NCBI RefSeq assembly: GCF_020171625.1
Contig: NZ_JAIUZY010000001.1
Coordinates: 434,001 to 498,000, forward strand
Origin: Salipiger bermudensis
Lineage (GTDB): Bacteria; Pseudomonadota; Alphaproteobacteria; Rhodobacterales; Rhodobacteraceae
Direction of reading: 5' to 3'
DNA: 64,000 bases
Shown in pieces: positions 1 to 64,000 of this stretch (position 1 is the stretch's first letter; each line of letters begins with the position of its first letter). The translations under genes and the position numbers were made by a program. The notes under the pieces are model-generated. The model made no database searches and had not been told where the DNA came from. It was given only the letters and a program-made list of their open reading frames with translations.

Positions 1-2
1 AG

Positions 3-263
3 GTGCAGGGCCTGCGGCGCGAACAGGACGCGAAGGCCCGCACCGTCGCAGAGCTGTCCGAAAAGTACCGCCGCGACTTCATCGCCGCCGCCGAGCCGGT
101 GATCGAGCAGATCATGCGCGAGGCCGGGGCGGTGGTGATCCTCGAGAAACGCTCGCTGTTTCTCGCCGCCGACGTCATCGACATCACCGACGTGGCCATT
201 GCGCGGATCGACGCCGAGATCGGCGACGGCTCCGAGGCGCCCGAGGGCCCCGAGCAGCCCTGA
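3..263 (+). CDS. OmpH/Skp family periplasmic chaperone, C-terminal fragment
   Basis: Only the last 86 or so codons are in the window; the reading frame is open at the left edge, so the true start lies outside. The fragment is a charged helical segment ([16 protein letters not shown]) followed by the compact end of an OmpH domain with '[20 protein letters not shown]', the conserved C-terminal signature of this family. OmpH/Skp proteins are periplasmic holdases for outer-membrane beta-barrel precursors. Position directly before fabZ-lpxA matches the usual bamA-ompH-fabZ-lpxA order in Proteobacteria. An acidic tail ends the protein. Family is secure; details are limited by truncation. Confidence 0.85.
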
Positions 264-333
264 TCCGGCCCCGGGCTTGCCCCCTTACGCGGCTGTTGCT
301 AGTCACGGGGCAACAGATCGACAGGAAAACACA

Positions 334-795
334 ATGACCGACACGTTGCTCACCGCGGATATCCAGCTGATCCAGCGCATTCTTCCGCACCGGTACCCGT
401 TCCTTCTGGTGGACCGGGTGATCGAGATCGACGGCTACAAATCGGCGGTTGGCATCAAGAACGTCACCATGAACGAGCCGCATTTCCAGGGCCACTTTCC
501 GGGTCAGCCGATCATGCCGGGCGTCACCATCGCCGAGGCCATGGCGCAGACCGCCGCCGTGATGGTGGGCACCGCGCTCGATCTCGCCGACAAGGACCTG
601 AAGGTCTATTTCATGGCCATCGACAAGTGCAAGTTCCGCCGCATGGTGGTGCCCGGCGATCAGCTCCGGATGAACCTCACCACGTTGCGCGGCAAGCCCG
701 GCGGCAAGGTCTGGAAGTTCGGTGGCGTGGCCGAGGTCGAGGGCGAGATGGCCTGCGAGGTCGAGTTCACCGCGATTATGGACCTGCCGACGTGA
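334..795 (+). CDS. fabZ: 3-hydroxyacyl-[acyl-carrier-protein] dehydratase FabZ
   Basis: 153-residue hot-dog-fold dehydratase that removes water from 3-hydroxyacyl-ACP in fatty acid elongation, in the cytoplasm. The active-site helix region '[11 protein letters not shown]' places the catalytic His at residue 54 and the partner Glu at 68 (AEAMAQ). Length is normal for FabZ. I chose ATG 334 because an AGGA-type ribosome site (ACAGGAAAA) precedes it and the protein then starts like family members; the frame is open further upstream but lacks homology. The stop codon overlaps the GTG start of lpxA by four bases (GTGA), so the two are translationally coupled. Confidence 0.97.
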
Positions 796-1580
796 CCGGG
801 ACGCAGATCCATCCCGGCGCCATCGTCGAGGACGGGGCGCAGATCGGCGAGGGCTGCATCATCGGCCCGTTCTGCCATGTCGGCCCCGAGGTGGTGCTCG
901 GCCCGCGCGTCGAGCTGAAATCCCACGTCGTCGTCACCGGCAAGACCGAGATCGGCGAGGACACCGTGGTGTTCCCATTCGCGGTCATCGGCGAGATCCC
1001 GCAGGACCTCAAGTTCCGCGGCGAGAGCACCCGCCTCGTGATTGGCAAGCGCAACCGCATCCGCGAGCATGTCACGATGAATTCCGGCACCGAGGGCGGT
1101 GGCGGGGTGACCCGCGTCGGCGATGACGGCCTGTTCATGGCCGGCTGCCACGTGGCGCATGACGTGCAGCTTGGCGACCGGGTGATCCTCGTCAACAACT
1201 CCGCCGTCGCGGGGCATTGCGTGATCTCCGACGACGTCATCGTCGGCGGTCTGTCCGGCGTGCACCAGTGGGTGCGGATCGGGCAGGGCGCGATCATCGG
1301 CGCGGTGACCATGGTCACCAACGACGTGATCCCCTACGGCCTCGTGCAGGCCCCGCGCGGCAAGCTCGACGGGTTGAACCTCGTTGGCCTCAAGCGCCGC
1401 GGCGTCAGCCGGGCCGACATCACCGCGCTGCGTGCTGCGTTCCAGATGCTGTCGCAGGGTGAGGGGGCGTTTGCCGACCGCGCCAAGCGGCTCGGGGACG
1501 AGACCCAGAGCGAGCAGGTGCGCGAGATCGTCGACTTCATCCTCGGCGACAGCGATCGTCATTTCCTGACCCCGGGCTGA
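792..1580 (+). CDS. lpxA: Acyl-ACP--UDP-N-acetylglucosamine O-acyltransferase LpxA
   Basis: 262-residue left-handed beta-helix acyltransferase, first step of lipid A synthesis: transfer of a 3-hydroxyacyl chain from ACP to UDP-GlcNAc. Hexapeptide repeats run through residues 1-190, and the catalytic His is His123 in 'GCHVAHD'; a helical C-terminal domain follows. The start is a GTG that overlaps the fabZ stop; it gives an N-terminus ([16 protein letters not shown]) that fits the family, whereas the upstream extension of the frame is just fabZ read in another frame. Next gene lpxI starts 4 bases downstream. Confidence 0.97.
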
Positions 1581-1584
1581 GCGC

Positions 1585-2370
1585 ATGTTGGCGCTGATCG
1601 CAGGGCAGGGCGCCTTGCCCCGCGCGGTGGCCGACGCCTGCCCGGAGCGCCCTCTGATCTGCGCGCTCGAGCCGCACATGCCCAAGGGGCTTGCGGTGGA
1701 TCGCAGCTTCCGGATCGAGACGCTGGGCAGCTTCCTGCACTGGCTCCGGCAGCGTGGCGTCACGCGGATCTGCATGGTGGGCCGTGTCGCCCGCCCCGAG
1801 ATCCGGCTGGCCCGACTCGACTGGCGCACCGTGCTGATGCTGCCGGCCTTCCGCCGCGCGCTGAAGCGCGGCGACGACGGCGCTCTGCGCATCGTCATCG
1901 GTCTGCTCGAGGGCGCGGGCTTCGAGGTGGTGGGTGCCCACGAGGCCGCCCCCGATCTTCTGCCGCCCTCCGGCGTTCTGACGCAGGTGCAGCCCGGCGC
2001 CGCCGACATCGCCGCGGCACGGCTGGGCGATCAGGTCAGTCGCGAGCAGGGCGCATGCGATTTCGGACAGGCCTGCGTGATCCGCGACGGCGCGGTGCTG
2101 GCGCGCGAGGACGACGCCGGCACCGATGCGATGATCGGCGCGCTTGGGGAGGCAGCGGGCGGCGTTCTCTACAAGGCCGAGAAGCCGGGGCAGGATCATC
2201 GCGCCGATCTGCCTGTGGTCGGGCCCCGCACCGCCGAAGGGGCGATCCGCGCGGGGCTCTCGGGCATCGTGCTCTCGGCGGGGGGCGTGATGATGCTCGA
2301 CCGGGCCGCGATGGTCGCGGCGCTCGACGCTGCCGGGCTGTTTCTCTGGGTGCGGGAGCGCGAGGCATGA
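1585..2370 (+). CDS. lpxI: UDP-2,3-diacylglucosamine pyrophosphatase LpxI
   Basis: 261-residue member of the LpxI (DUF1009) family, which hydrolyses UDP-2,3-diacylglucosamine to lipid X plus UMP. LpxI replaces the unrelated LpxH in most alphaproteobacteria, and its place between lpxA and lpxB supports the assignment. Recognisable family features are the N-terminal 'LALIAGQGALPRAVAD' and the C-terminal stretch around 'YKAEKPGQDHRADLPVVGPRT' with 'GIVLSAGGVMMLDR'. Its TGA overlaps the lpxB start as ATGA. Cytoplasmic, acting at the inner membrane face. Confidence 0.94.
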   Translation: MLALIAGQGALPRAVADACPERPLICALEPHMPKGLAVDRSFRIETLGSFLHWLRQRGVTRICMVGRVARPEIRLARLDWRTVLMLPAFRRALKRGDDGALRIVIGLLEGAGFEVVGAHEAAPDLLPPSGVLTQVQPGAADIAAARLGDQVSREQGACDFGQACVIRDGAVLAREDDAGTDAMIGALGEAAGGVLYKAEKPGQDHRADLPVVGPRTAEGAIRAGLSGIVLSAGGVMMLDRAAMVAALDAAGLFLWVREREA

Positions 2371-3524
2371 AGGTCTATATCACCGCAGGCGAGCCGTCGG
2401 GCGACAAGCTTGGCGCGGCTCTGATGGAGGGCCTCAGGGCGCGGGTGCCCGAGGTCCAGTTCACCGGCATCGGCGGCGAGCGGATGATCGGGCAGGGGCT
2501 CGAGAGCCTGTTTCCCATGGACGAGATCTCGGTCATGGGGATCACCGAGATCCTGCGCCAGTACGGCAAGCTCAAGGCCCGCATCCGCGAGACCGCCGAG
2601 GCGATCATCGCCGCGCGGCCGGATGTGCTGATCACCGTCGACCTGCCGGAGTTCTCGCTGCGCGTGGCCGAGCTGGTCAAGGCGCGTTCCGACATTCGCG
2701 TGGTGCATTACGTGGCGCCCACGGTCTGGGCGTGGCGCCCGAAGCGCGCCATTAAGATGGCGCGCCATGTCGATCAGGTGCTGGCCCTGCTGCCCTTCGA
2801 GCCGCCCTACATGGAAGCCGCCGGGATGCGCTGCGATTTCGTCGGCCACCCGGTGGTGACCGAACCGCAGGCCGGTGCGGACGATGTCGCGGCCTTCCGC
2901 CATCGCCATAGCCTGGGCGAGGCGCCCGTGGCGCTGATGCTGCCCGGCTCGCGCCGCTCCGAGGTCTCGCGGCTGGCGCCGGTTTTCGGCGAGGTGGTCG
3001 CGCGGCTCAAGCAGCAGCGTCCGGACATCCGTATCGTCCTGCCCGCCGCCGCGCCGGTGGCGCCGATGGTCGAGGAACTCTGCGCAGGCTGGGCGGAGCC
3101 GCCGCTGGTGCTCGATCCGCGCGAGCTGGGCGCGGAGATGGCCGCCGAGAAGCGCGCTGCCTTCGCCGCCGCCGACGTGGCGCTCGCCGCCTCCGGCACC
3201 GTCTCGCTCGAGCTGGCCGCCGCGGGCACGCCGATGGTGGTGGCCTACGATATGGGCTGGCTCTCGCGCGAGATCATCGGGCGGATGCTTCTGGTCGACA
3301 CCGTGACGCTGGTGAATCTCGTCTCCGAGACCCGCGCCGTGCCCGAGTTCATCGGCAAGGCCTGCCGCCCGGCACCCATCGCCGAGGCGCTGCTGTCGGT
3401 TCTGGCGGCGCCACAGGCGCAGGTCGAGGCGATGGCGCTGACCATGGAGCGGCTGGGCCGCGGTGGCCCGCATCCGGGCGACCGCGCCGCGCAGGCGGTG
3501 CTCGAGGGGCTGGGGCGGGCCTGA
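2367..3524 (+). CDS. lpxB: Lipid-A-disaccharide synthase LpxB
   Basis: 385-residue family GT19 glycosyltransferase that condenses UDP-2,3-diacylglucosamine with lipid X to the tetra-acyl disaccharide. The N-terminus 'MKVYITAGEPSGDKLGAAL' and the 'GIGGERM' motif are diagnostic, as are 'YVAPTVWAWRPKR' and 'LPGSRRSEV' further on. ATG 2367 was chosen for these reasons and because it overlaps the lpxI stop (ATGA). It is the last gene of the ompH-fabZ-lpxA-lpxI-lpxB run and is followed by a strong hairpin terminator. Confidence 0.97.
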   Translation: MKVYITAGEPSGDKLGAALMEGLRARVPEVQFTGIGGERMIGQGLESLFPMDEISVMGITEILRQYGKLKARIRETAEAIIAARPDVLITVDLPEFSLRVAELVKARSDIRVVHYVAPTVWAWRPKRAIKMARHVDQVLALLPFEPPYMEAAGMRCDFVGHPVVTEPQAGADDVAAFRHRHSLGEAPVALMLPGSRRSEVSRLAPVFGEVVARLKQQRPDIRIVLPAAAPVAPMVEELCAGWAEPPLVLDPRELGAEMAAEKRAAFAAADVALAASGTVSLELAAAGTPMVVAYDMGWLSREIIGRMLLVDTVTLVNLVSETRAVPEFIGKACRPAPIAEALLSVLAAPQAQVEAMALTMERLGRGGPHPGDRAAQAVLEGLGRA

Positions 3525-3546
3525 GCCACCCAGCGATGCCTGACGC

Positions 3547-3580
3547 AAAAAGGGCCGCGGGATGTCCCGCGGCCCTTTCG
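3547..3580. terminator. Bidirectional intrinsic terminator between lpxB and ialB-like gene
   Basis: An 11-bp GC-rich stem (arms 3551-3561 and 3566-3576, tetraloop ATGT) is flanked by A-run on the left and TTT on the right, so it can terminate lpxB on the plus strand and the convergent IalB-like gene on the minus strand; the better T-tract is on the minus strand. Confidence 0.85.
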
Positions 3581-3604
3581 TATCCGGTGTACGATTTAAA
3601 GCGG

Positions 3605-4285
3605 TTACTGGCGCAGCTTCGAGGTCTCGTCGAAGCCCGCGGTGAAGCCCGAAAGCGACATGTCGAGCTCGACCCGCTGGTCCGGGGCCAGAGCGGGCAC
3701 GATGGCGACCGTTGCGGCGCTGCCGGCCTTGAATCGGGCCACGTCGTCGGCGGTGAAGCCCACACGCGCATAGCAGCCGACCTGCGTGCAGAACGAGAAG
3801 TCGTAGCGCTTTGCCTGACCGCCATCGACGGTGATCGACAGCTTCTGGGTCAGCAGGGTCTCGAGCGGCACGACAAAGGTGCCACCGGCGACGACCTGGC
3901 CGCCATTCTGCAGACGGAACACGCTGACCTCGGCCACGTCACCACCGTTCTCATCCTTGAGAAGCTGGTACATCTGGCACGGGTCCTCGGCGTTGGTGCC
4001 CTCGGGCACGCGCAGGCACTGCACCTCCCAGTCGCCGTGGGTCGACTTGGTGTAGGTCTCGGGCTGCTTGCTGCCGGGCGTGTCGGTTTCGCCGGTGCTC
4101 AGCGGACCGCCGATGGAGGTCTGCGGCTGTGCGTCGGACTGGTCTGCGGGCTGCTCGGCAGGCTGCTCAGCCGGCTGTTCTGCCGGCGTCTCGGAGGACT
4201 GCGCGTTGTCCTGCGCGAAGGCCGGGGCGGCAGACAGGCCAACCACGAGCGGCAGGGCCCACAGGGCGGAATGCAGTCTTGTCAT
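3605..4285 (-). CDS. Invasion-associated locus B (IalB) family periplasmic protein
   Basis: 226-residue exported protein. Residues 1-24 form a Sec signal peptide ending in APAFA. Residues 34-49 are four tandem PAEQ/PADQ units, a low-complexity linker, followed by the IalB domain with '[12 protein letters not shown]' and two cysteine pairs ([14 protein letters not shown] and CTQVGC) that are likely disulfides. IalB proteins are common in Alphaproteobacteria; a role in erythrocyte invasion is known for Bartonella, but in free-living relatives the function is open. ATG 4285 has a GAGGGAG ribosome site; the frame upstream of it has no homology. Convergent with lpxB. Confidence 0.88.
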
Positions 4286-4402
4286 GGAAACTCCCTCGGA
4301 ATGGTCATGCGTCCTCGTCCGAGTATCACGGCGCCGACGCAGTGTCAGGCCGGAATTGCCGCGCCCCGGACACAATGGCGGGAAGCCGCAAGTTGGTGCA
4401 AC

Positions 4403-4428
4403 AAAAGAGAAAAGGGACCAGATGGTCC
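4403..4428 (-). terminator. Orphan minus-strand intrinsic terminator (B) upstream of ialB-like gene
   Basis: Read on the minus strand, a 7-bp stem (arms 4422-4428 and 4413-4419) is followed by a U-rich run TTTTCTCTTTT. It lies about 120 bases upstream of the IalB-like start, so it either attenuates that gene's leader or ends a short RNA. A plausible promoter lies upstream on the same strand: TTGACC at 4499-4504, 17 bases, TAGCGT at 4476-4481. Confidence 0.6.
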
Positions 4429-4537
4429 CTTCCCCCTTGCTCCCTGCCGGACCGGCCGGCTTTGTCATTGGCCGAACGCTACGAAACTCTTGTGAAACGG
4501 TCAACAGGCTTTCTCACGCCAGCGCGATCACAATTGC

Positions 4538-4643
4538 ATAAAAAGGCCGCGCCCGAGGGCGCGGCCAGTCTGACAGGGAGGAAGTCCGCCCGAGGCAGGA
4601 GAGGACATGATGCCCCGGGCAAAAAAGATACTGGCGTCAAAAG
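4538..4643 (-). ncRNA. Candidate small RNA ending in orphan terminator (A)
   Basis: A perfect 10-bp GC stem (arms 4545-4554 and 4557-4566) followed on the minus strand by TTTTT is a textbook terminator, but no minus-strand gene ends there: the nearest genes are the IalB-like gene starting further downstream and a divergent plus-strand ATPase gene. A TACAAT -10-like box at 4650-4655 would start an RNA of about 105 bases. The body is CU-rich in two places (CCUCUCCUGCC and CUUCCUCCCUG), resembling anti-Shine-Dalgarno loops of known alphaproteobacterial sRNAs. No convincing -35 box is seen. Inference only. Confidence 0.4.
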
Positions 4644-4686
4644 GTTAAGATTGTATGCTCGGACCGCACGCGCGTGGAGGTCCGGC

Positions 4687-6261
4687 ATGGAAAGTGGCGT
4701 TTTTTTAGGCGGTGGCGGGGAGGGCTACGGCGAGAAACAGTATCTGGCGCTGAAATACGCAAATCGCCACGGGCTGATCGCGGGCGCCACCGGCACCGGC
4801 AAGACGGTGACGCTGCAGATCCTCGCCGAAGGCTTCTCGGCGGCGGGCGTGCCGGTCTTCCTGGCCGATGTGAAGGGCGACCTCTCGGGTCTCGCCAAGG
4901 CCGGCCACGCCGAGGGCAAGCTGCATGACGCCTTCGCTACGCGCAACGCCACCATCGGGTTCGACGATTTCGCTTACGAGGCCTTCCCTACGGTGTTCTG
5001 GGACCTGTTCGGCGCGCAGGGCCATCCCGTGCGCACGACCGTGGCCGAGATGGGGCCGCTGCTGCTGGCGCGGCTGCTCGAGTTGACCGACGCGCAGGAG
5101 GGGGTGCTCAACATCGCCTTCCGCCTGTCGGACGAACAGGGCCTGCCGCTGCTCGATCTCAAGGATCTTCAGGCGCTGCTGGTCTGGGTCGGTGAGAACG
5201 CGAAGGAGCTTTCGCTGCGCTACGGCAACGTCTCCACCGCCTCGATCGGTGCGATCCAGCGCCGGCTTCTGGTGCTCGAGAACGAAGGCGGTGACAGGCT
5301 CTTCGGCGAGCCGGCGCTGGCTCTGGCGGACCTGATGCAGCAGGCCCCGGACGGGCGTGGGCACGTCAACATCCTCGCCGCCGACGCGCTGATGGGCGCG
5401 CCCCGGCTTTATGCCACGTTCCTGCTCTGGCTGCTGTCGGAGCTGTTCGAGGAGTTGCCGGAGGTCGGCAATCCCGACAAGCCGAAACTGGTGTTCTTTT
5501 TCGACGAGGCGCATCTGCTGTTCGACGACGCGCCGAAAGCGCTGGTGGACAAGGTCGAGCAGGTGGCTCGGCTGATCCGCTCCAAGGGCGTAGGGGTGTA
5601 TTTCATCACCCAGAACCCGGACGACATCCCCGAGGACGTGCTCGGCCAGCTCGGCAACCGGGTGCAGCACGCGCTGCGTGCCTTCACCGCGCGGGACAAG
5701 AAGGCGCTGCGGCAGGCCGCAGAGACCTACCGCCCGAACCCCGCCTTCGACACCGAGGTGGCGATCCGCGAGGTCGGCACCGGGGAGGCGGTGACCTCGA
5801 TGCTGCAGGAGAAGGGCGTGCCGGGCATCGTGCAGCGGACGCTGATCCGCCCGCCGGCGTCACAGCTTGGCCCGATCACGCCCGAGGAGCGGGCAGAGGT
5901 GCTGACTGGGTCGAGGTTCGCGAAGACATACGACACGCCGCTCGACCGGCGGTCGGCGTACGAGATGCTCAGGGACCGGGCCGCGCAGGCAGCCGGAGAG
6001 GCCGAGCGCACCGAAGACGAGGCCTCGGAGGCCGACGACGCCGAAGAGGAGGGGCGCGAGTACAACCGCGCCCGGCGCTACGATCCGACGCCGCGCACCA
6101 AGCCGGCACGCAAGACGACCGGCAAACCGCGCCCCAGCAGATACAGCGCGCCGAACTCCATCGGCGAGGCGCTGGGGCAGGCGGTGCTCAAGGAGCTGTC
6201 GGGCACCACCGGAAAGCGCCTCGTGCGCGGCATCCTCGGGGGGCTGTTCAGGGCACGCTAG
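4687..6261 (+). CDS. HerA-like (DUF853) P-loop ATPase
   Basis: 524-residue ATPase of the helicase HerA-like / DUF853 (E. coli YjgR) family. Walker A is GATGTGKT at residues 33-40, and Walker B with an adjoining acidic box is '[12 protein letters not shown]' near residue 270; the FtsK/HerA superfamily core follows, with '[34 protein letters not shown]'. A charged, probably disordered stretch at about 430-490 (acidic, then Arg/Lys-rich) precedes a short hydrophobic end. The start at ATG 4687 has a GGAGG site 6 bases upstream. Biological role of the family is poorly known; DNA translocation is an inference from HerA. Monocistronic. Confidence 0.9.
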
Positions 6262-6295
6262 TCGTGGAGACTGGGCGCCTCTCCGTGCCAGAGAG

Positions 6296-6322
6296 CCGGT
6301 CCCGTCATTGACGGGGCACCGG
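6296..6322. terminator. Possible hairpin after the HerA-like gene
   Basis: Two nested inverted segments (CCGGT/ACCGG and CCCGTC/GACGGG, loop ATT) form a stable hairpin 35 bases after the stop. There is no T-tract, so this is a weak terminator or a 3'-end stabiliser. The rest of 6262-6538 holds no credible gene; it also has short inverted repeats at 6453-6474 and 6479-6501. Confidence 0.4.
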
Positions 6323-6538
6323 TAGCCGGGAGGCCCGCAATGCCGCGCAGGCCGCGTTCAGCGGCTATGGCGGAGGATGAGACGACGGCACAGGTTACGC
6401 GCCCGACCACGAAGCTCGGGTGAGGGCGCTTTGGGCGCAAACCGAACGCGGTCGCGCGTCATTCTGGCGACGCGCCCTTGCTTTCAGACAAACCGAAAGC
6501 AGGCGCGGCGCGGGTGGCGAAAGGTTCGGATCGGCCGA

Positions 6539-6655
6539 TTAGAACCAGCTTTCGACAGTGCGTGCGCCGTTGGAGATGTCCTGTCCGACGCCGTCGATGG
6601 TGGCGCAGCCGCCGAGGGTGGCCGTCAGCGCGGCGATGAGAAGTGCCTGTTTCAT
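6539..6655 (-). CDS. Entericidin A/B family small lipoprotein
   Basis: A 38-residue protein beginning MKQALLIAALTATLGGCA, i.e. a short lipoprotein signal with lipobox LGGC and lipidated Cys17, followed by 'DGVGQDISNGA' and ending SWF. This is the entericidin EcnA/EcnB pattern (toxin/antidote lipoproteins in enterobacteria; single copies of unclear role are common in Alphaproteobacteria). Too short for many gene finders. The ribosome site is weak (GACGAGCAG region). It lies downstream of and co-directional with no clear operon partner: the YejA-like gene ends 82 bases upstream on the same strand. Confidence 0.8.
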   Translation of the reverse strand: MKQALLIAALTATLGGCATIDGVGQDISNGARTVESWF

Positions 6656-6736
6656 GGGTCTGCTCGTCGTTTGTTCTTGTTGGTCTTGCTTGTCGTTTGA
6701 TCCGGTCGCCCGGTCGGGCGCAACCCTACACCGATT

Positions 6737-8557
6737 TCACTGATCCTGCCACCACCACGCGTTCGGCATCCACTCGGTCCAGTCGCCATAGACGGGGATG
6801 TGGTCGGAATAGGTCAGCTCCTTGGCATGGGCGATGCGTGAGACGTTCCACTGGTAGATCGGGATCACGTAGCGCCCGGTGGTCAGGACCCGGTCGAGCG
6901 CGCGTGACGCGGCGACGAAATCCTCGCGGCTGGTGGCGTTGAGCAGCGTGTCGATCATTGCGTCCGCCGCCGGAGACTGCATCCCCATCAGGTTGCGCGA
7001 GCCGTCCTGCATCGCCGCCTCCGAGCCCCAGTAGAGGCGCTGCTCGTTGCCGGGGCTGAGCGAAATGCCGCGGCGGAAGAAGGTCATGTCGAAATCGAAG
7101 CGGCTCAGACGCTCGTTGTACTGCGCGGCGTCGATCACGGTGACGCGAGGCGCGATGCCCATGCGCCGCAGCGCCTGCACGTAGATGTCGATGATCGATT
7201 GCTCTTCGCCGGCGCCCTGGTCGAGCACAATCTCGAACCGGAAGGGCTGCCCGTTGGCGTTCTTCATCACGCCGTCCTGGATGGTCCAGCCGGCCTCTTC
7301 CATCATCCCCATCGCGGCGCCGATGTTGCGGCGGTTGCGGGCGCTGCCGTCGCCCTCGGGCAGGGCGTAGCCCTCGAGCGCACCGGGCAGCAGCGTGTCG
7401 GCGAAGGGCTCGAGCAGCTCGCGCACGCGGCCCTCGGCGGGGCCTTCGCTCATGGCGAGGTCGGAGTTGGAGAAATACGAAGTGATGCGCGGCTGGCGCG
7501 AGCCGGTCATGGTCTCGTTGATGTACTCGAAGTTGAAGGCATGGATCATCGCCGCGCGCACCCGCCAGTCGGCAAAGACACCGCGGCGGGTGTTCATCAC
7601 GAAGCCCGTCATGCCGGTCGGGCGGCCATGCGGGATTTCGGATTTCACTACGTCGCCGCGTTGCACCGCCGGGAAATCGTACTGCGTCTCCCATTTCTCG
7701 GCGTTGTTCTCGCGCAGGGCGTTGAGGGCGCCGGCCTTGAAGGCCTCGAATTGCACGGTGCCGTCGCCGAAGAACTCCATTCGGATCTCGTCGAGATTGG
7801 CCTGACCGGTCATGAAGGGCAGGTCCTTGCCCCAATAATCGGGATTGCGCCTGAGCGTGACGTAGCGCCCGGCCTCGAAATCGTCGATGACGTAGGGCGC
7901 GGTGGTAATCGGCACCACGTCGAGCCCGCTCGAGCCGAAATCGCGGCCCTCCCATTGCGCCTTCTTCAGGATCGGGCGCAGCCCGATGATCAGCGCCAGT
8001 TCGCGATCGTCGCTCGTGAAGGTGAAGCGGATCTTGTTGGGGCCGGTCTGCTCCATGCTCTCGACCTGCGACCATGCCCCGCGATAGCGCGGATGACCCT
8101 CGGTCGCGACGGTCTCGTAGCTCCACATCACGTCCTCGACGGTGACGGGGCTGCCATCCGAGAAGCGGGCCTCGTCGCGCAGGGTGAATTCGACCCATTC
8201 ACGATTCGGCCCCGTCTCGATGGTTTCTGCGAGCAGGCCATAGAGCGAGAACGGCTCGTCCCAGCTGCGGCCCATCAGGCTCTCATAGGCCAGCGAGCGG
8301 AGTTGCCAGGGCACCGAGCCCTTGAGGATGAGCGGATTGAGGCTGTCGAAACTGCCGGTCTCGCCGGTGACCAGCCGACCGCCCTTGGGCGCGTCGGGGT
8401 TCACATAGGGCAGGTGATCAAAATCTGGGGGCAGGGCAGGCTCGCCATACATAGCTATGCCATGCGCAGGCTCGGCGGAGGCGATTCCACCGCAGGCCAG
8501 AATCGCTCCGAGCGCCAGTGCGCCGACCGTGCGGCGCGCGAAATAATCCGCCATCAT
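6737..8557 (-). CDS. ABC transporter periplasmic peptide-binding protein, family 5 (YejA-like)
   Basis: 606-residue extracellular solute-binding protein of family 5. Residues 1-28 form a signal peptide (ending GIASA), after which the mature protein starts 'EPAHGIAMYGEPALPPDFDHLPYVNPDAPKGG', the signature of the YejA/oligopeptide or microcin C-type binding proteins. Length is typical. It should deliver peptides to a YejBEF-type importer, but no permease or ATPase gene lies nearby, so here it is solitary or its partners are elsewhere. Two adjacent ATGs (8557, 8554) are possible; a GAGGGAG site precedes both. Confidence 0.9.
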   Translation of the reverse strand: MMADYFARRTVGALALGAILACGGIASAEPAHGIAMYGEPALPPDFDHLPYVNPDAPKGGRLVTGETGSFDSLNPLILKGSVPWQLRSLAYESLMGRSWDEPFSLYGLLAETIETGPNREWVEFTLRDEARFSDGSPVTVEDVMWSYETVATEGHPRYRGAWSQVESMEQTGPNKIRFTFTSDDRELALIIGLRPILKKAQWEGRDFGSSGLDVVPITTAPYVIDDFEAGRYVTLRRNPDYWGKDLPFMTGQANLDEIRMEFFGDGTVQFEAFKAGALNALRENNAEKWETQYDFPAVQRGDVVKSEIPHGRPTGMTGFVMNTRRGVFADWRVRAAMIHAFNFEYINETMTGSRQPRITSYFSNSDLAMSEGPAEGRVRELLEPFADTLLPGALEGYALPEGDGSARNRRNIGAAMGMMEEAGWTIQDGVMKNANGQPFRFEIVLDQGAGEEQSIIDIYVQALRRMGIAPRVTVIDAAQYNERLSRFDFDMTFFRRGISLSPGNEQRLYWGSEAAMQDGSRNLMGMQSPAADAMIDTLLNATSREDFVAASRALDRVLTTGRYVIPIYQWNVSRIAHAKELTYSDHIPVYGDWTEWMPNAWWWQDQ

Positions 8558-8637
8558 TGCTGAAACACTCCCTCACTGCCCTTGTTTTCTTGGCCCCGGA
8601 CGGTACCGGGGCTTTCACGTCTTTTCAAACTTTTAGC

Positions 8638-8666
8638 TTGGACTCCAGCGGTAAAGCGCGTATAAA
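8638..8666 (+). promoter_or_regulatory. Near-consensus sigma70 promoter for candidate sRNA
   Basis: TTGGAC at 8638-8643 and TATAAA at 8661-8666 with an exact 17-base spacer, unusually good for a GC-rich genome. Predicted start is near 8673. It faces a terminator only about 75 bases away, and no gene lies between. Confidence 0.7.
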
Positions 8667-8672
8667 GAGGGC

Positions 8673-8748
8673 ACTGCTCGATAGGTTTCTTGCCTGTATG
8701 AAACCTGCCTCAATGACTGAACGCCGGCCTTGTGCCGGCGTTTTTTTT
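8673..8748 (+). ncRNA. Candidate small RNA (about 76 nt, two hairpins)
   Basis: Bounded by the promoter at 8638-8666 and a strong intrinsic terminator. Predicted structure: a 7-bp hairpin (arms 8683-8689 and 8700-8706) with a 10-base loop TTGCCTGTAT, a single-stranded linker, then the terminator stem. No open reading frame of note lies inside. It sits between the divergent YejA-like and bdhA genes. Stem-loop, linker and poly-U terminator are what an Hfq-type trans-acting sRNA looks like, but homology to a named sRNA could not be checked. Confidence 0.65.
8721..8748 (+). terminator. Intrinsic terminator of candidate sRNA
   Basis: Perfect 8-bp stem ACGCCGGC/GCCGGCGT (arms 8721-8728 and 8734-8741), 5-base loop, followed by an uninterrupted run of eight T. 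No protein gene on the plus strand ends upstream of it. Confidence 0.9.
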
Positions 8749-8876
8749 GGTTTCGAGCTCGACTGGTGCGGCGCTTTTGCGGCCTGTTCGCGTCGAGCGC
8801 AAGGCGGTTTTGCTCGCGAAAGCGTGAACCCCCGCTTGCGGACCGGCCCGTTTCGGTATTCGCTGATCTTGCAGCT

Positions 8877-8894
8877 GCAGCATGGCCATGCTGC
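8877..8894. promoter_or_regulatory. 18-bp perfect palindrome upstream of bdhA (operator candidate)
   Basis: GCAGCATGG/CCATGCTGC is a perfect 18-bp palindrome centred about 35 bases before the bdhA ATG, with additional GCAG/CTGC words just upstream. A dimeric regulator could bind here; PhaR proteins of Rhodobacteraceae recognise CTGC/GCAG words, though their published spacing (CTGC-N3-4-GCAG) is not matched. Inference. Confidence 0.45.
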
Positions 8895-8919
8895 GGGCGA
8901 GAAAAGCGAGGAGTTTCAC

Positions 8920-9693
8920 ATGTCTCTCAAGGGCAAGACCGCAATCATCACCGGCTCGAATTCGGGCATCGGGCTTGGCGTTGCGCGCGAACTGGCGCGG
9001 GCCGGGGCCTCGGTGGTGCTGAATTCCTTCACCGACAGCGCCGAGGACCACAAGCTGGCCGAGGATCTCGGCAAGGAGTTCGGTGTCGACGCTCGCTATA
9101 TCAAGGCAGACATGTCCAAGGGCGCCGAGTGCCGCGCGCTGATCGAGGCCGCGGGGGCCTGCGATATCCTGGTGAACAATGCTGGTATCCAGCACGTCTC
9201 GCCGATCGACGAATTCCCGGTCGAGAAATGGGACGCAATCATCGCCATCAACATGAACTCGGCCTTTCACTGCACCGCCGCGGCGCTGCCGATGATGCGG
9301 CAGGCGGGCTGGGGCCGGGTGGTGAACATCGCCTCGGCGCACGGTCTGACCGCCTCGCCCTTCAAGTCGGCCTACGTCGCCGCCAAGCACGGGGTGGTTG
9401 GCATGACAAAGGTGGTGGCGCTCGAGACCGCCAAGGAGCCGATCACCGCGAACGCGATTTGCCCGGGCTATGTCAGGACGCCGCTGGTCGAGGCGCAGAT
9501 CCCGGACACGGCCAAGAAATACGACATGAGCGAGGACGAGGTGGTCGAGAAGGTCATCCTCGAGCGCCAGCCCTCGAAGGAGTTCGCCACCACCGAGCAG
9601 ATCGGCGGCACGGCGGTGTTCCTGTGCTCGGACGCGGCGGCGCAGATCACCGGCACCACGATCTCGGTCGACGGCGGCTGGACGGCGCTCTGA
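8920..9693 (+). CDS. bdhA: D-3-hydroxybutyrate dehydrogenase
   Basis: 257-residue short-chain dehydrogenase that oxidises 3-hydroxybutyrate to acetoacetate with NAD, in the use of polyhydroxybutyrate. Nucleotide-binding motif TGSNSGIG is at residues 11-18, NNAG follows, and the catalytic Ser-Tyr-Lys lies in 'NIASAHGLTASPFKSAYVAAKHG'. The segment with 'ICPGYVRTPLVEAQI' and 'GTTISVDGGWTAL' at the C-terminus is characteristic of bacterial HBDH. ATG 8920 has a GCGAGGAG site. Followed by a patatin phospholipase gene, a frequent partner in this family of bacteria. Confidence 0.95.
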   Translation: MSLKGKTAIITGSNSGIGLGVARELARAGASVVLNSFTDSAEDHKLAEDLGKEFGVDARYIKADMSKGAECRALIEAAGACDILVNNAGIQHVSPIDEFPVEKWDAIIAINMNSAFHCTAAALPMMRQAGWGRVVNIASAHGLTASPFKSAYVAAKHGVVGMTKVVALETAKEPITANAICPGYVRTPLVEAQIPDTAKKYDMSEDEVVEKVILERQPSKEFATTEQIGGTAVFLCSDAAAQITGTTISVDGGWTAL

Positions 9694-9728
9694 GCCGCTG
9701 AGCTCCGGGGGCGGCGGTCCGCATTGAG

Positions 9729-9796
9729 GAGGGGCGCTGCCCCTCTTGGCCTGCGGCCAATTCACCCCGGGATATTTCGGGCCAGAAGAAACAGGG
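9729..9796 (+). repeat. REP-like intergenic repeat, copy 1
   Basis: A short hairpin AGGGGCGCTGCCCCT, a second small inverted word (GGCC-tgc-GGCC), then CACCCCGGGATATTT and a purine-rich end AGAAGAAA. The same architecture recurs at 42346-42399. It fills most of the bdhA-patatin gap and ends just before the next gene's ribosome site. I associate this repeat type with Rhodobacteraceae intergenic DNA. Confidence 0.65.
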
Positions 9797-9818
9797 GCGT
9801 TGCACGAAAGGGGCGGCG

Positions 9819-10868
9819 ATGACACGGCGGATCAACCTTGCGCTGCAGGGCGGTGGCGCGCATGGCGCCTTCACCTGGGGTGTGCTCGACCGGTTGCTCG
9901 AGGTGGAGGATCTCGAGATCGCCGCGATCTCGGGCGCCTCGGCCGGGGCGCTCAACGGTGCGGCGCTGAAGGCCGGGCTGGTGCGCGGCGGGCGCGAGGG
10001 CGCGCGCGAGACGCTGGACTGGCTCTGGAACGAGGTCTCGGGGCTGCGCGATATCTCGATTCCGGAATGGATGCACGCGTGGCTGCCGCATCCCGGCACG
10101 GTCAGCAGCGCGGTGCAGTACTCGCTGCCCTTTGCCGCCGGCGAGAGCGTGGGCCGGATGCTGTCGCCCTATGCGTGGGGGCCGCTCTATCGCAACCCGC
10201 TGGAAGACATCCTGCGCCGGATGGAGTTCGCCGATATCTGCGCCGATGCGGGGCCTGCGTTCTTCGTGTCGGCCACGGCGGTGCGCGACGGCAAGGTGCG
10301 GGTGTTCGCGGGCGACACGCTCTGTCCCGAGGCGATCCTCGCCTCCGCCTGCCTGCCGACGCTGTTCCAGGCGGTGGATCTGATCGATCCCGAAACCGGC
10401 GTCACCGAGGCCTTCTGGGATGGCGGCTATTCCGGCAACCCGGCGCTGTTTCCGCTGTTCCGGCCGGAGCTGCCGGACGATCTGGTGATCGTCAACATCA
10501 ACCCGATCGTGCGCGAGGCGGTGCCGGTGACGCCGCCGGAGATCCAGAACCGGATCAACGAGATCAGCTTCAACGCGGCGCTTCTGCGTGAACTGCGCGC
10601 CATCGAGTTCGTGCAGCGCCTGATCGAGGCAGGCTCGGTCGCCGAGGGGGCGATGAAGAAGCTGCGCGTCCACATGATCGCCGATGACAGCTTGATGAAC
10701 GCGCTCTCGGTGGCCACCAAGATGGTGCCGCTGCCGGGCCTGATGGCGCAGCTCAAGGCCGCCGGTCGGCGCGCGGCGGGGAGCTTCCTCGGCGAGCACG
10801 GCGACGCGATCGGGGTGCGCCAGACCGCTGATCTGCGCAAGATGTTCTCGTCTCCGATGCAGTCGTGA
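9819..10868 (+). CDS. Patatin-like phospholipase
   Basis: 349-residue patatin-domain lipid hydrolase. The oxyanion-hole motif GGGAHGAF is at residues 11-18, the nucleophile is Ser41 in GASAG, and the catalytic Asp is in 'DGGYSG' near residue 202; all three are intact, so an active Ser-Asp dyad enzyme is expected. No signal peptide. It follows bdhA on the same strand across a REP-like repeat; in Rhodobacteraceae this pair is common, suggesting a link to polyhydroxybutyrate or membrane-lipid turnover, but substrate is not known. Confidence 0.9.
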   Translation: MTRRINLALQGGGAHGAFTWGVLDRLLEVEDLEIAAISGASAGALNGAALKAGLVRGGREGARETLDWLWNEVSGLRDISIPEWMHAWLPHPGTVSSAVQYSLPFAAGESVGRMLSPYAWGPLYRNPLEDILRRMEFADICADAGPAFFVSATAVRDGKVRVFAGDTLCPEAILASACLPTLFQAVDLIDPETGVTEAFWDGGYSGNPALFPLFRPELPDDLVIVNINPIVREAVPVTPPEIQNRINEISFNAALLRELRAIEFVQRLIEAGSVAEGAMKKLRVHMIADDSLMNALSVATKMVPLPGLMAQLKAAGRRAAGSFLGEHGDAIGVRQTADLRKMFSSPMQS

Positions 10869-11110
10869 GGTCAGGCGCCTTGGGGGCCTTTGCGGGGCGT
10901 CCGTGGCAGGCGCCCTCGGGTTTTGGGGGCGTGCCGTGGATGGTCGCGGGCCAAGGCGCGGAGCGCCTGAGCCACAGGCCATGAATCCGTGCCGAAAATA
11001 AGCGTGAGCGTTCTGACAGACTTCAGAAATGCGCATGGCGACGCGCGGCGCAGCTCTTACAAATGGTGCCAGTTGTCACGCCGTGAGACAGACTACCGCG
11101 GCCCGCGCCC

Positions 11111-11806
11111 TCAGGAGGCCTTGCGCACCGGTTCGACCCGGGGTTTCTCGCCCGGACGCTCGGGCGGATAGACGAGACCCGCCGAGATCACCAGCTTGGC
11201 GGCATCCTCGAGGCTCATATCGAGCTCGACCACGTCCTCTTCCGGGAAGAACAGCAGGAAGCCCGAGGTCGGGTTCGGCGTGGTCGGCACGAAGACCGAT
11301 GTCAGCCCGCCCATCGTCTCGGCGCGCTCCGCGACCTCGCCCTTGGCCTGCGTCGAGATGAAGCCGACGGCCCAGATCCCCTTGCGGGGATATTGCACGA
11401 GGCAGGCCTTCTCGAAGCTGCGCTCGGACTGGGCAAAGACGGTCTCGGCGATCTGCTTGATGCCGGAATAGATCGTGCGCACCACCGGCGTGCGCTCGAC
11501 AAGGCTTTCGGCGAAGCGGATCAGTGACCGCCCGATCAGCCCCTTGGCGACCCAGCCGACGAGGATGGTGAACACCAGAAAGAAGATCACGCCGAGGCCG
11601 CGCAGGTTGATGCCGATATAGGCCTCGGGGTTGAACTGGTCCGGGATCAGCGGCAGCACGAACCCGTCGACGAAGCCGAACATGGTCCAGATGAGCCAGA
11701 TCGTCAGGCCGATGGGGGCGATCACCACCAGACCTGTCAGGAAGCTCGCGCGCAGGGAGGCCAGCAGGCCCCGCCTGCGCGGTGTATCGTCGAAGGGCGT
11801 GTTCAT
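11111..11806 (-). CDS. DUF502 family inner-membrane protein
   Basis: 231-residue membrane protein. Two hydrophobic segments are visible: about residues 18-50 ('FLTGLVVIAPIGLTIWLIW') and about 70-95 ('GLGVIFFLVFTILVGWVAKGL'). After them comes the conserved cytoplasmic or periplasmic core with 'RTPVVRTIYSGIKQIAETV' and 'VFVPTTPNPTSGFLLFFPEEDV', the DUF502 signature. Function of the family is unknown; a plant relative (COV) acts in vascular patterning. Convergent with the patatin gene; upstream on the same strand is psuG. Confidence 0.88.
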   Translation of the reverse strand: MNTPFDDTPRRRGLLASLRASFLTGLVVIAPIGLTIWLIWTMFGFVDGFVLPLIPDQFNPEAYIGINLRGLGVIFFLVFTILVGWVAKGLIGRSLIRFAESLVERTPVVRTIYSGIKQIAETVFAQSERSFEKACLVQYPRKGIWAVGFISTQAKGEVAERAETMGGLTSVFVPTTPNPTSGFLLFFPEEDVVELDMSLEDAAKLVISAGLVYPPERPGEKPRVEPVRKAS

Positions 11807-11885
11807 TGTCCGTCCAGAAGCCGAGTGCCAGGAAGAAGGTAGGCGTACGGGATCAGGTCTACAATGATGCGGCCAAAGCGAAAGC

Positions 11886-12803
11886 TCAATTTCGGGGCAG
11901 GGCGCTTATTTCCTTGGCGATGCGTGCCCCCAGCCGCGCATTGTTCAGGACAAGCGCGATGTTGGAGTCGAGCGAGCGCCCCTCGGTGAGCTCGAAGATG
12001 CGCTGCAGCAGGTAGGGCGTGAGGTCCTTGCCGCGGATGCCGTGGGTCTCGGCGTCGGCATTGGCGCGTTCGATCACCGGGCTCATCTCGCTGCGCACGA
12101 TCTCGGCCTCTGCGGGGATCGGGTTGGCGACGAGCTGGCCGCCGGGAAGCCCCAGCGCGGTGCGCATGGCCTGTGCCTCGGCGATGGCACGCGGGGTGTC
12201 CATGCGCAGCGGCGCGCGCAGGCCGGCCTCGCGCGACCAGAAGGCCGGCAGCTGGTCCTGTCCGTAGGCGATCACCGGCACGCCAAGGGTTTCGAGCACT
12301 TCCAGCGTCTTGGGCAGGTCGAGAATGGCCTTGGCGCCGGCGCAGACCACGGTCACGGCGGTCTGGGCCAGTTCCTGAAGGTCGGCCGAGACGTCGAAGC
12401 TCTGCTCGGCGCCCTTGTGCACGCCGCCGATGCCGCCGGTGGCAAAGGTCGAGATGCCGGCCTGCGCGGCAGCGATCATGGTGGCGGCCACCGTGGTCGC
12501 GCCGGTGCGGCCTTGAGCCATGCACACGGCGAGGTCGGCGCGGCTCAGCTTGGCGACGCCGCGGGCCTGTGCCAGCTTCTCGAGCTGGTCGTCCTCGAGG
12601 CCGACGCAGAGTTCGCCGTCGAGCACCGCGATGGTCGCGGGTTCGGCGCCTTCCTCGCGGATCACCGCCTCGACCTTGCGGGCCATCTCGAGGTTCTGCG
12701 GCCACGGCATCCCGTGGGTGATGATCGTCGATTCCAGTGCCACGACCGGGGCCCCCTTGGCGAGGGCGTCTGCGACGGCGGCGGAAAGTCTGATGTGGCT
12801 CAT
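11886..12803 (-). CDS. psuG: Pseudouridine-5'-phosphate glycosidase
   Basis: 305-residue PsuG/IndA-type enzyme that splits pseudouridine 5'-phosphate into uracil and ribose 5-phosphate (reversible). The N-terminal 'VVALESTIITHGMPWPQN' and 'FATGGIGGVHKGAEQSFDVSADLQEL' are diagnostic. Length is normal. Its ATG overlaps the stop of the upstream kinase gene (ATGA), so both are made from one transcript and together degrade pseudouridine from RNA turnover. Confidence 0.95.
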   Translation of the reverse strand: MSHIRLSAAVADALAKGAPVVALESTIITHGMPWPQNLEMARKVEAVIREEGAEPATIAVLDGELCVGLEDDQLEKLAQARGVAKLSRADLAVCMAQGRTGATTVAATMIAAAQAGISTFATGGIGGVHKGAEQSFDVSADLQELAQTAVTVVCAGAKAILDLPKTLEVLETLGVPVIAYGQDQLPAFWSREAGLRAPLRMDTPRAIAEAQAMRTALGLPGGQLVANPIPAEAEIVRSEMSPVIERANADAETHGIRGKDLTPYLLQRIFELTEGRSLDSNIALVLNNARLGARIAKEISALPRN

Positions 12804-13693
12804 GAGGCGATGTCTCCGGAAACGTAGGCGGCTGCGGCATCCAGGGCGAGGCTCAACGCCTCGGCCCGGGCCGCGCCGCGCAGCTCTGCCACAATATGCG
12901 CCGCCATGAAAGTGTCACCGGCACCGGTGACCCGGGTGACCAGCACCTCCGGTGGCCGTTCGGCCACGAGCCCGTCGGTGGTGGCGTCGCAGGCGGCGTC
13001 TCCGCCATTCGTCACCACGGCACGTGCAGCGCCACGTTCGACAAGCTTTGCAGCGGCTTGCGGGGCGCTCTTGAAGCTTTCCTGACAGAGCAGACCGGCT
13101 TCCTCGAGGTTGACGTACAGCACGCCGCGACCGGCGCGCAGGAACGGCATCAGCCGCTCGGCCTTGCCGGGGCTCGCGGGGGCGATGCGCATGTCGGCCT
13201 TGGCGAAGGCCGCATCGCGGACGATCTCGTCGAGCAGCGTTTCCTTGAGATTGCCGTCGAGCGCGACGGAGCCGGTGAACGGCGTCTCGAGCGTGCCCAG
13301 CGTGCCGTCCGACAGCGGACGAAGGATGCGCGAGCCTGCGCGCTCGAGCGAGTGGGCATCCGCGATGGCGGCGATCAGCCCGTTGGCGCCTTCGACGGCC
13401 ATGTAGCGATCGGTGGGCAAGTCCTCGGAACGATAGAGAAATCTGGTATCGCAGCCGAGCTGTTCGCAGGCCTCGGCCAGTTCGTGGCCTTCGGGATCCT
13501 GACCGACGGAAGAGAGCAGCGCCGGGCGCAGCCCGAAGCGCGCCAGCGTCATCGCGATGTTGAGCGCCACGCCGCCGGGAAGACGGGTGATGCGGCCGGG
13601 CACGTCGGAGCCCTGGCGCATGTGGCTGGCGGAGCGTCCGATCACGTCCCACAGGACGGAGCCGATGCAGAGAATGTCCGGTGTATCTGTCAT
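12800..13693 (-). CDS. psuK: PfkB-family pseudouridine kinase
   Basis: 297-residue ribokinase/PfkB-family sugar kinase. The N-terminus 'ILCIGSVLWDVIGRSA' and the C-terminal ATP/active-site motif 'VTGAGDTFMAAH' with the catalytic Asp are intact. Coupling to psuG identifies the substrate as pseudouridine (phosphorylated to the 5'-phosphate). Start ATG 13693 has an AAGACGGA site; upstream in-frame codons have no homology. No transporter gene is adjacent, so uptake would rely on another locus or the pair serves internal salvage. Confidence 0.9.
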   Translation of the reverse strand: MTDTPDILCIGSVLWDVIGRSASHMRQGSDVPGRITRLPGGVALNIAMTLARFGLRPALLSSVGQDPEGHELAEACEQLGCDTRFLYRSEDLPTDRYMAVEGANGLIAAIADAHSLERAGSRILRPLSDGTLGTLETPFTGSVALDGNLKETLLDEIVRDAAFAKADMRIAPASPGKAERLMPFLRAGRGVLYVNLEEAGLLCQESFKSAPQAAAKLVERGAARAVVTNGGDAACDATTDGLVAERPPEVLVTRVTGAGDTFMAAHIVAELRGAARAEALSLALDAAAAYVSGDIAS

Positions 13694-14141
13694 GTCCGTC
13701 TTTTGACCGAGCCGGGCGGGTCCGACAAGTGCGAAGCAGCGCGATGCGGGGTCCGCAAGCACTTTGCCTGAGGGCGCGAGGCTGGTATCTCAAACCGTGG
13801 AGCCGTAAGGCTTTTCGTTGTTGGCTAAACGGCCAGACCTCAGCGTCACGCCGCAACCGCGCTTGGTTTGGGGGCTTGAGGGGGCGGTCGTACCGGTCCT
13901 CAGATCAGACATCCATCTATCTTATAATCAGTATTATGTAAATATAATTGGCAGCCAAAGCACGGAATGCATTGAATTATCGGGTTTGGCCCCTGATCCA
14001 GCGCCCCGCAGCAAGGCTCACATCGCAAACAGGCTTGCGCCATGGCGGCAAACCAGTGCACCCCCGCGTCGGTAATGGCGCTTATTTACAAGCGCAGGTT
14101 TACGACGAACACTGAACCCAGTCTGCCGAAGGTCCCGCACA
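13694..14141. other. 448-bp intergenic region with AT-rich island between psuK and aroQ
   Basis: No gene is visible. Positions 13905-13985 form an AT-rich island, striking in this GC-rich window, with TATAAT-like words at about 13921-13926 and 13948-13953. An inverted repeat GCGCTT-N6-AAGCGC (14078-14095) lies 47 bases before the aroQ start and is a likely operator. psuK and aroQ are divergent, so this region holds both promoters. Confidence 0.6.
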
Positions 14142-14585
14142 ATGCCCAGCTTCCTCATTCTTAACGGTCCGAACCTGAACCTCCTCGGCGTGCGCCAGCC
14201 CGAGGTCTACGGGCGCACCACGCTGGCCGATGTCGAAGCCATGTGCCGTGCCCACGCCATCGAAATCGGCGTCGAGGTCGAGTTCGAGCAGAGCAACCAC
14301 GAAGGCGCGCTGGTCGATGCGATCCACGGCACGCGTGGACGGATCGATGGCCTGATCCTCAATGCCGGCGCCTACACCCACACCTCCATCGCCCTGATGG
14401 ACGCGATCAGCTCGGCCGAGATCCCGGCGATCGAGCTGCACCTGTCGAATGTCCATGCCCGCGAGGCATTCCGCCACCAGAGCTACATCGCTCGGGTCTC
14501 GGTCGGCGTGATCTGCGGCTTCGGGGCGCGCGGTTACACGCTGGCGATGGACGCGATGAAGAGCCATCTGGACGCCGCGCCATGA
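14142..14585 (+). CDS. aroQ: 3-dehydroquinate dehydratase, type II
   Basis: 147-residue type II dehydroquinase of the shikimate pathway (3-dehydroquinate to 3-dehydroshikimate). All key motifs are present: NGPNLNLLG with the active-site loop Arg and Tyr (RQPEVYG), SNHEG, NAGAYTH, IELHLSN and GFGARGY. Normal length. Its TGA overlaps the ATG of a LuxR-type regulator (ATGA), an unusual pairing of a housekeeping gene with a quorum-sensing-type regulator. Confidence 0.97.
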   Translation: MPSFLILNGPNLNLLGVRQPEVYGRTTLADVEAMCRAHAIEIGVEVEFEQSNHEGALVDAIHGTRGRIDGLILNAGAYTHTSIALMDAISSAEIPAIELHLSNVHAREAFRHQSYIARVSVGVICGFGARGYTLAMDAMKSHLDAAP

Positions 14586-15349
14586 CAGCCTGCGCGACCC
14601 TGCACAGCCGGCTTCTCGAAATGACCAATGCCGGCAGCGTCGAAGCCCTCTGGGCCATGCATGTCGAGAGCATGGCCGGCTTTGGCTTCGACCGGCTGAT
14701 GTACGGGTTCACGCGCTACCGCACCACGACCTCGCTCGGCGATCCGAATGATTTCGTGCTGCTGACCAACCATAGCACCGACTATATCGACGGCTTCGTC
14801 GGCCAGGGTCTGTATCATCATGCGCCCATGGTCCGTTGGGCGCTTGAGCATGACGGCGCCTGTTCGTGGCGTGTCCTCGGCGAGATGATGGCCGAGGGCA
14901 AGCTGACGGACGTCGAGCGGCGCGTGATCGCGTTCAACCTGTCGATGGATGTGCGCGCCGGCTACTCGGTGAGCTTTCGCTCGCTCTCGACCCGCGCGAA
15001 AGGCGCCATCGCGCTGACCGCGCGGGCCGGACTGCAGCAGCACGAGGTCGATGCCGTCTGGGAGCGTCACGGTGAGGAGATCACGCTGCTCAACAACCTG
15101 CTGCATCTCAAGATCCTCACCCTGCCCTATATCCCGCCGAACCAGTCGCTCACGAAGCGCCAGCGCGAGGCGCTGGAATGGGTCGGCGACGGCAAGACTA
15201 TGCAGGACATCGCGGCGATCATGGGGCTGACACAGGCCACCATCGAAAAGCACCTGCGGCTCGCGCGGGAGGCGTTGAACGTAGAAACCACCGCCCAGGC
15301 GGTAGCCAAGGCCGCGTTCCAGAACCAGATGTTTATAATCGACATCTGA
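14582..15349 (+). CDS. LuxR-family regulator with autoinducer-binding-type domain (solo)
   Basis: 255-residue two-domain regulator. Residues 1-165 fit the LuxR autoinducer-binding fold ('FGFDRLMYGFTRY', 'GYSVSFRSL'); residues 185-245 are a LuxR helix-turn-helix ('LTKRQREALEWVGDGKTMQDIAAIMGL', 'TIEKHLRLAREAL'). No luxI-type synthase gene is in the window, so it is a LuxR solo here. The canonical ligand residues could not be aligned with confidence, so whether it binds acyl-homoserine lactone is open. Translation is coupled to aroQ through an ATGA overlap, making the start certain. Confidence 0.9.
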   Translation: MTACATLHSRLLEMTNAGSVEALWAMHVESMAGFGFDRLMYGFTRYRTTTSLGDPNDFVLLTNHSTDYIDGFVGQGLYHHAPMVRWALEHDGACSWRVLGEMMAEGKLTDVERRVIAFNLSMDVRAGYSVSFRSLSTRAKGAIALTARAGLQQHEVDAVWERHGEEITLLNNLLHLKILTLPYIPPNQSLTKRQREALEWVGDGKTMQDIAAIMGLTQATIEKHLRLAREALNVETTAQAVAKAAFQNQMFIIDI

Positions 15350-15752
15350 ACGGCGACATCGCGCAAAACTGAACGATCTGGTCGAGTCGCACTCCACTTG
15401 GGCGGTCGTTCTTCGCACGCAAATCGCGCGAGAGTTTTCACTTTGCTTCCGGGATTGTTAAGCAAAGCGAAATCTAGATAGGCAATATTCGTATCAAAGA
15501 CGGAAATTTCACGGGCGCGGGCGTCCCGCGCTTCCATGAAAGGTCGTAAATTGCGATTGTATCGTCGTTCCGTGAGTGGTGGCTTTGGCCATGGAACAAG
15601 AGGACCCACCCCTCGCAATTACGGGGGCCCTGGGATCTCCCGGTGTAAACCGGAGCCGGGGGGACTTGCGCAATTTTCGCATGAGTCTCCTCGGCACCCC
15701 TGCCCGGCTCTCCGATCGTCCCCAACCCTGCCGGGGCGCTGACCGCAGGACC
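15350..15752. other. Intergenic region between luxR-type gene and tsf terminator
   Basis: No credible gene. It holds an 8-bp inverted repeat CTTTGCTT/AAGCAAAG (15441-15448 and 15460-15467) without a T-tract, and otherwise nothing I can name. Open frames here on the minus strand have no protein-like composition. Confidence 0.6.
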
Positions 15753-15781
15753 AAAAAGGAGCCGCCCCGGGGGGCGGCTCC
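15753..15781 (-). terminator. rpsB-tsf operon terminator
   Basis: An 11-bp GC stem (arms 15758-15768 and 15771-15781) followed on the minus strand by TTTTT, placed about 35 bases after the tsf stop. Confidence 0.9.
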
Positions 15782-15815
15782 TGTCATTGCTAGCCTTCGA
15801 AAGAGCGCGGCGGGA

Positions 15816-16691
15816 TCAGCCCTGCGCGGCCTTCGCAACCTCGGCTGCGAAATCCTCTTTCTCTTTCTCGATGCCTTCGCCGACCTGCATGCGGACAAAG
15901 CCCACGATGGTGGCGCCGGCTTCTTCGGCGGCCTTCTCGACGGTGATGTCGGGGTTGATGACGAACTGCTGGCCCAGCAGGGTCACTTCACCGAGGAACT
16001 TCTTCATGCGGCCGACGATCATCTTCTCGATCACGGCGTCCGGCTTGCCGGATTCCTTCGCGATGTCGATCTGGACCTGACGCTCCTTCTCGACGACCGC
16101 CGGGTCGAGGTCGGCTTCCGACAGCGAGGCCGGGTTTGCGGCTGCGATGTGCATCGCGACCTGCTTGCCGAACGCGTCGTCACCGCCCTTGAGTGCGACC
16201 AGCACGCCGATCTGGCCGAGGCCCGGAGCGGCTGCGTTGTGCACGTAGGTGGAGACCACGTCGCCTTCGACCTTGGCCATCCGGCGCAGGGTCATGTTCT
16301 CGCCGATCTTGGCGATCTTGTCGGTGATGATTTCGGAGACCTTCTTGCCACCGATTTCGGTCTCGGCCAGCGTCTCGACGCTGTCGACACCGGTTGCGGC
16401 CTTGGCGATGTCCGACACCATGGTCTGGAACTCGGCGTTCTTCGCGACGAAGTCGGTTTCCGCGTTCACCTCGACGGCGACGCCGGTGCCACCGTTGACT
16501 TCGACGGCCACGAGGCCCTCGGCAGCGGTCCGGCCCGATTTCTTCGCGGCCTTGGCGAGGCCCTTGGTGCGCAGCCAGTCGATCGCGGCTTCCATGTCGC
16601 CGTCGGTCTCGGTCAGCGCCTTCTTGGCATCCATCATGCCTGCGCCGGTCATCTCGCGCAGTTCTTTCACCTGTGCAGCAGTGATCGCCAT
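15816..16691 (-). CDS. tsf: Translation elongation factor Ts
   Basis: 291-residue EF-Ts, the guanine-nucleotide exchange factor for EF-Tu. N-terminal UBA-like region '[28 protein letters not shown]' and the conserved '[10 protein letters not shown]' motif that contacts EF-Tu are present; the C-terminus '[30 protein letters not shown]' is the usual family end. Downstream of rpsB in the standard order, separated by 98 bases that contain a bulged intercistronic hairpin (16721-16749). Confidence 0.98.
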
Positions 16692-16789
16692 GTGCTTGGC
16701 TCCCTCTCGAGTGGTCGTGTGCGGCAGGCCCTGCCCCGGGCCTTGCCGCTCATGTCATGCTTGCGTGACGCTTTCGCGACAGCGGCGGA

Positions 16790-17557
16790 TCAGTTCTGGC
16801 CGGCGCCGGCCAGCAGTTCTTCTGCCGGTGCGTCTTCCAGAGAGCCAAGGTCGACGCCTGCAGCTTCCATCTGGCCGGTCATGCCGTCGAGGGCCGCGCG
16901 GCTGACGAGGTCGCAGTAGAGCGCGATGGCGCGAGCGGCGTCATCGTTGCCGGGGATGATGTAGTCCACACCCTCGGGCGAGCAGTTGGTGTCGACGATG
17001 GCGACGACCGGGATGCCCAGCTTCTTGGCTTCGGCGATGGCGAGCTGCTCTTTCTTGACGTCGATGACGAAAAGCAGTTCCGGCAGGCCGCCCATTTCGC
17101 GGATGCCGCCGAGCGACGCCTGCAGTTTGGCCTGCTCGCGCTCCATGCCGAGGCGCTCTTTCTTGGTGAGGCCTTCGGCGCCGGACTCCATCTGCTCGTC
17201 GATCGCCTTGAGGCGGTTGATCGACTGCGAAACGGTCTGCCAGTTGGTCAGCGTGCCGCCGAGCCAGCGGTGGTTCATGTAGTACTGGGCGCACTTCTCT
17301 GCGGCTTCGGCGATCGGCTGAGCTGCCTGACGCTTGGTGCCGACGAAGAGAACGCGGCCGCCCTTGGCGACGGTCTCGCGGATGACGTTCAGGGCCGCGT
17401 CGAGCATCGGCACGGTCTGGGTCAGGTCGAGAATGTGGATGCCGTTGCGCGCACCGTAGATGAACTCGCCCATGCGGGGGTTCCAGCGCTGCGTCTGGTG
17501 GCCAAAGTGAACGCCTGCTTCAAGCAGCTGGCGCATGGAGAACTCGGGAAGAGCCAT
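16790..17557 (-). CDS. rpsB: 30S ribosomal protein S2
   Basis: 255-residue S2 protein of the small ribosomal subunit. '[24 protein letters not shown]', '[11 protein letters not shown]', '[11 protein letters not shown]' and '[22 protein letters not shown]' are universal S2 signatures. An acidic/hydrophobic tail follows. First gene of rpsB-tsf; its leader and promoter are annotated separately. Confidence 0.98.
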
Positions 17558-17680
17558 GTCCTATATCCTTTCCGGTTTCATATCCTCGGCGGGGGCTTGA
17601 CCCGAAATGGGGCAACCGGTGGACGCTGTGGGGATGTCTCCCCCATAGGCCCGACCCCGCCTGCGGGGTTCGTGAGCGCG

Positions 17681-17709
17681 CCTATAAGCGCTGCGGGCGC
17701 CAAGCGCAA
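17681..17709 (-). promoter_or_regulatory. Probable rpsB promoter
   Basis: On the minus strand TTGCGC (17704-17709), a 17-base spacer and TATAGG (17681-17686). It predicts a leader of about 115 bases before the rpsB ATG, containing a hairpin ACCCCGC/GCGGGGT region (17654-17669) that could serve S2 feedback control. Confidence 0.55.
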
Positions 17710-17804
17710 GCCCTCAAGGAACCTTGTGGACAAGCCAGCGGTTTCTGACGCATCGTCACCGGCATTGGCCGACATCCCCGTATTGCTACCATTTGGAGAG
17801 CGAT

Positions 17805-18473
17805 TTGACAGACCTGACTTCCGTCCGTGGCATCGGACCCGCGCTTGCGGCCCAGATTCTTGAGCTTGGCATCGACAGCGCCGAGGCGCTGGCCGGGGCC
17901 GATCCCGAGCGCCTGACCGCCCTGCCCCGCACCCGGCTGGCCCGAGCGCAAAGCCTGATCGCGGCGGCGGTCGACAGCCTTTCCAAAGATCCCGCGCCCG
18001 CGCCGCGCACGGCCGACACCGAAGCCGCGCCCGCGCCCGGCACGCCCGGCGACGACAAGCTCGAGGATCCCGAAGCGCCGACCGAGGCGCAGCGCATGAT
18101 TCCCGAGCCGGATCCGGACAGCCCGCTGGCGGTCAACGACCCGCTGCCCGAGCCGGCCTCCGCCCGCACGCTCGAGCGCGGCAGTGGCAAGGCCAAAGGC
18201 GCCAAGAAGGACAAGTCCGCGAAGAAGGACAAGAAGAGCGACAAGAAGCTCAAAGCCGAAAAGACGGCCAAGGACGAGAAGACGTCCAAGGGCGACAAGA
18301 AGGCAAAGGACGACAGCAAGGCCAAGGCTGACAAAAAGTCCAAAGAAAAGAAAGACAAGAAGGCGGAAAAGACCGAGCTGAACAAGGCCGACGCCAAGAA
18401 GCAGAAGAAAAAGGCCAAGGCGGCAGAGGCGCTCAAGGCCGAGAAGAAATCCAAAAAGAAGAGGAAAAGCTGA
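17805..18473 (+). CDS. Helix-hairpin-helix protein with long lysine-rich tail
   Basis: 222 residues from a TTG start that has a GGAGAG ribosome site at 17795-17800; the frame is open upstream but nothing supports a longer protein. Residues 3-55 form a helix-hairpin-helix DNA-binding-type module ('TSVRGIGPALAAQILELGIDS', 'LTALPRTRLARAQSLI'). A Pro/Ala/Glu-rich linker follows, and residues about 125-222 are almost only Lys, Ala, Asp, Glu and Ser in KKDK-like repeats, resembling histone H1-like tails. No enzyme motif. A nucleoid-associated or DNA-bridging role is an inference. Convergent with phoB. Confidence 0.75.
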   Translation: MTDLTSVRGIGPALAAQILELGIDSAEALAGADPERLTALPRTRLARAQSLIAAAVDSLSKDPAPAPRTADTEAAPAPGTPGDDKLEDPEAPTEAQRMIPEPDPDSPLAVNDPLPEPASARTLERGSGKAKGAKKDKSAKKDKKSDKKLKAEKTAKDEKTSKGDKKAKDDSKAKADKKSKEKKDKKAEKTELNKADAKKQKKKAKAAEALKAEKKSKKKRKS

Positions 18474-18482
18474 GACGCGCCT

Positions 18483-18512
18483 GACGGGCGGGCACTCGCC
18501 CGCCTCTCAGGG
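18483..18512. terminator. Hairpin between HhH gene and phoB
   Basis: A GGCGGGC/GCCCGCC stem with a short loop lies in the convergent gap of the HhH gene and phoB. No clear T-tract on either side; probably a shared transcript end. Confidence 0.5.
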
Positions 18513-18519
18513 CAGCACC

Positions 18520-19209
18520 TCAGCCCAGCGCGTAGCCCGCGCCGCGCACGGTGCGCAGCGGATCGCCGCCCCCATAGACGCCGAGCGCCTTGCGCAGCCG
18601 CCCGATATGGACGTCGACGGTGCGGGTGTCGACATAGATGTCGCGCCCCCAGACCCGGTCGAGCAACTGCTCGCGCGACCACACGCGGCCGGGCTTTTCC
18701 ATGAAGGTCGAGAGCAGGCGGAACTCGGTCGGGCCAAGCTTCAGCTCCTGCCCGTCGCGGGTCACCCGGTGGGTCTCGGCGTCGAGGATGATGTCGTCAT
18801 ACTCGAGCCGCAGACCCGCCGCCGCAGGCCGCGACCGGCGTAGCTGCGCCTTCACCCGCGCCATCAGCTCGCGCAGGCTGTAGGGCTTGACGACGTAATC
18901 GTCGGCCCCGGTCTCGAGCCCGCGGATCCGGTCGATCTCTTCCGACCGGGCCGAGAGCATGATGACCGGCACGCCCCGGGTCTCGGGGCGGGTCTTGATC
19001 TGGCGGCAGACCTCGATGCCCGAGAGGTTCGGCAGCATCCAGTCGAGCACGATCACGTCGGGCTCTTCCTCGTCCAGCATGACGAGGGCTTCCTCGCCAT
19101 TGCCGGCGGCGGCGACACGGAAGCCTTCGGCTTCCAGATTGTAGCGCAGTACTTCGCGCTGCGAGGCTTCATCCTCGACGACCAGAACGGTGGGCTGATC
19201 TGCCGACAT
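18520..19209 (-). CDS. phoB: Phosphate regulon response regulator PhoB
   Basis: 229-residue OmpR/PhoB-type response regulator. Receiver domain at residues 1-122 with phospho-acceptor Asp56 in 'VLDWMLPN', and Lys in 'YVVKPYS'; winged-helix DNA-binding domain at about 130-229 ('GPTEFRLLSTFMEKPGRVWSREQLLDRVWG', 'RTVDVHIGRLRKAL'). It activates pst and other genes at Pho boxes when phosphate is scarce. ATG 19209 was chosen over a far longer open frame because the receiver domain begins there and phoU ends just upstream. Confidence 0.97.
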   Translation of the reverse strand: MSADQPTVLVVEDEASQREVLRYNLEAEGFRVAAAGNGEEALVMLDEEEPDVIVLDWMLPNLSGIEVCRQIKTRPETRGVPVIMLSARSEEIDRIRGLETGADDYVVKPYSLRELMARVKAQLRRSRPAAAGLRLEYDDIILDAETHRVTRDGQELKLGPTEFRLLSTFMEKPGRVWSREQLLDRVWGRDIYVDTRTVDVHIGRLRKALGVYGGGDPLRTVRGAGYALG

Positions 19210-19223
19210 GGGGTATTCCTTGA

Positions 19224-19949
19224 TTAGAGGTCGGCGCTCAGCGCCGGATCGCTCGACGTGCGGTCTTCCTTGACGCGCACGCCCTCGGGCTTCTCGCCGG
19301 TCGCGAGGAAGATCACCTGCTCGGCGATGGCCGTCACGTGGTCGCCCATGCGCTCGATGTTCTTGGCGATGAAATGCAGGTGCATGCACGAGGTGATGTT
19401 GCGCGGATCCTCCAGCATGAAGGTCAGGAACTCGCGGAACAGCGTGTTGTACATCTGGTCCACATCGGCATCGCGCTCGATCACGTCGCGGGCCAGCGCC
19501 TCGTCGCGCTTGATATAGGCGTCGAGCGCATCCTTGAGCATCATCTCGACATCGCGCGCCATGCGGCGCAGCGCGGTGGTCGAGCCGTTGATCTGCGTCA
19601 TCTGGGCCAGCACCGTGGTGCGCTTGGCCATATTCTTGGACAGGTCGCCGATGCGCTCGAGGTTGGCCGACATGCGCATCACCGACAGCACCACGCGCAG
19701 GTCGCTGGCGGCGGGCTGGCGGAGCGCGATGACGCGGGCGGCTTCCTCGTTGAGGCTTTCCTCCATCGCGTCGATGGCCAGATCGCCCGTGCGGACCTGT
19801 TCGGCGAGTTCCTCGTCGCGGGTCTCGAGCGACTTGGCGGCATCGTGGATCGCGGCCTCGACGAGACCGCCCATCTTGAGGATCTGAGCCTGGATGCCTT
19901 CGAGATCGCGGTCGAACGCGGTGGCAATGTGATGCTTGAGATCGCTCAT
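19224..19949 (-). CDS. phoU: Phosphate signalling protein PhoU
   Basis: 241-residue all-helical PhoU with two repeated three-helix units; the metal-binding E/D motifs are visible as 'RDEELAEQVRTGDLAIDAMEE' in the first half and 'RDVIERDADVDQMYNTLFREF' in the second. PhoU links the Pst transporter to PhoR and prevents PhoB activation in high phosphate. Starts 3 bases after the pstB stop and is followed by phoB 14 bases on, so pst-phoU-phoB is one operon. Confidence 0.97.
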   Translation of the reverse strand: MSDLKHHIATAFDRDLEGIQAQILKMGGLVEAAIHDAAKSLETRDEELAEQVRTGDLAIDAMEESLNEEAARVIALRQPAASDLRVVLSVMRMSANLERIGDLSKNMAKRTTVLAQMTQINGSTTALRRMARDVEMMLKDALDAYIKRDEALARDVIERDADVDQMYNTLFREFLTFMLEDPRNITSCMHLHFIAKNIERMGDHVTAIAEQVIFLATGEKPEGVRVKEDRTSSDPALSADL

Positions 19950-19952
19950 GAT

Positions 19953-20750
<798 letters not shown>

Positions 20751-20786
20751 GGGTGTTATCCCCCTTACCGAGATTGTCGCTCATCG

Positions 20787-22148
20787 TCACCACCGGCGCT
20801 CGAACTTGCGGCGAAGGATGATGGCGATCACGTTCATGACCAGCAGGAACACGAGCAGGATGATGATACCGCCCCAGGCGCGTTCGTAATAGGCCGGGTC
20901 GGCGCGCTTGGCCCATTCGTAGATCTGCGCGGGCATCGCCGAGTTCGGCGACAGGAAGCCCGAGATGACCCCGTCCGGGTAGTTGGTCGCGATGTAGCCC
21001 ACCATGCCGATCAGCAGCAGCGGCGCGGTCTCGCCAAGCGCCTGCGCAAGCCCGATGATGGTGCCGGTCAGGATGCCGGGCATGGCCAGCGGCAGCACGT
21101 GGTGGAACACCGACTGCATCTTCGAGGCACCGACCCCGAGCGCGGCGTCGCGGATCGACGGCGGCACCGCCTTGAGCGAGGCGCGGGTCGAGATGACGAT
21201 GGTCGGCAGGGTCATCAGCGTCAGCGTCAGCCCCCCCACCAGCGGCGCCGACTGCGGCAGGTGCGCAAACTGGATGAAGGCGGCAAGGCCGAGGATGCCG
21301 AACACGATCGAGGGCACCGCGGCGAGGTTGGAGATATTGACCTCGATGAAGTCGGTGAACTTGTTCTGCGGCGCGAACTCCTCGAGGTAGATCGAGGCCG
21401 CGACGCCGATCGGCAGGGCAAGGAACAGCACCACCAGCATCATGAAGAACGAGCCCAGCATCGACACGCCGAGACCGGCCTGCTCGGGGCGGCTTTCCGA
21501 GGCGTCGGCGCCGGTGATGAAGGCGAAGTTGAAGCTCTTGTGGACGGTGCCGTCCTCGCGCAGCGCATCGACGAGGTCGAGATGCCCGGCGTCGATGTTC
21601 TTGTCCTGGGTGATGCTGTCGCGGCTCACGCGGCCCTTGAGGTAGCCGTCGACCCGGCTCGAGGCGAGGATCTGGAAATCCACCGTCTCGCCGATCAGGT
21701 CGGGATTGGCGATCACGCGGTCGCGCAGCTGCGCCGCCGCCGAAGCCGAGATCAGCGCCTTCATGTCACCGGCATCGTCGTACTCGGTGGCGATGCCCTT
21801 GTCCTGCACCTGCTCGAAGACGGCATTCTGGATCAGGGGGCTGTAGCCGAAGGTCGAGACCTTGGCGATGTCCTCCGGATCGCGGTTGCCGTTCTTGTCG
21901 AGCTTGGCGGGGTCGAGATAGACCGGCACCTCGATGAAGGTCTGCATGAAGGCGCTGCTGCCGTTCGAGACGATCGCGCTCAGCAGCACCACCAGAAAGA
22001 ACAGGCCGGTGCCGATGGCCGCCAGACCGTAGGCCCGGAAGCGCTTTTCGGAGGCGTTGCGCTTCTTGGTCCGGCTCCCGACGGCGGTCAGGCTGGTGGT
22101 CGGGCGGGCGTTGGGGCGGGAGCCGCCCTGCGAGGTCGCGTCGGTCAT
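20787..22148 (-). CDS. pstA: Phosphate ABC transporter permease PstA
   Basis: 453-residue inner-membrane permease, longer than the E. coli protein (about 300) because of an extended N-terminal region: a basic, Ser/Thr-rich cytoplasmic head (residues 1-40), one membrane span (about 43-62) and a periplasmic domain (about 65-200). The permease core follows with the EAA-type loop 'DAALGVGASKMQSVFHHVLPLAMPGILTG'. Long PstA forms are normal in Rhodobacteraceae. Its ATG overlaps the pstC stop (ATGA). Confidence 0.95.
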   Translation of the reverse strand: MTDATSQGGSRPNARPTTSLTAVGSRTKKRNASEKRFRAYGLAAIGTGLFFLVVLLSAIVSNGSSAFMQTFIEVPVYLDPAKLDKNGNRDPEDIAKVSTFGYSPLIQNAVFEQVQDKGIATEYDDAGDMKALISASAAAQLRDRVIANPDLIGETVDFQILASSRVDGYLKGRVSRDSITQDKNIDAGHLDLVDALREDGTVHKSFNFAFITGADASESRPEQAGLGVSMLGSFFMMLVVLFLALPIGVAASIYLEEFAPQNKFTDFIEVNISNLAAVPSIVFGILGLAAFIQFAHLPQSAPLVGGLTLTLMTLPTIVISTRASLKAVPPSIRDAALGVGASKMQSVFHHVLPLAMPGILTGTIIGLAQALGETAPLLLIGMVGYIATNYPDGVISGFLSPNSAMPAQIYEWAKRADPAYYERAWGGIIILLVFLLVMNVIAIILRRKFERRW

Positions 22149-23599
22149 TCGTACTGCTCCCGGTATTTGCGCACGATGTAGAGGGCGAAGACGTTCAGCC
22201 CCAGCGTGATGATGAAGAGCGTCATGCCAAGGGCGAAGGCCACCAGCGCCTCGGGCGAGGCGAAGTCGGCGTCGCCGGTGAGCTGGCTGACGATCTTGGC
22301 GGTGACGGTGGTCATGGCGTCGAACGGGTTGAGCGAGAGCCGCGCCGCGGCCCCTGCCCCGAAGACCACGATCATGGTCTCGCCGATGGCGCGCGAGGCG
22401 GCCAGCAGGACCGCGCCCACGATGCCCGGCAGCGCCGCCGGCAGGATGACCTGCTTGATGGTCTCGGACTGCGTCGCGCCCAGCCCGTAGGAGCCGTCAC
22501 GCAGCGACTGCGGCACCGCGTTGATGATGTCGTCCGACAGCGAGCTGACGAAGGGGATGAGCATGATGCCCATCACCAGACCCGCGGTCATCACCGCGGT
22601 GCCGGCCTGCATCCAGCCCAGCCCGTCGCGGCCGAACACGGTCAGCAGAATCGGCCCGACGGTGAGCAGCGCGAAGAGACCGTAGACGATCGTCGGGATA
22701 CCGGCGAGCACCTCGAGCAGCGGCTTGGCCCAGGCGCGCATCCGCGGGCCGGCATATTCCGACAGGTAGACCGCCGCGAACAGGCCGATCGGCACCGCGA
22801 CGATGAGCGCGATGATCGAGATGTAGAGCGTGCCCCACAGCAGCGGCCAGATGCCAAGCTCGGACCCGCCGCCGAACGACGGCGACCAGGTGAACGAGCC
22901 GAAGAACTTCGAGGCCGGGTAGATCTGGAAGAAATGCCAGGTGTTGCCGACCAGCGAGAGCACGATGCCGATCGTCGTCAGGATGGCGATCGACGCCGCC
23001 GCAAGCAGGATCATGCGGATGCCGGTCTCGACGGAGTTGCGCGCGCGGAAGCTGCCATGCGACTGGGCGATCCCCCAGGCAAGCCCCGCAATCGCCAGCA
23101 CGAGCACCACCGCGGTGCGCCAGAAATCGCCGGTGGCGTTCATCGCGCGGTAGCGCTGCGCCGCCTCGAGCACCTCGGGGCTGACATCGGAGCCGAGCGC
23201 CACGCCGGCCTCGCCGAGCAGGCTGCGCACGTTGGAATCCGCGGCGCTCATCGCGTCGGCGTCTCCGGAGGTGATCAGGCCGCGGCCGACCGCGGTGTCG
23301 AGCCCGTCGGCCACCCGGCGCACGTCGGACATCACCAGCCCGAGCGTCGAGCCCTCGGGCACCGCGTTCTCGCCCAGCCCGGCGGTCACCTGACGGTCGA
23401 CAAGGATCGGCTGCACCAGCAGCCAGACGACCAGCGCCAGCAAGGCCGGCGCCATCACCTTCATCGCGACGTTCCAGCCGTAGTAGTTTGGAAGGGAATG
23501 CGGGCGCACACCGCCGGCAGTGGTCACGCGCATACGGCCGGCGATGAAGCCCATGGCCGCGAGCGCGAGCACGATCAGAAAGAGCCAGAGTACCGGCAT
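22145..23599 (-). CDS. pstC: Phosphate ABC transporter permease PstC
   Basis: 484-residue inner-membrane permease, also of the long alphaproteobacterial form: an N-terminal membrane span, a second span around residue 50, a periplasmic region to about 165, then the transport core with 'DGSYGLGATQSETIKQVILPAALPGIVG' (EAA loop contacting PstB). Forms the phosphate channel with PstA. Coupled to pstA by the ATGA overlap and 94 bases downstream of pstS, across a hairpin. Confidence 0.95.
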   Translation of the reverse strand: MPVLWLFLIVLALAAMGFIAGRMRVTTAGGVRPHSLPNYYGWNVAMKVMAPALLALVVWLLVQPILVDRQVTAGLGENAVPEGSTLGLVMSDVRRVADGLDTAVGRGLITSGDADAMSAADSNVRSLLGEAGVALGSDVSPEVLEAAQRYRAMNATGDFWRTAVVLVLAIAGLAWGIAQSHGSFRARNSVETGIRMILLAAASIAILTTIGIVLSLVGNTWHFFQIYPASKFFGSFTWSPSFGGGSELGIWPLLWGTLYISIIALIVAVPIGLFAAVYLSEYAGPRMRAWAKPLLEVLAGIPTIVYGLFALLTVGPILLTVFGRDGLGWMQAGTAVMTAGLVMGIMLIPFVSSLSDDIINAVPQSLRDGSYGLGATQSETIKQVILPAALPGIVGAVLLAASRAIGETMIVVFGAGAAARLSLNPFDAMTTVTAKIVSQLTGDADFASPEALVAFALGMTLFIITLGLNVFALYIVRKYREQYE

Positions 23600-23646
23600 A
23601 TCGCCCCCAGAGGTCGTTTCGAAGTTGCAAATGGCCTAAGAGAAGA

Positions 23647-23673
23647 CGGGGCGGCGCACAACGCACCGCCCCG
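23647..23673 (-). promoter_or_regulatory. Intercistronic hairpin after pstS
   Basis: An 8-bp perfect stem CGGGGCGG/CCGCCCCG (arms 23647-23654 and 23666-23673) without a T-tract, between pstS and pstC. It probably protects the pstS message 3' end or partly terminates, giving more binding protein than permease. Confidence 0.55.
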
Positions 23674-23693
23674 AAGCAATCTGGAATATCCGA

Positions 23694-24734
23694 TTACATG
23701 TTCGAGCCCATGGTCTCTTCGTTGGAGATCTTGGACTGGGTGTCGGCAAGCTCGGGGTCGGAAACGAGGCCGTAGTTGGCGAGCGGGCCGTCGGGGCCTG
23801 CGATCTCGTCGGCGACGAAGAACTCGGCGTATTCCTTCAGGCCGGGGATCACGCCGATGTGGGCTTTCTTCACGTAGAAGAACAGCGGGCGCGACACCGG
23901 GTACTCGCCTTCGGCGATGGTCTCGGTGGTCGGCTCGACGCCGGACATGGTCGCGACCTTAAGCTTGTCGGTGTTGTTCTCGTAGAACGCCAGGCCAAAC
24001 ACGCCGATGCCGTTGGGGTTGCTGTCGATGCGGGCGAGGGTCTCGGTGTAGTCGCCGTCGATGTCGACCGACTTGCCGTCGGTGCGGACCGCCATGCAGG
24101 CGTCCTCGGCGTCGTCTTCCGACATGCCGCCTGCGACCATCGCTTCCATCGCGCCGGTGTCTTCGCAGCCCTGCAGCAGGACCTTCTCTTCAAAGACTTC
24201 GCGGGTGCCGTGCTTGGTGCCCGGGATGAAGGCGGCGATTTCGACGTCCGGCAGGTCGGCGTTGAAGTCGGCCCAGGTGTTGTGCGGGTTGGCGACCAGC
24301 TCGCCGTCGACCACGACCTGCTCGGCCAGCGCGTTGTAGAGATCCGACGGCTCGAACGCGGTGAACTCGGGGCCGGTCTGCTGCGAGGCGAACACGATGC
24401 CATCATAGCCGATGCGGACTTCGATGATGTCGCTCACGCCGTTGGCGGCGCAGGTCTCGATTTCGCCGTCGCGGATGGCGCGGGAGGCGTTCGCGATGTC
24501 GATGGTGTTCTCGCCGACGCCTTCGCAGAAGCGCTTGAGGCCAGCCGAGGAGCCGCCCGATTCCACGACCGGGGTCGGGAAGTCGAAGTTCTCACCGAAG
24601 GCTTCTGCCACGATCGACGCGTAGGGCAGAACGGTGGACGAGCCGGCGACCTGCACGTTGTCACGGGCGGCAGCGGCGGAAGCCGAGACGGCGGCGATGG
24701 CCAGAGCCGATGCGGCGAGTTTGACGGATTGCAT
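23694..24734 (-). CDS. pstS: Phosphate-binding periplasmic protein PstS
   Basis: 346-residue periplasmic phosphate receptor. Signal peptide at residues 1-23 (ending ASAAA), mature part with 'VQVAGSSTVLPYASIVAEAF' and 'VESGGSSAGLKRFCEG', the ligand loops of PstS. Two ATGs are in frame, 24740 and 24734; the AGGAG ribosome site is only one base from the first and seven from the second, so 24734 is the start. First gene of the operon, under the Pho box at 24818-24846. Confidence 0.96.
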   Translation of the reverse strand: MQSVKLAASALAIAAVSASAAAARDNVQVAGSSTVLPYASIVAEAFGENFDFPTPVVESGGSSAGLKRFCEGVGENTIDIANASRAIRDGEIETCAANGVSDIIEVRIGYDGIVFASQQTGPEFTAFEPSDLYNALAEQVVVDGELVANPHNTWADFNADLPDVEIAAFIPGTKHGTREVFEEKVLLQGCEDTGAMEAMVAGGMSEDDAEDACMAVRTDGKSVDIDGDYTETLARIDSNPNGIGVFGLAFYENNTDKLKVATMSGVEPTTETIAEGEYPVSRPLFFYVKKAHIGVIPGLKEYAEFFVADEIAGPDGPLANYGLVSDPELADTQSKISNEETMGSNM

Positions 24735-24817
24735 GTACATGCTCCTGTAACTTTGGTTCTGGTCCCCTCCCCTGGGGAACCTCGCCGGCAGGCCTAGGCG
24801 TCCGGCGCGATGCTTTT

Positions 24818-24846
24818 GTGACAGGTAGGTAACAGTTTAATGACAG
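24818..24846 (-). promoter_or_regulatory. Pho box: three 7-bp PhoB half-sites at 11-bp period
   Basis: On the minus strand, CTGTCAT (24846-24840), CTGTTAC (24835-24829) and CTGTCAC (24824-24818) are spaced exactly 11 bp apart with 4-bp spacers, the known PhoB site arrangement. It lies 84-112 bases before the pstS start and points toward pstS. This makes PhoB autoregulation of pst-phoU-phoB very likely. Confidence 0.92.
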
Positions 24847-24969
24847 TGCGGGATTTATCGCTTCATCTGGCGTCGACCCGCCAAGCTCCGCGTGCCGCCG
24901 AACGCTCCGGCACGGGCCCCGGCTCGGTTCTACACTGCTTTCGTTTTCAATCCGGGACGAGGCAAGCTC

Positions 24970-25656
24970 ATGAAACAGAAGGCCTTTATTCGCGCAGCCG
25001 GAGACGCGGCCGTGGTCTGGGTGCGCCCGGCCAGCGTGACCCGTCAATTCGGCTCCAAATGGCCCGTCGGACGCGCCCGCGTGCGCACCCTGCGCCGCGT
25101 CCTGCCGCAATGGGGCGTCGACCTGCTGCGCCCGGCGATCAGACGGGCCGAACCGTTCGCGATTCCCGGCCAGTTCTTCGGACCCAAACCGCGAGTTACC
25201 GAGACCCATCGGTTCCGGCTTCTCGAGGATCTCATGGCCCACGGGGACGATCTTCGCGCCAGCCTGTGGTTCCGCGAACTCTCGGATGACCTCGCCTCGA
25301 CCGGCATCGCCTCCTACAAACGCCGCCGACTGAGCAGCGAGGCCGAGATCATCGCGTTCCTCGACAGCTACATGCTCGGTATGATCGAAAGCTTCCGCAC
25401 CACCGGCTTCGATGTCTCGAAGTCCGGCTTTGAACCCACCGCGGTGATCGACGCCGAGGGCAACCTGATGAAGACCGGCTCGGGCAACCACCGCTTCTGC
25501 ATCGCGGTCCTTCTGGACCTGCCGCGGTTTCCGCTTTTGATCGTCGGCGCGCACGAGGACTGGGTGCGCCGACGTATCGCAGGCCCCCTTACCGTGGAGA
25601 AATTCGCCGCACAGCTTCCGGAGATCGAGGCGCGCCACCGTCATCCCGGGGGCTGA
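24970..25656 (+). CDS. Unknown protein with ParB-like GNHR motif, inside the pho locus
   Basis: 228 residues, cytoplasmic, no signal or membrane segment. ATG 24970 is preceded by GAGG at suitable spacing; an earlier in-frame ATG (24892) has no site. The N-terminal part is Arg-rich (basic); a helical middle has 'AEIIAFLDSYMLGMIESFRTTGFDVSKSG'; then 'TAVIDAEGNLMKTGSGNHRFCIAVLLDLPRFPLLIV' resembles the ParB/sulfiredoxin-like 'D..G....G.HR..A' core seen in uncharacterised proteins near polysaccharide genes. It sits, on the opposite strand, between phoR and pstS. I do not recognise a named family; function unknown. Confidence 0.75.
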   Translation: MKQKAFIRAAGDAAVVWVRPASVTRQFGSKWPVGRARVRTLRRVLPQWGVDLLRPAIRRAEPFAIPGQFFGPKPRVTETHRFRLLEDLMAHGDDLRASLWFRELSDDLASTGIASYKRRRLSSEAEIIAFLDSYMLGMIESFRTTGFDVSKSGFEPTAVIDAEGNLMKTGSGNHRFCIAVLLDLPRFPLLIVGAHEDWVRRRIAGPLTVEKFAAQLPEIEARHRHPGG

Positions 25657-25665
25657 GGCCCCGGC

Positions 25666-26706
25666 TCAGACCTCGCGGGGGAGCAGCACGCGGAACGTGG
25701 TGCCCTTGCCCGGCGCGCTCTCGATCTTGAGGCGTCCGCGGTGCCGGTTGACGATGTGCTTGACGATGGCAAGGCCAAGCCCGGTGCCGCCCATCTCGCG
25801 CGAGCGGTGGCTGTCGACCCGGTAGAAGCGTTCGGTCAGGCGGGGAATGTGGATCGGGTTGATCCCCGGCCCCGTGTCGGTGACCGTCAGCTCCACGCCC
25901 TCCCCGCGCAGCCTTGGCTGGTAGCCCGGCTCGGCGATGTGGACCCGCACCTCGGCGCCCTGGCCCGAATACTTCACGCCGTTCTCGATCAGGTTCACCA
26001 CGACCTGCCGAAGCTGGTCAGGATCGCCGGGCACCTCGAGCCCGGTCTCGGGCGCGTCGGTTGCGAGCGTGACGCCGGCATCGTCGGCCAGAGGCGCCAG
26101 CCCGCGGATCACCGAGTGGACCAGGGCGGCCAGATCGACCGGCTCGGTCGGGCGCACGCGCTCTTCCGCCTCGACCCGGCTCAGCGACAGAAGATCGCCG
26201 ACCAGCCGTTCCATGCGCCCTGCCTCGTCTTCCATGATCCCGAGAAACCGGTCGCGCGCGGTGGCATCATCGCGCGCCGGCCCGCGCAAGGTTTCGATGA
26301 ACCCCAGAAGCGCCGTCAGCGGCGTGCGCAGCTCGTGGCTGACATTGGCGACGAAATCCCGCCGCATTTGGCCCGCCTGCTCGAGATGGGTGATGTCGGT
26401 GAAGGTCAGCAGCACGCCCGGCTTGCCTTCGAGCGGCAGCGAGCGCACCGAGACCTCGTAGGTCGTATCCTGCCGCCCGTCACTGGTGAGATAGCGGGTC
26501 AGTCGCGGGGCCGCGTCGCGGAACGTGCCTTCGATGGCGTCAAGCAGCGACGGCTGGCGCAGCGCGGTGATGAAGTGCCGCTCCTCGAGGCCCTCGCCCA
26601 GCAGCGTCTTGGCCTCGGCATTGGCGGCTTCGACGCGCTCGTCCCAGCGGATCAGAATCGCAGGAAGCGGAACTGCGGCGACGACATGTCTGGAATCGGT
26701 CTGCAT
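25666..26706 (-). CDS. phoR: Phosphate regulon sensor histidine kinase PhoR
   Basis: 346-residue histidine kinase. A PAS domain occupies residues 8-105; the dimerisation/phospho-acceptor helix has His124 in 'FVANVSHELRTPL'; the catalytic domain has the N box 'VVNLIENGVKYS', 'DTGPGI' and 'GGTGLGLAIVKHI'. ATG 26706 is chosen because GGAAGG precedes it at good spacing; upstream in-frame ATGs lack sites. No membrane segment is visible, unlike E. coli PhoR. Position next to pst-phoB and the PhoR-like architecture identify it as the PhoB kinase. Confidence 0.92.
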   Translation of the reverse strand: MQTDSRHVVAAVPLPAILIRWDERVEAANAEAKTLLGEGLEERHFITALRQPSLLDAIEGTFRDAAPRLTRYLTSDGRQDTTYEVSVRSLPLEGKPGVLLTFTDITHLEQAGQMRRDFVANVSHELRTPLTALLGFIETLRGPARDDATARDRFLGIMEDEAGRMERLVGDLLSLSRVEAEERVRPTEPVDLAALVHSVIRGLAPLADDAGVTLATDAPETGLEVPGDPDQLRQVVVNLIENGVKYSGQGAEVRVHIAEPGYQPRLRGEGVELTVTDTGPGINPIHIPRLTERFYRVDSHRSREMGGTGLGLAIVKHIVNRHRGRLKIESAPGKGTTFRVLLPREV

Positions 26707-27083
26707 CAGGATCCTTCCCTGCGACATCGCTTTCTGCGTTGCGATGAGCTGCACTGGCAGCGGTTTGGCATGCGTCTGTACCGGGGGCAAGAACCGAGCG
26801 CCCCATGCGGCTGCCTGTGCGGCTCGTGTGGAGGAGGCCGCAGCGCGCCCCCTCGCCGCTGCAATGCGGCATCATCTCGACCATGGCGAAACTGCGAGGA
26901 TGTCTTGTTTCATTGAGACACCCTGCGATGACAGACCGAGAAGTAAGGCGAACACAAGGAAATGTGATCGGCGGGATACCACTTATAGGTGTGCAGAATG
27001 GCGAAATTTGATTGCAGTTGCCTTGATTTTGACGTTTTATGGAGGTGTAGGTGGGGGCGCTTACAACCACAGGACCTCGTGTC
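26707..27083. other. Divergent intergenic region phoR / zinc-ribbon gene
   Basis: No gene visible. The right part (about 26900-27045) is AT-richer than the surroundings. A weak promoter TTGCAG-N17-TTTTAT ends near 27040 and would serve the zinc-ribbon gene. No Pho box was found upstream of phoR. Confidence 0.5.
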
Positions 27084-27596
27084 ATGCCAAATGAACCGAT
27101 CGAGATACACTGCCCCTGTTGTGGGCAGGTCGCTCAGTTCCACGAGCCGTTCCGTTTTACTTGTGTGATCCGTTACTCGGAAGTGCCTGAAAGCGCGCAC
27201 CTTTGGGGACGTTTCGTGGTTGAAGAATTGTACCCGGAGCAGTTTCGCTGGACACAACCGGAGGCCAAGAAGCCGACGTTCCATCAGGACGGCACGGACG
27301 GTCCCGGATATCGCCTCAATCATCACGGGATGGTCGAGTGCGCCGCCTGCCAAACCTTGAAACCTGCGACCATTTCATGGCCGGAAGATGCCTACTGGAA
27401 ATGGAGCATCGACGGCCACCAGCTGGTCGCACGCCATCGCAACCACGCGCGGCAGATCCTGTCCTATCTTCGGGATCGCGACCGTGTTCCGAACCGCAAG
27501 CCGGCGCTGCGCAACATCCCGACGGTCATGCTGACCCGTCAGATGGCGCCGCGCGTGGAGTCCCGGCTCGAGCACGCCCTCGAGAACGCGCCCTGA
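27084..27596 (+). CDS. Small zinc-ribbon protein, unknown function
   Basis: 170 residues from ATG 27084 (AGGA site 9 bases upstream). An in-frame GTG at 27051 has a stronger GGAGG site and would add 11 residues, so the start is not settled. Four cysteines in CPCC (residues 10-13) and CAAC (86-89) look like a split zinc ribbon; between them is an acidic/aromatic segment. The C-terminal half is basic and helical ('RHRNHARQILSYLRDRDRVPNRKPALRNIPTVML'), which may bind nucleic acid. I recognise no family. Monocistronic; faces the gamma-carbonic anhydrase gene convergently. Confidence 0.75.
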   Translation: MPNEPIEIHCPCCGQVAQFHEPFRFTCVIRYSEVPESAHLWGRFVVEELYPEQFRWTQPEAKKPTFHQDGTDGPGYRLNHHGMVECAACQTLKPATISWPEDAYWKWSIDGHQLVARHRNHARQILSYLRDRDRVPNRKPALRNIPTVMLTRQMAPRVESRLEHALENAP

Positions 27597-27616
27597 GCGA
27601 GACCGGGTCTGACGCG

Positions 27617-28138
27617 TCAGAGCGCCGTCAGACCCGCCTTGAACCGGCGCGCGTTGGCCTGATAGCCGAGCGCCGATTTCCGCAGCCCCTCGATGGCCGC
27701 CGCGTCAAGCTGGCGGATGACCTTGCCCGGCATTCCCATCACAAGGCTGCCGTCCGGGATCTCCTTGCCCTCGGTGATAAGCGCGCCCGCGCCGATCAGG
27801 CAGTTGCGGCCGATCTTGGCGCCGTTGAGGATGGTCGCGCCCATGCCGATCAGGCTGTTGTCGCCGATGGTGCAGCCGTGCAGCATGACCTTGTGGCCGA
27901 TGGTGCAGCCCTGCCCGATCACCAGCGGATAGCCCATATCGGTATGACAGATGACGTTCTCCTGCACGTTGCTGCCGGCGCCGACGCGGATCTCCTCGTT
28001 GTCGCCGCGCAGGGTGCAGCCGAACCAGACCGAGGCGTCCTCTTCGAGCACGACCTTGCCGATCAGATTGGCATCAGGCGCGGCCCAGGCGCTGTCGGCG
28101 AGCTGCGGCGCGTGGCCGTCCAGTGCGTAGATCGTCAT
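27617..28138 (-). CDS. Gamma-carbonic anhydrase family protein
   Basis: 173-residue left-handed beta-helix protein of the gamma-carbonic anhydrase / PaaY / YrdA group. The three zinc ligands are His65, His82 and His87 ('ICHTDMG', '[10 protein letters not shown]'). The acidic loop with the proton-shuttle Glu of Methanosarcina Cam is not evident, so, as for most bacterial members, carbonic anhydrase activity is uncertain. Its ATG overlaps the gmk stop (ATGA), so it is translated from the yicC-gmk transcript. Confidence 0.9.
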
Positions 28139-28776
28139 GCGTCTCCCTCCTCGAATTCTGCCTGCAGCTTGCGCACGTGGTCGAGCAGGTGCGGCTGCTG
28201 CGTCCGCCGCAGGCGCGCGGCGGTGACGATGCTCTTGAGCCGGGCTTCGGTGGCGTCGAGATCCTCGTTCACCAGCACGAAGTCATACGACCCCCAGTGC
28301 GAGATCTCGTCCCAGCTCTTCTGCATCCGCCGGTCGATGATCTCCGGCCCGTCCTGCCCGCGCGATTCCAGCCGGCGTTTGAGCTCGGCGATCGAGGGCG
28401 GCAGCAGGAAGATCGACAGCGTGTGCAGCGCGAGCTCCGAATTGGTCATCTGCTGGGCGCCCTGCCAGTCGATGTCGAACAGCACGTCCTTGCCATCGAT
28501 GATGGCGTCGCGCACCGGCCCCTTCGGAGAGCCGTAGAAATTGCCGAACACATGCGCGTGCTCGAGCATCTCGCCATTCGAGACGGCCTTCTTGAACGCC
28601 GCCTCGGACATGAAATGGTAATCCTCGCCATCGATCTCGCCCGCGCGCGGTGCCCGCGTGGTGGCCGAGACCGAGAAGATCACCGAGGGATCCCATGCCC
28701 GCAGCCGCTTGGCCAATGTCGATTTGCCTGCGCCCGAGGGCGAGGACAGGATGATGAGAAGACCTCTTCGGCTCAT
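28135..28776 (-). CDS. gmk: Guanylate kinase
   Basis: 213-residue GMP kinase (ATP + GMP to ADP + GDP). P-loop '[10 protein letters not shown]' at residues 11-20; GMP-binding residues in '[22 protein letters not shown]'; the lid and '[10 protein letters not shown]' follow. Normal length. Lies 4 bases after the yicC stop, the order typical of many Proteobacteria. Confidence 0.97.
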
Positions 28777-28780
28777 CGGA

Positions 28781-29671
28781 TCACTCCACGTTCTGGACCT
28801 GCTCGCGCATCTGGTCGATCACCGTCTTGAGCGTCAGACCGATCTGGGTCAACGCCGAAGAGCCGGATTTCGAGCAGAGCGTGTTGGCCTCGCGATTGAA
28901 TTCCTGCATCAGGAAGTCGAGCTTGCGCCCGACGGCTCCCGTGTCCTGCAGCAGAGCCCGCGCCGCGGCCACATGCGCGGTCAGCCGGTCGAGCTCTTCG
29001 GTGATGTCGGATTTAACGGCGATGAGCGCAAGCTCCTGCGCCACGCGGGCCTCGTCGGCGCCATCCGTGGCGTCCATGATACGCCGCAGCGCCGTGCGCA
29101 GCTTCTCGGCCTGCTCGTCGCGCCGGCTCTCGACCGTTTTGGCCGCTTTCGCCACCAGCGCCTCGATCTCGTCGATCTGGCCGCTCAGCACCGTCATCAG
29201 CGCCTGCCCCTCGCGGGCGCGCATCTCGGCGAAGTCGTCGAGCGCGGCCTCGAACTCGGCCATCAGCGCCGCGCGCAGCGCCGGCACGTCGCGCGTGCTC
29301 TGGCCCGTGGCCATGACACCACGCAGGGCGATGATCTGCGCCGCGCTCGAGCGTTCGAGCGGAACGCCACGCAGGCTGGCAGCGTCCTCGATCCGCGCGA
29401 TGGCGTCGAGCACCCGCGACATGGCGACCTCGTCGAGTTCAGCCGCCTCTTCCTCGCTTCCACCTGTGACGCGGAGCGCGATCTGGACATTGCCGCGTGC
29501 AAGTTTTGCCTGCGCCGCCTTGCGAACCAGCGGCTCGAGTCCCTCGATCCAGTCGGGCAGCCGAAGCCGCAACTCGAGCCCCTTGCCGTTGACGCCACGC
29601 AACTCCCAGCCCCAGCGGAGCCCGTCGAGTTCGCCGCTGCGGGAGGCAAAGCCGGTCATCGATTGCCGCAT
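28781..29671 (-). CDS. YicC family endoribonuclease
   Basis: 296-residue YicC-like protein. N-terminus '[13 protein letters not shown]' and '[20 protein letters not shown]' are family signatures (the usual 'RSVNHR' appears here as RGVNGK), and the C-terminal domain has '[23 protein letters not shown]' with the conserved Glu, Asn and Lys. E. coli YicC is an endoribonuclease that acts on sRNA such as RyhB; whether this one does is inference. First gene of yicC-gmk-CA. Confidence 0.93.
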
Positions 29672-29812
29672 TCTCGCCGCTCCATGTTAAGGCCGGGTTG
29701 CCCGCAGGGAAATTGCGGGGTTTCATCGGCCTACCCTCTGAGTCCGGGCATGGCAAGCCACCCGTTCCGGCGCCAGACGTTAACCTTTCAGTCAGAATTG
29801 GGGCGGAATTCC

Positions 29813-29836
29813 GTCTCATTTGAGATAAGTTGAGAC
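29813..29836. promoter_or_regulatory. Inverted repeat upstream of PAS gene
   Basis: GTCTCA (29813-29818) and TGAGAC (29831-29836) form an inverted repeat around an inner palindrome CTCATTTGAG (29815-29824). It lies 80 bases before the PAS gene in the divergent yicC/PAS region (29672-29915) and could be an operator for either direction. Confidence 0.4.
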
Positions 29837-29915
29837 CCAAGATGACACAAACGACCAGCAACATGGAACGGGGGCTCCGGCGTTGCAGGCGACTGGACTG
29901 GAAGGAGCCCAAGGC

Positions 29916-30623
29916 ATGTTCGGCACTGGCAGAAAAGACAGGGGCATCGTCTCGATGACCGATCGTGAAAGACAAAAAAGGCTTGAGCCTCTGCAGCTCG
30001 TGGAGCGTTATTGGCGCGAGCTCGCAGCCGAGCGGCGCGAGGTTCCCCTGCGGAGCGAGATCGATCCGCGACGTATCGAGAACGCGCTCGAATATGCGTT
30101 TCTCGCCGAACGCATCGCGCCGGGTTTGGCGAAACTGCGGGTCTCCGGCTCTCATCTCAACGACCTGATGGGGATGGAGACATCGGGGATGCCGTTGTCG
30201 ACCCTGTTTTCCTCAGCGGCCCGCGAGACACTGTCCGATGCCGTTACCCGGGTGTTTGCCGAAGGCGCCATGGCGCAAATCCGCCTGTCCGGAGAAGAAG
30301 GGTTTGGGCGCAACGGGTTGGAGGGCGATCTTGTGCTTTTGCCGCTTCGCTCCGACATGGGAGACATGACGCGCATGATCGGTGCGCTTGTCACCACGGG
30401 GCGCATAGGTCGTACCCCGCGCCGCTTCGATATCAAGAACGTTTCGGTGCAACTACCTGATCTGGCTGCAATATCTCCGGATGCTCAGCCCGAGCCTGCG
30501 CGGCCTGCGGCAAAGACGCCGACGATGCCGGGCTTTGCCGAGGCGGCGACACCTTTCGAGGGCGCCCCGCCCTCCGGCGGGAAGAAACGCCCTCACCTGC
30601 GTCTGATTGTCTCGAACGACTAG
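29916..30623 (+). CDS. PAS-domain (PAS_5 type) protein
   Basis: 235 residues from ATG 29916, which has GGAG 8 bases upstream. Residues 15-165 match the PAS_5 layout common in Alphaproteobacteria: 'LQLVERYWRELAAERREVPLRSEIDPRRIENALEYAFLAERI', then 'RVSGSHLNDLMGMETSGMPLSTLF' and 'GDLVLLPLRSD'. The tail (about 170-235) is Pro/Ala-rich and ends with a conserved-looking 'KKRPHLRLIVSND'. No output domain, so it may be a ligand-sensing adaptor. Function unknown. Convergent with galU. Confidence 0.85.
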   Translation: MFGTGRKDRGIVSMTDRERQKRLEPLQLVERYWRELAAERREVPLRSEIDPRRIENALEYAFLAERIAPGLAKLRVSGSHLNDLMGMETSGMPLSTLFSSAARETLSDAVTRVFAEGAMAQIRLSGEEGFGRNGLEGDLVLLPLRSDMGDMTRMIGALVTTGRIGRTPRRFDIKNVSVQLPDLAAISPDAQPEPARPAAKTPTMPGFAEAATPFEGAPPSGGKKRPHLRLIVSND

Positions 30624-30697
30624 GGGCGTCTTCTTTATCCGACAGGCGCTTAAGGCTGGACCTTAAATCATCACCTCAAGATCATACGACAAGCAAG

Positions 30698-30730
30698 AGC
30701 CCCCGCGCGATTTCTCGCGCGGGGGCTTTG
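30698..30730. terminator. Bidirectional terminator, PAS gene / galU
   Basis: A 13-bp near-perfect GC stem (arms 30698-30710 and 30715-30727, loop TTTC) followed by TTTG; it serves both convergent genes. Confidence 0.85.
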
Positions 30731-30756
30731 CATTCAACCAGCGTCTCGCAAGAGAT

Positions 30757-31671
30757 TCACTCGGCGGCGAGCTTCATGCTGCTGCCATGCTCTTCGAGCA
30801 CCGAGTGATACTCCTCGTGCTGACCGGCATAAGCCAGCGTCGCGCGGAGCATCCCGGCCTTCGAGCCGCAGTCGTAGCGCTGGCCGCTGAAGCGGAAGCC
30901 TGCAAGGCCCACGCGGGCGACGCCCTTCGCGATGGCATCGGTCAGCTGGATCTCGCCGCCGAGGCCCGGCTCCTGGTTGCGCAGATCGTCGAAGATCGAG
31001 GCGTCGAGGACGTAGCGACCAACCACGGCGTGCAGCGAAGGCGCCTCTTCCGGCTCGGGCTTCTCGACCATGCCGGAGGCCGGCACCATCTGGCCCACCG
31101 GGATGCCCTTCGGATCGAGCACACCATAAGACTGCACTTCGTCGCGCCCGACTTCCATGGTTGCGACCATGTGGCCGGCGGCGCCGGTCTCGTAGGCTTC
31201 GATCATCTCGCTCAGGCAGCCCTTCTGCCCCATGATCAGGTCGTCCGGCAGGATCACCGCGACGGGCCCCGGGAGGCACTCGTCGACGGCACAGAGCACG
31301 GCGTGCCCAAGGCCGAGCGGCTCGGGCTGCATCACGAAATGCGCCTGCTCCAGCTCGGTGTCGATGGCGTTGTCATCGAGCGTGTCGGCGATGGCGTGCT
31401 TGCCCTTCTGGCGCAGTTGATTGCAGAGCTTCTCGTCCTTGTGGACATAGCGCTCGATGGCATCTTTCGATGGGTGCGACACGAACACCATGCGCTCGAT
31501 GCCCGCCGCGCGGGCCTCGTCCATGGCAAACTGAAGCAGCGGACGGTCGAGCACGGGCAAAAGCTCCTTAGGCGTCGCCTTGGTCGCCGGAAGGAACCGC
31601 GTACCGAGCCCTGCCACCGGGAAAATTGCGGTACGCACTTTTTGACGGGCAGTCGGACTGGTGTTGGTCAC
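30757..31671 (-). CDS. galU: UTP--glucose-1-phosphate uridylyltransferase
   Basis: 304-residue nucleotidyltransferase making UDP-glucose. 'FPVAGLGTRFLPATKATPKELLPV' and 'QYVVDE'-equivalent 'LLQFAMDEARAAG', plus 'EPLGLGHAVLCA' and 'VEKPEPEEAPS', are GalU signatures. The start is GTG 31671 with an AAGGAG site; the open frame beyond it has no homology. Divergent from gpsA-HAD-ggpS, so it could supply the sugar nucleotide of that pathway or of surface polysaccharides. Confidence 0.95.
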   Translation of the reverse strand: MTNTSPTARQKVRTAIFPVAGLGTRFLPATKATPKELLPVLDRPLLQFAMDEARAAGIERMVFVSHPSKDAIERYVHKDEKLCNQLRQKGKHAIADTLDDNAIDTELEQAHFVMQPEPLGLGHAVLCAVDECLPGPVAVILPDDLIMGQKGCLSEMIEAYETGAAGHMVATMEVGRDEVQSYGVLDPKGIPVGQMVPASGMVEKPEPEEAPSLHAVVGRYVLDASIFDDLRNQEPGLGGEIQLTDAIAKGVARVGLAGFRFSGQRYDCGSKAGMLRATLAYAGQHEEYHSVLEEHGSSMKLAAE

Positions 31672-31805
31672 GTCGGTATCTCCTTGAAGGTCGCTTGTCG
31701 CTGTTGCCGCAGTGCGGCGAACACGTAAGAGCTTATGCCCTGTGGGCGTCATGGCAACTAACGTCATCCGGGAGCAAAGGTTCCGCAAAAAAGTTAACTG
31801 GTTTT

Positions 31806-31832
31806 ATTGGCGTTTTCCAAAGGCACGCCAAT
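31806..31832. promoter_or_regulatory. Inverted repeat in galU-gpsA divergent region
   Basis: ATTGGCG (31806-31812) and CGCCAAT (31826-31832), 13 bases apart, the best symmetric site in the 421-bp gap 31672-32092. The gap contains no credible gene; it is AT-richer around 31780-31840, as a promoter region would be. Confidence 0.4.
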
Positions 31833-32092
31833 TCAATCTGTTGCGGGACGAGGTGCACATGTTCAGGAAAAAACGCAGTGATCGCGCGGAAATTGAATCA
31901 GCTCCGCCCGGCAGACACGCAGCGAGGCAGATTTTGCGCTTAAATTCAGGGCAAATCGAGTCTTCGCTTCGCTGGTGCAGAAAAACCGGCCCCTCCGCTT
32001 GGCGCCGGGGAACCCTGCGCCTACTCTCACGTTAGTGATCAAGGACAGAATGGAGAGAGCCAAATCGGCCCGGCCTTCCCGATGGATGGGGG

Positions 32093-33244
32093 ATGGTCCG
32101 GCACAGCATTATGGACGGACTGACATTGAACATCCCGCCCGCCCGCGCACCCGGCGACATGTCGCGTCGCGCTGAACCTTATGCCCGCCTTGCCGTTATC
32201 GGAATGGGAAGCTGGGGCACCGCCCTTGCCGCCGTCGCGGCATCGGCCGGCTGCGACACCCGCCTCTGGGGCCGCCGCGACGCTCTTGCGCAAACAATGG
32301 CAGAGACCCGGCAAAACCCAGAGCACCTCCCCGACATCGACCTTCCCGCAACCCTGACCCCGACCTCGGATCTTGCCGCCGCGCTGGATTGTGTCGAGGC
32401 GGTGCTTCTGGTGACGCCCTCGCACACGCTGCGCGACATGGCGCGCAAGATGAAGCCGCACCTGCCCGAGGGCATTCCCATCGCGCTGTGCTGCAAGGGC
32501 ATCGAGCGCGGCACTGGTTTCCTGCTCAGCCACGTGATCGAAGAAGAGTTGCCGGGCCACCCGGTCGGCGCCATCTCCGGTCCGACATTCGCCCGCGAGA
32601 CGGCGCTCGGGCATCCGACCGCCGCGACGGTGGCCTTCAATTTCCGCCATCACGATCGTATCGCCCCCGAGCGCGCCCCCGCCGCGCGCCTCGCCCTAAC
32701 GATGCAGACGCAGGCGTTCCGGCCCTATGTTTCCGACGACCTTATCGGTGTCGAGGTCGGCGGCGCGGTCAAGAACGTGATCGCCATCGCCTGCGGCATG
32801 ATGACCGGCGCGGGCTTTGCCGAGAACACGCGCGCAGCACTAATCACTCGCGGGATGGACGAGATGAAGGCGCTGGCCGAAGCTCTGGGCGGCAAGCGTG
32901 AGACGGTGACCGGGCTTGCCGGTGCCGGCGATCTGACGCTCACCTGTTCGTCCACCACATCGCGCAACATGTCGCTGGGCACGCAGCTTGGGCAGGGCAT
33001 ACCGCGCGCGGCCTGCTTCGATGGCAAGCCCACCGTCGTCGAGGGAGAGACCAACGCGATCTCGGTGGTCGATCTGGCCCGCCGCGTCGGCGTCGAGATG
33101 CCGATCTGCGAAGCGGTCCATGCCATCCTGCACGAGGGCGCACCCCTCGCCGAAACCTTCAAGGCGCTGTGGTCCCGCCCGATCGAGGGCGAGCCCCGCG
33201 CGCTCGACATCACGCTTCACCCCTACGAGGGAGACCCCGCATGA
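32093..33244 (+). CDS. gpsA: Glycerol-3-phosphate dehydrogenase [NAD(P)+]
   Basis: Up to 383 residues; makes sn-glycerol 3-phosphate from dihydroxyacetone phosphate. Dinucleotide motif 'LAVIGMGSWGTALA', the catalytic Lys in 'GGAVKNVIAIACGM', and 'GLAGAGDLTLTCSS' are present. The start is uncertain: ATG 32093 has a purine-rich stretch ahead, ATG 32159 would give a more family-like 361 residues but has no ribosome site. Overlaps the HAD gene by ATGA. In this operon it probably supplies glycerol 3-phosphate to GgpS, besides phospholipid synthesis. Confidence 0.92.
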   Translation: MVRHSIMDGLTLNIPPARAPGDMSRRAEPYARLAVIGMGSWGTALAAVAASAGCDTRLWGRRDALAQTMAETRQNPEHLPDIDLPATLTPTSDLAAALDCVEAVLLVTPSHTLRDMARKMKPHLPEGIPIALCCKGIERGTGFLLSHVIEEELPGHPVGAISGPTFARETALGHPTAATVAFNFRHHDRIAPERAPAARLALTMQTQAFRPYVSDDLIGVEVGGAVKNVIAIACGMMTGAGFAENTRAALITRGMDEMKALAEALGGKRETVTGLAGAGDLTLTCSSTTSRNMSLGTQLGQGIPRAACFDGKPTVVEGETNAISVVDLARRVGVEMPICEAVHAILHEGAPLAETFKALWSRPIEGEPRALDITLHPYEGDPA

Positions 33245-34017
33245 GCTTTGACCACCCCCACAACCGCGACATTGCAGGCTGCCGCTTCGTGCTGGCAACC
33301 GACCTCGACGGCACGTTCCTCGGCGGCTCGGAGGAAGACCGCGCGACGCTTTACAAGTGGATCGAGGACAACCGCGACACCGTCGGCCTGATTTTCGTCA
33401 CCGGCCGAGACCCCAAGTTCATCGGAGAGCTCTGCGGCGGCGGTGTGCCCTGGCCGGAATACGTGGTCGGCGATGTCGGCACCACCATCGCCCGCGTCGA
33501 CGAGGGCAAGATCCATCCGATCGAGCCGCTCGAGGTCGAGATTGCCGACACCTGGGGCAATGCCGGTGAGACCGTGCGTTCGGCGCTCGATGGTCATCCC
33601 GGACTGACGCTGCAGCCGACCGAGTTCCGCTACCGTGTGAGCTATGACCTCGACGCCGAGAATTTCGACGACAGCGCGCACGGCATCGTCCGCGAAATGG
33701 GACACGACACGCTGGTGTCGGACAACCGCTATTTCGACGTGCTGCCGCGCGGCATCTCGAAGGGGCCGTCGCTGCGCCGCCTCGTAACCCATCTCGGCAT
33801 CGAGGAGAGCCGCGTGCTTGCGGCAGGCGACACGCTCAATGATCTGTCGATGCTGGAATGCGGGCTTCAGGCCGTCGCCGTCGGTGGCTCCGAGCAGGCC
33901 CTGCTCGACCGGGTGTCGCGCCTGCCCCACGTGCACACCGCCGAAGCGATCGGCGCAGCGGGCATTCTCGAGGCGGTCGAGGCCTTCAACCTGCATCCCC
34001 TCCCGAAAGGAGCGTAA
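33241..34017 (+). CDS. HAD-family phosphatase, probable glucosylglycerol-phosphate phosphatase
   Basis: 258-residue haloacid-dehalogenase hydrolase of the IIB/sucrose-phosphatase-like type. Motif I is DLDGTFLG with nucleophile Asp, motif II lies in 'IFVTGRDPKF', motif III Lys in 'ISKGPSLRRL', motif IV is GDTLND. It is coupled to gpsA (ATGA) and 5 bases upstream of ggpS. The context points to dephosphorylation of glucosylglycerol phosphate, a job done in cyanobacteria by the unrelated-looking StpA; here the assignment is inference from operon position. Confidence 0.8.
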   Translation: MSFDHPHNRDIAGCRFVLATDLDGTFLGGSEEDRATLYKWIEDNRDTVGLIFVTGRDPKFIGELCGGGVPWPEYVVGDVGTTIARVDEGKIHPIEPLEVEIADTWGNAGETVRSALDGHPGLTLQPTEFRYRVSYDLDAENFDDSAHGIVREMGHDTLVSDNRYFDVLPRGISKGPSLRRLVTHLGIEESRVLAAGDTLNDLSMLECGLQAVAVGGSEQALLDRVSRLPHVHTAEAIGAAGILEAVEAFNLHPLPKGA

Positions 34018-34022
34018 TCCTC

Positions 34023-35537
34023 ATGTCCAGCGATCTGGTAATTGTCTATCACCGTCAGCCCTATGAAGAAGTCGAGGTCGACGGCAAGATCGAGTACCAC
34101 GCGAACAAGAGCCCGAACGGCATCGTGCCGACCCTGAAAAGCTTTTTCGGCAAGGTCGACAACGGCGCATGGGTCGCCTGGAAAGAAGCCGAAGACACCT
34201 CCGATCCGGGCTTCGAGCGCGTGGTGCAGATCGAGGACACCTTCGGCAAGTACACCGTGTCTCGCCTGCCGCTGACCGCGGCGCAGGTCAAGAGCTTCTA
34301 TCATGTCACCTCGAAAGAGGCGTTCTGGCCGATCCTGCACGGGTTCAAGGAAAAGTATAACTACGACCCCGTGGACTGGCCCACCTTCAAGGAGGTCAAC
34401 TGGGCCTTCGCCGAGGCCGCCGCGTCGGAGGCCGCCGAGGGGGCAAGCGTCTGGGTGCACGACTACAATCTGTGGCTCGTGCCGGGCTACCTGCGTCAGA
34501 TGCGGCCGGATGTGCGGATCTCGTTCTATCACCACACCCCGTTCCCGGCGGCGGACATGTTCAATGTGCTGCCGTGGCGTGGCGAGATCATCGACTCGCT
34601 GCTGTGCTGCGATGTGGTCGGCTTCCACATCCCGCGCTACGCCTCGAACTTCGTCTCCTGCGTGCGCTCGCTGCGAGACGTGGGCAACGTGCCGCGGATC
34701 AAGGTCGAGAACGACATGATGTCCGAGGGGTCTGCGCTGTCGGACCGCACCGTGCCGACCGAGATCCACACCGACGACCGGGTCGTGCAGCTTGGCGTCA
34801 CGCCAGTTGGCGTTGATGTCGAGTATATCAAGTCGCTGGCCGCGTCCGAAGAGACCGACAAGCTCGCCACGCGGTTCCGCGAAGAGATCGGCGACACGCG
34901 CGTGCTGCTCTCGGTTGGCCGCACCGACTATACCAAGGGCGGGGCCGACCAGCTTCTGGCCTTCGAACGCCTGCTCGAGCGGCGCCCGGATCTTCGCGGC
35001 GTCGTGCGGCTGTTGCACGTCTCGGTCCCGGCCAACCGCAACATGACGGTCTACCTGCCGATCCAGAAAGAGCTGGAGGAGATCGCCGGCCGCATCAATG
35101 GCCGGTTCGGAACCTTTACCTTCCAGCCGGTCGCCCTGATCTCCCGCCCCATTCCCTTCGAGGAGCTGGTCGCGTGGTACCAGGTCGCGGACGTGGCGTG
35201 GATCACGCCTCTTGCCGACGGCATGAACCTCGTCTGCAAGGAATACGTGGCCGCCCGCAAGGATGGCGACGGCGTACTGGTGCTGTCGGAATTCGCCGGC
35301 GCCGCGGTGGAGATGGGCGCCGCCGTTCTGGCCAATCCGTTCTCGACCCGTGCAATGGACTTCGCCATCGACATGGCGCTGGACATGCCGCAGGACGAGC
35401 GCAAGGCCCGCATGGAGCTGCTGCGCGCCTCGGTCGAGAAGCGCGACACGCAGCACTGGGCCGAGGAACAGCTCGCCCTGCTCTCGCCCAAGGATTTCGG
35501 CGACGCAGGCCAGCGCGAGGAAGCGGAGCTCGCCTGA
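34023..35537 (+). CDS. ggpS: Glucosylglycerol-phosphate synthase (GT20)
   Basis: 504-residue family GT20 enzyme. The N-terminus 'LVIVYHRQPYEEVEVDGK', then 'KSPNGIVPTLKSFF', 'FYHVTSKEAFWPILH', 'VHDYNLWLVPGYLRQ', 'FYHHTPFP' and 'ITPLADGMNLVCKEYV' follow cyanobacterial GgpS closely from memory, more than OtsA (trehalose-6-phosphate synthase), which is the main alternative. GgpS joins glucose from a nucleotide sugar to glycerol 3-phosphate; gpsA two genes upstream supplies that acceptor. ATG 34023 has AAAGGAG upstream. Product: precursor of the osmoprotectant glucosylglycerol. Confidence 0.88.
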   Translation: MSSDLVIVYHRQPYEEVEVDGKIEYHANKSPNGIVPTLKSFFGKVDNGAWVAWKEAEDTSDPGFERVVQIEDTFGKYTVSRLPLTAAQVKSFYHVTSKEAFWPILHGFKEKYNYDPVDWPTFKEVNWAFAEAAASEAAEGASVWVHDYNLWLVPGYLRQMRPDVRISFYHHTPFPAADMFNVLPWRGEIIDSLLCCDVVGFHIPRYASNFVSCVRSLRDVGNVPRIKVENDMMSEGSALSDRTVPTEIHTDDRVVQLGVTPVGVDVEYIKSLAASEETDKLATRFREEIGDTRVLLSVGRTDYTKGGADQLLAFERLLERRPDLRGVVRLLHVSVPANRNMTVYLPIQKELEEIAGRINGRFGTFTFQPVALISRPIPFEELVAWYQVADVAWITPLADGMNLVCKEYVAARKDGDGVLVLSEFAGAAVEMGAAVLANPFSTRAMDFAIDMALDMPQDERKARMELLRASVEKRDTQHWAEEQLALLSPKDFGDAGQREEAELA

Positions 35538-35582
35538 CGACTGGCTTGAACGCAAGCCTGCGAGACGGAGCCGTCTCACACG

Positions 35583-35615
35583 AAAAAAGGGGCAAGCAGA
35601 GATGCTTGCCCCTTT
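35583..35615. terminator. Bidirectional terminator after ggpS
   Basis: A 10-bp perfect stem GGGGCAAGCA/TGCTTGCCCC (arms 35589-35598 and 35603-35612, loop GAGA), A6 before and TTT after; serves ggpS and the convergent DUF4174 gene. Confidence 0.9.
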
Positions 35616-35652
35616 GCATTTCCTCAGGCGACAGCCTGTCGCTTGGAGGACT

Positions 35653-36090
35653 TCAGTTGCGCATCTCGTTGCGCCGCATCGGCATCCGGTCGATCACCGC
35701 GAACAGCTCTTCGGGCGTCAGCACCGCATCCTGTTCGAGCTTCACGCCGCCATCCTTGCCCACCAGCACGAACTTGAACCCACCGGGCTGGAAGCCCTGC
35801 CTCAGCGGCGAGGGCGTGCGGTCGTCAAGATCGCTCAGTACCACGATGTCGCGCTCGGCCAGCGCCGCTCTGGCCTCGCGCAGCATCTCCATCTGGCGGG
35901 CGTAGTCGGGATGATCCTGCGACGGCGCGAACAGCAGCACGGGCCGCTTCTCCCAGCGCATCGCGTCGAGGTCGCGGGCGTCTGCAGGAAGGGTCTGGAA
36001 CAGGTCGGGCGCGGATGCTGCCTGCGTGGCGGCAATTGCTCCCGCAACGACAGCGACCCCAAGCTTCGTCCTCATGTGAATGCGGCCCAT
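35653..36090 (-). CDS. DUF4174 periplasmic protein
   Basis: 145 residues with a signal peptide at about 1-26 (ending ASA). The rest, 'EKRPVLLFAPSQDHPDYARQMEML...RDIVVLSD' and 'GFQPGGFKFVLVGKDGGVKLEQD', is the DUF4174 thioredoxin-like fold without active-site cysteines. Function unknown. ATG 36090 has AGGAG 6 bases upstream. Convergent with ggpS; not obviously part of an operon. Confidence 0.85.
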   Translation of the reverse strand: MGRIHMRTKLGVAVVAGAIAATQAASAPDLFQTLPADARDLDAMRWEKRPVLLFAPSQDHPDYARQMEMLREARAALAERDIVVLSDLDDRTPSPLRQGFQPGGFKFVLVGKDGGVKLEQDAVLTPEELFAVIDRMPMRRNEMRN

Positions 36091-36201
36091 TGCGAACTCC
36101 TGTCTGGATGGGTTTGATCCCTACGCACGAACGCCGCGAAGGGTTCCGCCAGAATGTCGCCACACGGGAGGCCCTGCTTCTCTCACGCCAGCGAAAACGC
36201 G

Positions 36202-36229
36202 AAACGGCCGCCCCGAAGGGCGGCCGTTT
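36202..36229 (-). terminator. Terminator of class II DAHP synthase gene
   Basis: A 12-bp stem (arms 36202-36213 and 36218-36229) that on the minus strand carries a C(TTCG)G tetraloop, followed by TTTCGCGTTTTC. Lies 20 bases after the gene's stop. Confidence 0.85.
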
Positions 36230-36250
36230 GCAAGATCGGATCGCGGCGGA

Positions 36251-37621
36251 TCAGCCGTGCGCCGCCTGCGGCTGGTCGTCCCGCAGCGAGGTCAGTTCCT
36301 CGGCCACGAGGAAGGCCAGCTCGAGCGATTGCGACGCGTTGAGACGCGGATCGCAGGCGGTGTGGTAGCGGTCGCTCAGGTTCTCGTCCGAGACCGCGAA
36401 CACGCCACCGGTGCACTCGGTCACGTCCTGCCCGGTCATCTCGAAATGCACGCCGCCGGGGACGGTGCCCTGATCGCGGTGCACGGCGAAGAAATCGCGC
36501 ACTTCGCGCAGCACCGAGTCGAACGGACGGGTCTTGTAGCCGCTGGCCGACTTGATGGTGTTGCCATGCATCGGATCGCAGACCCAGACCACGTTCGCGC
36601 CCTCGCTGCGCACCGTCTCGATTAGGCGCGGCAGATGCTCGGCGGCCTTGCCGGCCCCGAAGCGGGTGATCAGCGTCAGGCGACCGGCCTCGTTCTCGGG
36701 GTTCAGCTTGGCCATCAGGACCTTGAGGTCTTCCGAGGTCATCGACGGGCCGCACTTGAGACCGATCGGGTTCATCACGCCGCTGGCGAATTCCACATGC
36801 GCGCCGTCCGGCTGACGGGTGCGGTCGCCGATCCAGATCATGTGGCCGGAGCCAGCAAGCCACTTGCCGGAGGTCGAGTCGATCCGGGTCAGCGCCTCTT
36901 CGTACTCGAGCAGCAGAGACTCGTGCGAGGTGTAGAAGTTCACCTGATGCAGCGCCGCCGAGCGGTTGCTGTCGACGCCGGCCGCTTTCATGAAGTCGAG
37001 CGTGTCACCGATGCGGTTGGCCATGTCGCGGTAGCGCGCGGCCTTCTCGCCCTCGGTGAAGCCCAGCGTCCACTGGTGCACCTGATGCACGTCGGCATAG
37101 CCGCCGGTCGAGAAGGCGCGCAGCAGGTTGAGCGTGGCCGCGGCCTGCGTGTAGGCCTGCAGCATCTTCTGCGGGTTCGGCTTGCGCGCTTCGGGGGTGA
37201 AGGCCAGCTCGTTGATGATGTCGCCGCGGAAGCTCGGCAGTTCGAGACCGTCCACGGTCTCGGTCGGGGCCGAGCGCGGTTTGGCGAACTGGCCGGCCAT
37301 TCGGCCCACCTTCACCACCGGCACCTTGGCGCCGTAGGTGAGCACCATCGCCATCTGCAGCATCACCTTGAAGGTGTCACGGATGCCGTTGGCCGAGAAC
37401 TGGTCGAAGGCTTCGGCGCAATCGCCGCCCTGCAGCAGGAAGGCCTCGCCGCGCGAAGCTTTGCCGAGCTCGGTCCGCAGCCGGCGCGCCTCGCCTGCAA
37501 ATACCAGCGGCGGATATTTCGACAGCTGCGCCTCGACGGCCTCCAGTTCGGCCTGATCCTGATACTCGGGCATCTGGATCCGGGGCTTTGCTCTCCAGCT
37601 CGACTTGGTCCACTCACTCAT
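36251..37621 (-). CDS. 3-deoxy-7-phosphoheptulonate synthase, class II
   Basis: 456-residue class II (plant-type) DAHP synthase: condenses phosphoenolpyruvate and erythrose 4-phosphate, the first step to aromatic amino acids. Diagnostic segments are '[19 protein letters not shown]', '[12 protein letters not shown]', '[14 protein letters not shown]', '[14 protein letters not shown]', 'NPIGLKCGP' and 'VCDPMHGNT'. Feedback control cannot be judged from sequence alone. Alone in its transcription unit; shikimate gene aroQ lies 22 kb away and trpE 24 kb away in this window. Confidence 0.96.
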
Positions 37622-37827
37622 GGCTCTCTCCCACGCGGTCTCCGTTAGCGAAAACGTCTGGAGGCTCTACCAAAGTGAGCCAAAGAACGCCATAGGAAAT
37701 GCCGCTGATCTCTTGACGGGTTTTGGGCTTTCTGCCCATGTGGCCGGACCCAGCCGAACGCCGTAAACGCGTTCTTGAGACTGCGGCCCGTATAGGTCGC
37801 ACGCCCCGAATAGCCGCGAGGGATTAT

Positions 37828-38838
37828 ATGCCGGTGCAGAACAGAGCTTTCGAGGCCGAAACGCAGGCCAAGCCGCGCCGGTTCGTGTTTGTCCTTCTGC
37901 CGGAGTTTTCCCTGCTGAGTTTTTCCGCCGCGCTCGAGGCGCTGCGCATTGCCAACCGCATGGCCGGGGCCCCGCTTTACAGCTGGGTGTTGACCTCCGA
38001 AGGCGGTGAGACCGCGCGCTGCTCGGCGGGCGCTGCGTTCAATCTCGATTGCGAGCTGCCCGAGCTGACCCGCGACGACGTGGTGCTGCTTTGCGGCGGG
38101 CTCGATATCGCCGATGCCACCACCAAGCGGCTGATGAACTGGCTGCGGCGCGAGGCCCGGCGCGGGCTCACCATGGGCGGGCTCTGCACCGCAAGCTGGT
38201 CGCTGGCCGAGGCCGGGCTGCTCGACGGCAAGCGCGCCACCATTCACTGGGAAAACCAGGACGGGTTCGAAGAGGAATTCCCCGAGGTCGAGCTGACCAA
38301 GTCTGTTTTCGTGGCCGACGGAAACCGGCTCTCGACAGCCGGCGGCACCGCCTCGATCGACCTGATGCTGAAGCTGATCGCCGACGATCACGGCGCCGAC
38401 ATGGCCAACGCGGTGGCCGACCAGCTGATCTATTCCTCGATCCGCACCGATCAGGACACCCAGCGGCTGTCGACGCCCACGCGCATCGGCGTGCGCCATC
38501 CCAAGCTGGCGCAGGTCATCAAGATGATGGAAGGCAACATCGAGGAGCCGATCTCGCCGGCGCTGCTGGCACGGGATGTCGGCATGTCGACGCGCCAGCT
38601 CGAGCGGTTGTTCCGCCGCTACCTCAACCGCTCGCCCAAGCGCTACTACATGGAGCTGCGGTTGCAGAAGGCGCGCAACTTGCTCATGCAGACCGACATG
38701 AGCGTGATCAACGTGGCTCTGGCCTGCGGCTTCGCCAGCCCCTCGCATTTCTCGAAATGCTACCGGGCGCATTACCAGACCACGCCCTATCGCGAGCGTG
38801 GCACGCTGGGCGGCAAACCGCCTCGCGACGAGGGCTAG
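37828..38838 (+). CDS. GlxA-family AraC-type transcription regulator
   Basis: 336 residues from ATG 37828, which has GAGGGA ahead; earlier in-frame starts lack a site. Residues about 17-185 are a DJ-1/PfpI-like amidase fold ('RRFVFVLLPEFSLLSFSAALEALRIANRMA', 'GGLCTASWSLAEAGLLDGKRATIHW'); residues about 235-330 are two AraC helix-turn-helix motifs ('ALLARDVGMSTRQLERLFRRYL', 'VINVALACGFASPSHFSKCYRAHY'). Relatives include GbdR/CdhR, regulators of glycine betaine or carnitine breakdown; the local context gives no target. Divergent from the DAHP synthase gene. Confidence 0.9.
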   Translation: MPVQNRAFEAETQAKPRRFVFVLLPEFSLLSFSAALEALRIANRMAGAPLYSWVLTSEGGETARCSAGAAFNLDCELPELTRDDVVLLCGGLDIADATTKRLMNWLRREARRGLTMGGLCTASWSLAEAGLLDGKRATIHWENQDGFEEEFPEVELTKSVFVADGNRLSTAGGTASIDLMLKLIADDHGADMANAVADQLIYSSIRTDQDTQRLSTPTRIGVRHPKLAQVIKMMEGNIEEPISPALLARDVGMSTRQLERLFRRYLNRSPKRYYMELRLQKARNLLMQTDMSVINVALACGFASPSHFSKCYRAHYQTTPYRERGTLGGKPPRDEG

Positions 38839-39020
38839 GCGTCTTCAGCCGACCGACGAAAAAGGTCTGCGTAGCCTGCCTCCTGCCTCGGTCGTCTCCC
38901 TCCGACGCGCTGCGTCTTAAGCAACTCGTCGAGAGAGCCCGACAGGTGGCGGAGCTCCGCATTGAAACGGCTGTCCGAGCAGCTTGCCAGCGGCCTGCTA
39001 GGGCTGCGTCGCGGCGTGCC

Positions 39021-40109
39021 TCAGGGCCGTGTCGCGCGGTAGAGCGTGCCGTTGCCTTCGCTGAGGAACCAGATCGCGCCGTCGGGGCCCTGATCGACGT
39101 CGCGCACCCGCTGCGTGGCCTCACTTTTGAGCTGTTCGACCTCGCGCAGCGGGTCGCCCGACAGGCGCGCGATGTAGTCGAACTTGAGCGACCCCACGAG
39201 CGCATCCCCGTCCCAGCGTCCGCCCCGCAGGAACACGATGTCCGACGGCGCGTTCGACGGGTCCCAGTAGAAGATCGGCTGCTCCATCCCGGGCTTCGAG
39301 GTGCCCTCGCCGATCCTGGCGCCGGAGTAGTGCCGCCCGTAGGAGATCACCGGCCAGCCGTAATTGGCGCCCTTCTCGATCCGGTTGACCTCGTCCCCGC
39401 CCTGCGCGCCGTGCTCGACCGCCCAGAGCTGGCCACGGCCATCGAAGCCGAGCCCCTGCGGGTTGCGGTGACCGTAGCTCCAGATCTCCGGCTGCGCGCC
39501 ACTCTGCCCGACGAACGGATTGTCGCGCGGCACCGCGCCATCGCGGGTGATGCGGATCACCGAGCCGTTGTGGCGGGCCAGGTCCTGCGCCGCCGGTCGG
39601 TCGCCGCGTTCGCCGATCGTGACGAAGAGATGCCCGTCCGGCGCCTCCTCGATGCGCGAGCCGAAATGCCGCCCGCCGCTAGAACCCGGCGCCATCTCGA
39701 AGATGGTCTCGGCGCTCTCGAGCCGGCTGCCATCCTGCGACAGCCGCGCCTTCAGGACCGCGGTGCCGGCGCCACCCTGCTGGCGCTTGGAATAGGTCAG
39801 GAAGATCTCGCGGCGCGTGTCGAAATCGCGCGGCACGAGCACGTCGAGCAGACCGCCCTGCCCGCGCGTATAGAGATCGGGCAGCCCCGAGACCCGCTGC
39901 GCGCGGCCGTCGCGCACCGCCAGCAGATCGCCCCCGCGCTCGGTGATCAGGATCGTTCCATCGGGCAGGAAATCGAAGCTCCACGGCGTGTCGAGCCCCT
40001 GCACAACCGGGCTGATCGAAAGCGGCCCCGTGCTGCTTGGAATGTCCTGCGCCAGCGCCGTCCCCGCGGGGACAAGCGCAAGCCATGCTGCGAAAATCGC
40101 GTGCTTCAT
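39021..40109 (-). CDS. PQQ-dependent soluble aldose sugar dehydrogenase
   Basis: 362-residue periplasmic six-bladed beta-propeller oxidoreductase (YliI/Asd type). Signal peptide at residues 1-21 (ending ALA). Then 'VVQGLDTPWSFDFLPDGTILITERGGDL', 'GRHFGSRIEEAPDGHLFVTIGERGDR', 'SYGHRNPQGLGFD' and 'YGWPVISYGRHYSG', all PQQ/Ca-site regions of this family. It would oxidise aldoses directly in the periplasm if PQQ is available. ATG 40109 has GGGAGGTGCCCGAG upstream; the antisense frame runs on for thousands of bases but only this part is a protein. Divergent from the liv-type operon. Confidence 0.92.
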   Translation of the reverse strand: MKHAIFAAWLALVPAGTALAQDIPSSTGPLSISPVVQGLDTPWSFDFLPDGTILITERGGDLLAVRDGRAQRVSGLPDLYTRGQGGLLDVLVPRDFDTRREIFLTYSKRQQGGAGTAVLKARLSQDGSRLESAETIFEMAPGSSGGRHFGSRIEEAPDGHLFVTIGERGDRPAAQDLARHNGSVIRITRDGAVPRDNPFVGQSGAQPEIWSYGHRNPQGLGFDGRGQLWAVEHGAQGGDEVNRIEKGANYGWPVISYGRHYSGARIGEGTSKPGMEQPIFYWDPSNAPSDIVFLRGGRWDGDALVGSLKFDYIARLSGDPLREVEQLKSEATQRVRDVDQGPDGAIWFLSEGNGTLYRATRP

Positions 40110-40262
40110 CTCGGGCACCTCCCTCCTGTCGATATGGGGCCGCAGGACAGGCGGGCAAGTTGGTTGCCCGTGCGGAAGCCAAGCCTGTGCCCCCTTTTCT
40201 TTTGTCAAGGGCTTGCATAGGCTGACGCCCGGACAACGCGTTCCAATAAGGGAGATCCTCAC

Positions 40263-41450
40263 ATGAAAAAGTGGCTTCTGGCTTCTGCCGCCACCACGCT
40301 GCTTGCCGCTGGCGCCGTTCAGGCCGAAGACGCCAAGATCGGCGTCATCCTCGGCTTCACCGGCCCGATTGAATCGCTGACCCCGTCGATGGGCGCGAGC
40401 GCCGAGCTGGCCCTGACCGAGGTCAACGATAGCGGCAAGTTCCTCGAGGGCGTCACGCTGAGCCCGGTGCGCGCCGACTCGACCTGCATCGACAGCGCCG
40501 CCGCAACCGCAGCCGCGGAACGCCTCGTCACCACCGATGGCGTGGTCGCGATCATGGGCGCCGACTGCTCGGGCGTGACCGGTGCCGTCCTGTCGAACGT
40601 CGCGGTGCCGAACGGCGTGCCGATGATCTCGCCCTCGGCCACCTCGCCGGCGCTGTCGAATGCCGAAGACAACGGCCTGTTCTTCCGCACCTCGCCCTCC
40701 GACGCCCGCCAGGGCGAAGTGCTCGCCAGCATCCTGAGCGAGCGCGACGTCTCCTCGGTGGCGGTGACCTACACCAACAACGACTACGGCAAGGGCTTTG
40801 CCGACAGCTTCGCCGCGGCCTTCGAGGCCGAGGGCGGCGAGATCACGCTGTCCGCGCCGCACGAGGACGGCAAGGGCGACTACTCCGCTGAAATCGGGGC
40901 GCTGGCCTCGGCCGGTGGCGACGTGCTCGTAGTGCTGGGCTACTCCGACCAGGGCGGCAAGGGCATGATCCAGGCCGCGCTCGACACCGGCGCCTTCGAC
41001 ACCTTCGCCATGGGCGACGGCATGTATTCCGACGCGCTGGTGGCCGATCTCGGCGGCGATATCGAAGGCAGCTTCGGGTCGGTGCCGTGGGCCGAGGGCG
41101 AAGGCACCGAAGCCTTCACCAAGCTCGCGACCGACGCCGGCATTAACGCCGAGAGCTCCTATACCCGCGAAAGCTATGACGCGGCGGCCCTGATCGCGCT
41201 GGCGATGATGAAGGGCGGCGAGGCGTCCTCGGCCGCGGTGGCGGCAAACGTGCTCGACGTGGCCAACGCGCCGGGCGAGCCGATCCTGCCGGGCGAGCTT
41301 GGCAAGGCGATGGAAATCCTCGCCGAGGGCGGTGACGTGGACTATGTCGGCGCCACCAACGTGGAACTCGTCGGTGAAGGCGAAGCCGCCGGCACCTACC
41401 GCTATTACGAGATCAAGGACGGCGACTTCAGCACCGTCTCGTTCAAGTAA
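40263..41450 (+). CDS. Branched-chain amino acid-type ABC transporter substrate-binding protein
   Basis: 395-residue periplasmic binding protein of family 4 (LivJ/LivK-like). Signal peptide 1-21 (ending VQA), then 'KIGVILGFTGPIESLTPSMGASAELALTEVN' and 'GVVAIMGADCSGVTGAVLS'. Two cysteines are present, Cys near residue 75 and near 101. First gene of a five-gene importer; a GGGAGATCCTCAC ribosome site precedes the ATG. Ligand could be leucine-type amino acids, but family 4 also covers amides and urea; not decidable here. Confidence 0.9.
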   Translation: MKKWLLASAATTLLAAGAVQAEDAKIGVILGFTGPIESLTPSMGASAELALTEVNDSGKFLEGVTLSPVRADSTCIDSAAATAAAERLVTTDGVVAIMGADCSGVTGAVLSNVAVPNGVPMISPSATSPALSNAEDNGLFFRTSPSDARQGEVLASILSERDVSSVAVTYTNNDYGKGFADSFAAAFEAEGGEITLSAPHEDGKGDYSAEIGALASAGGDVLVVLGYSDQGGKGMIQAALDTGAFDTFAMGDGMYSDALVADLGGDIEGSFGSVPWAEGEGTEAFTKLATDAGINAESSYTRESYDAAALIALAMMKGGEASSAAVAANVLDVANAPGEPILPGELGKAMEILAEGGDVDYVGATNVELVGEGEAAGTYRYYEIKDGDFSTVSFK

Positions 41451-41473
41451 TCTCGCGTCACGGATGACGATGG

Positions 41474-41500
41474 ACAGCCCGGGGTCGGTCCCCGGGCTGT
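41474..41500 (+). promoter_or_regulatory. Intercistronic hairpin after binding-protein gene
   Basis: Perfect 11-bp stem ACAGCCCGGGG/CCCCGGGCTGT (arms 41474-41484 and 41490-41500) followed by only TTGC. It is probably a partial terminator or 3'-end protector that keeps binding-protein mRNA more abundant than the distal ABC genes. Confidence 0.65.
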
Positions 41501-41549
41501 TTGCAATAACAAGACAGGCGCAGCAAACCGCGCCGGAGGGGAACAAGCA

Positions 41550-42329
41550 TTGATCCGGGTGGACAACCTGCACCGCCATTTCGGCGGCTTCCGCGCCGTT
41601 GACGGCGCCTCGCTCGAGATTGCCGACGGCTCGATCACCGGGCTGGTGGGCCCCAACGGGGCCGGCAAGTCGACACTTTTCAACGTCATCGCCGGCGCCC
41701 TGCCGCCGACCTCCGGCACGATCTGGATGGACGGCGAGGACATCACCGGCCTGCCGCCGCACGCGCTGTTCCACAAGGGGCTGCTGCGCACCTTCCAGAT
41801 CGCGCACGAGTTCTCGTCGATGAGCTGCCGCGAGAACCTGATGATGGTGCCGGGCGAACAGGCGGGCGAGAGCCTGTGGAACGCCTGGTTCGGGCGCGGC
41901 CGTATCGCGCAGGAAGAGGCGGCGCTTCTGAAGAAGGCCGACGAGGTGCTCGACTTCCTGACCATCTCGCACCTGAAGGACGAGAAGGCCGGCAACCTGT
42001 CCGGTGGGCAGAAGAAGCTGCTCGAGCTCGGGCGCACGATGATGGTCGACGCCAAGATCGTCTTCCTCGACGAGGTCGGCGCGGGCGTCAACCGCACGCT
42101 GCTCAACACCATCGCCGACACCATCGTGAAGCTCAACCGCGAGCGCGGCTACACCTTCTGCGTCATCGAGCACGACATGGATTTCATCGGCCGCATCTGC
42201 GACCCGGTCATCGTGATGGCCGAGGGCAAGAAGCTGGCCCAGGGCACGCTCGACGAGATCAAGGCCAACGAGGCCGTCATCGAGGCCTATCTCGGCACCG
42301 GGCTCAAGAACAAGGAGGCGGCGGGATGA
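41550..42329 (+). CDS. ABC transporter ATP-binding protein, LivG type
   Basis: 259-residue ATPase. Walker A 'GPNGAGKST' near residue 35, signature 'LSGGQKKLLELGR', Walker B 'IVFLDEVGAG' and the H-loop 'FCVIEHDMDFI' are intact (Walker B reads DEVGAG rather than DEPAAG). The start is TTG 41550 with a CGGAGGGG site; it gives MIRVDNLHRHFGGFRAV, right for LivG. Second gene of the importer. Confidence 0.94.
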   Translation: MIRVDNLHRHFGGFRAVDGASLEIADGSITGLVGPNGAGKSTLFNVIAGALPPTSGTIWMDGEDITGLPPHALFHKGLLRTFQIAHEFSSMSCRENLMMVPGEQAGESLWNAWFGRGRIAQEEAALLKKADEVLDFLTISHLKDEKAGNLSGGQKKLLELGRTMMVDAKIVFLDEVGAGVNRTLLNTIADTIVKLNRERGYTFCVIEHDMDFIGRICDPVIVMAEGKKLAQGTLDEIKANEAVIEAYLGTGLKNKEAAG

Positions 42330-42345
42330 GATCAGCGCTGCGCGG

Positions 42346-42399
42346 TGGGGGCGCTGCCCCCACACCCCCGAGGTATTTTCGAACCAAAGAAGAGGGGGC
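42346..42399 (+). repeat. REP-like intergenic repeat, copy 2
   Basis: Hairpin GGGGGCGCTGCCCCC, then CACCCCCGAGGTATTTTC and a purine end AAAGAAGAGGGG: the same order of parts as 9729-9796. It lies inside the operon between livG-type and livF-type genes, and its purine tail supplies the ribosome site of the next gene. Confidence 0.65.
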
Positions 42400-42405
42400 G
42401 GTGAC

Positions 42406-43230
42406 ATGAGCGGCGGTCCCTATGGCGATCGAGGCAACAAGGACCTCAGCATCGCCAACCCGCGCGGCATGGGGGTCGAGCGCCCGGTGCGCGCGGGCGG
42501 ACGCGAACGCCCTGCCCCCGGCGGGCCGTTCCTGATCGGCGAGGCGATGACCGGCGGCTATGGCCGCGGCTCCGATATCCTGCACGGCTGCACAATCGCG
42601 GTCGATCGCGGCGAGATCGCCGTCATCGTCGGGCCCAACGGCGCCGGCAAGTCGACGGCGATGAAGGCGGTGTTCGGAATGCTGAGCCTGCGCGAGGGCA
42701 TGGTGCGCCTCGACGGCGAGGACATCACCGCGCTGACGCCGCAGGCCCGCGTCCGCAAGGGCATGGGCTTCGTGCCGCAGACCCACAATATCTTCACCTC
42801 GATGACGGTCGAGGAGAACCTCGAGATGGGCGCCTTCATCCGGCGCGACGACATCGCGGACACCATGGAGCAGGTCTATACGCTGTTCCCGATCCTCAAG
42901 GACAAGCGCCGGCAGGCCGCGGGCGAGCTTTCGGGCGGCCAGCGCCAGCAGGTCGCCGTGGGCCGGGCGCTGATGACCAAGCCCAAGGTGCTGATGCTCG
43001 ACGAGCCCACCGCCGGGGTGAGCCCGATCGTCATGGACGAGCTCTTCGACCGCATCATCGAGGTCGCCCGCACCGGGCTGCCGGTGCTGATGGTGGAGCA
43101 GAACGCCCGCCAGGCGCTGGCCATCGCCGACAAGGGCTACGTTCTGGTGCAGGGCCGCAACGCTCATACCGGCACCGGCAAGGCGCTGCTCGAGGATGAC
43201 GACGTCCGCCGCAGCTTCCTGGGGGGCTGA
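42406..43230 (+). CDS. ABC transporter ATP-binding protein, LivF type, with N-terminal extension
   Basis: 274-residue ATPase, about 40 residues longer than usual LivF (around 235). The extra N-terminus (residues 1-42) is Gly/Arg/Pro-rich and looks disordered; the domain proper starts at 'FLIGEAMTGGYGRGSDILHG'. Walker A 'GPNGAGKST', signature 'LSGGQRQQ', Walker B 'VLMLDEPTAG' and 'MVEQNARQAL' are intact. ATG 42406 has a GAGGGGG site just ahead, from the repeat; a start at Met22 or Met48 is less likely. Confidence 0.93.
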   Translation: MSGGPYGDRGNKDLSIANPRGMGVERPVRAGGRERPAPGGPFLIGEAMTGGYGRGSDILHGCTIAVDRGEIAVIVGPNGAGKSTAMKAVFGMLSLREGMVRLDGEDITALTPQARVRKGMGFVPQTHNIFTSMTVEENLEMGAFIRRDDIADTMEQVYTLFPILKDKRRQAAGELSGGQRQQVAVGRALMTKPKVLMLDEPTAGVSPIVMDELFDRIIEVARTGLPVLMVEQNARQALAIADKGYVLVQGRNAHTGTGKALLEDDDVRRSFLGG

Positions 43231-43292
43231 GCCATGACCTGCGCTGCGATCCGCCTTCACAAAAGACCAAGACTTACCGGGGAGCACCCCTG

Positions 43293-44303
43293 ATGGATTT
43301 CCTTAACGCGTTGGTCGTCCTGGCCAACTTCGTGTTCATTCCCGCCTTTGCCTATGGCAGCCAGCTGGCGCTGGGGGCGCTTGGCGTGACGCTGATCTAC
43401 GGCATCCTGCGGTTCTCCAACTTCGCCCATGGCGACACCATGGCGATCGGCACGATGTTCACTATCCTTGTGACCTGGGGGCTGCAGGCCCTGGGCGTGA
43501 GCTTCGGCCCGCTGCCCACGGCGCTTCTCGCCATTCCCTTCGGCATTGTGCTGACCGCGCTGCTGGTGCTGGGCACCGACCGGCTGGTCTATCGCTTCTA
43601 CCGCGAGCAGAAGGCCAAGCCGGTGATCCTCGTGATCGTGTCGATGGGGGTGATGTTCATCTATAACGGCCTCACCCGCCTGATCATCGGCCCCGGCGAC
43701 CAGAACTTCGCCGATGGCGAGCGCTTCCTGGTGTCGGCGCGTGACTTCAAGGCGATGACCGGCCTCGACGAGGGGCTGGCGCTGAAATCGACGCAGGCGA
43801 TCACCGTGGTGGTGGCGATCCTCGTGGTCGCGCTGCTGTTCTGGTTCCTCAACCACACCCGCACCGGCAAGTCGATGCGGGCCTATTCCGACAACGAGGA
43901 TCTGGCGCTGCTCTCGGGCATCAACCCCGAGCGTGTGGTCATGGTGACGTGGATCATCGTGGCGGCGCTGGCGGTGGTGGCGGGCACGCTCTACGGGCTC
44001 GACAAGAGCTTTAAGCCCTTCACCTACTTCCAGATCCTGCTGCCGATCTTCGCCAGCGCCATCGTCGGCGGGCTCGGCTCGCCGATCGGCGCGATTGCCG
44101 GAGGCTTCATCATCGCCTTCTCCGAGGTCGGCATCACCTATGCCTGGAAGAAGGTGCTCGAATACATGCTGCCCGAGAGCCTCGAGCCGTCGGGGCTCGT
44201 GCAGCTCATGTCCACCGACTACAAGTTCGCCGTCAGCTTCGTGATCCTGATCATCGTGCTGCTGTTCCGGCCGACCGGTCTGTTCAAGGGAAAATCGGTA
44301 TGA
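43293..44303 (+). CDS. Branched-chain amino acid-type ABC transporter permease, LivH type
   Basis: 336-residue inner-membrane permease with about eight hydrophobic segments. 'QLALGALGVTLIYGILRFSNFAHGDTMAIG' at the N-terminus and 'FASAIVGGLGSPIGAIAGGFIIAFSE' near the end are LivH signatures. Starts 62 bases after livF-type gene with GGGGAGCACCCC ahead; its stop overlaps the LivM-type start by ATGA. Confidence 0.95.
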   Translation: MDFLNALVVLANFVFIPAFAYGSQLALGALGVTLIYGILRFSNFAHGDTMAIGTMFTILVTWGLQALGVSFGPLPTALLAIPFGIVLTALLVLGTDRLVYRFYREQKAKPVILVIVSMGVMFIYNGLTRLIIGPGDQNFADGERFLVSARDFKAMTGLDEGLALKSTQAITVVVAILVVALLFWFLNHTRTGKSMRAYSDNEDLALLSGINPERVVMVTWIIVAALAVVAGTLYGLDKSFKPFTYFQILLPIFASAIVGGLGSPIGAIAGGFIIAFSEVGITYAWKKVLEYMLPESLEPSGLVQLMSTDYKFAVSFVILIIVLLFRPTGLFKGKSV

Positions 44304-45589
44304 GGACGCTCGCTCTTTTCGCACTGATCGCGGCGCTGATCCTCGGCACCGGCTTCGTGCAAAGCTGGAACTCGGCGCTGATCATCCTCAACATGGGTCT
44401 GGTGAGCGCCATCATGGCGCTTGGCGTCAACCTGCAATGGGGTCTTGCGGGGCTGTTCAACGTGGGCGTCATGGGCTTCGTGGCGCTCGGTGGTCTGGCC
44501 GTGGTGCTGACCTCGGTCGCGCCGGTGCCCGAGGCCTGGGAAGCGGGCGGCTGGCGGGTCGCGGCGGCCATCGTGCTGGCGCTTGCCGCCATCGCGGTCG
44601 CCGTCCTTGCCTGGAAGAGACTGCCGCGCAAGACCCGCGGCTGGGCCGTCGCCGCCATCGCCGTGGTCGGGTTCTTCGTTTATCGCGCGCTGCTCGACCC
44701 GGCGGTCTCGGCCATCGAGGCGGTCGATCCCGCCGCCACCGGGTTCCTCGGCGGGCTCGGTCTGCCGGTTCTGCTGGCCTGGCCGGTAGGCGGTCTGCTC
44801 GCCGCGGGCGTGGCCTGGGTGATCGGCAAGACCGCGCTGGGGCTGCGCTCGGACTACCTCGCCATCGCCACGCTGGGCATCGCCGAGATCATCCTCGCGG
44901 TGCTGAAGAACGAGGACTGGCTGACCCGTGGCGTCAAGAACGTCATCGGCCTGCCGCGCCCGGTTCCCTACGAGATCGACCTGCAGGGCGATCCGGGCTT
45001 CGTGGAGACTGCTGCCGGCCTCGGGCTCGACCCGACCACCGCCTCGACGATCTATGTCAAGCTTGGGTACTCGGTGCTGTTTGCCGTTGTGCTGGTGGCG
45101 TTGCTGGTGCTGGCGCAACTGGCGCTGAACTCGCCGTGGGGCCGGATGATGCGCGCGGTGCGCGACAACGAGGAGGCCGCCGAAGCGATGGGCAAGGATG
45201 TCACCGCGCGGCACCTGCAGATCTTCATCCTCGGTTCGGCGCTCTGCGGAATCGCCGGTGCGATGATGACCACGCTCGACGGCCAGCTCACCCCCTCGAG
45301 CTACCAGCCGCTGCGCTACACCTTCCTGATCTGGGTGATGGTGATCGTCGGCGGCTCGGGCAACAACCTCGGCGCGGTGCTGGGCGGGTTCCTGATCTGG
45401 TTCCTCTGGGTGCAGGTCGAGCCGATGGGCCAGTGGCTGATGGGGGCGATCACCGCCGGTATGGCCGACGGCTCGGCGCTCAAGGCGCACCTGCTGGGCA
45501 GCGTGCAGCACATGCGCCTGCTGACCATGGGGGTGATCCTGCTGCTGGTGCTGCGCTTCGCCCCGAGAGGGCTGTTGCCGGAGCGCTGA
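44300..45589 (+). CDS. Branched-chain amino acid-type ABC transporter permease, LivM type
   Basis: 429-residue permease, longer than average LivM because of a segment between about 75 and 160 with two additional hydrophobic stretches. Core motifs 'ALGVNLQWGLAGLFNVGVMGFVALGG', 'LRSDYLAIATLGIAEII', 'GRMMRAVRDNEEAAEAMGKDVTARHLQIF' (EAA-type loop) and 'VGGSGNNLGAVLGGFLIW' are clear. Last gene of the importer, followed by a terminator. Confidence 0.94.
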   Translation: MRTLALFALIAALILGTGFVQSWNSALIILNMGLVSAIMALGVNLQWGLAGLFNVGVMGFVALGGLAVVLTSVAPVPEAWEAGGWRVAAAIVLALAAIAVAVLAWKRLPRKTRGWAVAAIAVVGFFVYRALLDPAVSAIEAVDPAATGFLGGLGLPVLLAWPVGGLLAAGVAWVIGKTALGLRSDYLAIATLGIAEIILAVLKNEDWLTRGVKNVIGLPRPVPYEIDLQGDPGFVETAAGLGLDPTTASTIYVKLGYSVLFAVVLVALLVLAQLALNSPWGRMMRAVRDNEEAAEAMGKDVTARHLQIFILGSALCGIAGAMMTTLDGQLTPSSYQPLRYTFLIWVMVIVGGSGNNLGAVLGGFLIWFLWVQVEPMGQWLMGAITAGMADGSALKAHLLGSVQHMRLLTMGVILLLVLRFAPRGLLPER

Positions 45590-45621
45590 TAGCAGACGCT
45601 TAATCTCTCGTGCTGCAAGAT

Positions 45622-45650
45622 GGCCCCGGTGTCTGCGCCGGGGCCTTCTC
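45622..45650 (+). terminator. Terminator of liv-type operon
   Basis: Stem GGCCCCGG/CCGGGGCC (45622-45629 and 45638-45645) followed by TTCTCATTT, 33 bases after the last gene. Confidence 0.75.
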
Positions 45651-45728
45651 ATTTGCAAGGTTCCGCCGATGGCGCGGTGCACTCCGACAGCCCCTGGAAC
45701 GCAGTGCATGAGTGGACGTTGACCCGGC

Positions 45729-45968
45729 ATGAAACAGATGGAATGGACCCGCATCACCCGTAATTGGAACCAGGCCGCAGGCCGTCTGCGTCAGCGCTTT
45801 CCGCATGTCGATGACACGGCGCTGAGCAATGCGCCGCCGCAGGTCGACGAGGTCGCCCGCCACGTCGCGGATCGGCACGACCTGACGCTGCGCGAGGCGC
45901 GGCGCGAGGTCGAGGACCTGCTGTTTCCCGTCTGCCTGCCGGAGCCGATTCAGCGCGCCGCGGGGTGA
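45729..45968 (+). CDS. Small CsbD-like protein
   Basis: 79 residues, hydrophilic and helical. 'MEWTRITRNWNQAAGRLRQRFPHVDDTALSN' resembles the start of CsbD/YjbJ general-stress proteins (M.W..I.GNW.Q..G......), but the usual second half ('GKRDQLVGKIQE') is replaced by 'VDEVARHVADRHDLTLREARREVEDLLF'. So a distant relative at best; function unknown. The ribosome site is weak. Confidence 0.65.
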   Translation: MKQMEWTRITRNWNQAAGRLRQRFPHVDDTALSNAPPQVDEVARHVADRHDLTLREARREVEDLLFPVCLPEPIQRAAG

Positions 45969-46056
45969 TCTCCGGCGGTGCGTAAATTTACCTAAGGTTG
46001 TGGAACCCGGCACCCGTGGACCGAGTTTCTAGGACAGGTATTAGGAGGCTGCGCCA

Positions 46057-46248
46057 ATGCTCGATTTCTTCTTCCGTCCGATACGCTCCATGATCCCCGG
46101 ATCCCTCTCCGGTCGCATCAACGCCCCTGCCGGCGCTTATGCGAGGGGGGATGCCGTGCTGGTCGACGCGACCCAGCCAGAGGACCTCTCCTTCTGGCGC
46201 GCCGAGGACGAGCTTGCCAAGCTCGCCGCGCTGGCCCGCGAAAGCTGA
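46057..46248 (+). CDS. Small hypothetical protein
   Basis: 63 residues starting 'MLDFFFRPIRSMIPG', with a hydrophobic/aromatic N-terminus too short and too charged to be a clear membrane span, then 'AYARGDAVLVDATQPEDLSFWRAEDELAKLAALARES', an amphipathic end. A TTAGGAGG ribosome site lies 8 bases before the ATG, which is the best evidence that it is translated. I recognise no family. It precedes the convergent XRE-cupin regulator gene. Confidence 0.55.
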   Translation: MLDFFFRPIRSMIPGSLSGRINAPAGAYARGDAVLVDATQPEDLSFWRAEDELAKLAALARES

Positions 46249-46312
46249 CCAGTCGCCGCGGCGCACAACTTTTCGGTACCCTGCGCGTCTGCCCGCGCAG
46301 AGCAAAGAATGG

Positions 46313-46933
46313 TCAACCCAGAGATGTGATCCAGAGGATCGTGGCATCTTCCGGGCTGGCCGACACCACGTTATGGCCCATGCTCGCGTCGTAATAGGCG
46401 CTGTCGCCGCGGCGCATCTCGATCGGCTCGTAGAACTCGGTGTAAAGCTTGATAACGCCGGTGAGGACGTAAAGAAACTCCTCGCCGTCGTGGCGCACCC
46501 AGCCGTCGAACTCGTCCATGCTGCGGGCCCGTACGCGGGCTCGATAGGGCAGCATCTTCTTCTTCGTCAGGCTTTCGGCCAGCAACTCGTGCTCGTAGGT
46601 CACCGTGGCCTGATGCAGCCCCTGACCGTCGCGCGTGTGCACCATCCGGCCCGAGACCTGATCCTTCTTCGGCGGTGTGAAGAGCTGCGGCACGCCGATG
46701 CCAAGACCCACCGCCAGCTTCTTCAAAGCGTCATAGGTCGGCGACATCTGCCCGTTCTCGATCTTCGACAGCGTCGAGCGCGCCAGCCCGGCCTCGCGGG
46801 CGGCCTGCTCGAGCGTCCAGTCGCGGGCCTTGCGCAACTCGCGCACGCGCACCCCGAGGTCGAGCGGTTCGGCAAAGGCCTCTTCGCCGGTTTCCCGCGC
46901 CAGGCGGATGAGGGTCTTGGGGTCGCGGGTCAT
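46313..46933 (-). CDS. XRE-family regulator with C-terminal cupin
   Basis: 206 residues from ATG 46933 (AGGAAGAG ahead). Helix-turn-helix at about residues 25-80 ('LGVRVRELRKARDWTLEQAAREAGLARSTLSKIENGQMSPTY'), cupin domain at about 105-206 ('VRHDGEEFLYVLTGVIKLYTEFYEPIEMRRGDSAYYDASMGHNV'). Such proteins sense a small ligand through the cupin and control neighbouring catabolic genes. The acyl-CoA ligase gene starts 65 bases away, divergent, and is the likely target. Confidence 0.9.
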   Translation of the reverse strand: MTRDPKTLIRLARETGEEAFAEPLDLGVRVRELRKARDWTLEQAAREAGLARSTLSKIENGQMSPTYDALKKLAVGLGIGVPQLFTPPKKDQVSGRMVHTRDGQGLHQATVTYEHELLAESLTKKKMLPYRARVRARSMDEFDGWVRHDGEEFLYVLTGVIKLYTEFYEPIEMRRGDSAYYDASMGHNVVSASPEDATILWITSLG

Positions 46934-46998
46934 GGCTCTTCCTATAGGGCCGGCACGGGAGCCTTGCAACAAATCCGGAGCCGCCCTAAGCCAATGGC

Positions 46999-48510
46999 AT
47001 GGTCTCGCTTTTCGACGAAGGCGCGTTCGCGCCCTGCCCCGCGCCGTTCAACCTCGCCGCCCATGTGCTGGAGGCCGGCGCCGCCACGCCCGACAAGATT
47101 GCGCTGGCCACCGTCAAGCCCACCGGCGCCGCGCGCTGGTCCTACGGACGGCTGATCGCCGCGGTGCGGGGCACCGCCACCGGTCTGCTCGAGGCCGGGC
47201 TGGTGCCCGGTGACCTCGTGCTCATGCGGCTTGGGAACACCGTCGATTTCCCGATTGCCTATCTCGGCGCCATTGCCGCCGGTCTGGTGCCGGTGCCGAC
47301 GTCGTCGCAACTCACCGAGCGCGAAGTCGCGGCGATGCTCGAACACCTGAAGCCCGCTGCCATCCTGCGCGGCGAGGGCGTCGCCTGCCCCGAGACCGGC
47401 ATTCCGGTCTTTGGCCCCGAACAGTTTGAGGCGTGGCACGATCTTGCGCCCGCGCCGTGGCATATGGGCGATCCCGAGCGGCTCGCCTACATCATCTACA
47501 CCTCCGGCACGTCGGGCGTGCCGCGCGCGGTGGGCCACGCGCACCGGGCGATCTGGGCGCGGCAGATGATGATGGACGGCTGGTATGGGCTGGGGCCGGG
47601 CGACCGGCTGCTGCACGCCGGCGCGTTCAACTGGACCTACACGCTGGGCACCGGCCTGATGGACCCGTGGACCATGGGCGCGACCGCCCTGATCCCTCAG
47701 GCAGGCACCGATCCGGCCCAGCTTCCGCTGCTGCTCAAGCGCAACGACGCGACGATCTTCGCCGCGGCACCCGGCGTATATCGCAAGCTGCTGAAATATC
47801 CGCTGCCGCCGCTGCCGAAGCTGCGCCACGGGCTGGCGGCGGGCGAAAAGCTCACCGCGGCGACGCGCGACGCGTGGCACGAGGCCACCGGAACCGAGAT
47901 CTACGAAGCCTTCGGCATGTCCGAATGCTCGACCTTCATTTCCTCGGCCCCGGCGCATCCATGCGAGGCCGACAGGCTGGGCCGACCGCAGGTCGGGCGC
48001 CGGGTGGCGATCCTGGGCGAGGACGGCGCAGCGGTGCCGCTGAACGACCCCGGCACCATCGCGGTGCATCGTGGCGATCCGGGGCTGATGCTGGGCTATG
48101 TCGGCGCGCCGGAGGACACGGCGCAGCGCTTCCACGGCGACTGGTTCCTGACCGGCGATCAGGGCAGCATGGATGAGAGCGGCCAGATCCGCTATCTCGG
48201 TCGCGGCGACGACATGATGAACGCCGGCGGCTACCGGGTCTCACCGATCGAGGTCGAGGCCGCACTCGCGGACTTGCCCGGCATCACCGAGATCGGCGTG
48301 ACCGACGTGACTGTGAAGGAGGGCGTCAGCGTGATCGCCGCCTTCTACGTGGCAGAGGCGGAGCTGGACGAGGACACGCTCGCGGCCCGCGCTGCGGAGC
48401 GTCTGGCGCGCTACAAGCAGCCGCGCGCCTTCGTGCGCGTCGAGGCGCTGCCGCGCAATGCCAACGGGAAGCTGATCCGTAAGGCGCTGAAGGACCACGT
48501 GCTCTCGTAG
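46999..48510 (+). CDS. AMP-dependent acyl-/aryl-CoA ligase
   Basis: 503-residue ANL-superfamily ligase, closest in layout to benzoate-CoA-ligase-like enzymes. Phosphate loop 'IIYTSGTSGVPRAV' has Arg where Lys is usual; A5-type 'YEAFGMSECS', 'WFLTGDQG' and hinge 'YLGRGDDMMNAGGYRVSP' follow; the catalytic C-terminal Lys is in 'NANGKLIRKAL'. It should activate a carboxylic acid with ATP and CoA; the substrate cannot be read. Divergent from the XRE-cupin regulator. Confidence 0.9.
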   Translation: MVSLFDEGAFAPCPAPFNLAAHVLEAGAATPDKIALATVKPTGAARWSYGRLIAAVRGTATGLLEAGLVPGDLVLMRLGNTVDFPIAYLGAIAAGLVPVPTSSQLTEREVAAMLEHLKPAAILRGEGVACPETGIPVFGPEQFEAWHDLAPAPWHMGDPERLAYIIYTSGTSGVPRAVGHAHRAIWARQMMMDGWYGLGPGDRLLHAGAFNWTYTLGTGLMDPWTMGATALIPQAGTDPAQLPLLLKRNDATIFAAAPGVYRKLLKYPLPPLPKLRHGLAAGEKLTAATRDAWHEATGTEIYEAFGMSECSTFISSAPAHPCEADRLGRPQVGRRVAILGEDGAAVPLNDPGTIAVHRGDPGLMLGYVGAPEDTAQRFHGDWFLTGDQGSMDESGQIRYLGRGDDMMNAGGYRVSPIEVEAALADLPGITEIGVTDVTVKEGVSVIAAFYVAEAELDEDTLAARAAERLARYKQPRAFVRVEALPRNANGKLIRKALKDHVLS

Positions 48511-48682
48511 GGCCACGCGGTGGGGGCCGGGTCCGAGTTCCCGGACGAGGCCAATCGCCTCAGCCCGGTCACTTTCCGACGCGCGCTTCGTCAGGCGTGG
48601 TTCCTGCGCGACCGGCAGGCGACCGACGCCATCGTCTCCGCCAGACCACCCCGCGCAGGGAAACCGCAGTCCGGGCGGATTA

Positions 48683-48708
48683 GCGGCAGGGCACGTCCGC
48701 GCCCTGCC
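48683..48708 (-). terminator. Hairpin after nrdJ
   Basis: GGCAGGGC/GCCCTGCC stem with a short loop, just downstream of the nrdJ stop on the minus strand; no T-tract, so a weak terminator or 3'-end stabiliser. The remaining gap 48511-48682 shows nothing else. Confidence 0.4.
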
Positions 48709-48715
48709 CGATCCC

Positions 48716-51700
48716 TCAGCTGCAGCCCGAGGTCGAGCCGCAGGTGTTGCACTTCATGCAGGTGCCGTTGCGCACCAGCGTGTAGTTGCCGCATTCGCCG
48801 CAGGGATCGCCCTCGTAGCCCTGGATCCGGGCCTTGGCACGAGCGTCCATCGCCATCGCCGAGGTTGCCGTGCCAAGCGTCGTCACCGTGCTCTGCACCG
48901 TCTGGGCACTCACCGCGCCATGCGAGGCCACCGGGCCGGTGCCCGTCCGCTGGCCGCCCTGCAGGACCACCAGTTCCTGCGGCAGGCGCTTGCGAAGATA
49001 GCCGGTCGAGGAAATCTGCTTGAGCATTTCCAGCGAGCGGGCCGCGGTGTTCTCGGACAGCTCCTCGACATTCGACACGCTCTCTTCCTCGCCGCGCCCG
49101 AGATCGTCGAAGCTCGCCCCCGAGGGCTTCACATGCGCCAGATCGGTGCGGTCGAGATAGGACACCGCCAGCTCGCGGAAGATGTAGTCGAGGATCGAGG
49201 TCGCATTCTTGATGCTGTCATTGCCCTGCACCATGCCCGCGGGCTCGAACTTGGTGAAGGTAAAGGCATCGACGAACTCTTCCAGCGGCACCCCGTATTG
49301 CAGGCCCACCGACACGGCGATGGCGAAGTTGTTCATCATCGCACGGAAGCCGGCCCCCTCCTTGTGCATGTCGATGAAGATCTCGCCGAGGTTGCCGTCC
49401 TCGTATTCGCCGGTGCGGAGATAGACCTTGTGGCCGCCGACCGTGGCCTTCTGGGTATAGCCCTTGCGGCGCTCGGGCATCTTGGTGCGGCCGGCGCGGA
49501 TGATCTCCTTGATCACCACCTTCTCGACGATCTTCTCGGCGATGACCTGCGCCTTCTCCTGCGGCGTGCCGCTCTCGAGGGTCTCGAGCGCGTCATCGTC
49601 GTCCTCGACCAGCGCCGAGGCCAGCGGCTGGCTCAGCTTGGAGCCGTCGCGGTAGAGCGCGTTGGCCTTTACTCCCAGCGACCAGGACAGCTCATAGGCC
49701 TTCTGGCAATCCTCGACCGTGGCCGCGTTCGGCATGTTGATGGTCTTGGAAATCGCCCCGGAAATAAAGCTTTGCGCGGCGGCCATCATGTGAATGTGGC
49801 TGTTGACCGACAGGTAGCGCTTGCCCTTTTTTCCACAGGGATTTGCACAGTCGAAGATCGACAGGTGCTCGGGCTTCAGATGGGGCGCGCCCTCGAGGGT
49901 CATGGTGCCGCAGACATGGTCGTTGGTGGCCTCGATATCGGCGCGAGTGAAGCCCAGATGCTTGAGCAGATCGAAGGTCGGGTTCGAGAGCTTGTCGGCA
50001 GGAATGCCAAGGCCGTCGCGGCAGAACTCCGCGCCCAGCGTCCACTGGTTGAACACGAAGCGGATGTCGAACGCGCTGCCGAGCGCGCGCTCGACCTTCT
50101 CGATCTGCGCCGGACCGAAGCCAAGACCGATCAGCGCGGTGTGGTTGATGCCGGGCGCGTTGCCGAGCGTGCCGTGCCCGACGGCGTAGCCCACGATCTC
50201 CTCGATCTGGCTCGAGCTGTAGCCCAGCTTTGCGAGCGCCGAGGGCACCGAGCGGTTGATGATCTTGAAATAGCCGCCGCCGGCGAGCTTCTTGAACTTC
50301 ACCAGTGCGAAGTCCGGCTCGATGCCGGTGGTGTCGCAGTCCATCACCAGACCGATGGTGCCGGTGGGCGCGATGACCGAGACCTGCGCGTTGCGGTAAC
50401 CGTGCTGCTCACCCAACCGCAGCGCCTCGTCCCAGGCGGACTGCGCCAGAGCCACCAGCGCCTGATCCGGACAGTTGCCGTGATCGAGTGCCACCGGTTT
50501 CACCGAAAGGCCCTCGTAGCCGTCCGTCTTGCCGTATGCAGCGGTCCGGTGGTTGCGGATGACGCGCAGCATGTGCGCGGCGTTGCGCTCATAGCCCGGG
50601 AAGGCGCCAAGTTCGCCGGCGATCTCGGCCGAGGTGGCGTAGCTCACGCCGGTCATCAGCGCGGTCAGGGCACCGCAGAGCGCGCGGCCCTCGTCGCTGT
50701 CATAGCTCAGGCCCATGTTCATCAGCAGGCCGCCGATGTTGGCGTAACCGAGGCCAAGGGTCCGGAAGTCATAGGACAGCTGGGCGATCTCCTTCGAGGG
50801 GAACTGCGCCATCAGCACCGAGATTTCCAGCGTCAGCGTCCACAGACGGGTGGCGTGCATGTAGCGCTCGGCATCGAACTGGCCGTCTTCGAGGAAGGTC
50901 AGCAGGTTCATCGATGCAAGGTTGCAGGCCGTGTCGTCGAGGAACATGTATTCCGAGCACGGGTTCGAGCCGCGGATTTCTCCATCCGCCGGGCAGGTGT
51001 GCCACGCGTTCACGGTGTCGTGGAACTGGATGCCCGGATCGGCACAGGCCCATGCGGCGTGGCCGATCTGCTCCCACAGCTCCTTGGCGTCGACGGTCTT
51101 GGCGACCGAGCCGTCGGTGCGGCGGATGAGCTCCCACGGTTTTCCCTCGCGGACCGCCTCGAGGAAGGCATCGGTGACGCGGATCGAGTTGTTCGAGTTC
51201 TGGCCCGAAACCGTGGCGTAGGCCTCGCTGTCCCAGTCGGTGTCGTAGGTCGGGAACTCGATCGAGGCATAGCCCTGCCGCGCATAGTCGAGCACGCGCT
51301 TGATGTAGGTCTCGGGGATCGCGACCTTCTTGGCCTCGCGGATCGCCTTTTTCAACGCGGTGTTGGCGCTGGCCTCATAGGCCTCGCTCTCGAGCCCGTC
51401 CCACGCGCGGATGGCGTCGAAGATGGCATTGAGCATCTTCTCGTGCATCTTCGAGCCGGCGACGATGCTCGCGACCTTCTGCTCTTCCTTGACCTTCCAG
51501 TTGATGAACTCCTCGATATCCGGGTGATCGGCATCGACGATGACCATCTTGGCGGCGCGCCGCGTGGTGCCGCCCGACTTGATCGCCCCGGCGGCGCGAT
51601 CACCGATCTTGAGAAAGCCCATCAGGCCAGAGGACTTGCCGCCGCCCGAGAGGCGCTCGTTCTCGGCGCGCAGGCTCGAGAAGTTGGTGCCGGTGCCGGA

Positions 51701-52363
51701 GCCGTACTTGAACAGCCGCGCCTCACGAACCCAGAGGTCCATGATGCCGCCATCGCCGACAAGGTCGTCGGCCACGGACTGGATGAAGCAGGCGTGGGGC
51801 TGCGGGTGCTCGTAGGCCGACTTCGACTTGGTCAGCTTGCCGGTCTTGTGGTCGACATAGTAGTGGCCCTGCCCCGGACCGTCGATGCCGTAGGCCCAGT
51901 GCAAGCCGGTGTTGAACCATTGCGGGCTGTTCGGCGCCGCGGTCTGGCTCGCCAGCATGTGACGCATCTCGTCGTAATAGGCCTGCGCATCGTCTTCGGT
52001 TGTGAAGTAGCCGCCTTTCCAGCCCCAGTAGGCCCAGGCCCCGGCGAGCCGGTCGAAGACCTGCTTGGCCGAGGTCTCGCCGCCGCGCGGGGTGTTCTTG
52101 TCGGCGGGAACCGAGCGCCACAGGAACTCGGGCACGTTCTTCTCGGCAACCTTCTTGAGGTCCGTCGGCACTCCCGCCTTGCGGAAGTATTTCTGCGCGA
52201 TGACGTCCGAGGCCACCTGGCTCCAGCTTGCCGGAACCTCGAGGTCGTCGAGCCTGAAGACCGTGGAGCCGTCGGGGTTGCGGATCTCGGAGGTCGTGGT
52301 GACGAACTCGATCCCCGCGTAAGCGTCCTGTCCGGCTTGGGTGTACGTTCTCTCGATCTTCAT
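48716..52363 (-). CDS. nrdJ: Ribonucleoside-diphosphate reductase, class II (B12-dependent)
   Basis: 1215-residue adenosylcobalamin-dependent ribonucleotide reductase, oxygen-independent source of deoxyribonucleotides. Active-site and substrate regions '[18 protein letters not shown]', '[23 protein letters not shown]' and '[31 protein letters not shown]' are present; near the end there is a TSCPD-type region and a C-terminal zinc-ribbon/thiol segment ('[22 protein letters not shown]' region) for re-reduction. ATG 52363 follows GAGGGCAGACCG. Control by NrdR is suggested by the box at 52493-52508. Confidence 0.96.
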
Positions 52364-52492
52364 CGGTCTGCCCTCAGCTGCCCACATGTATCGGTGGCAG
52401 CGAAGACGGCCTCTCTGGTCAGCGACGGAAGCCAATCCGTCCCTGTCGGGCCATGCTGTCTGTCTGCTGCCTTGGTCTGTCCCCGCCGGGCG

Positions 52493-52508
52493 CCACAATA
52501 TGTTGTGA
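52493..52508. promoter_or_regulatory. Candidate NrdR box upstream of nrdJ
   Basis: CCACAATATGTTGTGA matches the published NrdR consensus acaCwAtATaTwGtgt at 13 of 16 positions by my count and is palindromic. It lies 130 bases before the nrdJ start. A second AT-rich palindrome, CGCA-TATATTT-TGCG at 52576-52590, is 82 bp away centre to centre and fits the consensus poorly. Confidence 0.65.
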
Positions 52509-52633
52509 TCTTGCCTCCGGCCCCCACAAACTGACGCAAGTGGCGGGACCGGGTCAACGGATTTTTCCGGCGCTCCGCATATATTTTGCGTTGAGCGCAG
52601 GCCTTCATACTAGGGCTATGGGTTGTTCCCGAG

Positions 52634-52642
52634 TCATCCACA
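52634..52642 (+). promoter_or_regulatory. DnaA-box-like site (one mismatch)
   Basis: TCATCCACA, one mismatch from the DnaA box TTATCCACA, in the nrdJ-tRNA gap and 68 bp from the perfect box at 52702. Confidence 0.35.
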
Positions 52643-52701
52643 CCCCCGCCCGAAACAGGCGCGAACGGTTGGACAAGGAAAATCCCTCCCTCGGGCGGAA
52701 G

Positions 52702-52710
52702 TTATCCACA
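52702..52710 (+). promoter_or_regulatory. Perfect DnaA box between nrdJ and tRNA-Pro
   Basis: TTATCCACA matches the DnaA consensus exactly. In E. coli DnaA binds upstream of nrdAB; a similar link of nrdJ to replication is possible. The 530-bp gap 52364-52893 otherwise holds no credible gene; no cobalamin riboswitch was recognised. Confidence 0.5.
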
Positions 52711-52893
52711 GCTGTTGAGAACTGCCCTGAGCATATCTTCCCGATATGCATGACATTCGTGCAACAGCGGTGTTTCTGAGGGGGCCCGGCGATGTCTGCC
52801 GAAAAAACAGGCAGAATGCGTCCACGTCACGCCAAAGGACGCGCTTGCGACGGGCAATTCCGGAATCACCGGCGGATGAGATTGTGGGGAAAG

Positions 52894-52970
52894 TGGTCGG
52901 GGCGGCGAGATTCGAACTCACGACCTTCTGTACCCAAAACAGACGCGCTACCAGGCTGCGCTACGCCCCG
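52894..52970 (-). tRNA. tRNA-Pro (UGG)
   Basis: 77 bases on the minus strand, cloverleaf by eye: acceptor CGGGGCG/CGCCCCG, D arm GCGC/GCGC, anticodon arm TCTGT-TTTGGGT-ACAGA giving anticodon TGG at positions 34-36, T arm with GTTCGAATC, discriminator A and an encoded CCA. Reads codons CCA/CCG and others by wobble. Confidence 0.97.
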
Positions 52971-53027
52971 ACAGGCTCCGCATAATGCGAAGCCGAGAGA
53001 TTGAAAAGGGCCAATCCGCGCGATGTG

Positions 53028-53504
53028 TTACTCGCAGGGCCAGGCCGGTTCGCCGGTGATCGCGGGATGCATCATCTCGCTGCCCTCGGCGATACCGAGC
53101 TGTGCCGCCATGCCGCCATTGATCTCGAGCACGTACTGCACAGGCCCACCGCTCGGGATCGGCGTCTCGTCATGCGGCACCGCCATCGGGTGCACCTTGA
53201 CGACCCGTCCCTCCGCATCGGCAAAGATCATGTCGAGCGGAATGAGCGTGTTCTTCATCCAGAAGGCCGTCGGGCGCTCTGTCTCGTACACAAACAGCAT
53301 CCCTGCGCCCGGCGGCATCTGTTCGACATGCATCAGCCCCTGAGCGCGCTCGGCCGCATCGTCTGCGACCTTCACGCTCAGGCGCACGCTGCCCCAGTCG
53401 CCCCGGAGCCAGATGGCATCGTCCCGGCAGGACTGCGCGGCGAGAGGGCCGCCCGCGAGGGCGGCGATCAGCACTGTCAGCTGGAAGAAACGGCGGCTTC
53501 CCAT
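53028..53504 (-). CDS. DUF192 family exported protein
   Basis: 158 residues with a signal peptide at about 1-23 (ending PLAA). The DUF192 core is complete: 'AERAQGLMHVEQMPPGAGMLFVYETERPTAFWMKNTLIPLDMIFADAEGRVV', then 'YVLEINGGMAAQLGI'. The family is small, exported and of unknown function. The start overlaps the upstream cold-shock gene's 3' end by 28 bases in another frame, so the two are probably co-transcribed. Confidence 0.92.
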   Translation of the reverse strand: MGSRRFFQLTVLIAALAGGPLAAQSCRDDAIWLRGDWGSVRLSVKVADDAAERAQGLMHVEQMPPGAGMLFVYETERPTAFWMKNTLIPLDMIFADAEGRVVKVHPMAVPHDETPIPSGGPVQYVLEINGGMAAQLGIAEGSEMMHPAITGEPAWPCE

Positions 53505-54019
53505 GCATTTACCTCGGTGGCCATCTGCCCACGCTTTCCGTTAATGATACGGATTGCAAGCGCTTCGCCGGGCTGAAGGTCCGCGAGGCCGGAGCGCCGC
53601 AAAACTTCGATGTGAATGAACACGTCATCGGAGCGCCCGAAGACGTTGGCAAAGCCAAAACCCTTGGCCTTGTCGAACCATTTGACCCGCGCCGGCTCGA
53701 GCGGAGCCGCACGCATGATCTCGGGATCGACGTCCTCGAAGTCGGCCAGCGGAGCGCCGGCCGGCGCTTCTGGCGGTTCGATCCTGCGCACCTCGGTGGC
53801 CTGCATACCGCGTTCGGTCCGCTGCGCAGCCACCTCGATTCGTGCCCCGTCGGCCACCGAACTTTGGCCGAAATTGCGCAGGACGTTTGCATGAAGCAGG
53901 ATATCGGGCCCACCTTCATCGGCGATTACAAAGCCAAATCCCTTGACGGGATCGAACCACTTTACCTTCCCGAGAACGTTGAACGTCTCTTCGTCATGCT
54001 GTGTCAACTGTGTTTCCAT
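53477..54019 (-). CDS. Double cold-shock-domain protein
   Basis: 180 residues with two cold-shock domains: residues about 13-78 ('LGKVKWFDPVKGFGFVIADEGGPDILLHANVL') and about 109-172 ('PARVKWFDKAKGFGFANVFGRSDDVFIHIEVLRRSG'). RNP1-type KGFGF and RNP2-type VFIH are present in the second, and a variant (ILLHANVL) in the first. Acts as a nucleic-acid chaperone. Two-domain CSD proteins are typical of Alphaproteobacteria. The upstream gap holds a 9-bp direct repeat TTGCAAGCC (plus strand 54070-54078, 54093-54101). Confidence 0.93.
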   Translation of the reverse strand: METQLTQHDEETFNVLGKVKWFDPVKGFGFVIADEGGPDILLHANVLRNFGQSSVADGARIEVAAQRTERGMQATEVRRIEPPEAPAGAPLADFEDVDPEIMRAAPLEPARVKWFDKAKGFGFANVFGRSDDVFIHIEVLRRSGLADLQPGEALAIRIINGKRGQMATEVNAWEAAVSSS

Positions 54020-54125
54020 TGGTCGTCATGCGTATCCCCAAGCCCCTCTTGCGACAGCAGGGACTGCAATTGCAAGCCCACTCAACTTATATTTGCAAGC
54101 CTGTGCATTTCACGTGACGCGAAAT

Positions 54126-54731
54126 TCATGGGTTCAGTCGTTCGATGCGCCAAGGGTCGGCAATAGACCGCCGACGCCACGTGAATCGATCATGCAACCG
54201 GAAGGCGCCATCGGCCCAGAACTCGATCTCCAATGGGGCGATCCTCACCCCACCCCAGAACGGCGGGCGCTTCGGGGAGGGACCATGGGTCGCAGTGACT
54301 TTCGCAACATCGGCCATCAGGGCCGCGCGCGACGACAAGGGTTGCGACTGCCGCGACGCCCACGCGCCGAGCCTCGATTTCAGGGAGCGGCTGGCGTAGT
54401 AGGCATCGGCCTGCGGGCCGTCCTCGCGCGTGACCGTGCCGCGCACACGTATCTGACGGCGTAATGATTTCCAATGCATGACGAAGCCGGCCTTGCCGCT
54501 GGCTGACAGCTCCTGCCCCTTCGCACTCTCGTAATTGGTGTAGAACACGAAGGCGTCCGGCTCGATCTCCTTGAGCAGGACCATACGCACGTTGGGCAGA
54601 CCGTCCGGGTCCACCGTCGCCAGGGCGATGGCGTTGGGATCGTTGATCTCGGTCTTCTCGGCCTCAGCCAGCCAGTTTCGGGCGATCGCGAAGGGGTCGT
54701 CCCCCGCGAAGATGCCTGTGCGGTCGGACAT
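54126..54731 (-). CDS. pdxH: Pyridoxamine 5'-phosphate oxidase
   Basis: 201-residue FMN enzyme that oxidises pyridoxine or pyridoxamine phosphate to pyridoxal 5'-phosphate. '[43 protein letters not shown]' and '[13 protein letters not shown]' bind FMN; the end '[11 protein letters not shown]...WRIERLNP' is invariant in PdxH. Normal length. Divergent from fabI. Confidence 0.97.
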
Positions 54732-54832
54732 GTCGGGTCTCCTTCACCTGCGATGACAGCGCAAACCCTTGAAGCCGTTGCGAGCTTGCCCTAAAGGGTT
54801 CCGAACACAGAAATGTCGGGCGGAGACCGGAA

Positions 54833-55639
54833 ATGTCAAACACTCTGATGGCGGGCAAGCGAGGCCTGATCATGGGCCTGGCCAACGACAAATCGATCGC
54901 CTGGGGCATCGCCAAGGCGCTCGCAGACGCCGGCGCCGAGCTCGCCTTCTCGTATCAGGGCGAGGCCCTGAAGAAACGCGTCGATCCGCTGGCCGCTCAA
55001 CTTGGAAGCGATATCGTGCTGCCCTGCGACGTTGGCGACGAGGCGTCGATCGACGCTCTGTTCGACGGGCTGAAAGAGCGCTGGGACAATCTCGACTTCA
55101 TCGTCCACGCCATCGGCTTCTCCGACAAGAACGAGCTGCGCGGCCGCTATGTCGATACCAGTCGCGACAACTTCAAGCTGACCATGGATATCTCCGTCTA
55201 CTCGTTCACCGCTGTGATGCAGCGGGCCGAGAAGATGATGAACAAGGGCGGCTCCGCCCTCACCCTCACCTATTACGGCGCCGAGCGCATCATGCCGCAT
55301 TACAACGTGATGGGCGTGGCCAAGGCCGCACTCGAGGCGTCGGTGCGCTATCTCGCCGAGGATCTCGGCCGCGACGGCATCCGGGTCAACGCGATCTCCG
55401 CCGGCCCGATCAAGACGCTGGCCGCCTCGGGCATCGGCGATTTCCGCTACATCATGAAGTGGAACGAGTACAACTCGCCGCTGCGCCGCAACGTGACCAT
55501 CGACGATGTCGGCGGCTCGGCACTTTACCTGCTGTCGGATCTCGGCGCGGGCGTCACCGGCGAGACCCATCATGTCGATGCGGGCTATCACATCGTCGGC
55601 ATGAAGGCGCCGGACGCGCCGGATATCACCAAGGCCTGA
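54833..55639 (+). CDS. fabI: Enoyl-[acyl-carrier-protein] reductase FabI
   Basis: 268-residue NADH-dependent enoyl-ACP reductase, last step of each fatty acid elongation cycle and target of triclosan-type inhibitors. 'LMAGKRGLIMGLANDKSIAWGIAKAL' binds NADH; the catalytic pair Tyr-x6-Lys is in 'PHYNVMGVAKAALEASVRYLA'. Start ATG 54833. The gpt gene follows 18 bases downstream. Confidence 0.97.
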   Translation: MSNTLMAGKRGLIMGLANDKSIAWGIAKALADAGAELAFSYQGEALKKRVDPLAAQLGSDIVLPCDVGDEASIDALFDGLKERWDNLDFIVHAIGFSDKNELRGRYVDTSRDNFKLTMDISVYSFTAVMQRAEKMMNKGGSALTLTYYGAERIMPHYNVMGVAKAALEASVRYLAEDLGRDGIRVNAISAGPIKTLAASGIGDFRYIMKWNEYNSPLRRNVTIDDVGGSALYLLSDLGAGVTGETHHVDAGYHIVGMKAPDAPDITKA

Positions 55640-55657
55640 GCTGCAGGAGCAACGCGC

Positions 55658-56182
55658 ATGACCCACGACCTTCTGCCGCATGAAAAGGGCTTTCACGTCA
55701 GCTGGGACCAGCTGCACCGCGATGCGCGGGCGCTGGCCTGGCGGCTTCAGGGCCACGGCCCCGAGGATGGCGGCTGGAAGGCCGTGGTGGCGATCACCCG
55801 GGGCGGCATGGCCCCGGCGATGATCATCGCCCGCGAGCTCGACATCCGGACCGTCGATACGATCAGTGTCAAGAGCTACCACTCGGGCGGCGGCAAGGCC
55901 GACCAGCGGCGCGAGGCGCAGGTGCTGAAATCGCCCGACACGGCGCTTGTCGGCGATGGCGAGGGCATCCTGATCATCGACGACCTGGTCGACAGCGGCA
56001 AGACGCTCGAGCTGGTGCGCAGCCTCTATCCCAAGGCCCATGTGGCGACGGTCTATGCCAAGCCGATGGGCAAGCCGATGGTCGACAGCTATATCACGGA
56101 AGTCAGCCAGGACACCTGGATCTTCTTCCCGTGGGACATGGCGCTGCAATACGTAAAGCCCTATCGCGGCGATACCGACTGA
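55658..56182 (+). CDS. gpt: Xanthine phosphoribosyltransferase
   Basis: 174-residue purine salvage enzyme (xanthine or guanine + PRPP to nucleotide). '[16 protein letters not shown]' at the N-terminus and the PRPP loop '[18 protein letters not shown]' identify Gpt; '[11 protein letters not shown]' and '[10 protein letters not shown]' are typical of bacterial Gpt. Likely co-transcribed with fabI. Strong terminator follows. Confidence 0.95.
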
Positions 56183-56187
56183 GCGCC

Positions 56188-56211
56188 AAAATTTTTCGTC
56201 CGAAAAATTTT
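56188..56211. repeat. AT-rich perfect inverted repeat after gpt
   Basis: Arms AAAATTTTTCG (56188-56198) and CGAAAAATTTT (56201-56211) with a TC centre, a 24-bp palindrome of very low GC directly followed by a GC-rich terminator stem. It stands out in composition; possible protein-binding site or repeat unit. Confidence 0.6.
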
Positions 56212-56244
56212 CGCCCCGCGCCCGATCAAGGCGCGGGGCGTTTT
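56212..56244 (+). terminator. fabI-gpt terminator
   Basis: 11-bp stem CGCCCCGCGCC/GGCGCGGGGCG (56212-56222 and 56230-56240) followed by TTTTCG. Confidence 0.85.
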
Positions 56245-56249
56245 CGTGT

Positions 56250-57119
<870 letters not shown>

Positions 57120-57143
57120 GGGATGTTCCTTATCCGTGGATTT

Positions 57144-57178
57144 GGTCTATAACCGTGATATGGTCTCAGATGTAGACC
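57144..57178. promoter_or_regulatory. Operator candidate between qorB and HxlR gene
   Basis: GGTCTA at 57144-57149 and TAGACC at 57173-57178 form an inverted repeat, with an extra GGTCT at 57162-57166, in a 92-bp divergent gap. A dimeric HxlR-type repressor probably binds here and controls both genes. Confidence 0.55.
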
Positions 57179-57211
57179 GGGTATCTGCCACTGTGAAGGA
57201 GGCACTTCATC

Positions 57212-57634
57212 ATGACCAGGGAACAGCCGGGTAACCTCCTCGGCATCGAGATCCTGCAACAGCTCGCCGCCTTCGAGGGTGCCCCCGACGATCCCGGCAT
57301 CTGCCCGGTGCGCGATGTGCTCGACCGGGTGGGCCAAAAATGGACGCTGCTGCTGCTGATCGCCCTCACCTCCGGCCCGCTGCGCTTTTCGGCGCTGCAG
57401 CGGCAGGTGGGCGACATCTCCAAGCGGATGCTGACCCAGAGCCTGCGCCAGCTCGAGCGCGACGGGCTGATCTCGCGGGAGGTCTTCCCGACCAAGCCGC
57501 CCTCGGTGGAATACGCGCTGACCGAGCTTGGCCAGTCCGCGCTCGGGCCCATCGCCGTCCTGACCGACTGGGCAGACCGCAACCATGGCCGCATCCGCGC
57601 CGCGCGCACAGCTTTTGACCGCGCCGAGGCCTGA
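57212..57634 (+). CDS. HxlR-family transcription regulator
   Basis: 140-residue winged-helix regulator. '[77 protein letters not shown]' is the complete HxlR domain, with the conserved N-terminal Cys that in QorR/YodB relatives senses electrophiles. ATG 57212 has GAAGGAGG ahead. Regulates qorB next to it, by analogy with YtfH/QorR. Confidence 0.92.
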
Positions 57635-57715
57635 GCGCGGCCCCCACCACGGCGGACCTTTCCCCGCCCGAACCTCCCTGCTAGCGTGCGCCGAAATCAT
57701 GCCGGATCCGACAGA

Positions 57716-58918
57716 ATGACCCATCTTAGCCGCACGCAATCCACCTTCACGCCGCCGGTCCCCGAGGCCAAGCGCTGGATCGAGGGCGTGTCCTTTCCCG
57801 CCGACCGACCACTGATCAACGTGAGCCAGGCCGCGCCGGTCGATCCGCCCCCCGCCGCCCTGCGTCGCGCCATGGCCGAGGCGATGGAGCGGCCCGAGAC
57901 GCATCTCTATGGTCCGGTGCTGGGGCTGCCGGCGCTGCGCGCCGCGCTGGCCCGGGACTGGAGCGCGCATTACGCCGCCGAGGTGAGCGCCGATCAGGTC
58001 GCGATCACCGCGGGCTGCAATCAGGCCTTCGCGGCCACGATGGCGGCCATTGCCGGTGAGGGCGACGAGGTGCTGCTGCCGACGCCGTGGTACTTCAATC
58101 ACAAGATGTGGCTCGACATGCAGGGCGTGCGCGCAGTGCCCCTGCCCACCGGCGAGGACCTGCTGCCCGTCGCCGAGGAGGCCCGCGCGCTCATCTCCCC
58201 GAAGACCCGCGCCATCGTGCTGGTCTCGCCCAACAATCCCGGCGGCGTCGAGTACCCGGCCGAAACCCTCCGGGCGCTCTATGACCTCGCACGCGAGCAC
58301 GGCATCAGGCTGATCGTCGACGAGACCTACAAGGATTTCGACAGCCGGACCGTCGCGCCGCACGACCTGCTGCGCCAGCCGGGCCACGAAGACACGCTGA
58401 TCCAGCTTTACAGCTTCTCCAAGGCCTACCGCCTCACCGGCCACCGCGTCGGCGCAATCATTGCGGCGCCCAGCCTGCTTCAGGAGGTGGAGAAATTTCA
58501 GGACACGGTGGCGATTTGCGCGCCGCAACTCGGGCAGGTCGCGGCGCTCTGGGGACTGGAGAACCTCGGCCAGTGGGTGGCCGGCGAGCGGGACGAGATC
58601 CTCGCCCGCCGCGCGGCGATCACCGCCGCGTTCCCGCGGCTCAAAGCGCACGGCTGGCGGCTCAAGGGGCTGGGGGCGTATTTCGCCTATGTCGAACATC
58701 CCTTCGCCGAACGCTCCGACGTGCTGGGCCGCAAACTGGTGCACGAGGCCGGCATCCTCGCCCTGCCCGGCACCATGTTTGTGCCCCCCGAGGACCCGGC
58801 CGGGGCGCGGCATTTCCGCTTTGCCTTCGCCAATCTCGACGCCAACGCGATCACCGTGTTGTTCGACCGGCTCGAGGCGCTGGACTGGCCCCTTGCGGGC
58901 ACCGGCAGCCCGGCATAG
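57716..58918 (+). CDS. PLP-dependent aminotransferase, class I/II
   Basis: 400-residue fold-type I aminotransferase. 'GCNQAFAATMAAIAGEGDEVLLPTPWYFNHKMWLDMQGV', 'SPNNPGGVEYPAETL', 'IVDETYKDF' and PLP lysine in 'SFSKAYRLTGHRVG' are intact; Arg for substrate carboxylate is in 'FRFAFANL'. Substrate not determinable; may be an aspartate- or aromatic-type enzyme. ATG 57716 chosen by alignment with family starts, as the ribosome site is weak. Followed 36 bases on by ppiD. Confidence 0.88.
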   Translation: MTHLSRTQSTFTPPVPEAKRWIEGVSFPADRPLINVSQAAPVDPPPAALRRAMAEAMERPETHLYGPVLGLPALRAALARDWSAHYAAEVSADQVAITAGCNQAFAATMAAIAGEGDEVLLPTPWYFNHKMWLDMQGVRAVPLPTGEDLLPVAEEARALISPKTRAIVLVSPNNPGGVEYPAETLRALYDLAREHGIRLIVDETYKDFDSRTVAPHDLLRQPGHEDTLIQLYSFSKAYRLTGHRVGAIIAAPSLLQEVEKFQDTVAICAPQLGQVAALWGLENLGQWVAGERDEILARRAAITAAFPRLKAHGWRLKGLGAYFAYVEHPFAERSDVLGRKLVHEAGILALPGTMFVPPEDPAGARHFRFAFANLDANAITVLFDRLEALDWPLAGTGSPA

Positions 58919-58954
58919 ACACGGGCGCCAGAACCATAAGGGGAAGAGGCAGTC

Positions 58955-60802
58955 ATGGCGCGCGGAACAGGCGGCATCACCAAGTACATCGTCTGGGCGA
59001 TCCTGATCGCCTCCTTCGTCGGTTTCGGCGCCTTCGGAACGGTGAATTTCTCCGGCGGGGTCGGCAATATCGGCTCGGTCGGCGACACCACGATTTCGAC
59101 CAGCGACTATGCCCGCGCGCTGCAATCCGAGCTGCGCGCCCAGCAGGCCCAGACCGGGCGGGCGGTCACGGTGGAACAGGCGCGCCAGTCGGGCCTCACC
59201 GATCAGGTGCTTGCGCAGGTCGTGACCAATGCCGCGCTCGAGGACGAGACCACGCGCATCGGCCTGTCGGTCGGTGACGAGCGCGTAGCCGAGGATCTGC
59301 GCAATGTAGAGGCCTTCAACGGCCCGGATGGCAGCTTCGACCGCAGCGCCTATGCCTACGCGCTGCAGAACGCCGGTCTCAACGAGGGCGAGTTCGAGGA
59401 AAACCTGCGCCGCGACGCCGCGCGCTCGATCCTCAGTGCCGCGGTGATCTCGGGCACCACCCTGCCCGACACCTATGTCGACACGCTGCTCGAATATATC
59501 GGCGAGAGCCGCGCCTTCACCTGGGCCACGCTGGAGCGCGACGCGCTCAACACCGGGCTGTCGGTGCCGTCCGACGACGAGCTGCAGGCGTGGTACGAAG
59601 AGAACATCGACCTCTTCACCCTGCCCGAAACGAAGGTCATCACCTTTGCCTGGCTGACGCCGGACATGATCGTCGACACCGTCGAGGTCGAGGACGACGC
59701 CCTGCGCGCCGCCTATGAAGAGCGCACGAGCGAGTTCAACCAGCCCGAGCGGCGCCTGGTCGAGCGGCTGGTGTTCAGCACCGAAGCCGAGGCGCAGGCC
59801 GCCGCCGACCGCATCGCGTCGGGCGAGGCCGAGTTCGAGACCGTGGTCGAGGAGCGGGGCCTGTCGCTCATCGACACCGACATGGGCGACGTGACCCGCG
59901 ACACGCTCGGCGATGCCGCCGAGCCGGTGTTCTCGGCAGAGGTCGGCGATGTGGTGGGCCCGGCGCCCTCGTCCTTTGGTCCGGCGCTCTACCGCGTCAA
60001 CGGCGTGCTGCCGGCAGAGGAGACGCCCTACGAGGAGGCGATCCCCGATCTGCGCGAGGCGCTGGTGCTTGACCGGGCGCGGCGGGTGATCGCGGGCATG
60101 GCGTCGAGCATCGACGACGAGCTGGCCGGTGGCGCGACGCTGGAAGAGCTGGCGCAGGATACCGACATGGAGCTCGGCCAGATCGACTGGACCGCCAGCA
60201 CCGATACCGGCATCGCCGGATACCAGTCCTTCCGCGAGGCGGCTGCCGCCGCGGCCCAAGGCGACTACCCGGCGATTGCCGAGCTGGGCGATGGCGGCAT
60301 CTTCGCGCTGCGTCTCGACGAGCTGCGCGCCCCCGCCCCGGCCCCGTTCGAGGATGTGCGCGACCGGGTCGCAGAGCTCTGGGAGCAGGAGCAGGCCACC
60401 AACGCGCTGATGGCACAGGCGGAAGACATCGCCACCCGCATCTCCGAGGACCAGAGCTTTGGCGAGAACGGGCTCGAGGCCACCGCCGAAAGCGGCCTCA
60501 CCCGCGAGGCCCGCATTCAGGGCCTGCCCGCCGCGGTGCTCGAGGCGGTGTTCGAGATGTCCGCCGGAGAGGCCCGCGCGGTGCGCGGCGACGGTGTGGC
60601 CCTGATCGTGCGGCTCGACGACGTCACGCCGGCGAACATGGAGGACCCGCAGATCCAGCAGCTTGGCAACGCGCTGCGCGATCAGGCCGCTAGCAGCGTG
60701 TCGCAGGATCTGTTCCGCGCGCTCAACGTCGACATCCAGCAGCGCGCCGGCATCAGCATCGATCAGTCCGCGGTGAACTCCGTGCTCAGCACCCTGCAGT
60801 AA
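58955..60802 (+). CDS. ppiD: Membrane-anchored peptidyl-prolyl isomerase/chaperone PpiD (SurA_N-type)
   Basis: 615-residue periplasmic folding factor. One N-terminal membrane span (about residues 10-28, 'KYIVWAILIASFVGFGAFG'), a SurA_N/PpiD chaperone region to about 240, a degenerate parvulin-type rotamase domain about 245-355 ('RRLVERLVFSTEAEAQAAADRIASGEAEFETVVEERG'), then a helical C-terminal domain. Acts on outer-membrane and periplasmic proteins emerging from the Sec channel. trpE starts 8 bases downstream, an order seen in many Rhodobacteraceae. Confidence 0.92.
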   Translation: MARGTGGITKYIVWAILIASFVGFGAFGTVNFSGGVGNIGSVGDTTISTSDYARALQSELRAQQAQTGRAVTVEQARQSGLTDQVLAQVVTNAALEDETTRIGLSVGDERVAEDLRNVEAFNGPDGSFDRSAYAYALQNAGLNEGEFEENLRRDAARSILSAAVISGTTLPDTYVDTLLEYIGESRAFTWATLERDALNTGLSVPSDDELQAWYEENIDLFTLPETKVITFAWLTPDMIVDTVEVEDDALRAAYEERTSEFNQPERRLVERLVFSTEAEAQAAADRIASGEAEFETVVEERGLSLIDTDMGDVTRDTLGDAAEPVFSAEVGDVVGPAPSSFGPALYRVNGVLPAEETPYEEAIPDLREALVLDRARRVIAGMASSIDDELAGGATLEELAQDTDMELGQIDWTASTDTGIAGYQSFREAAAAAAQGDYPAIAELGDGGIFALRLDELRAPAPAPFEDVRDRVAELWEQEQATNALMAQAEDIATRISEDQSFGENGLEATAESGLTREARIQGLPAAVLEAVFEMSAGEARAVRGDGVALIVRLDDVTPANMEDPQIQQLGNALRDQAASSVSQDLFRALNVDIQQRAGISIDQSAVNSVLSTLQ

Positions 60803-60810
60803 GGCGCATC

Positions 60811-62325
60811 ATGGCCACGCTGATACCCTCATTCGAAGACTTCGCGCCGGCCTATGAGGCCGGCCGGAACCAGGTGGTCTACGCGCGCCTTGCCGCCGAT
60901 CTCGACACGCCAGTGTCGCTGATGCTCAAGCTGACCGGCGCCGCCAAGGATGCCTTCATGCTCGAGTCGGTGACCGGCGGCGAGGTGCGCGGGCGCTACT
61001 CCATCATCGGCATGAAGCCTGATGTGGTGTGGAAGTGCCACGGCGAGGGCGCCCAGATCAACCGGCAGGCCCGCTTCGATCCCGACGCCTTCGTGCCGGT
61101 GGAAAGCGATCCGCTCACCGCGCTGCGCGCGCTGATCGCCGAAAGCCGCATCGAGCTGCCCGAGGATCTGCCGCAGGCCTCTGCCGGGCTGTTCGGCTAT
61201 CTCGGCTACGACATGATCCGGCTGGTCGAGCATCTGCCCAACGTCAACCCCGATCCGCTCGGCCTGCCCGACGCGCTGATGCTGCGGCCTTCGGTGGTGG
61301 CGGTGCTCGACGGGGTCAAGGGCGAGGTCACCGTCGTCGCTCCCGCGTGGGTGCAGGACGGGGTGTCCGCCCGTGCCGCCTATGCCCGTGCCGCCGAGCG
61401 CGTGATGGACGCGGTGCGCGATCTCGAGCGCGCGCTGCCGCAGGCGAGCCGCGATCTGGGGGACGCGCGCGAGGCCGGCGAGCCGGTGTCGAACTTCACC
61501 CGCGAGAGCTACAAGGCAGCGGTCGAGACCGCCAAGGACTACATCCGCAAGGGCGACATCTTCCAGGTCGTGCCGGCGCAGCGCTGGACGCAGGACTTTC
61601 CGCTGCCGCCTTTCGCGCTTTACCGGTCTCTGCGACGCACCAATCCGTCGCCCTTCATGTTCTATTTCAACTTCGGCGGCTTCCAGGTCATCGGCGCGAG
61701 CCCGGAGATCCTCGTGCGGGTCTTCGGCCGCGAGGTGACGATCCGGCCGATCGCCGGGACCCGTCCGCGCGGCGCCACGCCCGAGGAGGATCGCGCGCTC
61801 GAGGCCGATCTGCTGGCCGACAAGAAGGAACTGGCCGAGCATCTGATGCTGCTCGATCTGGGTCGCAACGACACCGGCAAGGTGTCGAAGATCGGCACCG
61901 TGCGCCCCACCGAGAAGTTCATCATCGAGCGCTACAGCCACGTAATGCACATCGTGTCCAACGTCGTGGGCGAGCTGGCAGACGATCAGGACGCCCTGTC
62001 GGCGTTCTTTGCCGGGATGCCGGCGGGCACCGTCTCGGGCGCGCCCAAGGTGCGTGCGATGGAGATCATCGACGAGCTCGAGCCCGAGAAACGCGGTGTT
62101 TATGGCGGCGGCGTGGGCTATTTCAGCGCCGGCGGCGACATGGACATGTGCATCGCGCTGCGCACCGCCATCGTGAAGGACGAGAAGCTCTACATTCAGG
62201 CCGGCGGCGGCGTGGTCTATGACAGCGACCCGGAAGCCGAGTACATGGAGACGGTGCACAAATCCAACGCCATCCGCCGCGCGGCGGCGGACGCGGCGCG
62301 GTTCACCTCCTCCGGCAATAACTGA
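60811..62325 (+). CDS. trpE: Anthranilate synthase component I
   Basis: 504-residue chorismate-using enzyme, first step of tryptophan synthesis. 'MLESVTGGEVRGRYSIIGMKPD' carries the tryptophan feedback site (LES), the catalytic core has 'FQVVPAQRWTQDF', 'GASPEILVRVFGREVTIRPIAGTRPRG', 'LMLLDLGRNDTGKVS' and 'GTVSGAPKVRAMEIIDELEP'. No trpL-like leader is possible in the 8-base gap after ppiD. trpG is not in the window; a terminator follows directly. Confidence 0.97.
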   Translation: MATLIPSFEDFAPAYEAGRNQVVYARLAADLDTPVSLMLKLTGAAKDAFMLESVTGGEVRGRYSIIGMKPDVVWKCHGEGAQINRQARFDPDAFVPVESDPLTALRALIAESRIELPEDLPQASAGLFGYLGYDMIRLVEHLPNVNPDPLGLPDALMLRPSVVAVLDGVKGEVTVVAPAWVQDGVSARAAYARAAERVMDAVRDLERALPQASRDLGDAREAGEPVSNFTRESYKAAVETAKDYIRKGDIFQVVPAQRWTQDFPLPPFALYRSLRRTNPSPFMFYFNFGGFQVIGASPEILVRVFGREVTIRPIAGTRPRGATPEEDRALEADLLADKKELAEHLMLLDLGRNDTGKVSKIGTVRPTEKFIIERYSHVMHIVSNVVGELADDQDALSAFFAGMPAGTVSGAPKVRAMEIIDELEPEKRGVYGGGVGYFSAGGDMDMCIALRTAIVKDEKLYIQAGGGVVYDSDPEAEYMETVHKSNAIRRAAADAARFTSSGNN

Positions 62326-62328
62326 GAG

Positions 62329-62354
62329 ACGGGCCCACGTGGGCCCGTTTTCTT
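62329..62354 (+). terminator. trpE terminator
   Basis: Perfect 10-bp palindromic stem ACGGGCCCAC/GTGGGCCCGT (62329-62348) followed by TTTCTTTT, only 4 bases after the trpE stop. Confidence 0.9.
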
Positions 62355-62497
62355 TTGCTGCCCCTGACATTTTCTGCCTCCAGCATCGACGCCCGTCGTG
62401 CCTCGCCGGTCCGCGGGGTGGCGACCCTTGCGCGGAATCCCTCGGTTTATCCCGGCCAGAACCGAAGACCGTCAAAGCTGGGTTCGGGCGTTGACAA

Positions 62498-62597
62498 ATC
62501 GCCGGCCCGGGGGGCGGACCGGCGATGGCGCGCCTCTCGGCGTTTGCCTGCAAACGCCTGCCGGCAACACATCGCTGAACGCGATGTGTGAGAGGCG
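62498..62597. repeat. Three-way-junction element with perfect stems between trpE and nnr
   Basis: Outer stem CGCCTCTC/GAGAGGCG (62531-62538 and 62590-62597) encloses two perfect 9-bp hairpins: GGCGTTTGC/GCAAACGCC (62539-62547, 62550-62558) and ACACATCGC/GCGATGTGT (62567-62575, 62581-62589), with a palindromic linker TGCCGGCA between. A separate 8-bp stem ATCGCCGG/CCGGCGAT (62498-62505, 62519-62526) lies just upstream. All pairs are Watson-Crick. Lies between convergent genes, as REP-type elements do; could equally be a structured RNA. Confidence 0.7.
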
Positions 62598-62630
62598 GCC
62601 TGCGGCCTTAATTCCGCGCAGAGACACCGC

Positions 62631-64000
62631 TCAGAGCAGGTCCGCGAGAACCCCCGGCAGCGCCTCCGGCAGATCCTCGGCGATCAGCCCCGGGCCGAAG
62701 GCACGCGCGGCCTCGACATGCAGCCACGCGCCGGCGCTCGCCGCCTCGAAGGCCGCCAGACCGCGCGCCATCAGTCCGCAGATCAGCCCCGAGAGCACGT
62801 CGCCCGCGCCCGCTGTCGCAAGCCATGGCGCCGCCCGCTCGCCGACACCGGCGTTCACCGCGCAGCGCCCGTCTGGCGATGCGATCACCGTGTCGGGCCC
62901 CTTCAGAAGCACCACGCAGCCCGCCCGCCGCGCCGCCTCGCGGGCCGCGTCCGCGCGGCTGTAGGCCGGGCCGGCCTCGGCCACCTCGCGCAGCCGCGCC
63001 GAGAGATCCGGAAACAACCGGCCGAACTCGCCGCCATGCGGGGTCAGCACGCAGCCCTTGTGCAGCAGGCCGAACAGCTCGCCCGGCTCGTCGGCAAAGG
63101 CCGAGAGCGCGTCGGCATCGAGCAGCGTCGGGCGTTCTGCCTCGAGCGCCACGGGCACCAGCGCCTGCGCCCGCTCGAGCCCCAGCCCCGGCCCGAGGCA
63201 GAGCGCGTTGAGCCGGTCGTCCTCGAGCAGTTCCGAAAGCTCTTCGCCGCCCTCGACCCGGCGCAGCATCAGCGCGGTGATCTGCGCGGCGATCTCCATC
63301 TGGGCCGCACCGGGCGCGCCCAGAGTCACCAGCCCCGCGCCCACGCGCAGCGCCGCGCGGGCCGAGAGCCGTGCCGCGCCGGTGCGCCCGAACCCGCCCG
63401 ACAGCACCAGCGCGTGGCCATGGCTGAACTTATGACCGCCCGCCTTGGCCAGCCCCGCGGGCGCCGTCACCTCGGCGACGCGCTCGCTGCGCGGCGCGCG
63501 CGAGCGGCGCTGCTCCAGCCCGATCGGCACCACGACCACGGTGCCGCAGAGATCGGGCCCTTCGTCGAGCACATGACCCAGCTTGCGCGCGTGGAAGGTC
63601 ACGGTCAGGTCAGCCGCCGCCGAGGCGGCCTCGAGCACCTCCGGCAGGCCCACGAAATGCTCGTCGCGCAGCACCCGTCCGCTGTCGCTGCACAGCCCGC
63701 TCGGCAGGTCCACGGCGACGATCAGGGGCGTCCAGTCCGGGCGCTCGCTGGCGCTGATCGCGGCCCCCTCGCCGCGCAGCTCTGCCAGATCCAGAAGTGT
63801 CGCACCGAGATCGGCGATGGGACGGCTCAGGCCGGTGCCGAAGAGCGCATCGACCACCAGTGCCGCGCGCCGGCTCGAGGCCTCGAAGCCCGGCTCGAGC
63901 GGCAGGATCGGGCCGATCTCCTGCCAGCGTTCGGCGTTGCGCCGCGCATCCGTCGGCAGCCGCTCGAGCGCGCCGTAGAGGTAGAGCTCGACCTCCCAGC
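62631..64000 (-). CDS. nnr: Bifunctional NAD(P)H-hydrate epimerase / ADP-dependent dehydratase, 5'-partial
   Basis: At least 456 codons in the window and open at the right edge, so the gene starts beyond it. The N-terminal YjeF_N (epimerase) part is visible from 'WEVELYLYG' through 'VVDALFGTGLSRP' and 'VAVDLPSGLCSDSG'; the C-terminal carbohydrate-kinase-like dehydratase has 'HGHALVLSGGFGRTGAARLSARAALRVGAGLVTL', 'LTPHGGEFGRLFPD', 'VVLLKGPDTVIASPDG' and the catalytic 'WLATAGAGDVLSGLICGLMARGL'. It repairs damaged NAD(P)H. Convergent with trpE. Confidence 0.93.
   Translation of the reverse strand, partial: WEVELYLYGALERLPTDARRNAERWQEIGPILPLEPGFEASSRRAALVVDALFGTGLSRPIADLGATLLDLAELRGEGAAISASERPDWTPLIVAVDLPSGLCSDSGRVLRDEHFVGLPEVLEAASAAADLTVTFHARKLGHVLDEGPDLCGTVVVVPIGLEQRRSRAPRSERVAEVTAPAGLAKAGGHKFSHGHALVLSGGFGRTGAARLSARAALRVGAGLVTLGAPGAAQMEIAAQITALMLRRVEGGEELSELLEDDRLNALCLGPGLGLERAQALVPVALEAERPTLLDADALSAFADEPGELFGLLHKGCVLTPHGGEFGRLFPDLSARLREVAEAGPAYSRADAAREAARRAGCVVLLKGPDTVIASPDGRCAVNAGVGERAAPWLATAGAGDVLSGLICGLMARGLAAFEAASAGAWLHVEAARAFGPGLIAEDLPEALPGVLADLL

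What the first reader, a model, noticed from the sequence alone, without database searches (positions are those of the whole stretch)
8638..8748. Promoter-terminator pair with no gene: strong small-RNA candidate
Seen: TTGGAC-17 bp-TATAAA, then about 55 bp, then a perfect stem with eight T. Between them a 7-bp hairpin with a 10-base loop. No protein frame. This is the cleanest small-RNA signature in the window, about 76 nt, between a YejA-like gene and bdhA. Inference: a trans-acting sRNA, possibly tied to carbon storage or peptide uptake.
Basis: partly seen in the sequence, partly recalled or inferred. Interest (0 to 1): 0.65.

Follow-up and report, generated by a model that had tools for sequence, protein, structure and literature searches.

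The report
Ultraconserved orphan small RNA of Rhodobacteraceae
A gene for a roughly 76-letter RNA, with its own start and stop signals, sits between two ordinary metabolic genes; nearly the whole bacterial family Rhodobacteraceae carries it with its central 40 letters almost unchanged, but what it regulates is not yet known.

Summary
The 80-nt query matches 384 of 394 sampled family genomes (345 of 347 good-quality ones). The 40-nt core is letter-identical in 369 of 394. In a class-wide sample of 385 only five genomes matched, all from this family.

The terminator helix covaries (9 of 9 pairs), while the upstream hairpin is almost frozen (6 of 7 pairs never vary). No Rfam 15 family reaches its gathering score here. 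It is not SorX, probably not StsR, and no small ORF is conserved.

A YejA-like gene flanks it in 92 of 99 loci and bdhA in 70. Five loci lack both; four of these keep the same wider neighbourhood. So it behaves as an autonomous gene, and the suggested tie to peptide uptake or carbon storage is not supported.

Most likely it is a trans-acting, Hfq-type base-pairing sRNA under extreme sequence constraint. Expression, Hfq binding and targets are untested. It may already be an unnamed entry in published RNA-seq catalogues.

The parts
8625..8634 (+). Conserved AT-rich element (TCAAACTTTT) just upstream of the -35, about -48 to -39; UP-element-like or an activator site
   Evidence: Column conservation in 96 family loci at fixed distance (63-84 of 96 per base); TCAAACTTTTAGCTTGG occurs once in the window, 0 expected. 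Function inferred.
8638..8643 (+). -35-like hexamer TTGGAC
   Evidence: Sequence; TTGG conserved in 96 loci (T 92, T 80, G 82, G 69 of 96)
8661..8666 (+). -10-like hexamer TATAAA, 17-nt spacer
   Evidence: Sequence; TAT conserved in 87-90 of 96 loci
8673..8748 (+). Small RNA gene, about 76 nt; 5' end inferred, 3' end at the T-run
   Evidence: 384 of 394 family genomes match the 80-nt query; covariance model 105.4 bits here, next window hit 10.8 bits (this copy is in the model)
8673..8682 (+). 5' segment ACUGCUCGAU, single-stranded in the favoured fold; candidate seed 1
   Evidence: Nearly invariant; one draft genome has ~30 nt inserted between it and the hairpin (L083), so it looks like a separate module
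8683..8706 (+). Hairpin AGGUUUC / GAAACCU with loop UUGCCUGUAU
   Evidence: 6 of 7 pairs never vary in 91 distinct sequences; kept whole in 13 of 14 variant sequences, one pair lost in the other
8700..8712 (+). GAAACCUGCCUCA: longest strictly invariant run in alignment A1; candidate seed 2
   Evidence: Invariant columns 31-43 in 91 of 91 sequences of A1
8713..8719 (+). A/U-rich linker before the terminator, possible Hfq contact
   Evidence: Consensus AATAACTT in A1, variable in part; Hfq role inferred
8720..8748 (+). Intrinsic terminator: GC-rich stem plus 8 T
   Evidence: 9 of 9 pairs with changes on both sides, whole-structure measures not reached in 500 shuffles
6737..8557 (-). Divergent neighbour: family 5 extracellular solute-binding protein (YejA-like); not part of the RNA gene
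   Evidence: PF00496 203 bits; no NCBIfam model over its cut-off; beside the RNA in 92 of 99 loci
8920..9693 (+). Downstream neighbour: 3-hydroxybutyrate dehydrogenase (bdhA); not part of the RNA gene
   Evidence: TIGR01963 365 bits, cut-off 307; found downstream in 70 of 99 loci

Best explanation
The locus encodes an autonomous, vertically inherited, ~76-nt orphan small RNA of Rhodobacteraceae. It is transcribed from its own sigma-70-like promoter with a conserved upstream element and ended by an intrinsic terminator. It most likely works in trans as an Hfq-type base-pairing regulator: the 5' segment ACUGCUCGA and the 3' segment GAAACCUGCCUCA, on either side of the UUGCCUGUAU loop, pair with mRNAs, the GCCUC part probably at GAGG-type ribosome-binding sites. 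Shown: gene anatomy, near-universal presence in the family, extreme sequence constraint, terminator covariation, independence from the neighbours. Inferred: transcription, Hfq binding, pairing segments, targets.
For: 384 of 394 family genomes match the 80-nt query (345 of 347 good ones); exact 40-nt core in 369 of 394. In 385 class-wide genomes only five matched at E <= 0.001, all of this family. Terminator stem changes on both sides at 9 of 9 pairs; 97% of cells of the whole structure paired against 35-53% when partners are slid; 0 of 500 shuffles reach the observed measures. Promoter hexamers at constant spacing and conserved U-tract. RNA kept in 5 of 99 loci with neither neighbour found, 4 of these still beside the DUF502-like/PsuG-like/rpsB-like block. 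No conserved ORF.
Against: No expression data were available. No target found: exact 10-nt complements of both candidate segments in three genomes gave no shared start-site target (20 of the 50 places of the second pattern were not read). Invariance of 40 nt including both stem arms is more than seed pairing usually requires, so protein recognition or a single invariant partner is possible. In the pair counts, sliding partners by +1 also shows 9 pairs with a change on both sides and one more pair type, although pairing and covariation score collapse. The promoter is weak against the E. coli consensus.
Confidence: 0.7

Rival explanations
1. A housekeeping RNA that acts through one invariant partner (a protein, or a universal RNA such as rRNA or another stable RNA) rather than through many mRNA seeds.
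For: Both arms of the hairpin are frozen with no compensatory exchange in 91 sequences, and a 13-nt run is invariant in 91 of 91, while the neighbouring YejA-like protein falls to 47-60% identity in a number of the same loci.
Against: Short size and terminator look like an ordinary sRNA; loop and GATA positions do change in rare variants. No partner was tested.
Confidence: 0.2
2. A 5' leader attenuator (riboswitch-like) of bdhA: the terminator controls read-through into the dehydrogenase gene.
For: Same strand; bdhA begins 172 nt after the end of the T-run in the window and was found downstream in 70 of 99 loci.
Against: No bdhA in 27 loci that have at least 1.46 kb of DNA downstream. The terminator stem changes freely while the upstream core is frozen, so the core is unlikely to pair with it as an antiterminator.
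Confidence: 0.04
3. A DNA element: the inverted repeat AGGTTTC-N10-GAAACCT is an operator in the divergent yejA/bdhA intergenic region.
For: Perfect inverted repeat between divergent genes.
Against: Spacer and both flanks are nearly as invariant as the half-sites, a polar, covarying terminator follows in the aligned copies, and the element persists where neither gene was found.
Confidence: 0.03
4. A small coding RNA: ATG at 8698-8700 opens MKPAS...
For: ATG at this place in most loci; a 7-codon frame in 44 of 104 loci.
Against: Frame length varies from 5 to over 40 codons and two loci have no start codon there; codon third positions are frozen too, unlike protein-level selection; I see no ribosome-binding site before it.
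Confidence: 0.02

Closest known systems
SorX (RF02784), singlet-oxygen-induced sRNA of Rhodobacter sphaeroides
   Same: Similar length and layout (5' tail, hairpin, C/U-rich linker, GC terminator); best Rfam hit, 27.4 bits
   Different: Below the gathering score of 46.6; the window's genome has a separate true SorX at C8:210189 (82.8 bits), and R. sphaeroides has SorX at another place
StsR (RSs0827), 72-nt orphan sRNA of R. sphaeroides, under RpoHI/RpoHII, targets UpsM and rpoE (PMC8307010: abstract, introduction, section 2.4 and passages seen)
   Same: Orphan gene, ~72-76 nt, same family of bacteria
   Different: Our RNA lies at ~1444 kb of R. sphaeroides chromosome 1. The positions of SorY/RSs1543 (1633 kb) and SorX/RSs2461 (2598 kb) imply ~875 kb for RSs0827 (indirect; the SorX and SorY numbers RSs2461 and RSs1543 are recalled)
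Paracoccus denitrificans 'Intergenic 134' (84 nt) and other RNA-seq sRNAs (PMC5107571: section 12 and passages seen)
   Same: Expressed, conserved through Rhodobacteraceae, reported in shared gene context with R. sphaeroides; the numbering suggests chromosome 2 (my inference), and our RNA is on large plasmids in three Paracoccus species
mmgR / suhB family (RF00519), recalled as a PHB-related sRNA of rhizobia
   Same: Short alphaproteobacterial sRNA; PHB theme
   Different: 18.6 bits against a gathering score of 41; not a member

Membership tests
Hfq-dependent trans-encoded sRNA (functional class) | Independent transcription unit: own promoter and intrinsic terminator | tested here: met
   Conserved -35/-10 at fixed spacing and covarying terminator with U-tract; sequence-level only
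Hfq-dependent trans-encoded sRNA (functional class) | No conserved open reading frame | tested here: met
   Frame length not conserved in 104 loci
Hfq-dependent trans-encoded sRNA (functional class) | Retained independently of the flanking genes | tested here: met
   In 5 of 99 loci neither neighbour was found within about 1.5 kb
Hfq-dependent trans-encoded sRNA (functional class) | Binds Hfq; is expressed | not testable with these tools
   No RNA-seq or co-immunoprecipitation data at hand
Hfq-dependent trans-encoded sRNA (functional class) | Conserved mRNA targets by base pairing | tested here: inconclusive
   Two exact 10-nt complements searched in three genomes; no shared start-site target. 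Shared genes were malic enzyme (site on the opposite strand) and TypA (site deep in the gene); 20 of 50 places of the second pattern not read
SorX (RF02784) | Reaches the Rfam gathering score (46.6 bits) | tested here: not met
   27.4 bits; true SorX elsewhere in the same genome
Any Rfam 15 family | Match at gathering score | tested here: not met
   Only a tRNA in the whole window
StsR (RSs0827) | Same locus in R. sphaeroides 2.4.1 | tested here: inconclusive
   Position does not fit when interpolated from SorX and SorY; StsR sequence not available, primary paper not held
cis-acting leader of bdhA | Downstream gene always present; alternative antiterminator pairing | tested here: not met
   No bdhA in 27 loci with at least 1.46 kb downstream; terminator changes without change in the core

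The most novel reading that the evidence does not exclude
A family-wide housekeeping small RNA whose 40-nt core is frozen across hundreds of genera because it meets an equally invariant partner (a dedicated RNA-binding protein or a universal RNA), making it more like 6S or 4.5S RNA in standing than like an ordinary stress sRNA, and not captured by Rfam.
Probability: 0.22. Interest if true: 0.78.

Novelty: new member of a known kind. Interest (0 to 1): 0.56.

Why it matters
Trans-acting sRNAs usually keep a short seed and drift elsewhere (general knowledge). Here about 40 nt are nearly frozen across almost 400 sampled genera of a major marine and soil family, and the RNA is kept where both flanking genes are gone. 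That points to a core function, testable in R. sphaeroides 2.4.1, Dinoroseobacter shibae or Paracoccus, where the same RNA is present. No Rfam 15 family covers it at gathering score, so annotation that relies on Rfam misses it; the alignment and covariance model made here would be a start for adding it.

Tried and rejected
Targets. Exact 10-nt complements of the 3' segment (26 places) and of the 5' segment (50 places, 30 of them read) in three genomes gave no shared start-site target; three places in each set are the RNA's own complement. Both patterns are commoner than the same letters reversed: 9, 8, 9 against 1, 5, 8 for the first, and 19, 17, 14 against 3, 4, 3 for the second. I put this down to codon content but did not test it. 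TTGAGGCAGG recurs in all three genomes in what looks like one gene (L188, L195, L199). In two of them (L195, L199) I checked that the gene is an NADP-dependent malic enzyme on the opposite strand (967 and 973 bits, under that model's cut-off of 1178), so the site would be antisense to the mRNA; an open frame that happens to start there on the other strand is not taken as a gene. ATCGAGCAGT recurs deep inside typA in two genomes (TypA_BipA 908 bits for L222, the one scanned). RNAduplex gave unusually good energies there (2 and 0 of 200 shuffles as low), which I set aside because the site is some 250-320 codons into the frame. Pairing to the yejA-like and bdhA start regions equals background (means -26.5 over 92 and -27.4 over 70 loci, against -26.3 kcal/mol over 1040 random segments; one yejA value, -73.9, is probably overlap with the RNA gene's own complement and was left in).

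Alternative fold. The minimum-energy fold of 8670-8755 uses another hairpin (UCGAUAGGU with GCCUGUAUGA). It depends on GGCA upstream of the inferred start. Of 14 variant sequences, five break it (L088, L087, L171 by script; L176 and L083 by eye), two change it only in ways that keep its pairs (L175, two changes; L076, three changes) and seven leave it untouched (five by script, L172 and L063 by eye).

Other. Partial second matches in relatives (G311, G005, G013) and in R. sphaeroides chromosome 2 were read. The last seems to lie in a coding stretch; the others are unexplained. No exact 22-nt hairpin in viral contigs. Six sequence strings searched in the literature brought only unrelated papers among the 20 listed of 30. 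Searches for RSs13/RSs14 names found none. Placing the Paracoccus copy against published P. denitrificans coordinates failed, because the genus searched (4 genomes) does not look like Paracoccus.

Rows dropped. Alignment A1 holds 91 of 93 distinct trimmed sequences; L061 (trimmed too short) and L083 (insertion) were left out by me. Loci cut by contig ends or where the core pattern failed (for example L063, L090) had been excluded in that script. The 25 of 394 genomes without the exact core are 10 without any match, 14 variants and one split at a contig end. R. sphaeroides 2.4.1 and D. shibae were identified by recalled replicon lengths (3,188,524 and 3,789,584), supported for the former by SorX and SorY; the genomes themselves are unnamed. 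An earlier count said that most variants break the alternative hairpin and that the 380 class-wide misses lie outside the family; the first is wrong (five of 14) and the second was not shown in full (family given for 20 of the 380).

Full report
WHAT IS THERE. Between a divergent family-5 solute-binding-protein gene (YejA-like; PF00496, 203 bits) and bdhA (3-hydroxybutyrate dehydrogenase, TIGR01963 365 bits over a cut-off of 307) lies a promoter-terminator pair as described: TTGGAC 8638-8643, 17 nt, TATAAA 8661-8666, hairpin 8683-8706, terminator 8720-8742 with eight T at 8741-8748. The stretch 8670-8755 folds better than all 200 dinucleotide shuffles (z -4.59). Alone this would be modest: the strict promoter scan finds nothing here, and terminator-like sites in window 1-20000 are near expectation (13 against 10.9).

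CONSERVATION. The 136-nt query found the locus in the 37 genomes of its family in a sample of 61 (own genome included). In the other 24 it gave only two matches, both covering the terminator alone. In a family-wide draw of 394 genomes, essentially one per genus, 384 had a match to the 80-nt query (345 of 347 with completeness at least 90% and contamination at most 5%); the weakest, E 6e-10, is split at a contig end. The ten misses are drafts; two of them (G175, G197) pass the quality limits, and both have over 300 contigs. The exact 40-nt core ACTGCTCGATAGGTTTCTTGCCTGTATGAAACCTGCCTCA is in 369 of 394 (333 of 347), once per genome as I read the table, except in G223, a draft where it appears twice, one copy at a contig end. 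A covariance model (R1) run over 385 class-wide genomes, with the tool's stricter filters, hit 5, all in this family; the family is printed for only 20 of the 380 without a match, and these 20 are from other families. Named carriers include Salipiger, Alloyangia, Maritimibacter, Tritonibacter, Frigidibacter and Jannaschia (30 loci) and Paracoccus versutus, P. pantotrophus and P. ferrooxidans on large plasmids. The R. sphaeroides 2.4.1 copy (identified by recalled replicon length plus SorX/SorY hits) has a closely similar promoter, the same core and the same two neighbours.

WHERE THE CONSTRAINT LIES. In 96 aligned loci most of the promoter spacer is near random, while TTGG and TAT are conserved, as is an upstream CAAACTTTT block. 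Conservation jumps at 8673 and stays at 1.77-2.0 bits per base to 8713, which places the start at A8673 (inferred). In 91 distinct sequences GAAACCTGCCTCA is invariant. The hairpin pairs never vary in 6 of 7 cases, and the seventh departs in one sequence. The terminator helix changes on both sides at 9 of 9 pairs; 0 of 500 shuffles reach the observed values of the five measures. When partners are slid, pairing falls from 97% to 35-53% and the covariation score from 0.191 to 0.028-0.079, although the +1 slide also shows 9 pairs with a change on both sides and 22 further pair types against 21. So the terminator is kept as a structure and the core as a sequence. One draft genome carries an inserted ~30-nt self-complementary stretch between the 5' segment and the hairpin (L083), which suggests separate modules. 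The alternative minimum-energy hairpin is broken by five of the 14, but two others change it only in pair-preserving ways, so a switch between two folds is not excluded.

INDEPENDENCE. Of 99 loci the YejA-like gene was found in 92 (one of the seven without it ends 35 nt upstream, L033) and bdhA in 70. Of the 29 without bdhA, L064 and L072 are cut by contig ends, and the other 27 have at least 1.46 kb downstream. Neither was found in five. In four of these five the flank still holds orthologues of the window's DUF502-like, PsuG-like or rpsB-like genes at 11.1-17.6 kb (names recalled from sequence, not from a library; similarity). The simplest reading is that the neighbours were lost and the RNA kept. 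The fifth (L084) lies beside genes without a match in the window.

MECHANISM. Shown: gene anatomy, phylogenetic range, type of constraint, independence from neighbours. Inferred: transcription; Hfq binding through the U-tract and the A/U-rich linker; trans base pairing by ACUGCUCGA and/or GAAACCUGCCUCA, whose CUGCCUC would pair with GAGGCAG at ribosome-binding sites. A first look for targets failed, so no regulon is proposed. The frozen stem arms leave open a single invariant partner instead of many mRNAs.

COMPARISON. No Rfam family is met at gathering score. SorX is the nearest (27.4 bits against 46.6), but the genome has its own SorX (82.8 bits). StsR (72 nt, RpoHI/RpoHII-dependent; PMC8307010: abstract, introduction, section 2.4 and passages seen) is unlikely. 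With SorY (RSs1543) at 1633 kb and SorX (RSs2461) at 2598 kb (positions; the two RSs numbers recalled), RSs0827 should lie near 875 kb, whereas our RNA is at 1444 kb. The same rule would give an index near 1366; I recall an R. sphaeroides sRNA called RSs1386 from older work, but no call confirms it. R. sphaeroides has 79 known and predicted sRNAs, 38 of them orphan (PMC8625941, passages seen), and P. denitrificans has expressed conserved candidates (PMC5107571, section 12 and passages seen), so this RNA may already be listed somewhere without a family description. My literature searches did not find it; only open-licence papers were searched, only listings were seen for most of them, and supplements were not available.

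VERDICT. A real, autonomous, ultraconserved small RNA gene of Rhodobacteraceae on sequence evidence: ordinary in kind, unusual in degree of constraint, function open.

Noticed in passing
window 4539-4629 (-): A SorX/SorY-like RNA candidate (SorX model 35.6 bits, E 1.2e-6, below gathering 46.6) with a TTCCTCCCTGT linker and a strong terminator-like site (4566-4545), between an IalB-family gene and a HerA_C-family gene. Pairwise alignment to R. sphaeroides SorY shares the CCTCCCTGT linker and a terminator. Neither neighbour was found beside R. sphaeroides SorY (L162), so orthology to SorY is not supported by context.
   Followed up: partly
G000:C1:167846-167914 (-), locus L124: A second above-threshold SorX match (51.7 bits) in the same genome besides the main one at C8:210189.
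   Followed up: no
window 8625-8641: TCAAACTTTTAGCTTGG overlapping the -35 is conserved across most of 96 loci and unique in the window; it may bind an activator or act as an UP element. It is weak or absent in many of the most divergent genomes.
   Followed up: partly
L083 (G269): Copy with a ~30-nt inserted self-complementary stretch between ACTGCTCGA and the hairpin; draft genome, so an assembly error is not excluded.
   Followed up: partly
window 8678-8701: An alternative hairpin (UCGAUAGGU with GCCUGUAUGA) is about 1.2 kcal/mol from the favoured one when the core is folded with and without its 3' end; L076 and L175 change five of its bases in all and keep every pair, five other variants break it. 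Possible bistable RNA.
   Followed up: partly
L244 (G311:C1:334137-334160): A 24-nt partial second match covering the loop, 3' arm and GCCTCAA (96% identity), no T-run following; decayed paralogue or chance.
   Followed up: partly
L245 and L246 (G005, G013): 25-nt partial matches (92%) to the GCTCGATA...TTTCTTGCCTGTATG part in two relatives of the same genus; unexplained.
   Followed up: partly
window 52897-52970 (-): tRNA gene, the only Rfam gathering-score match in the window.
   Followed up: no
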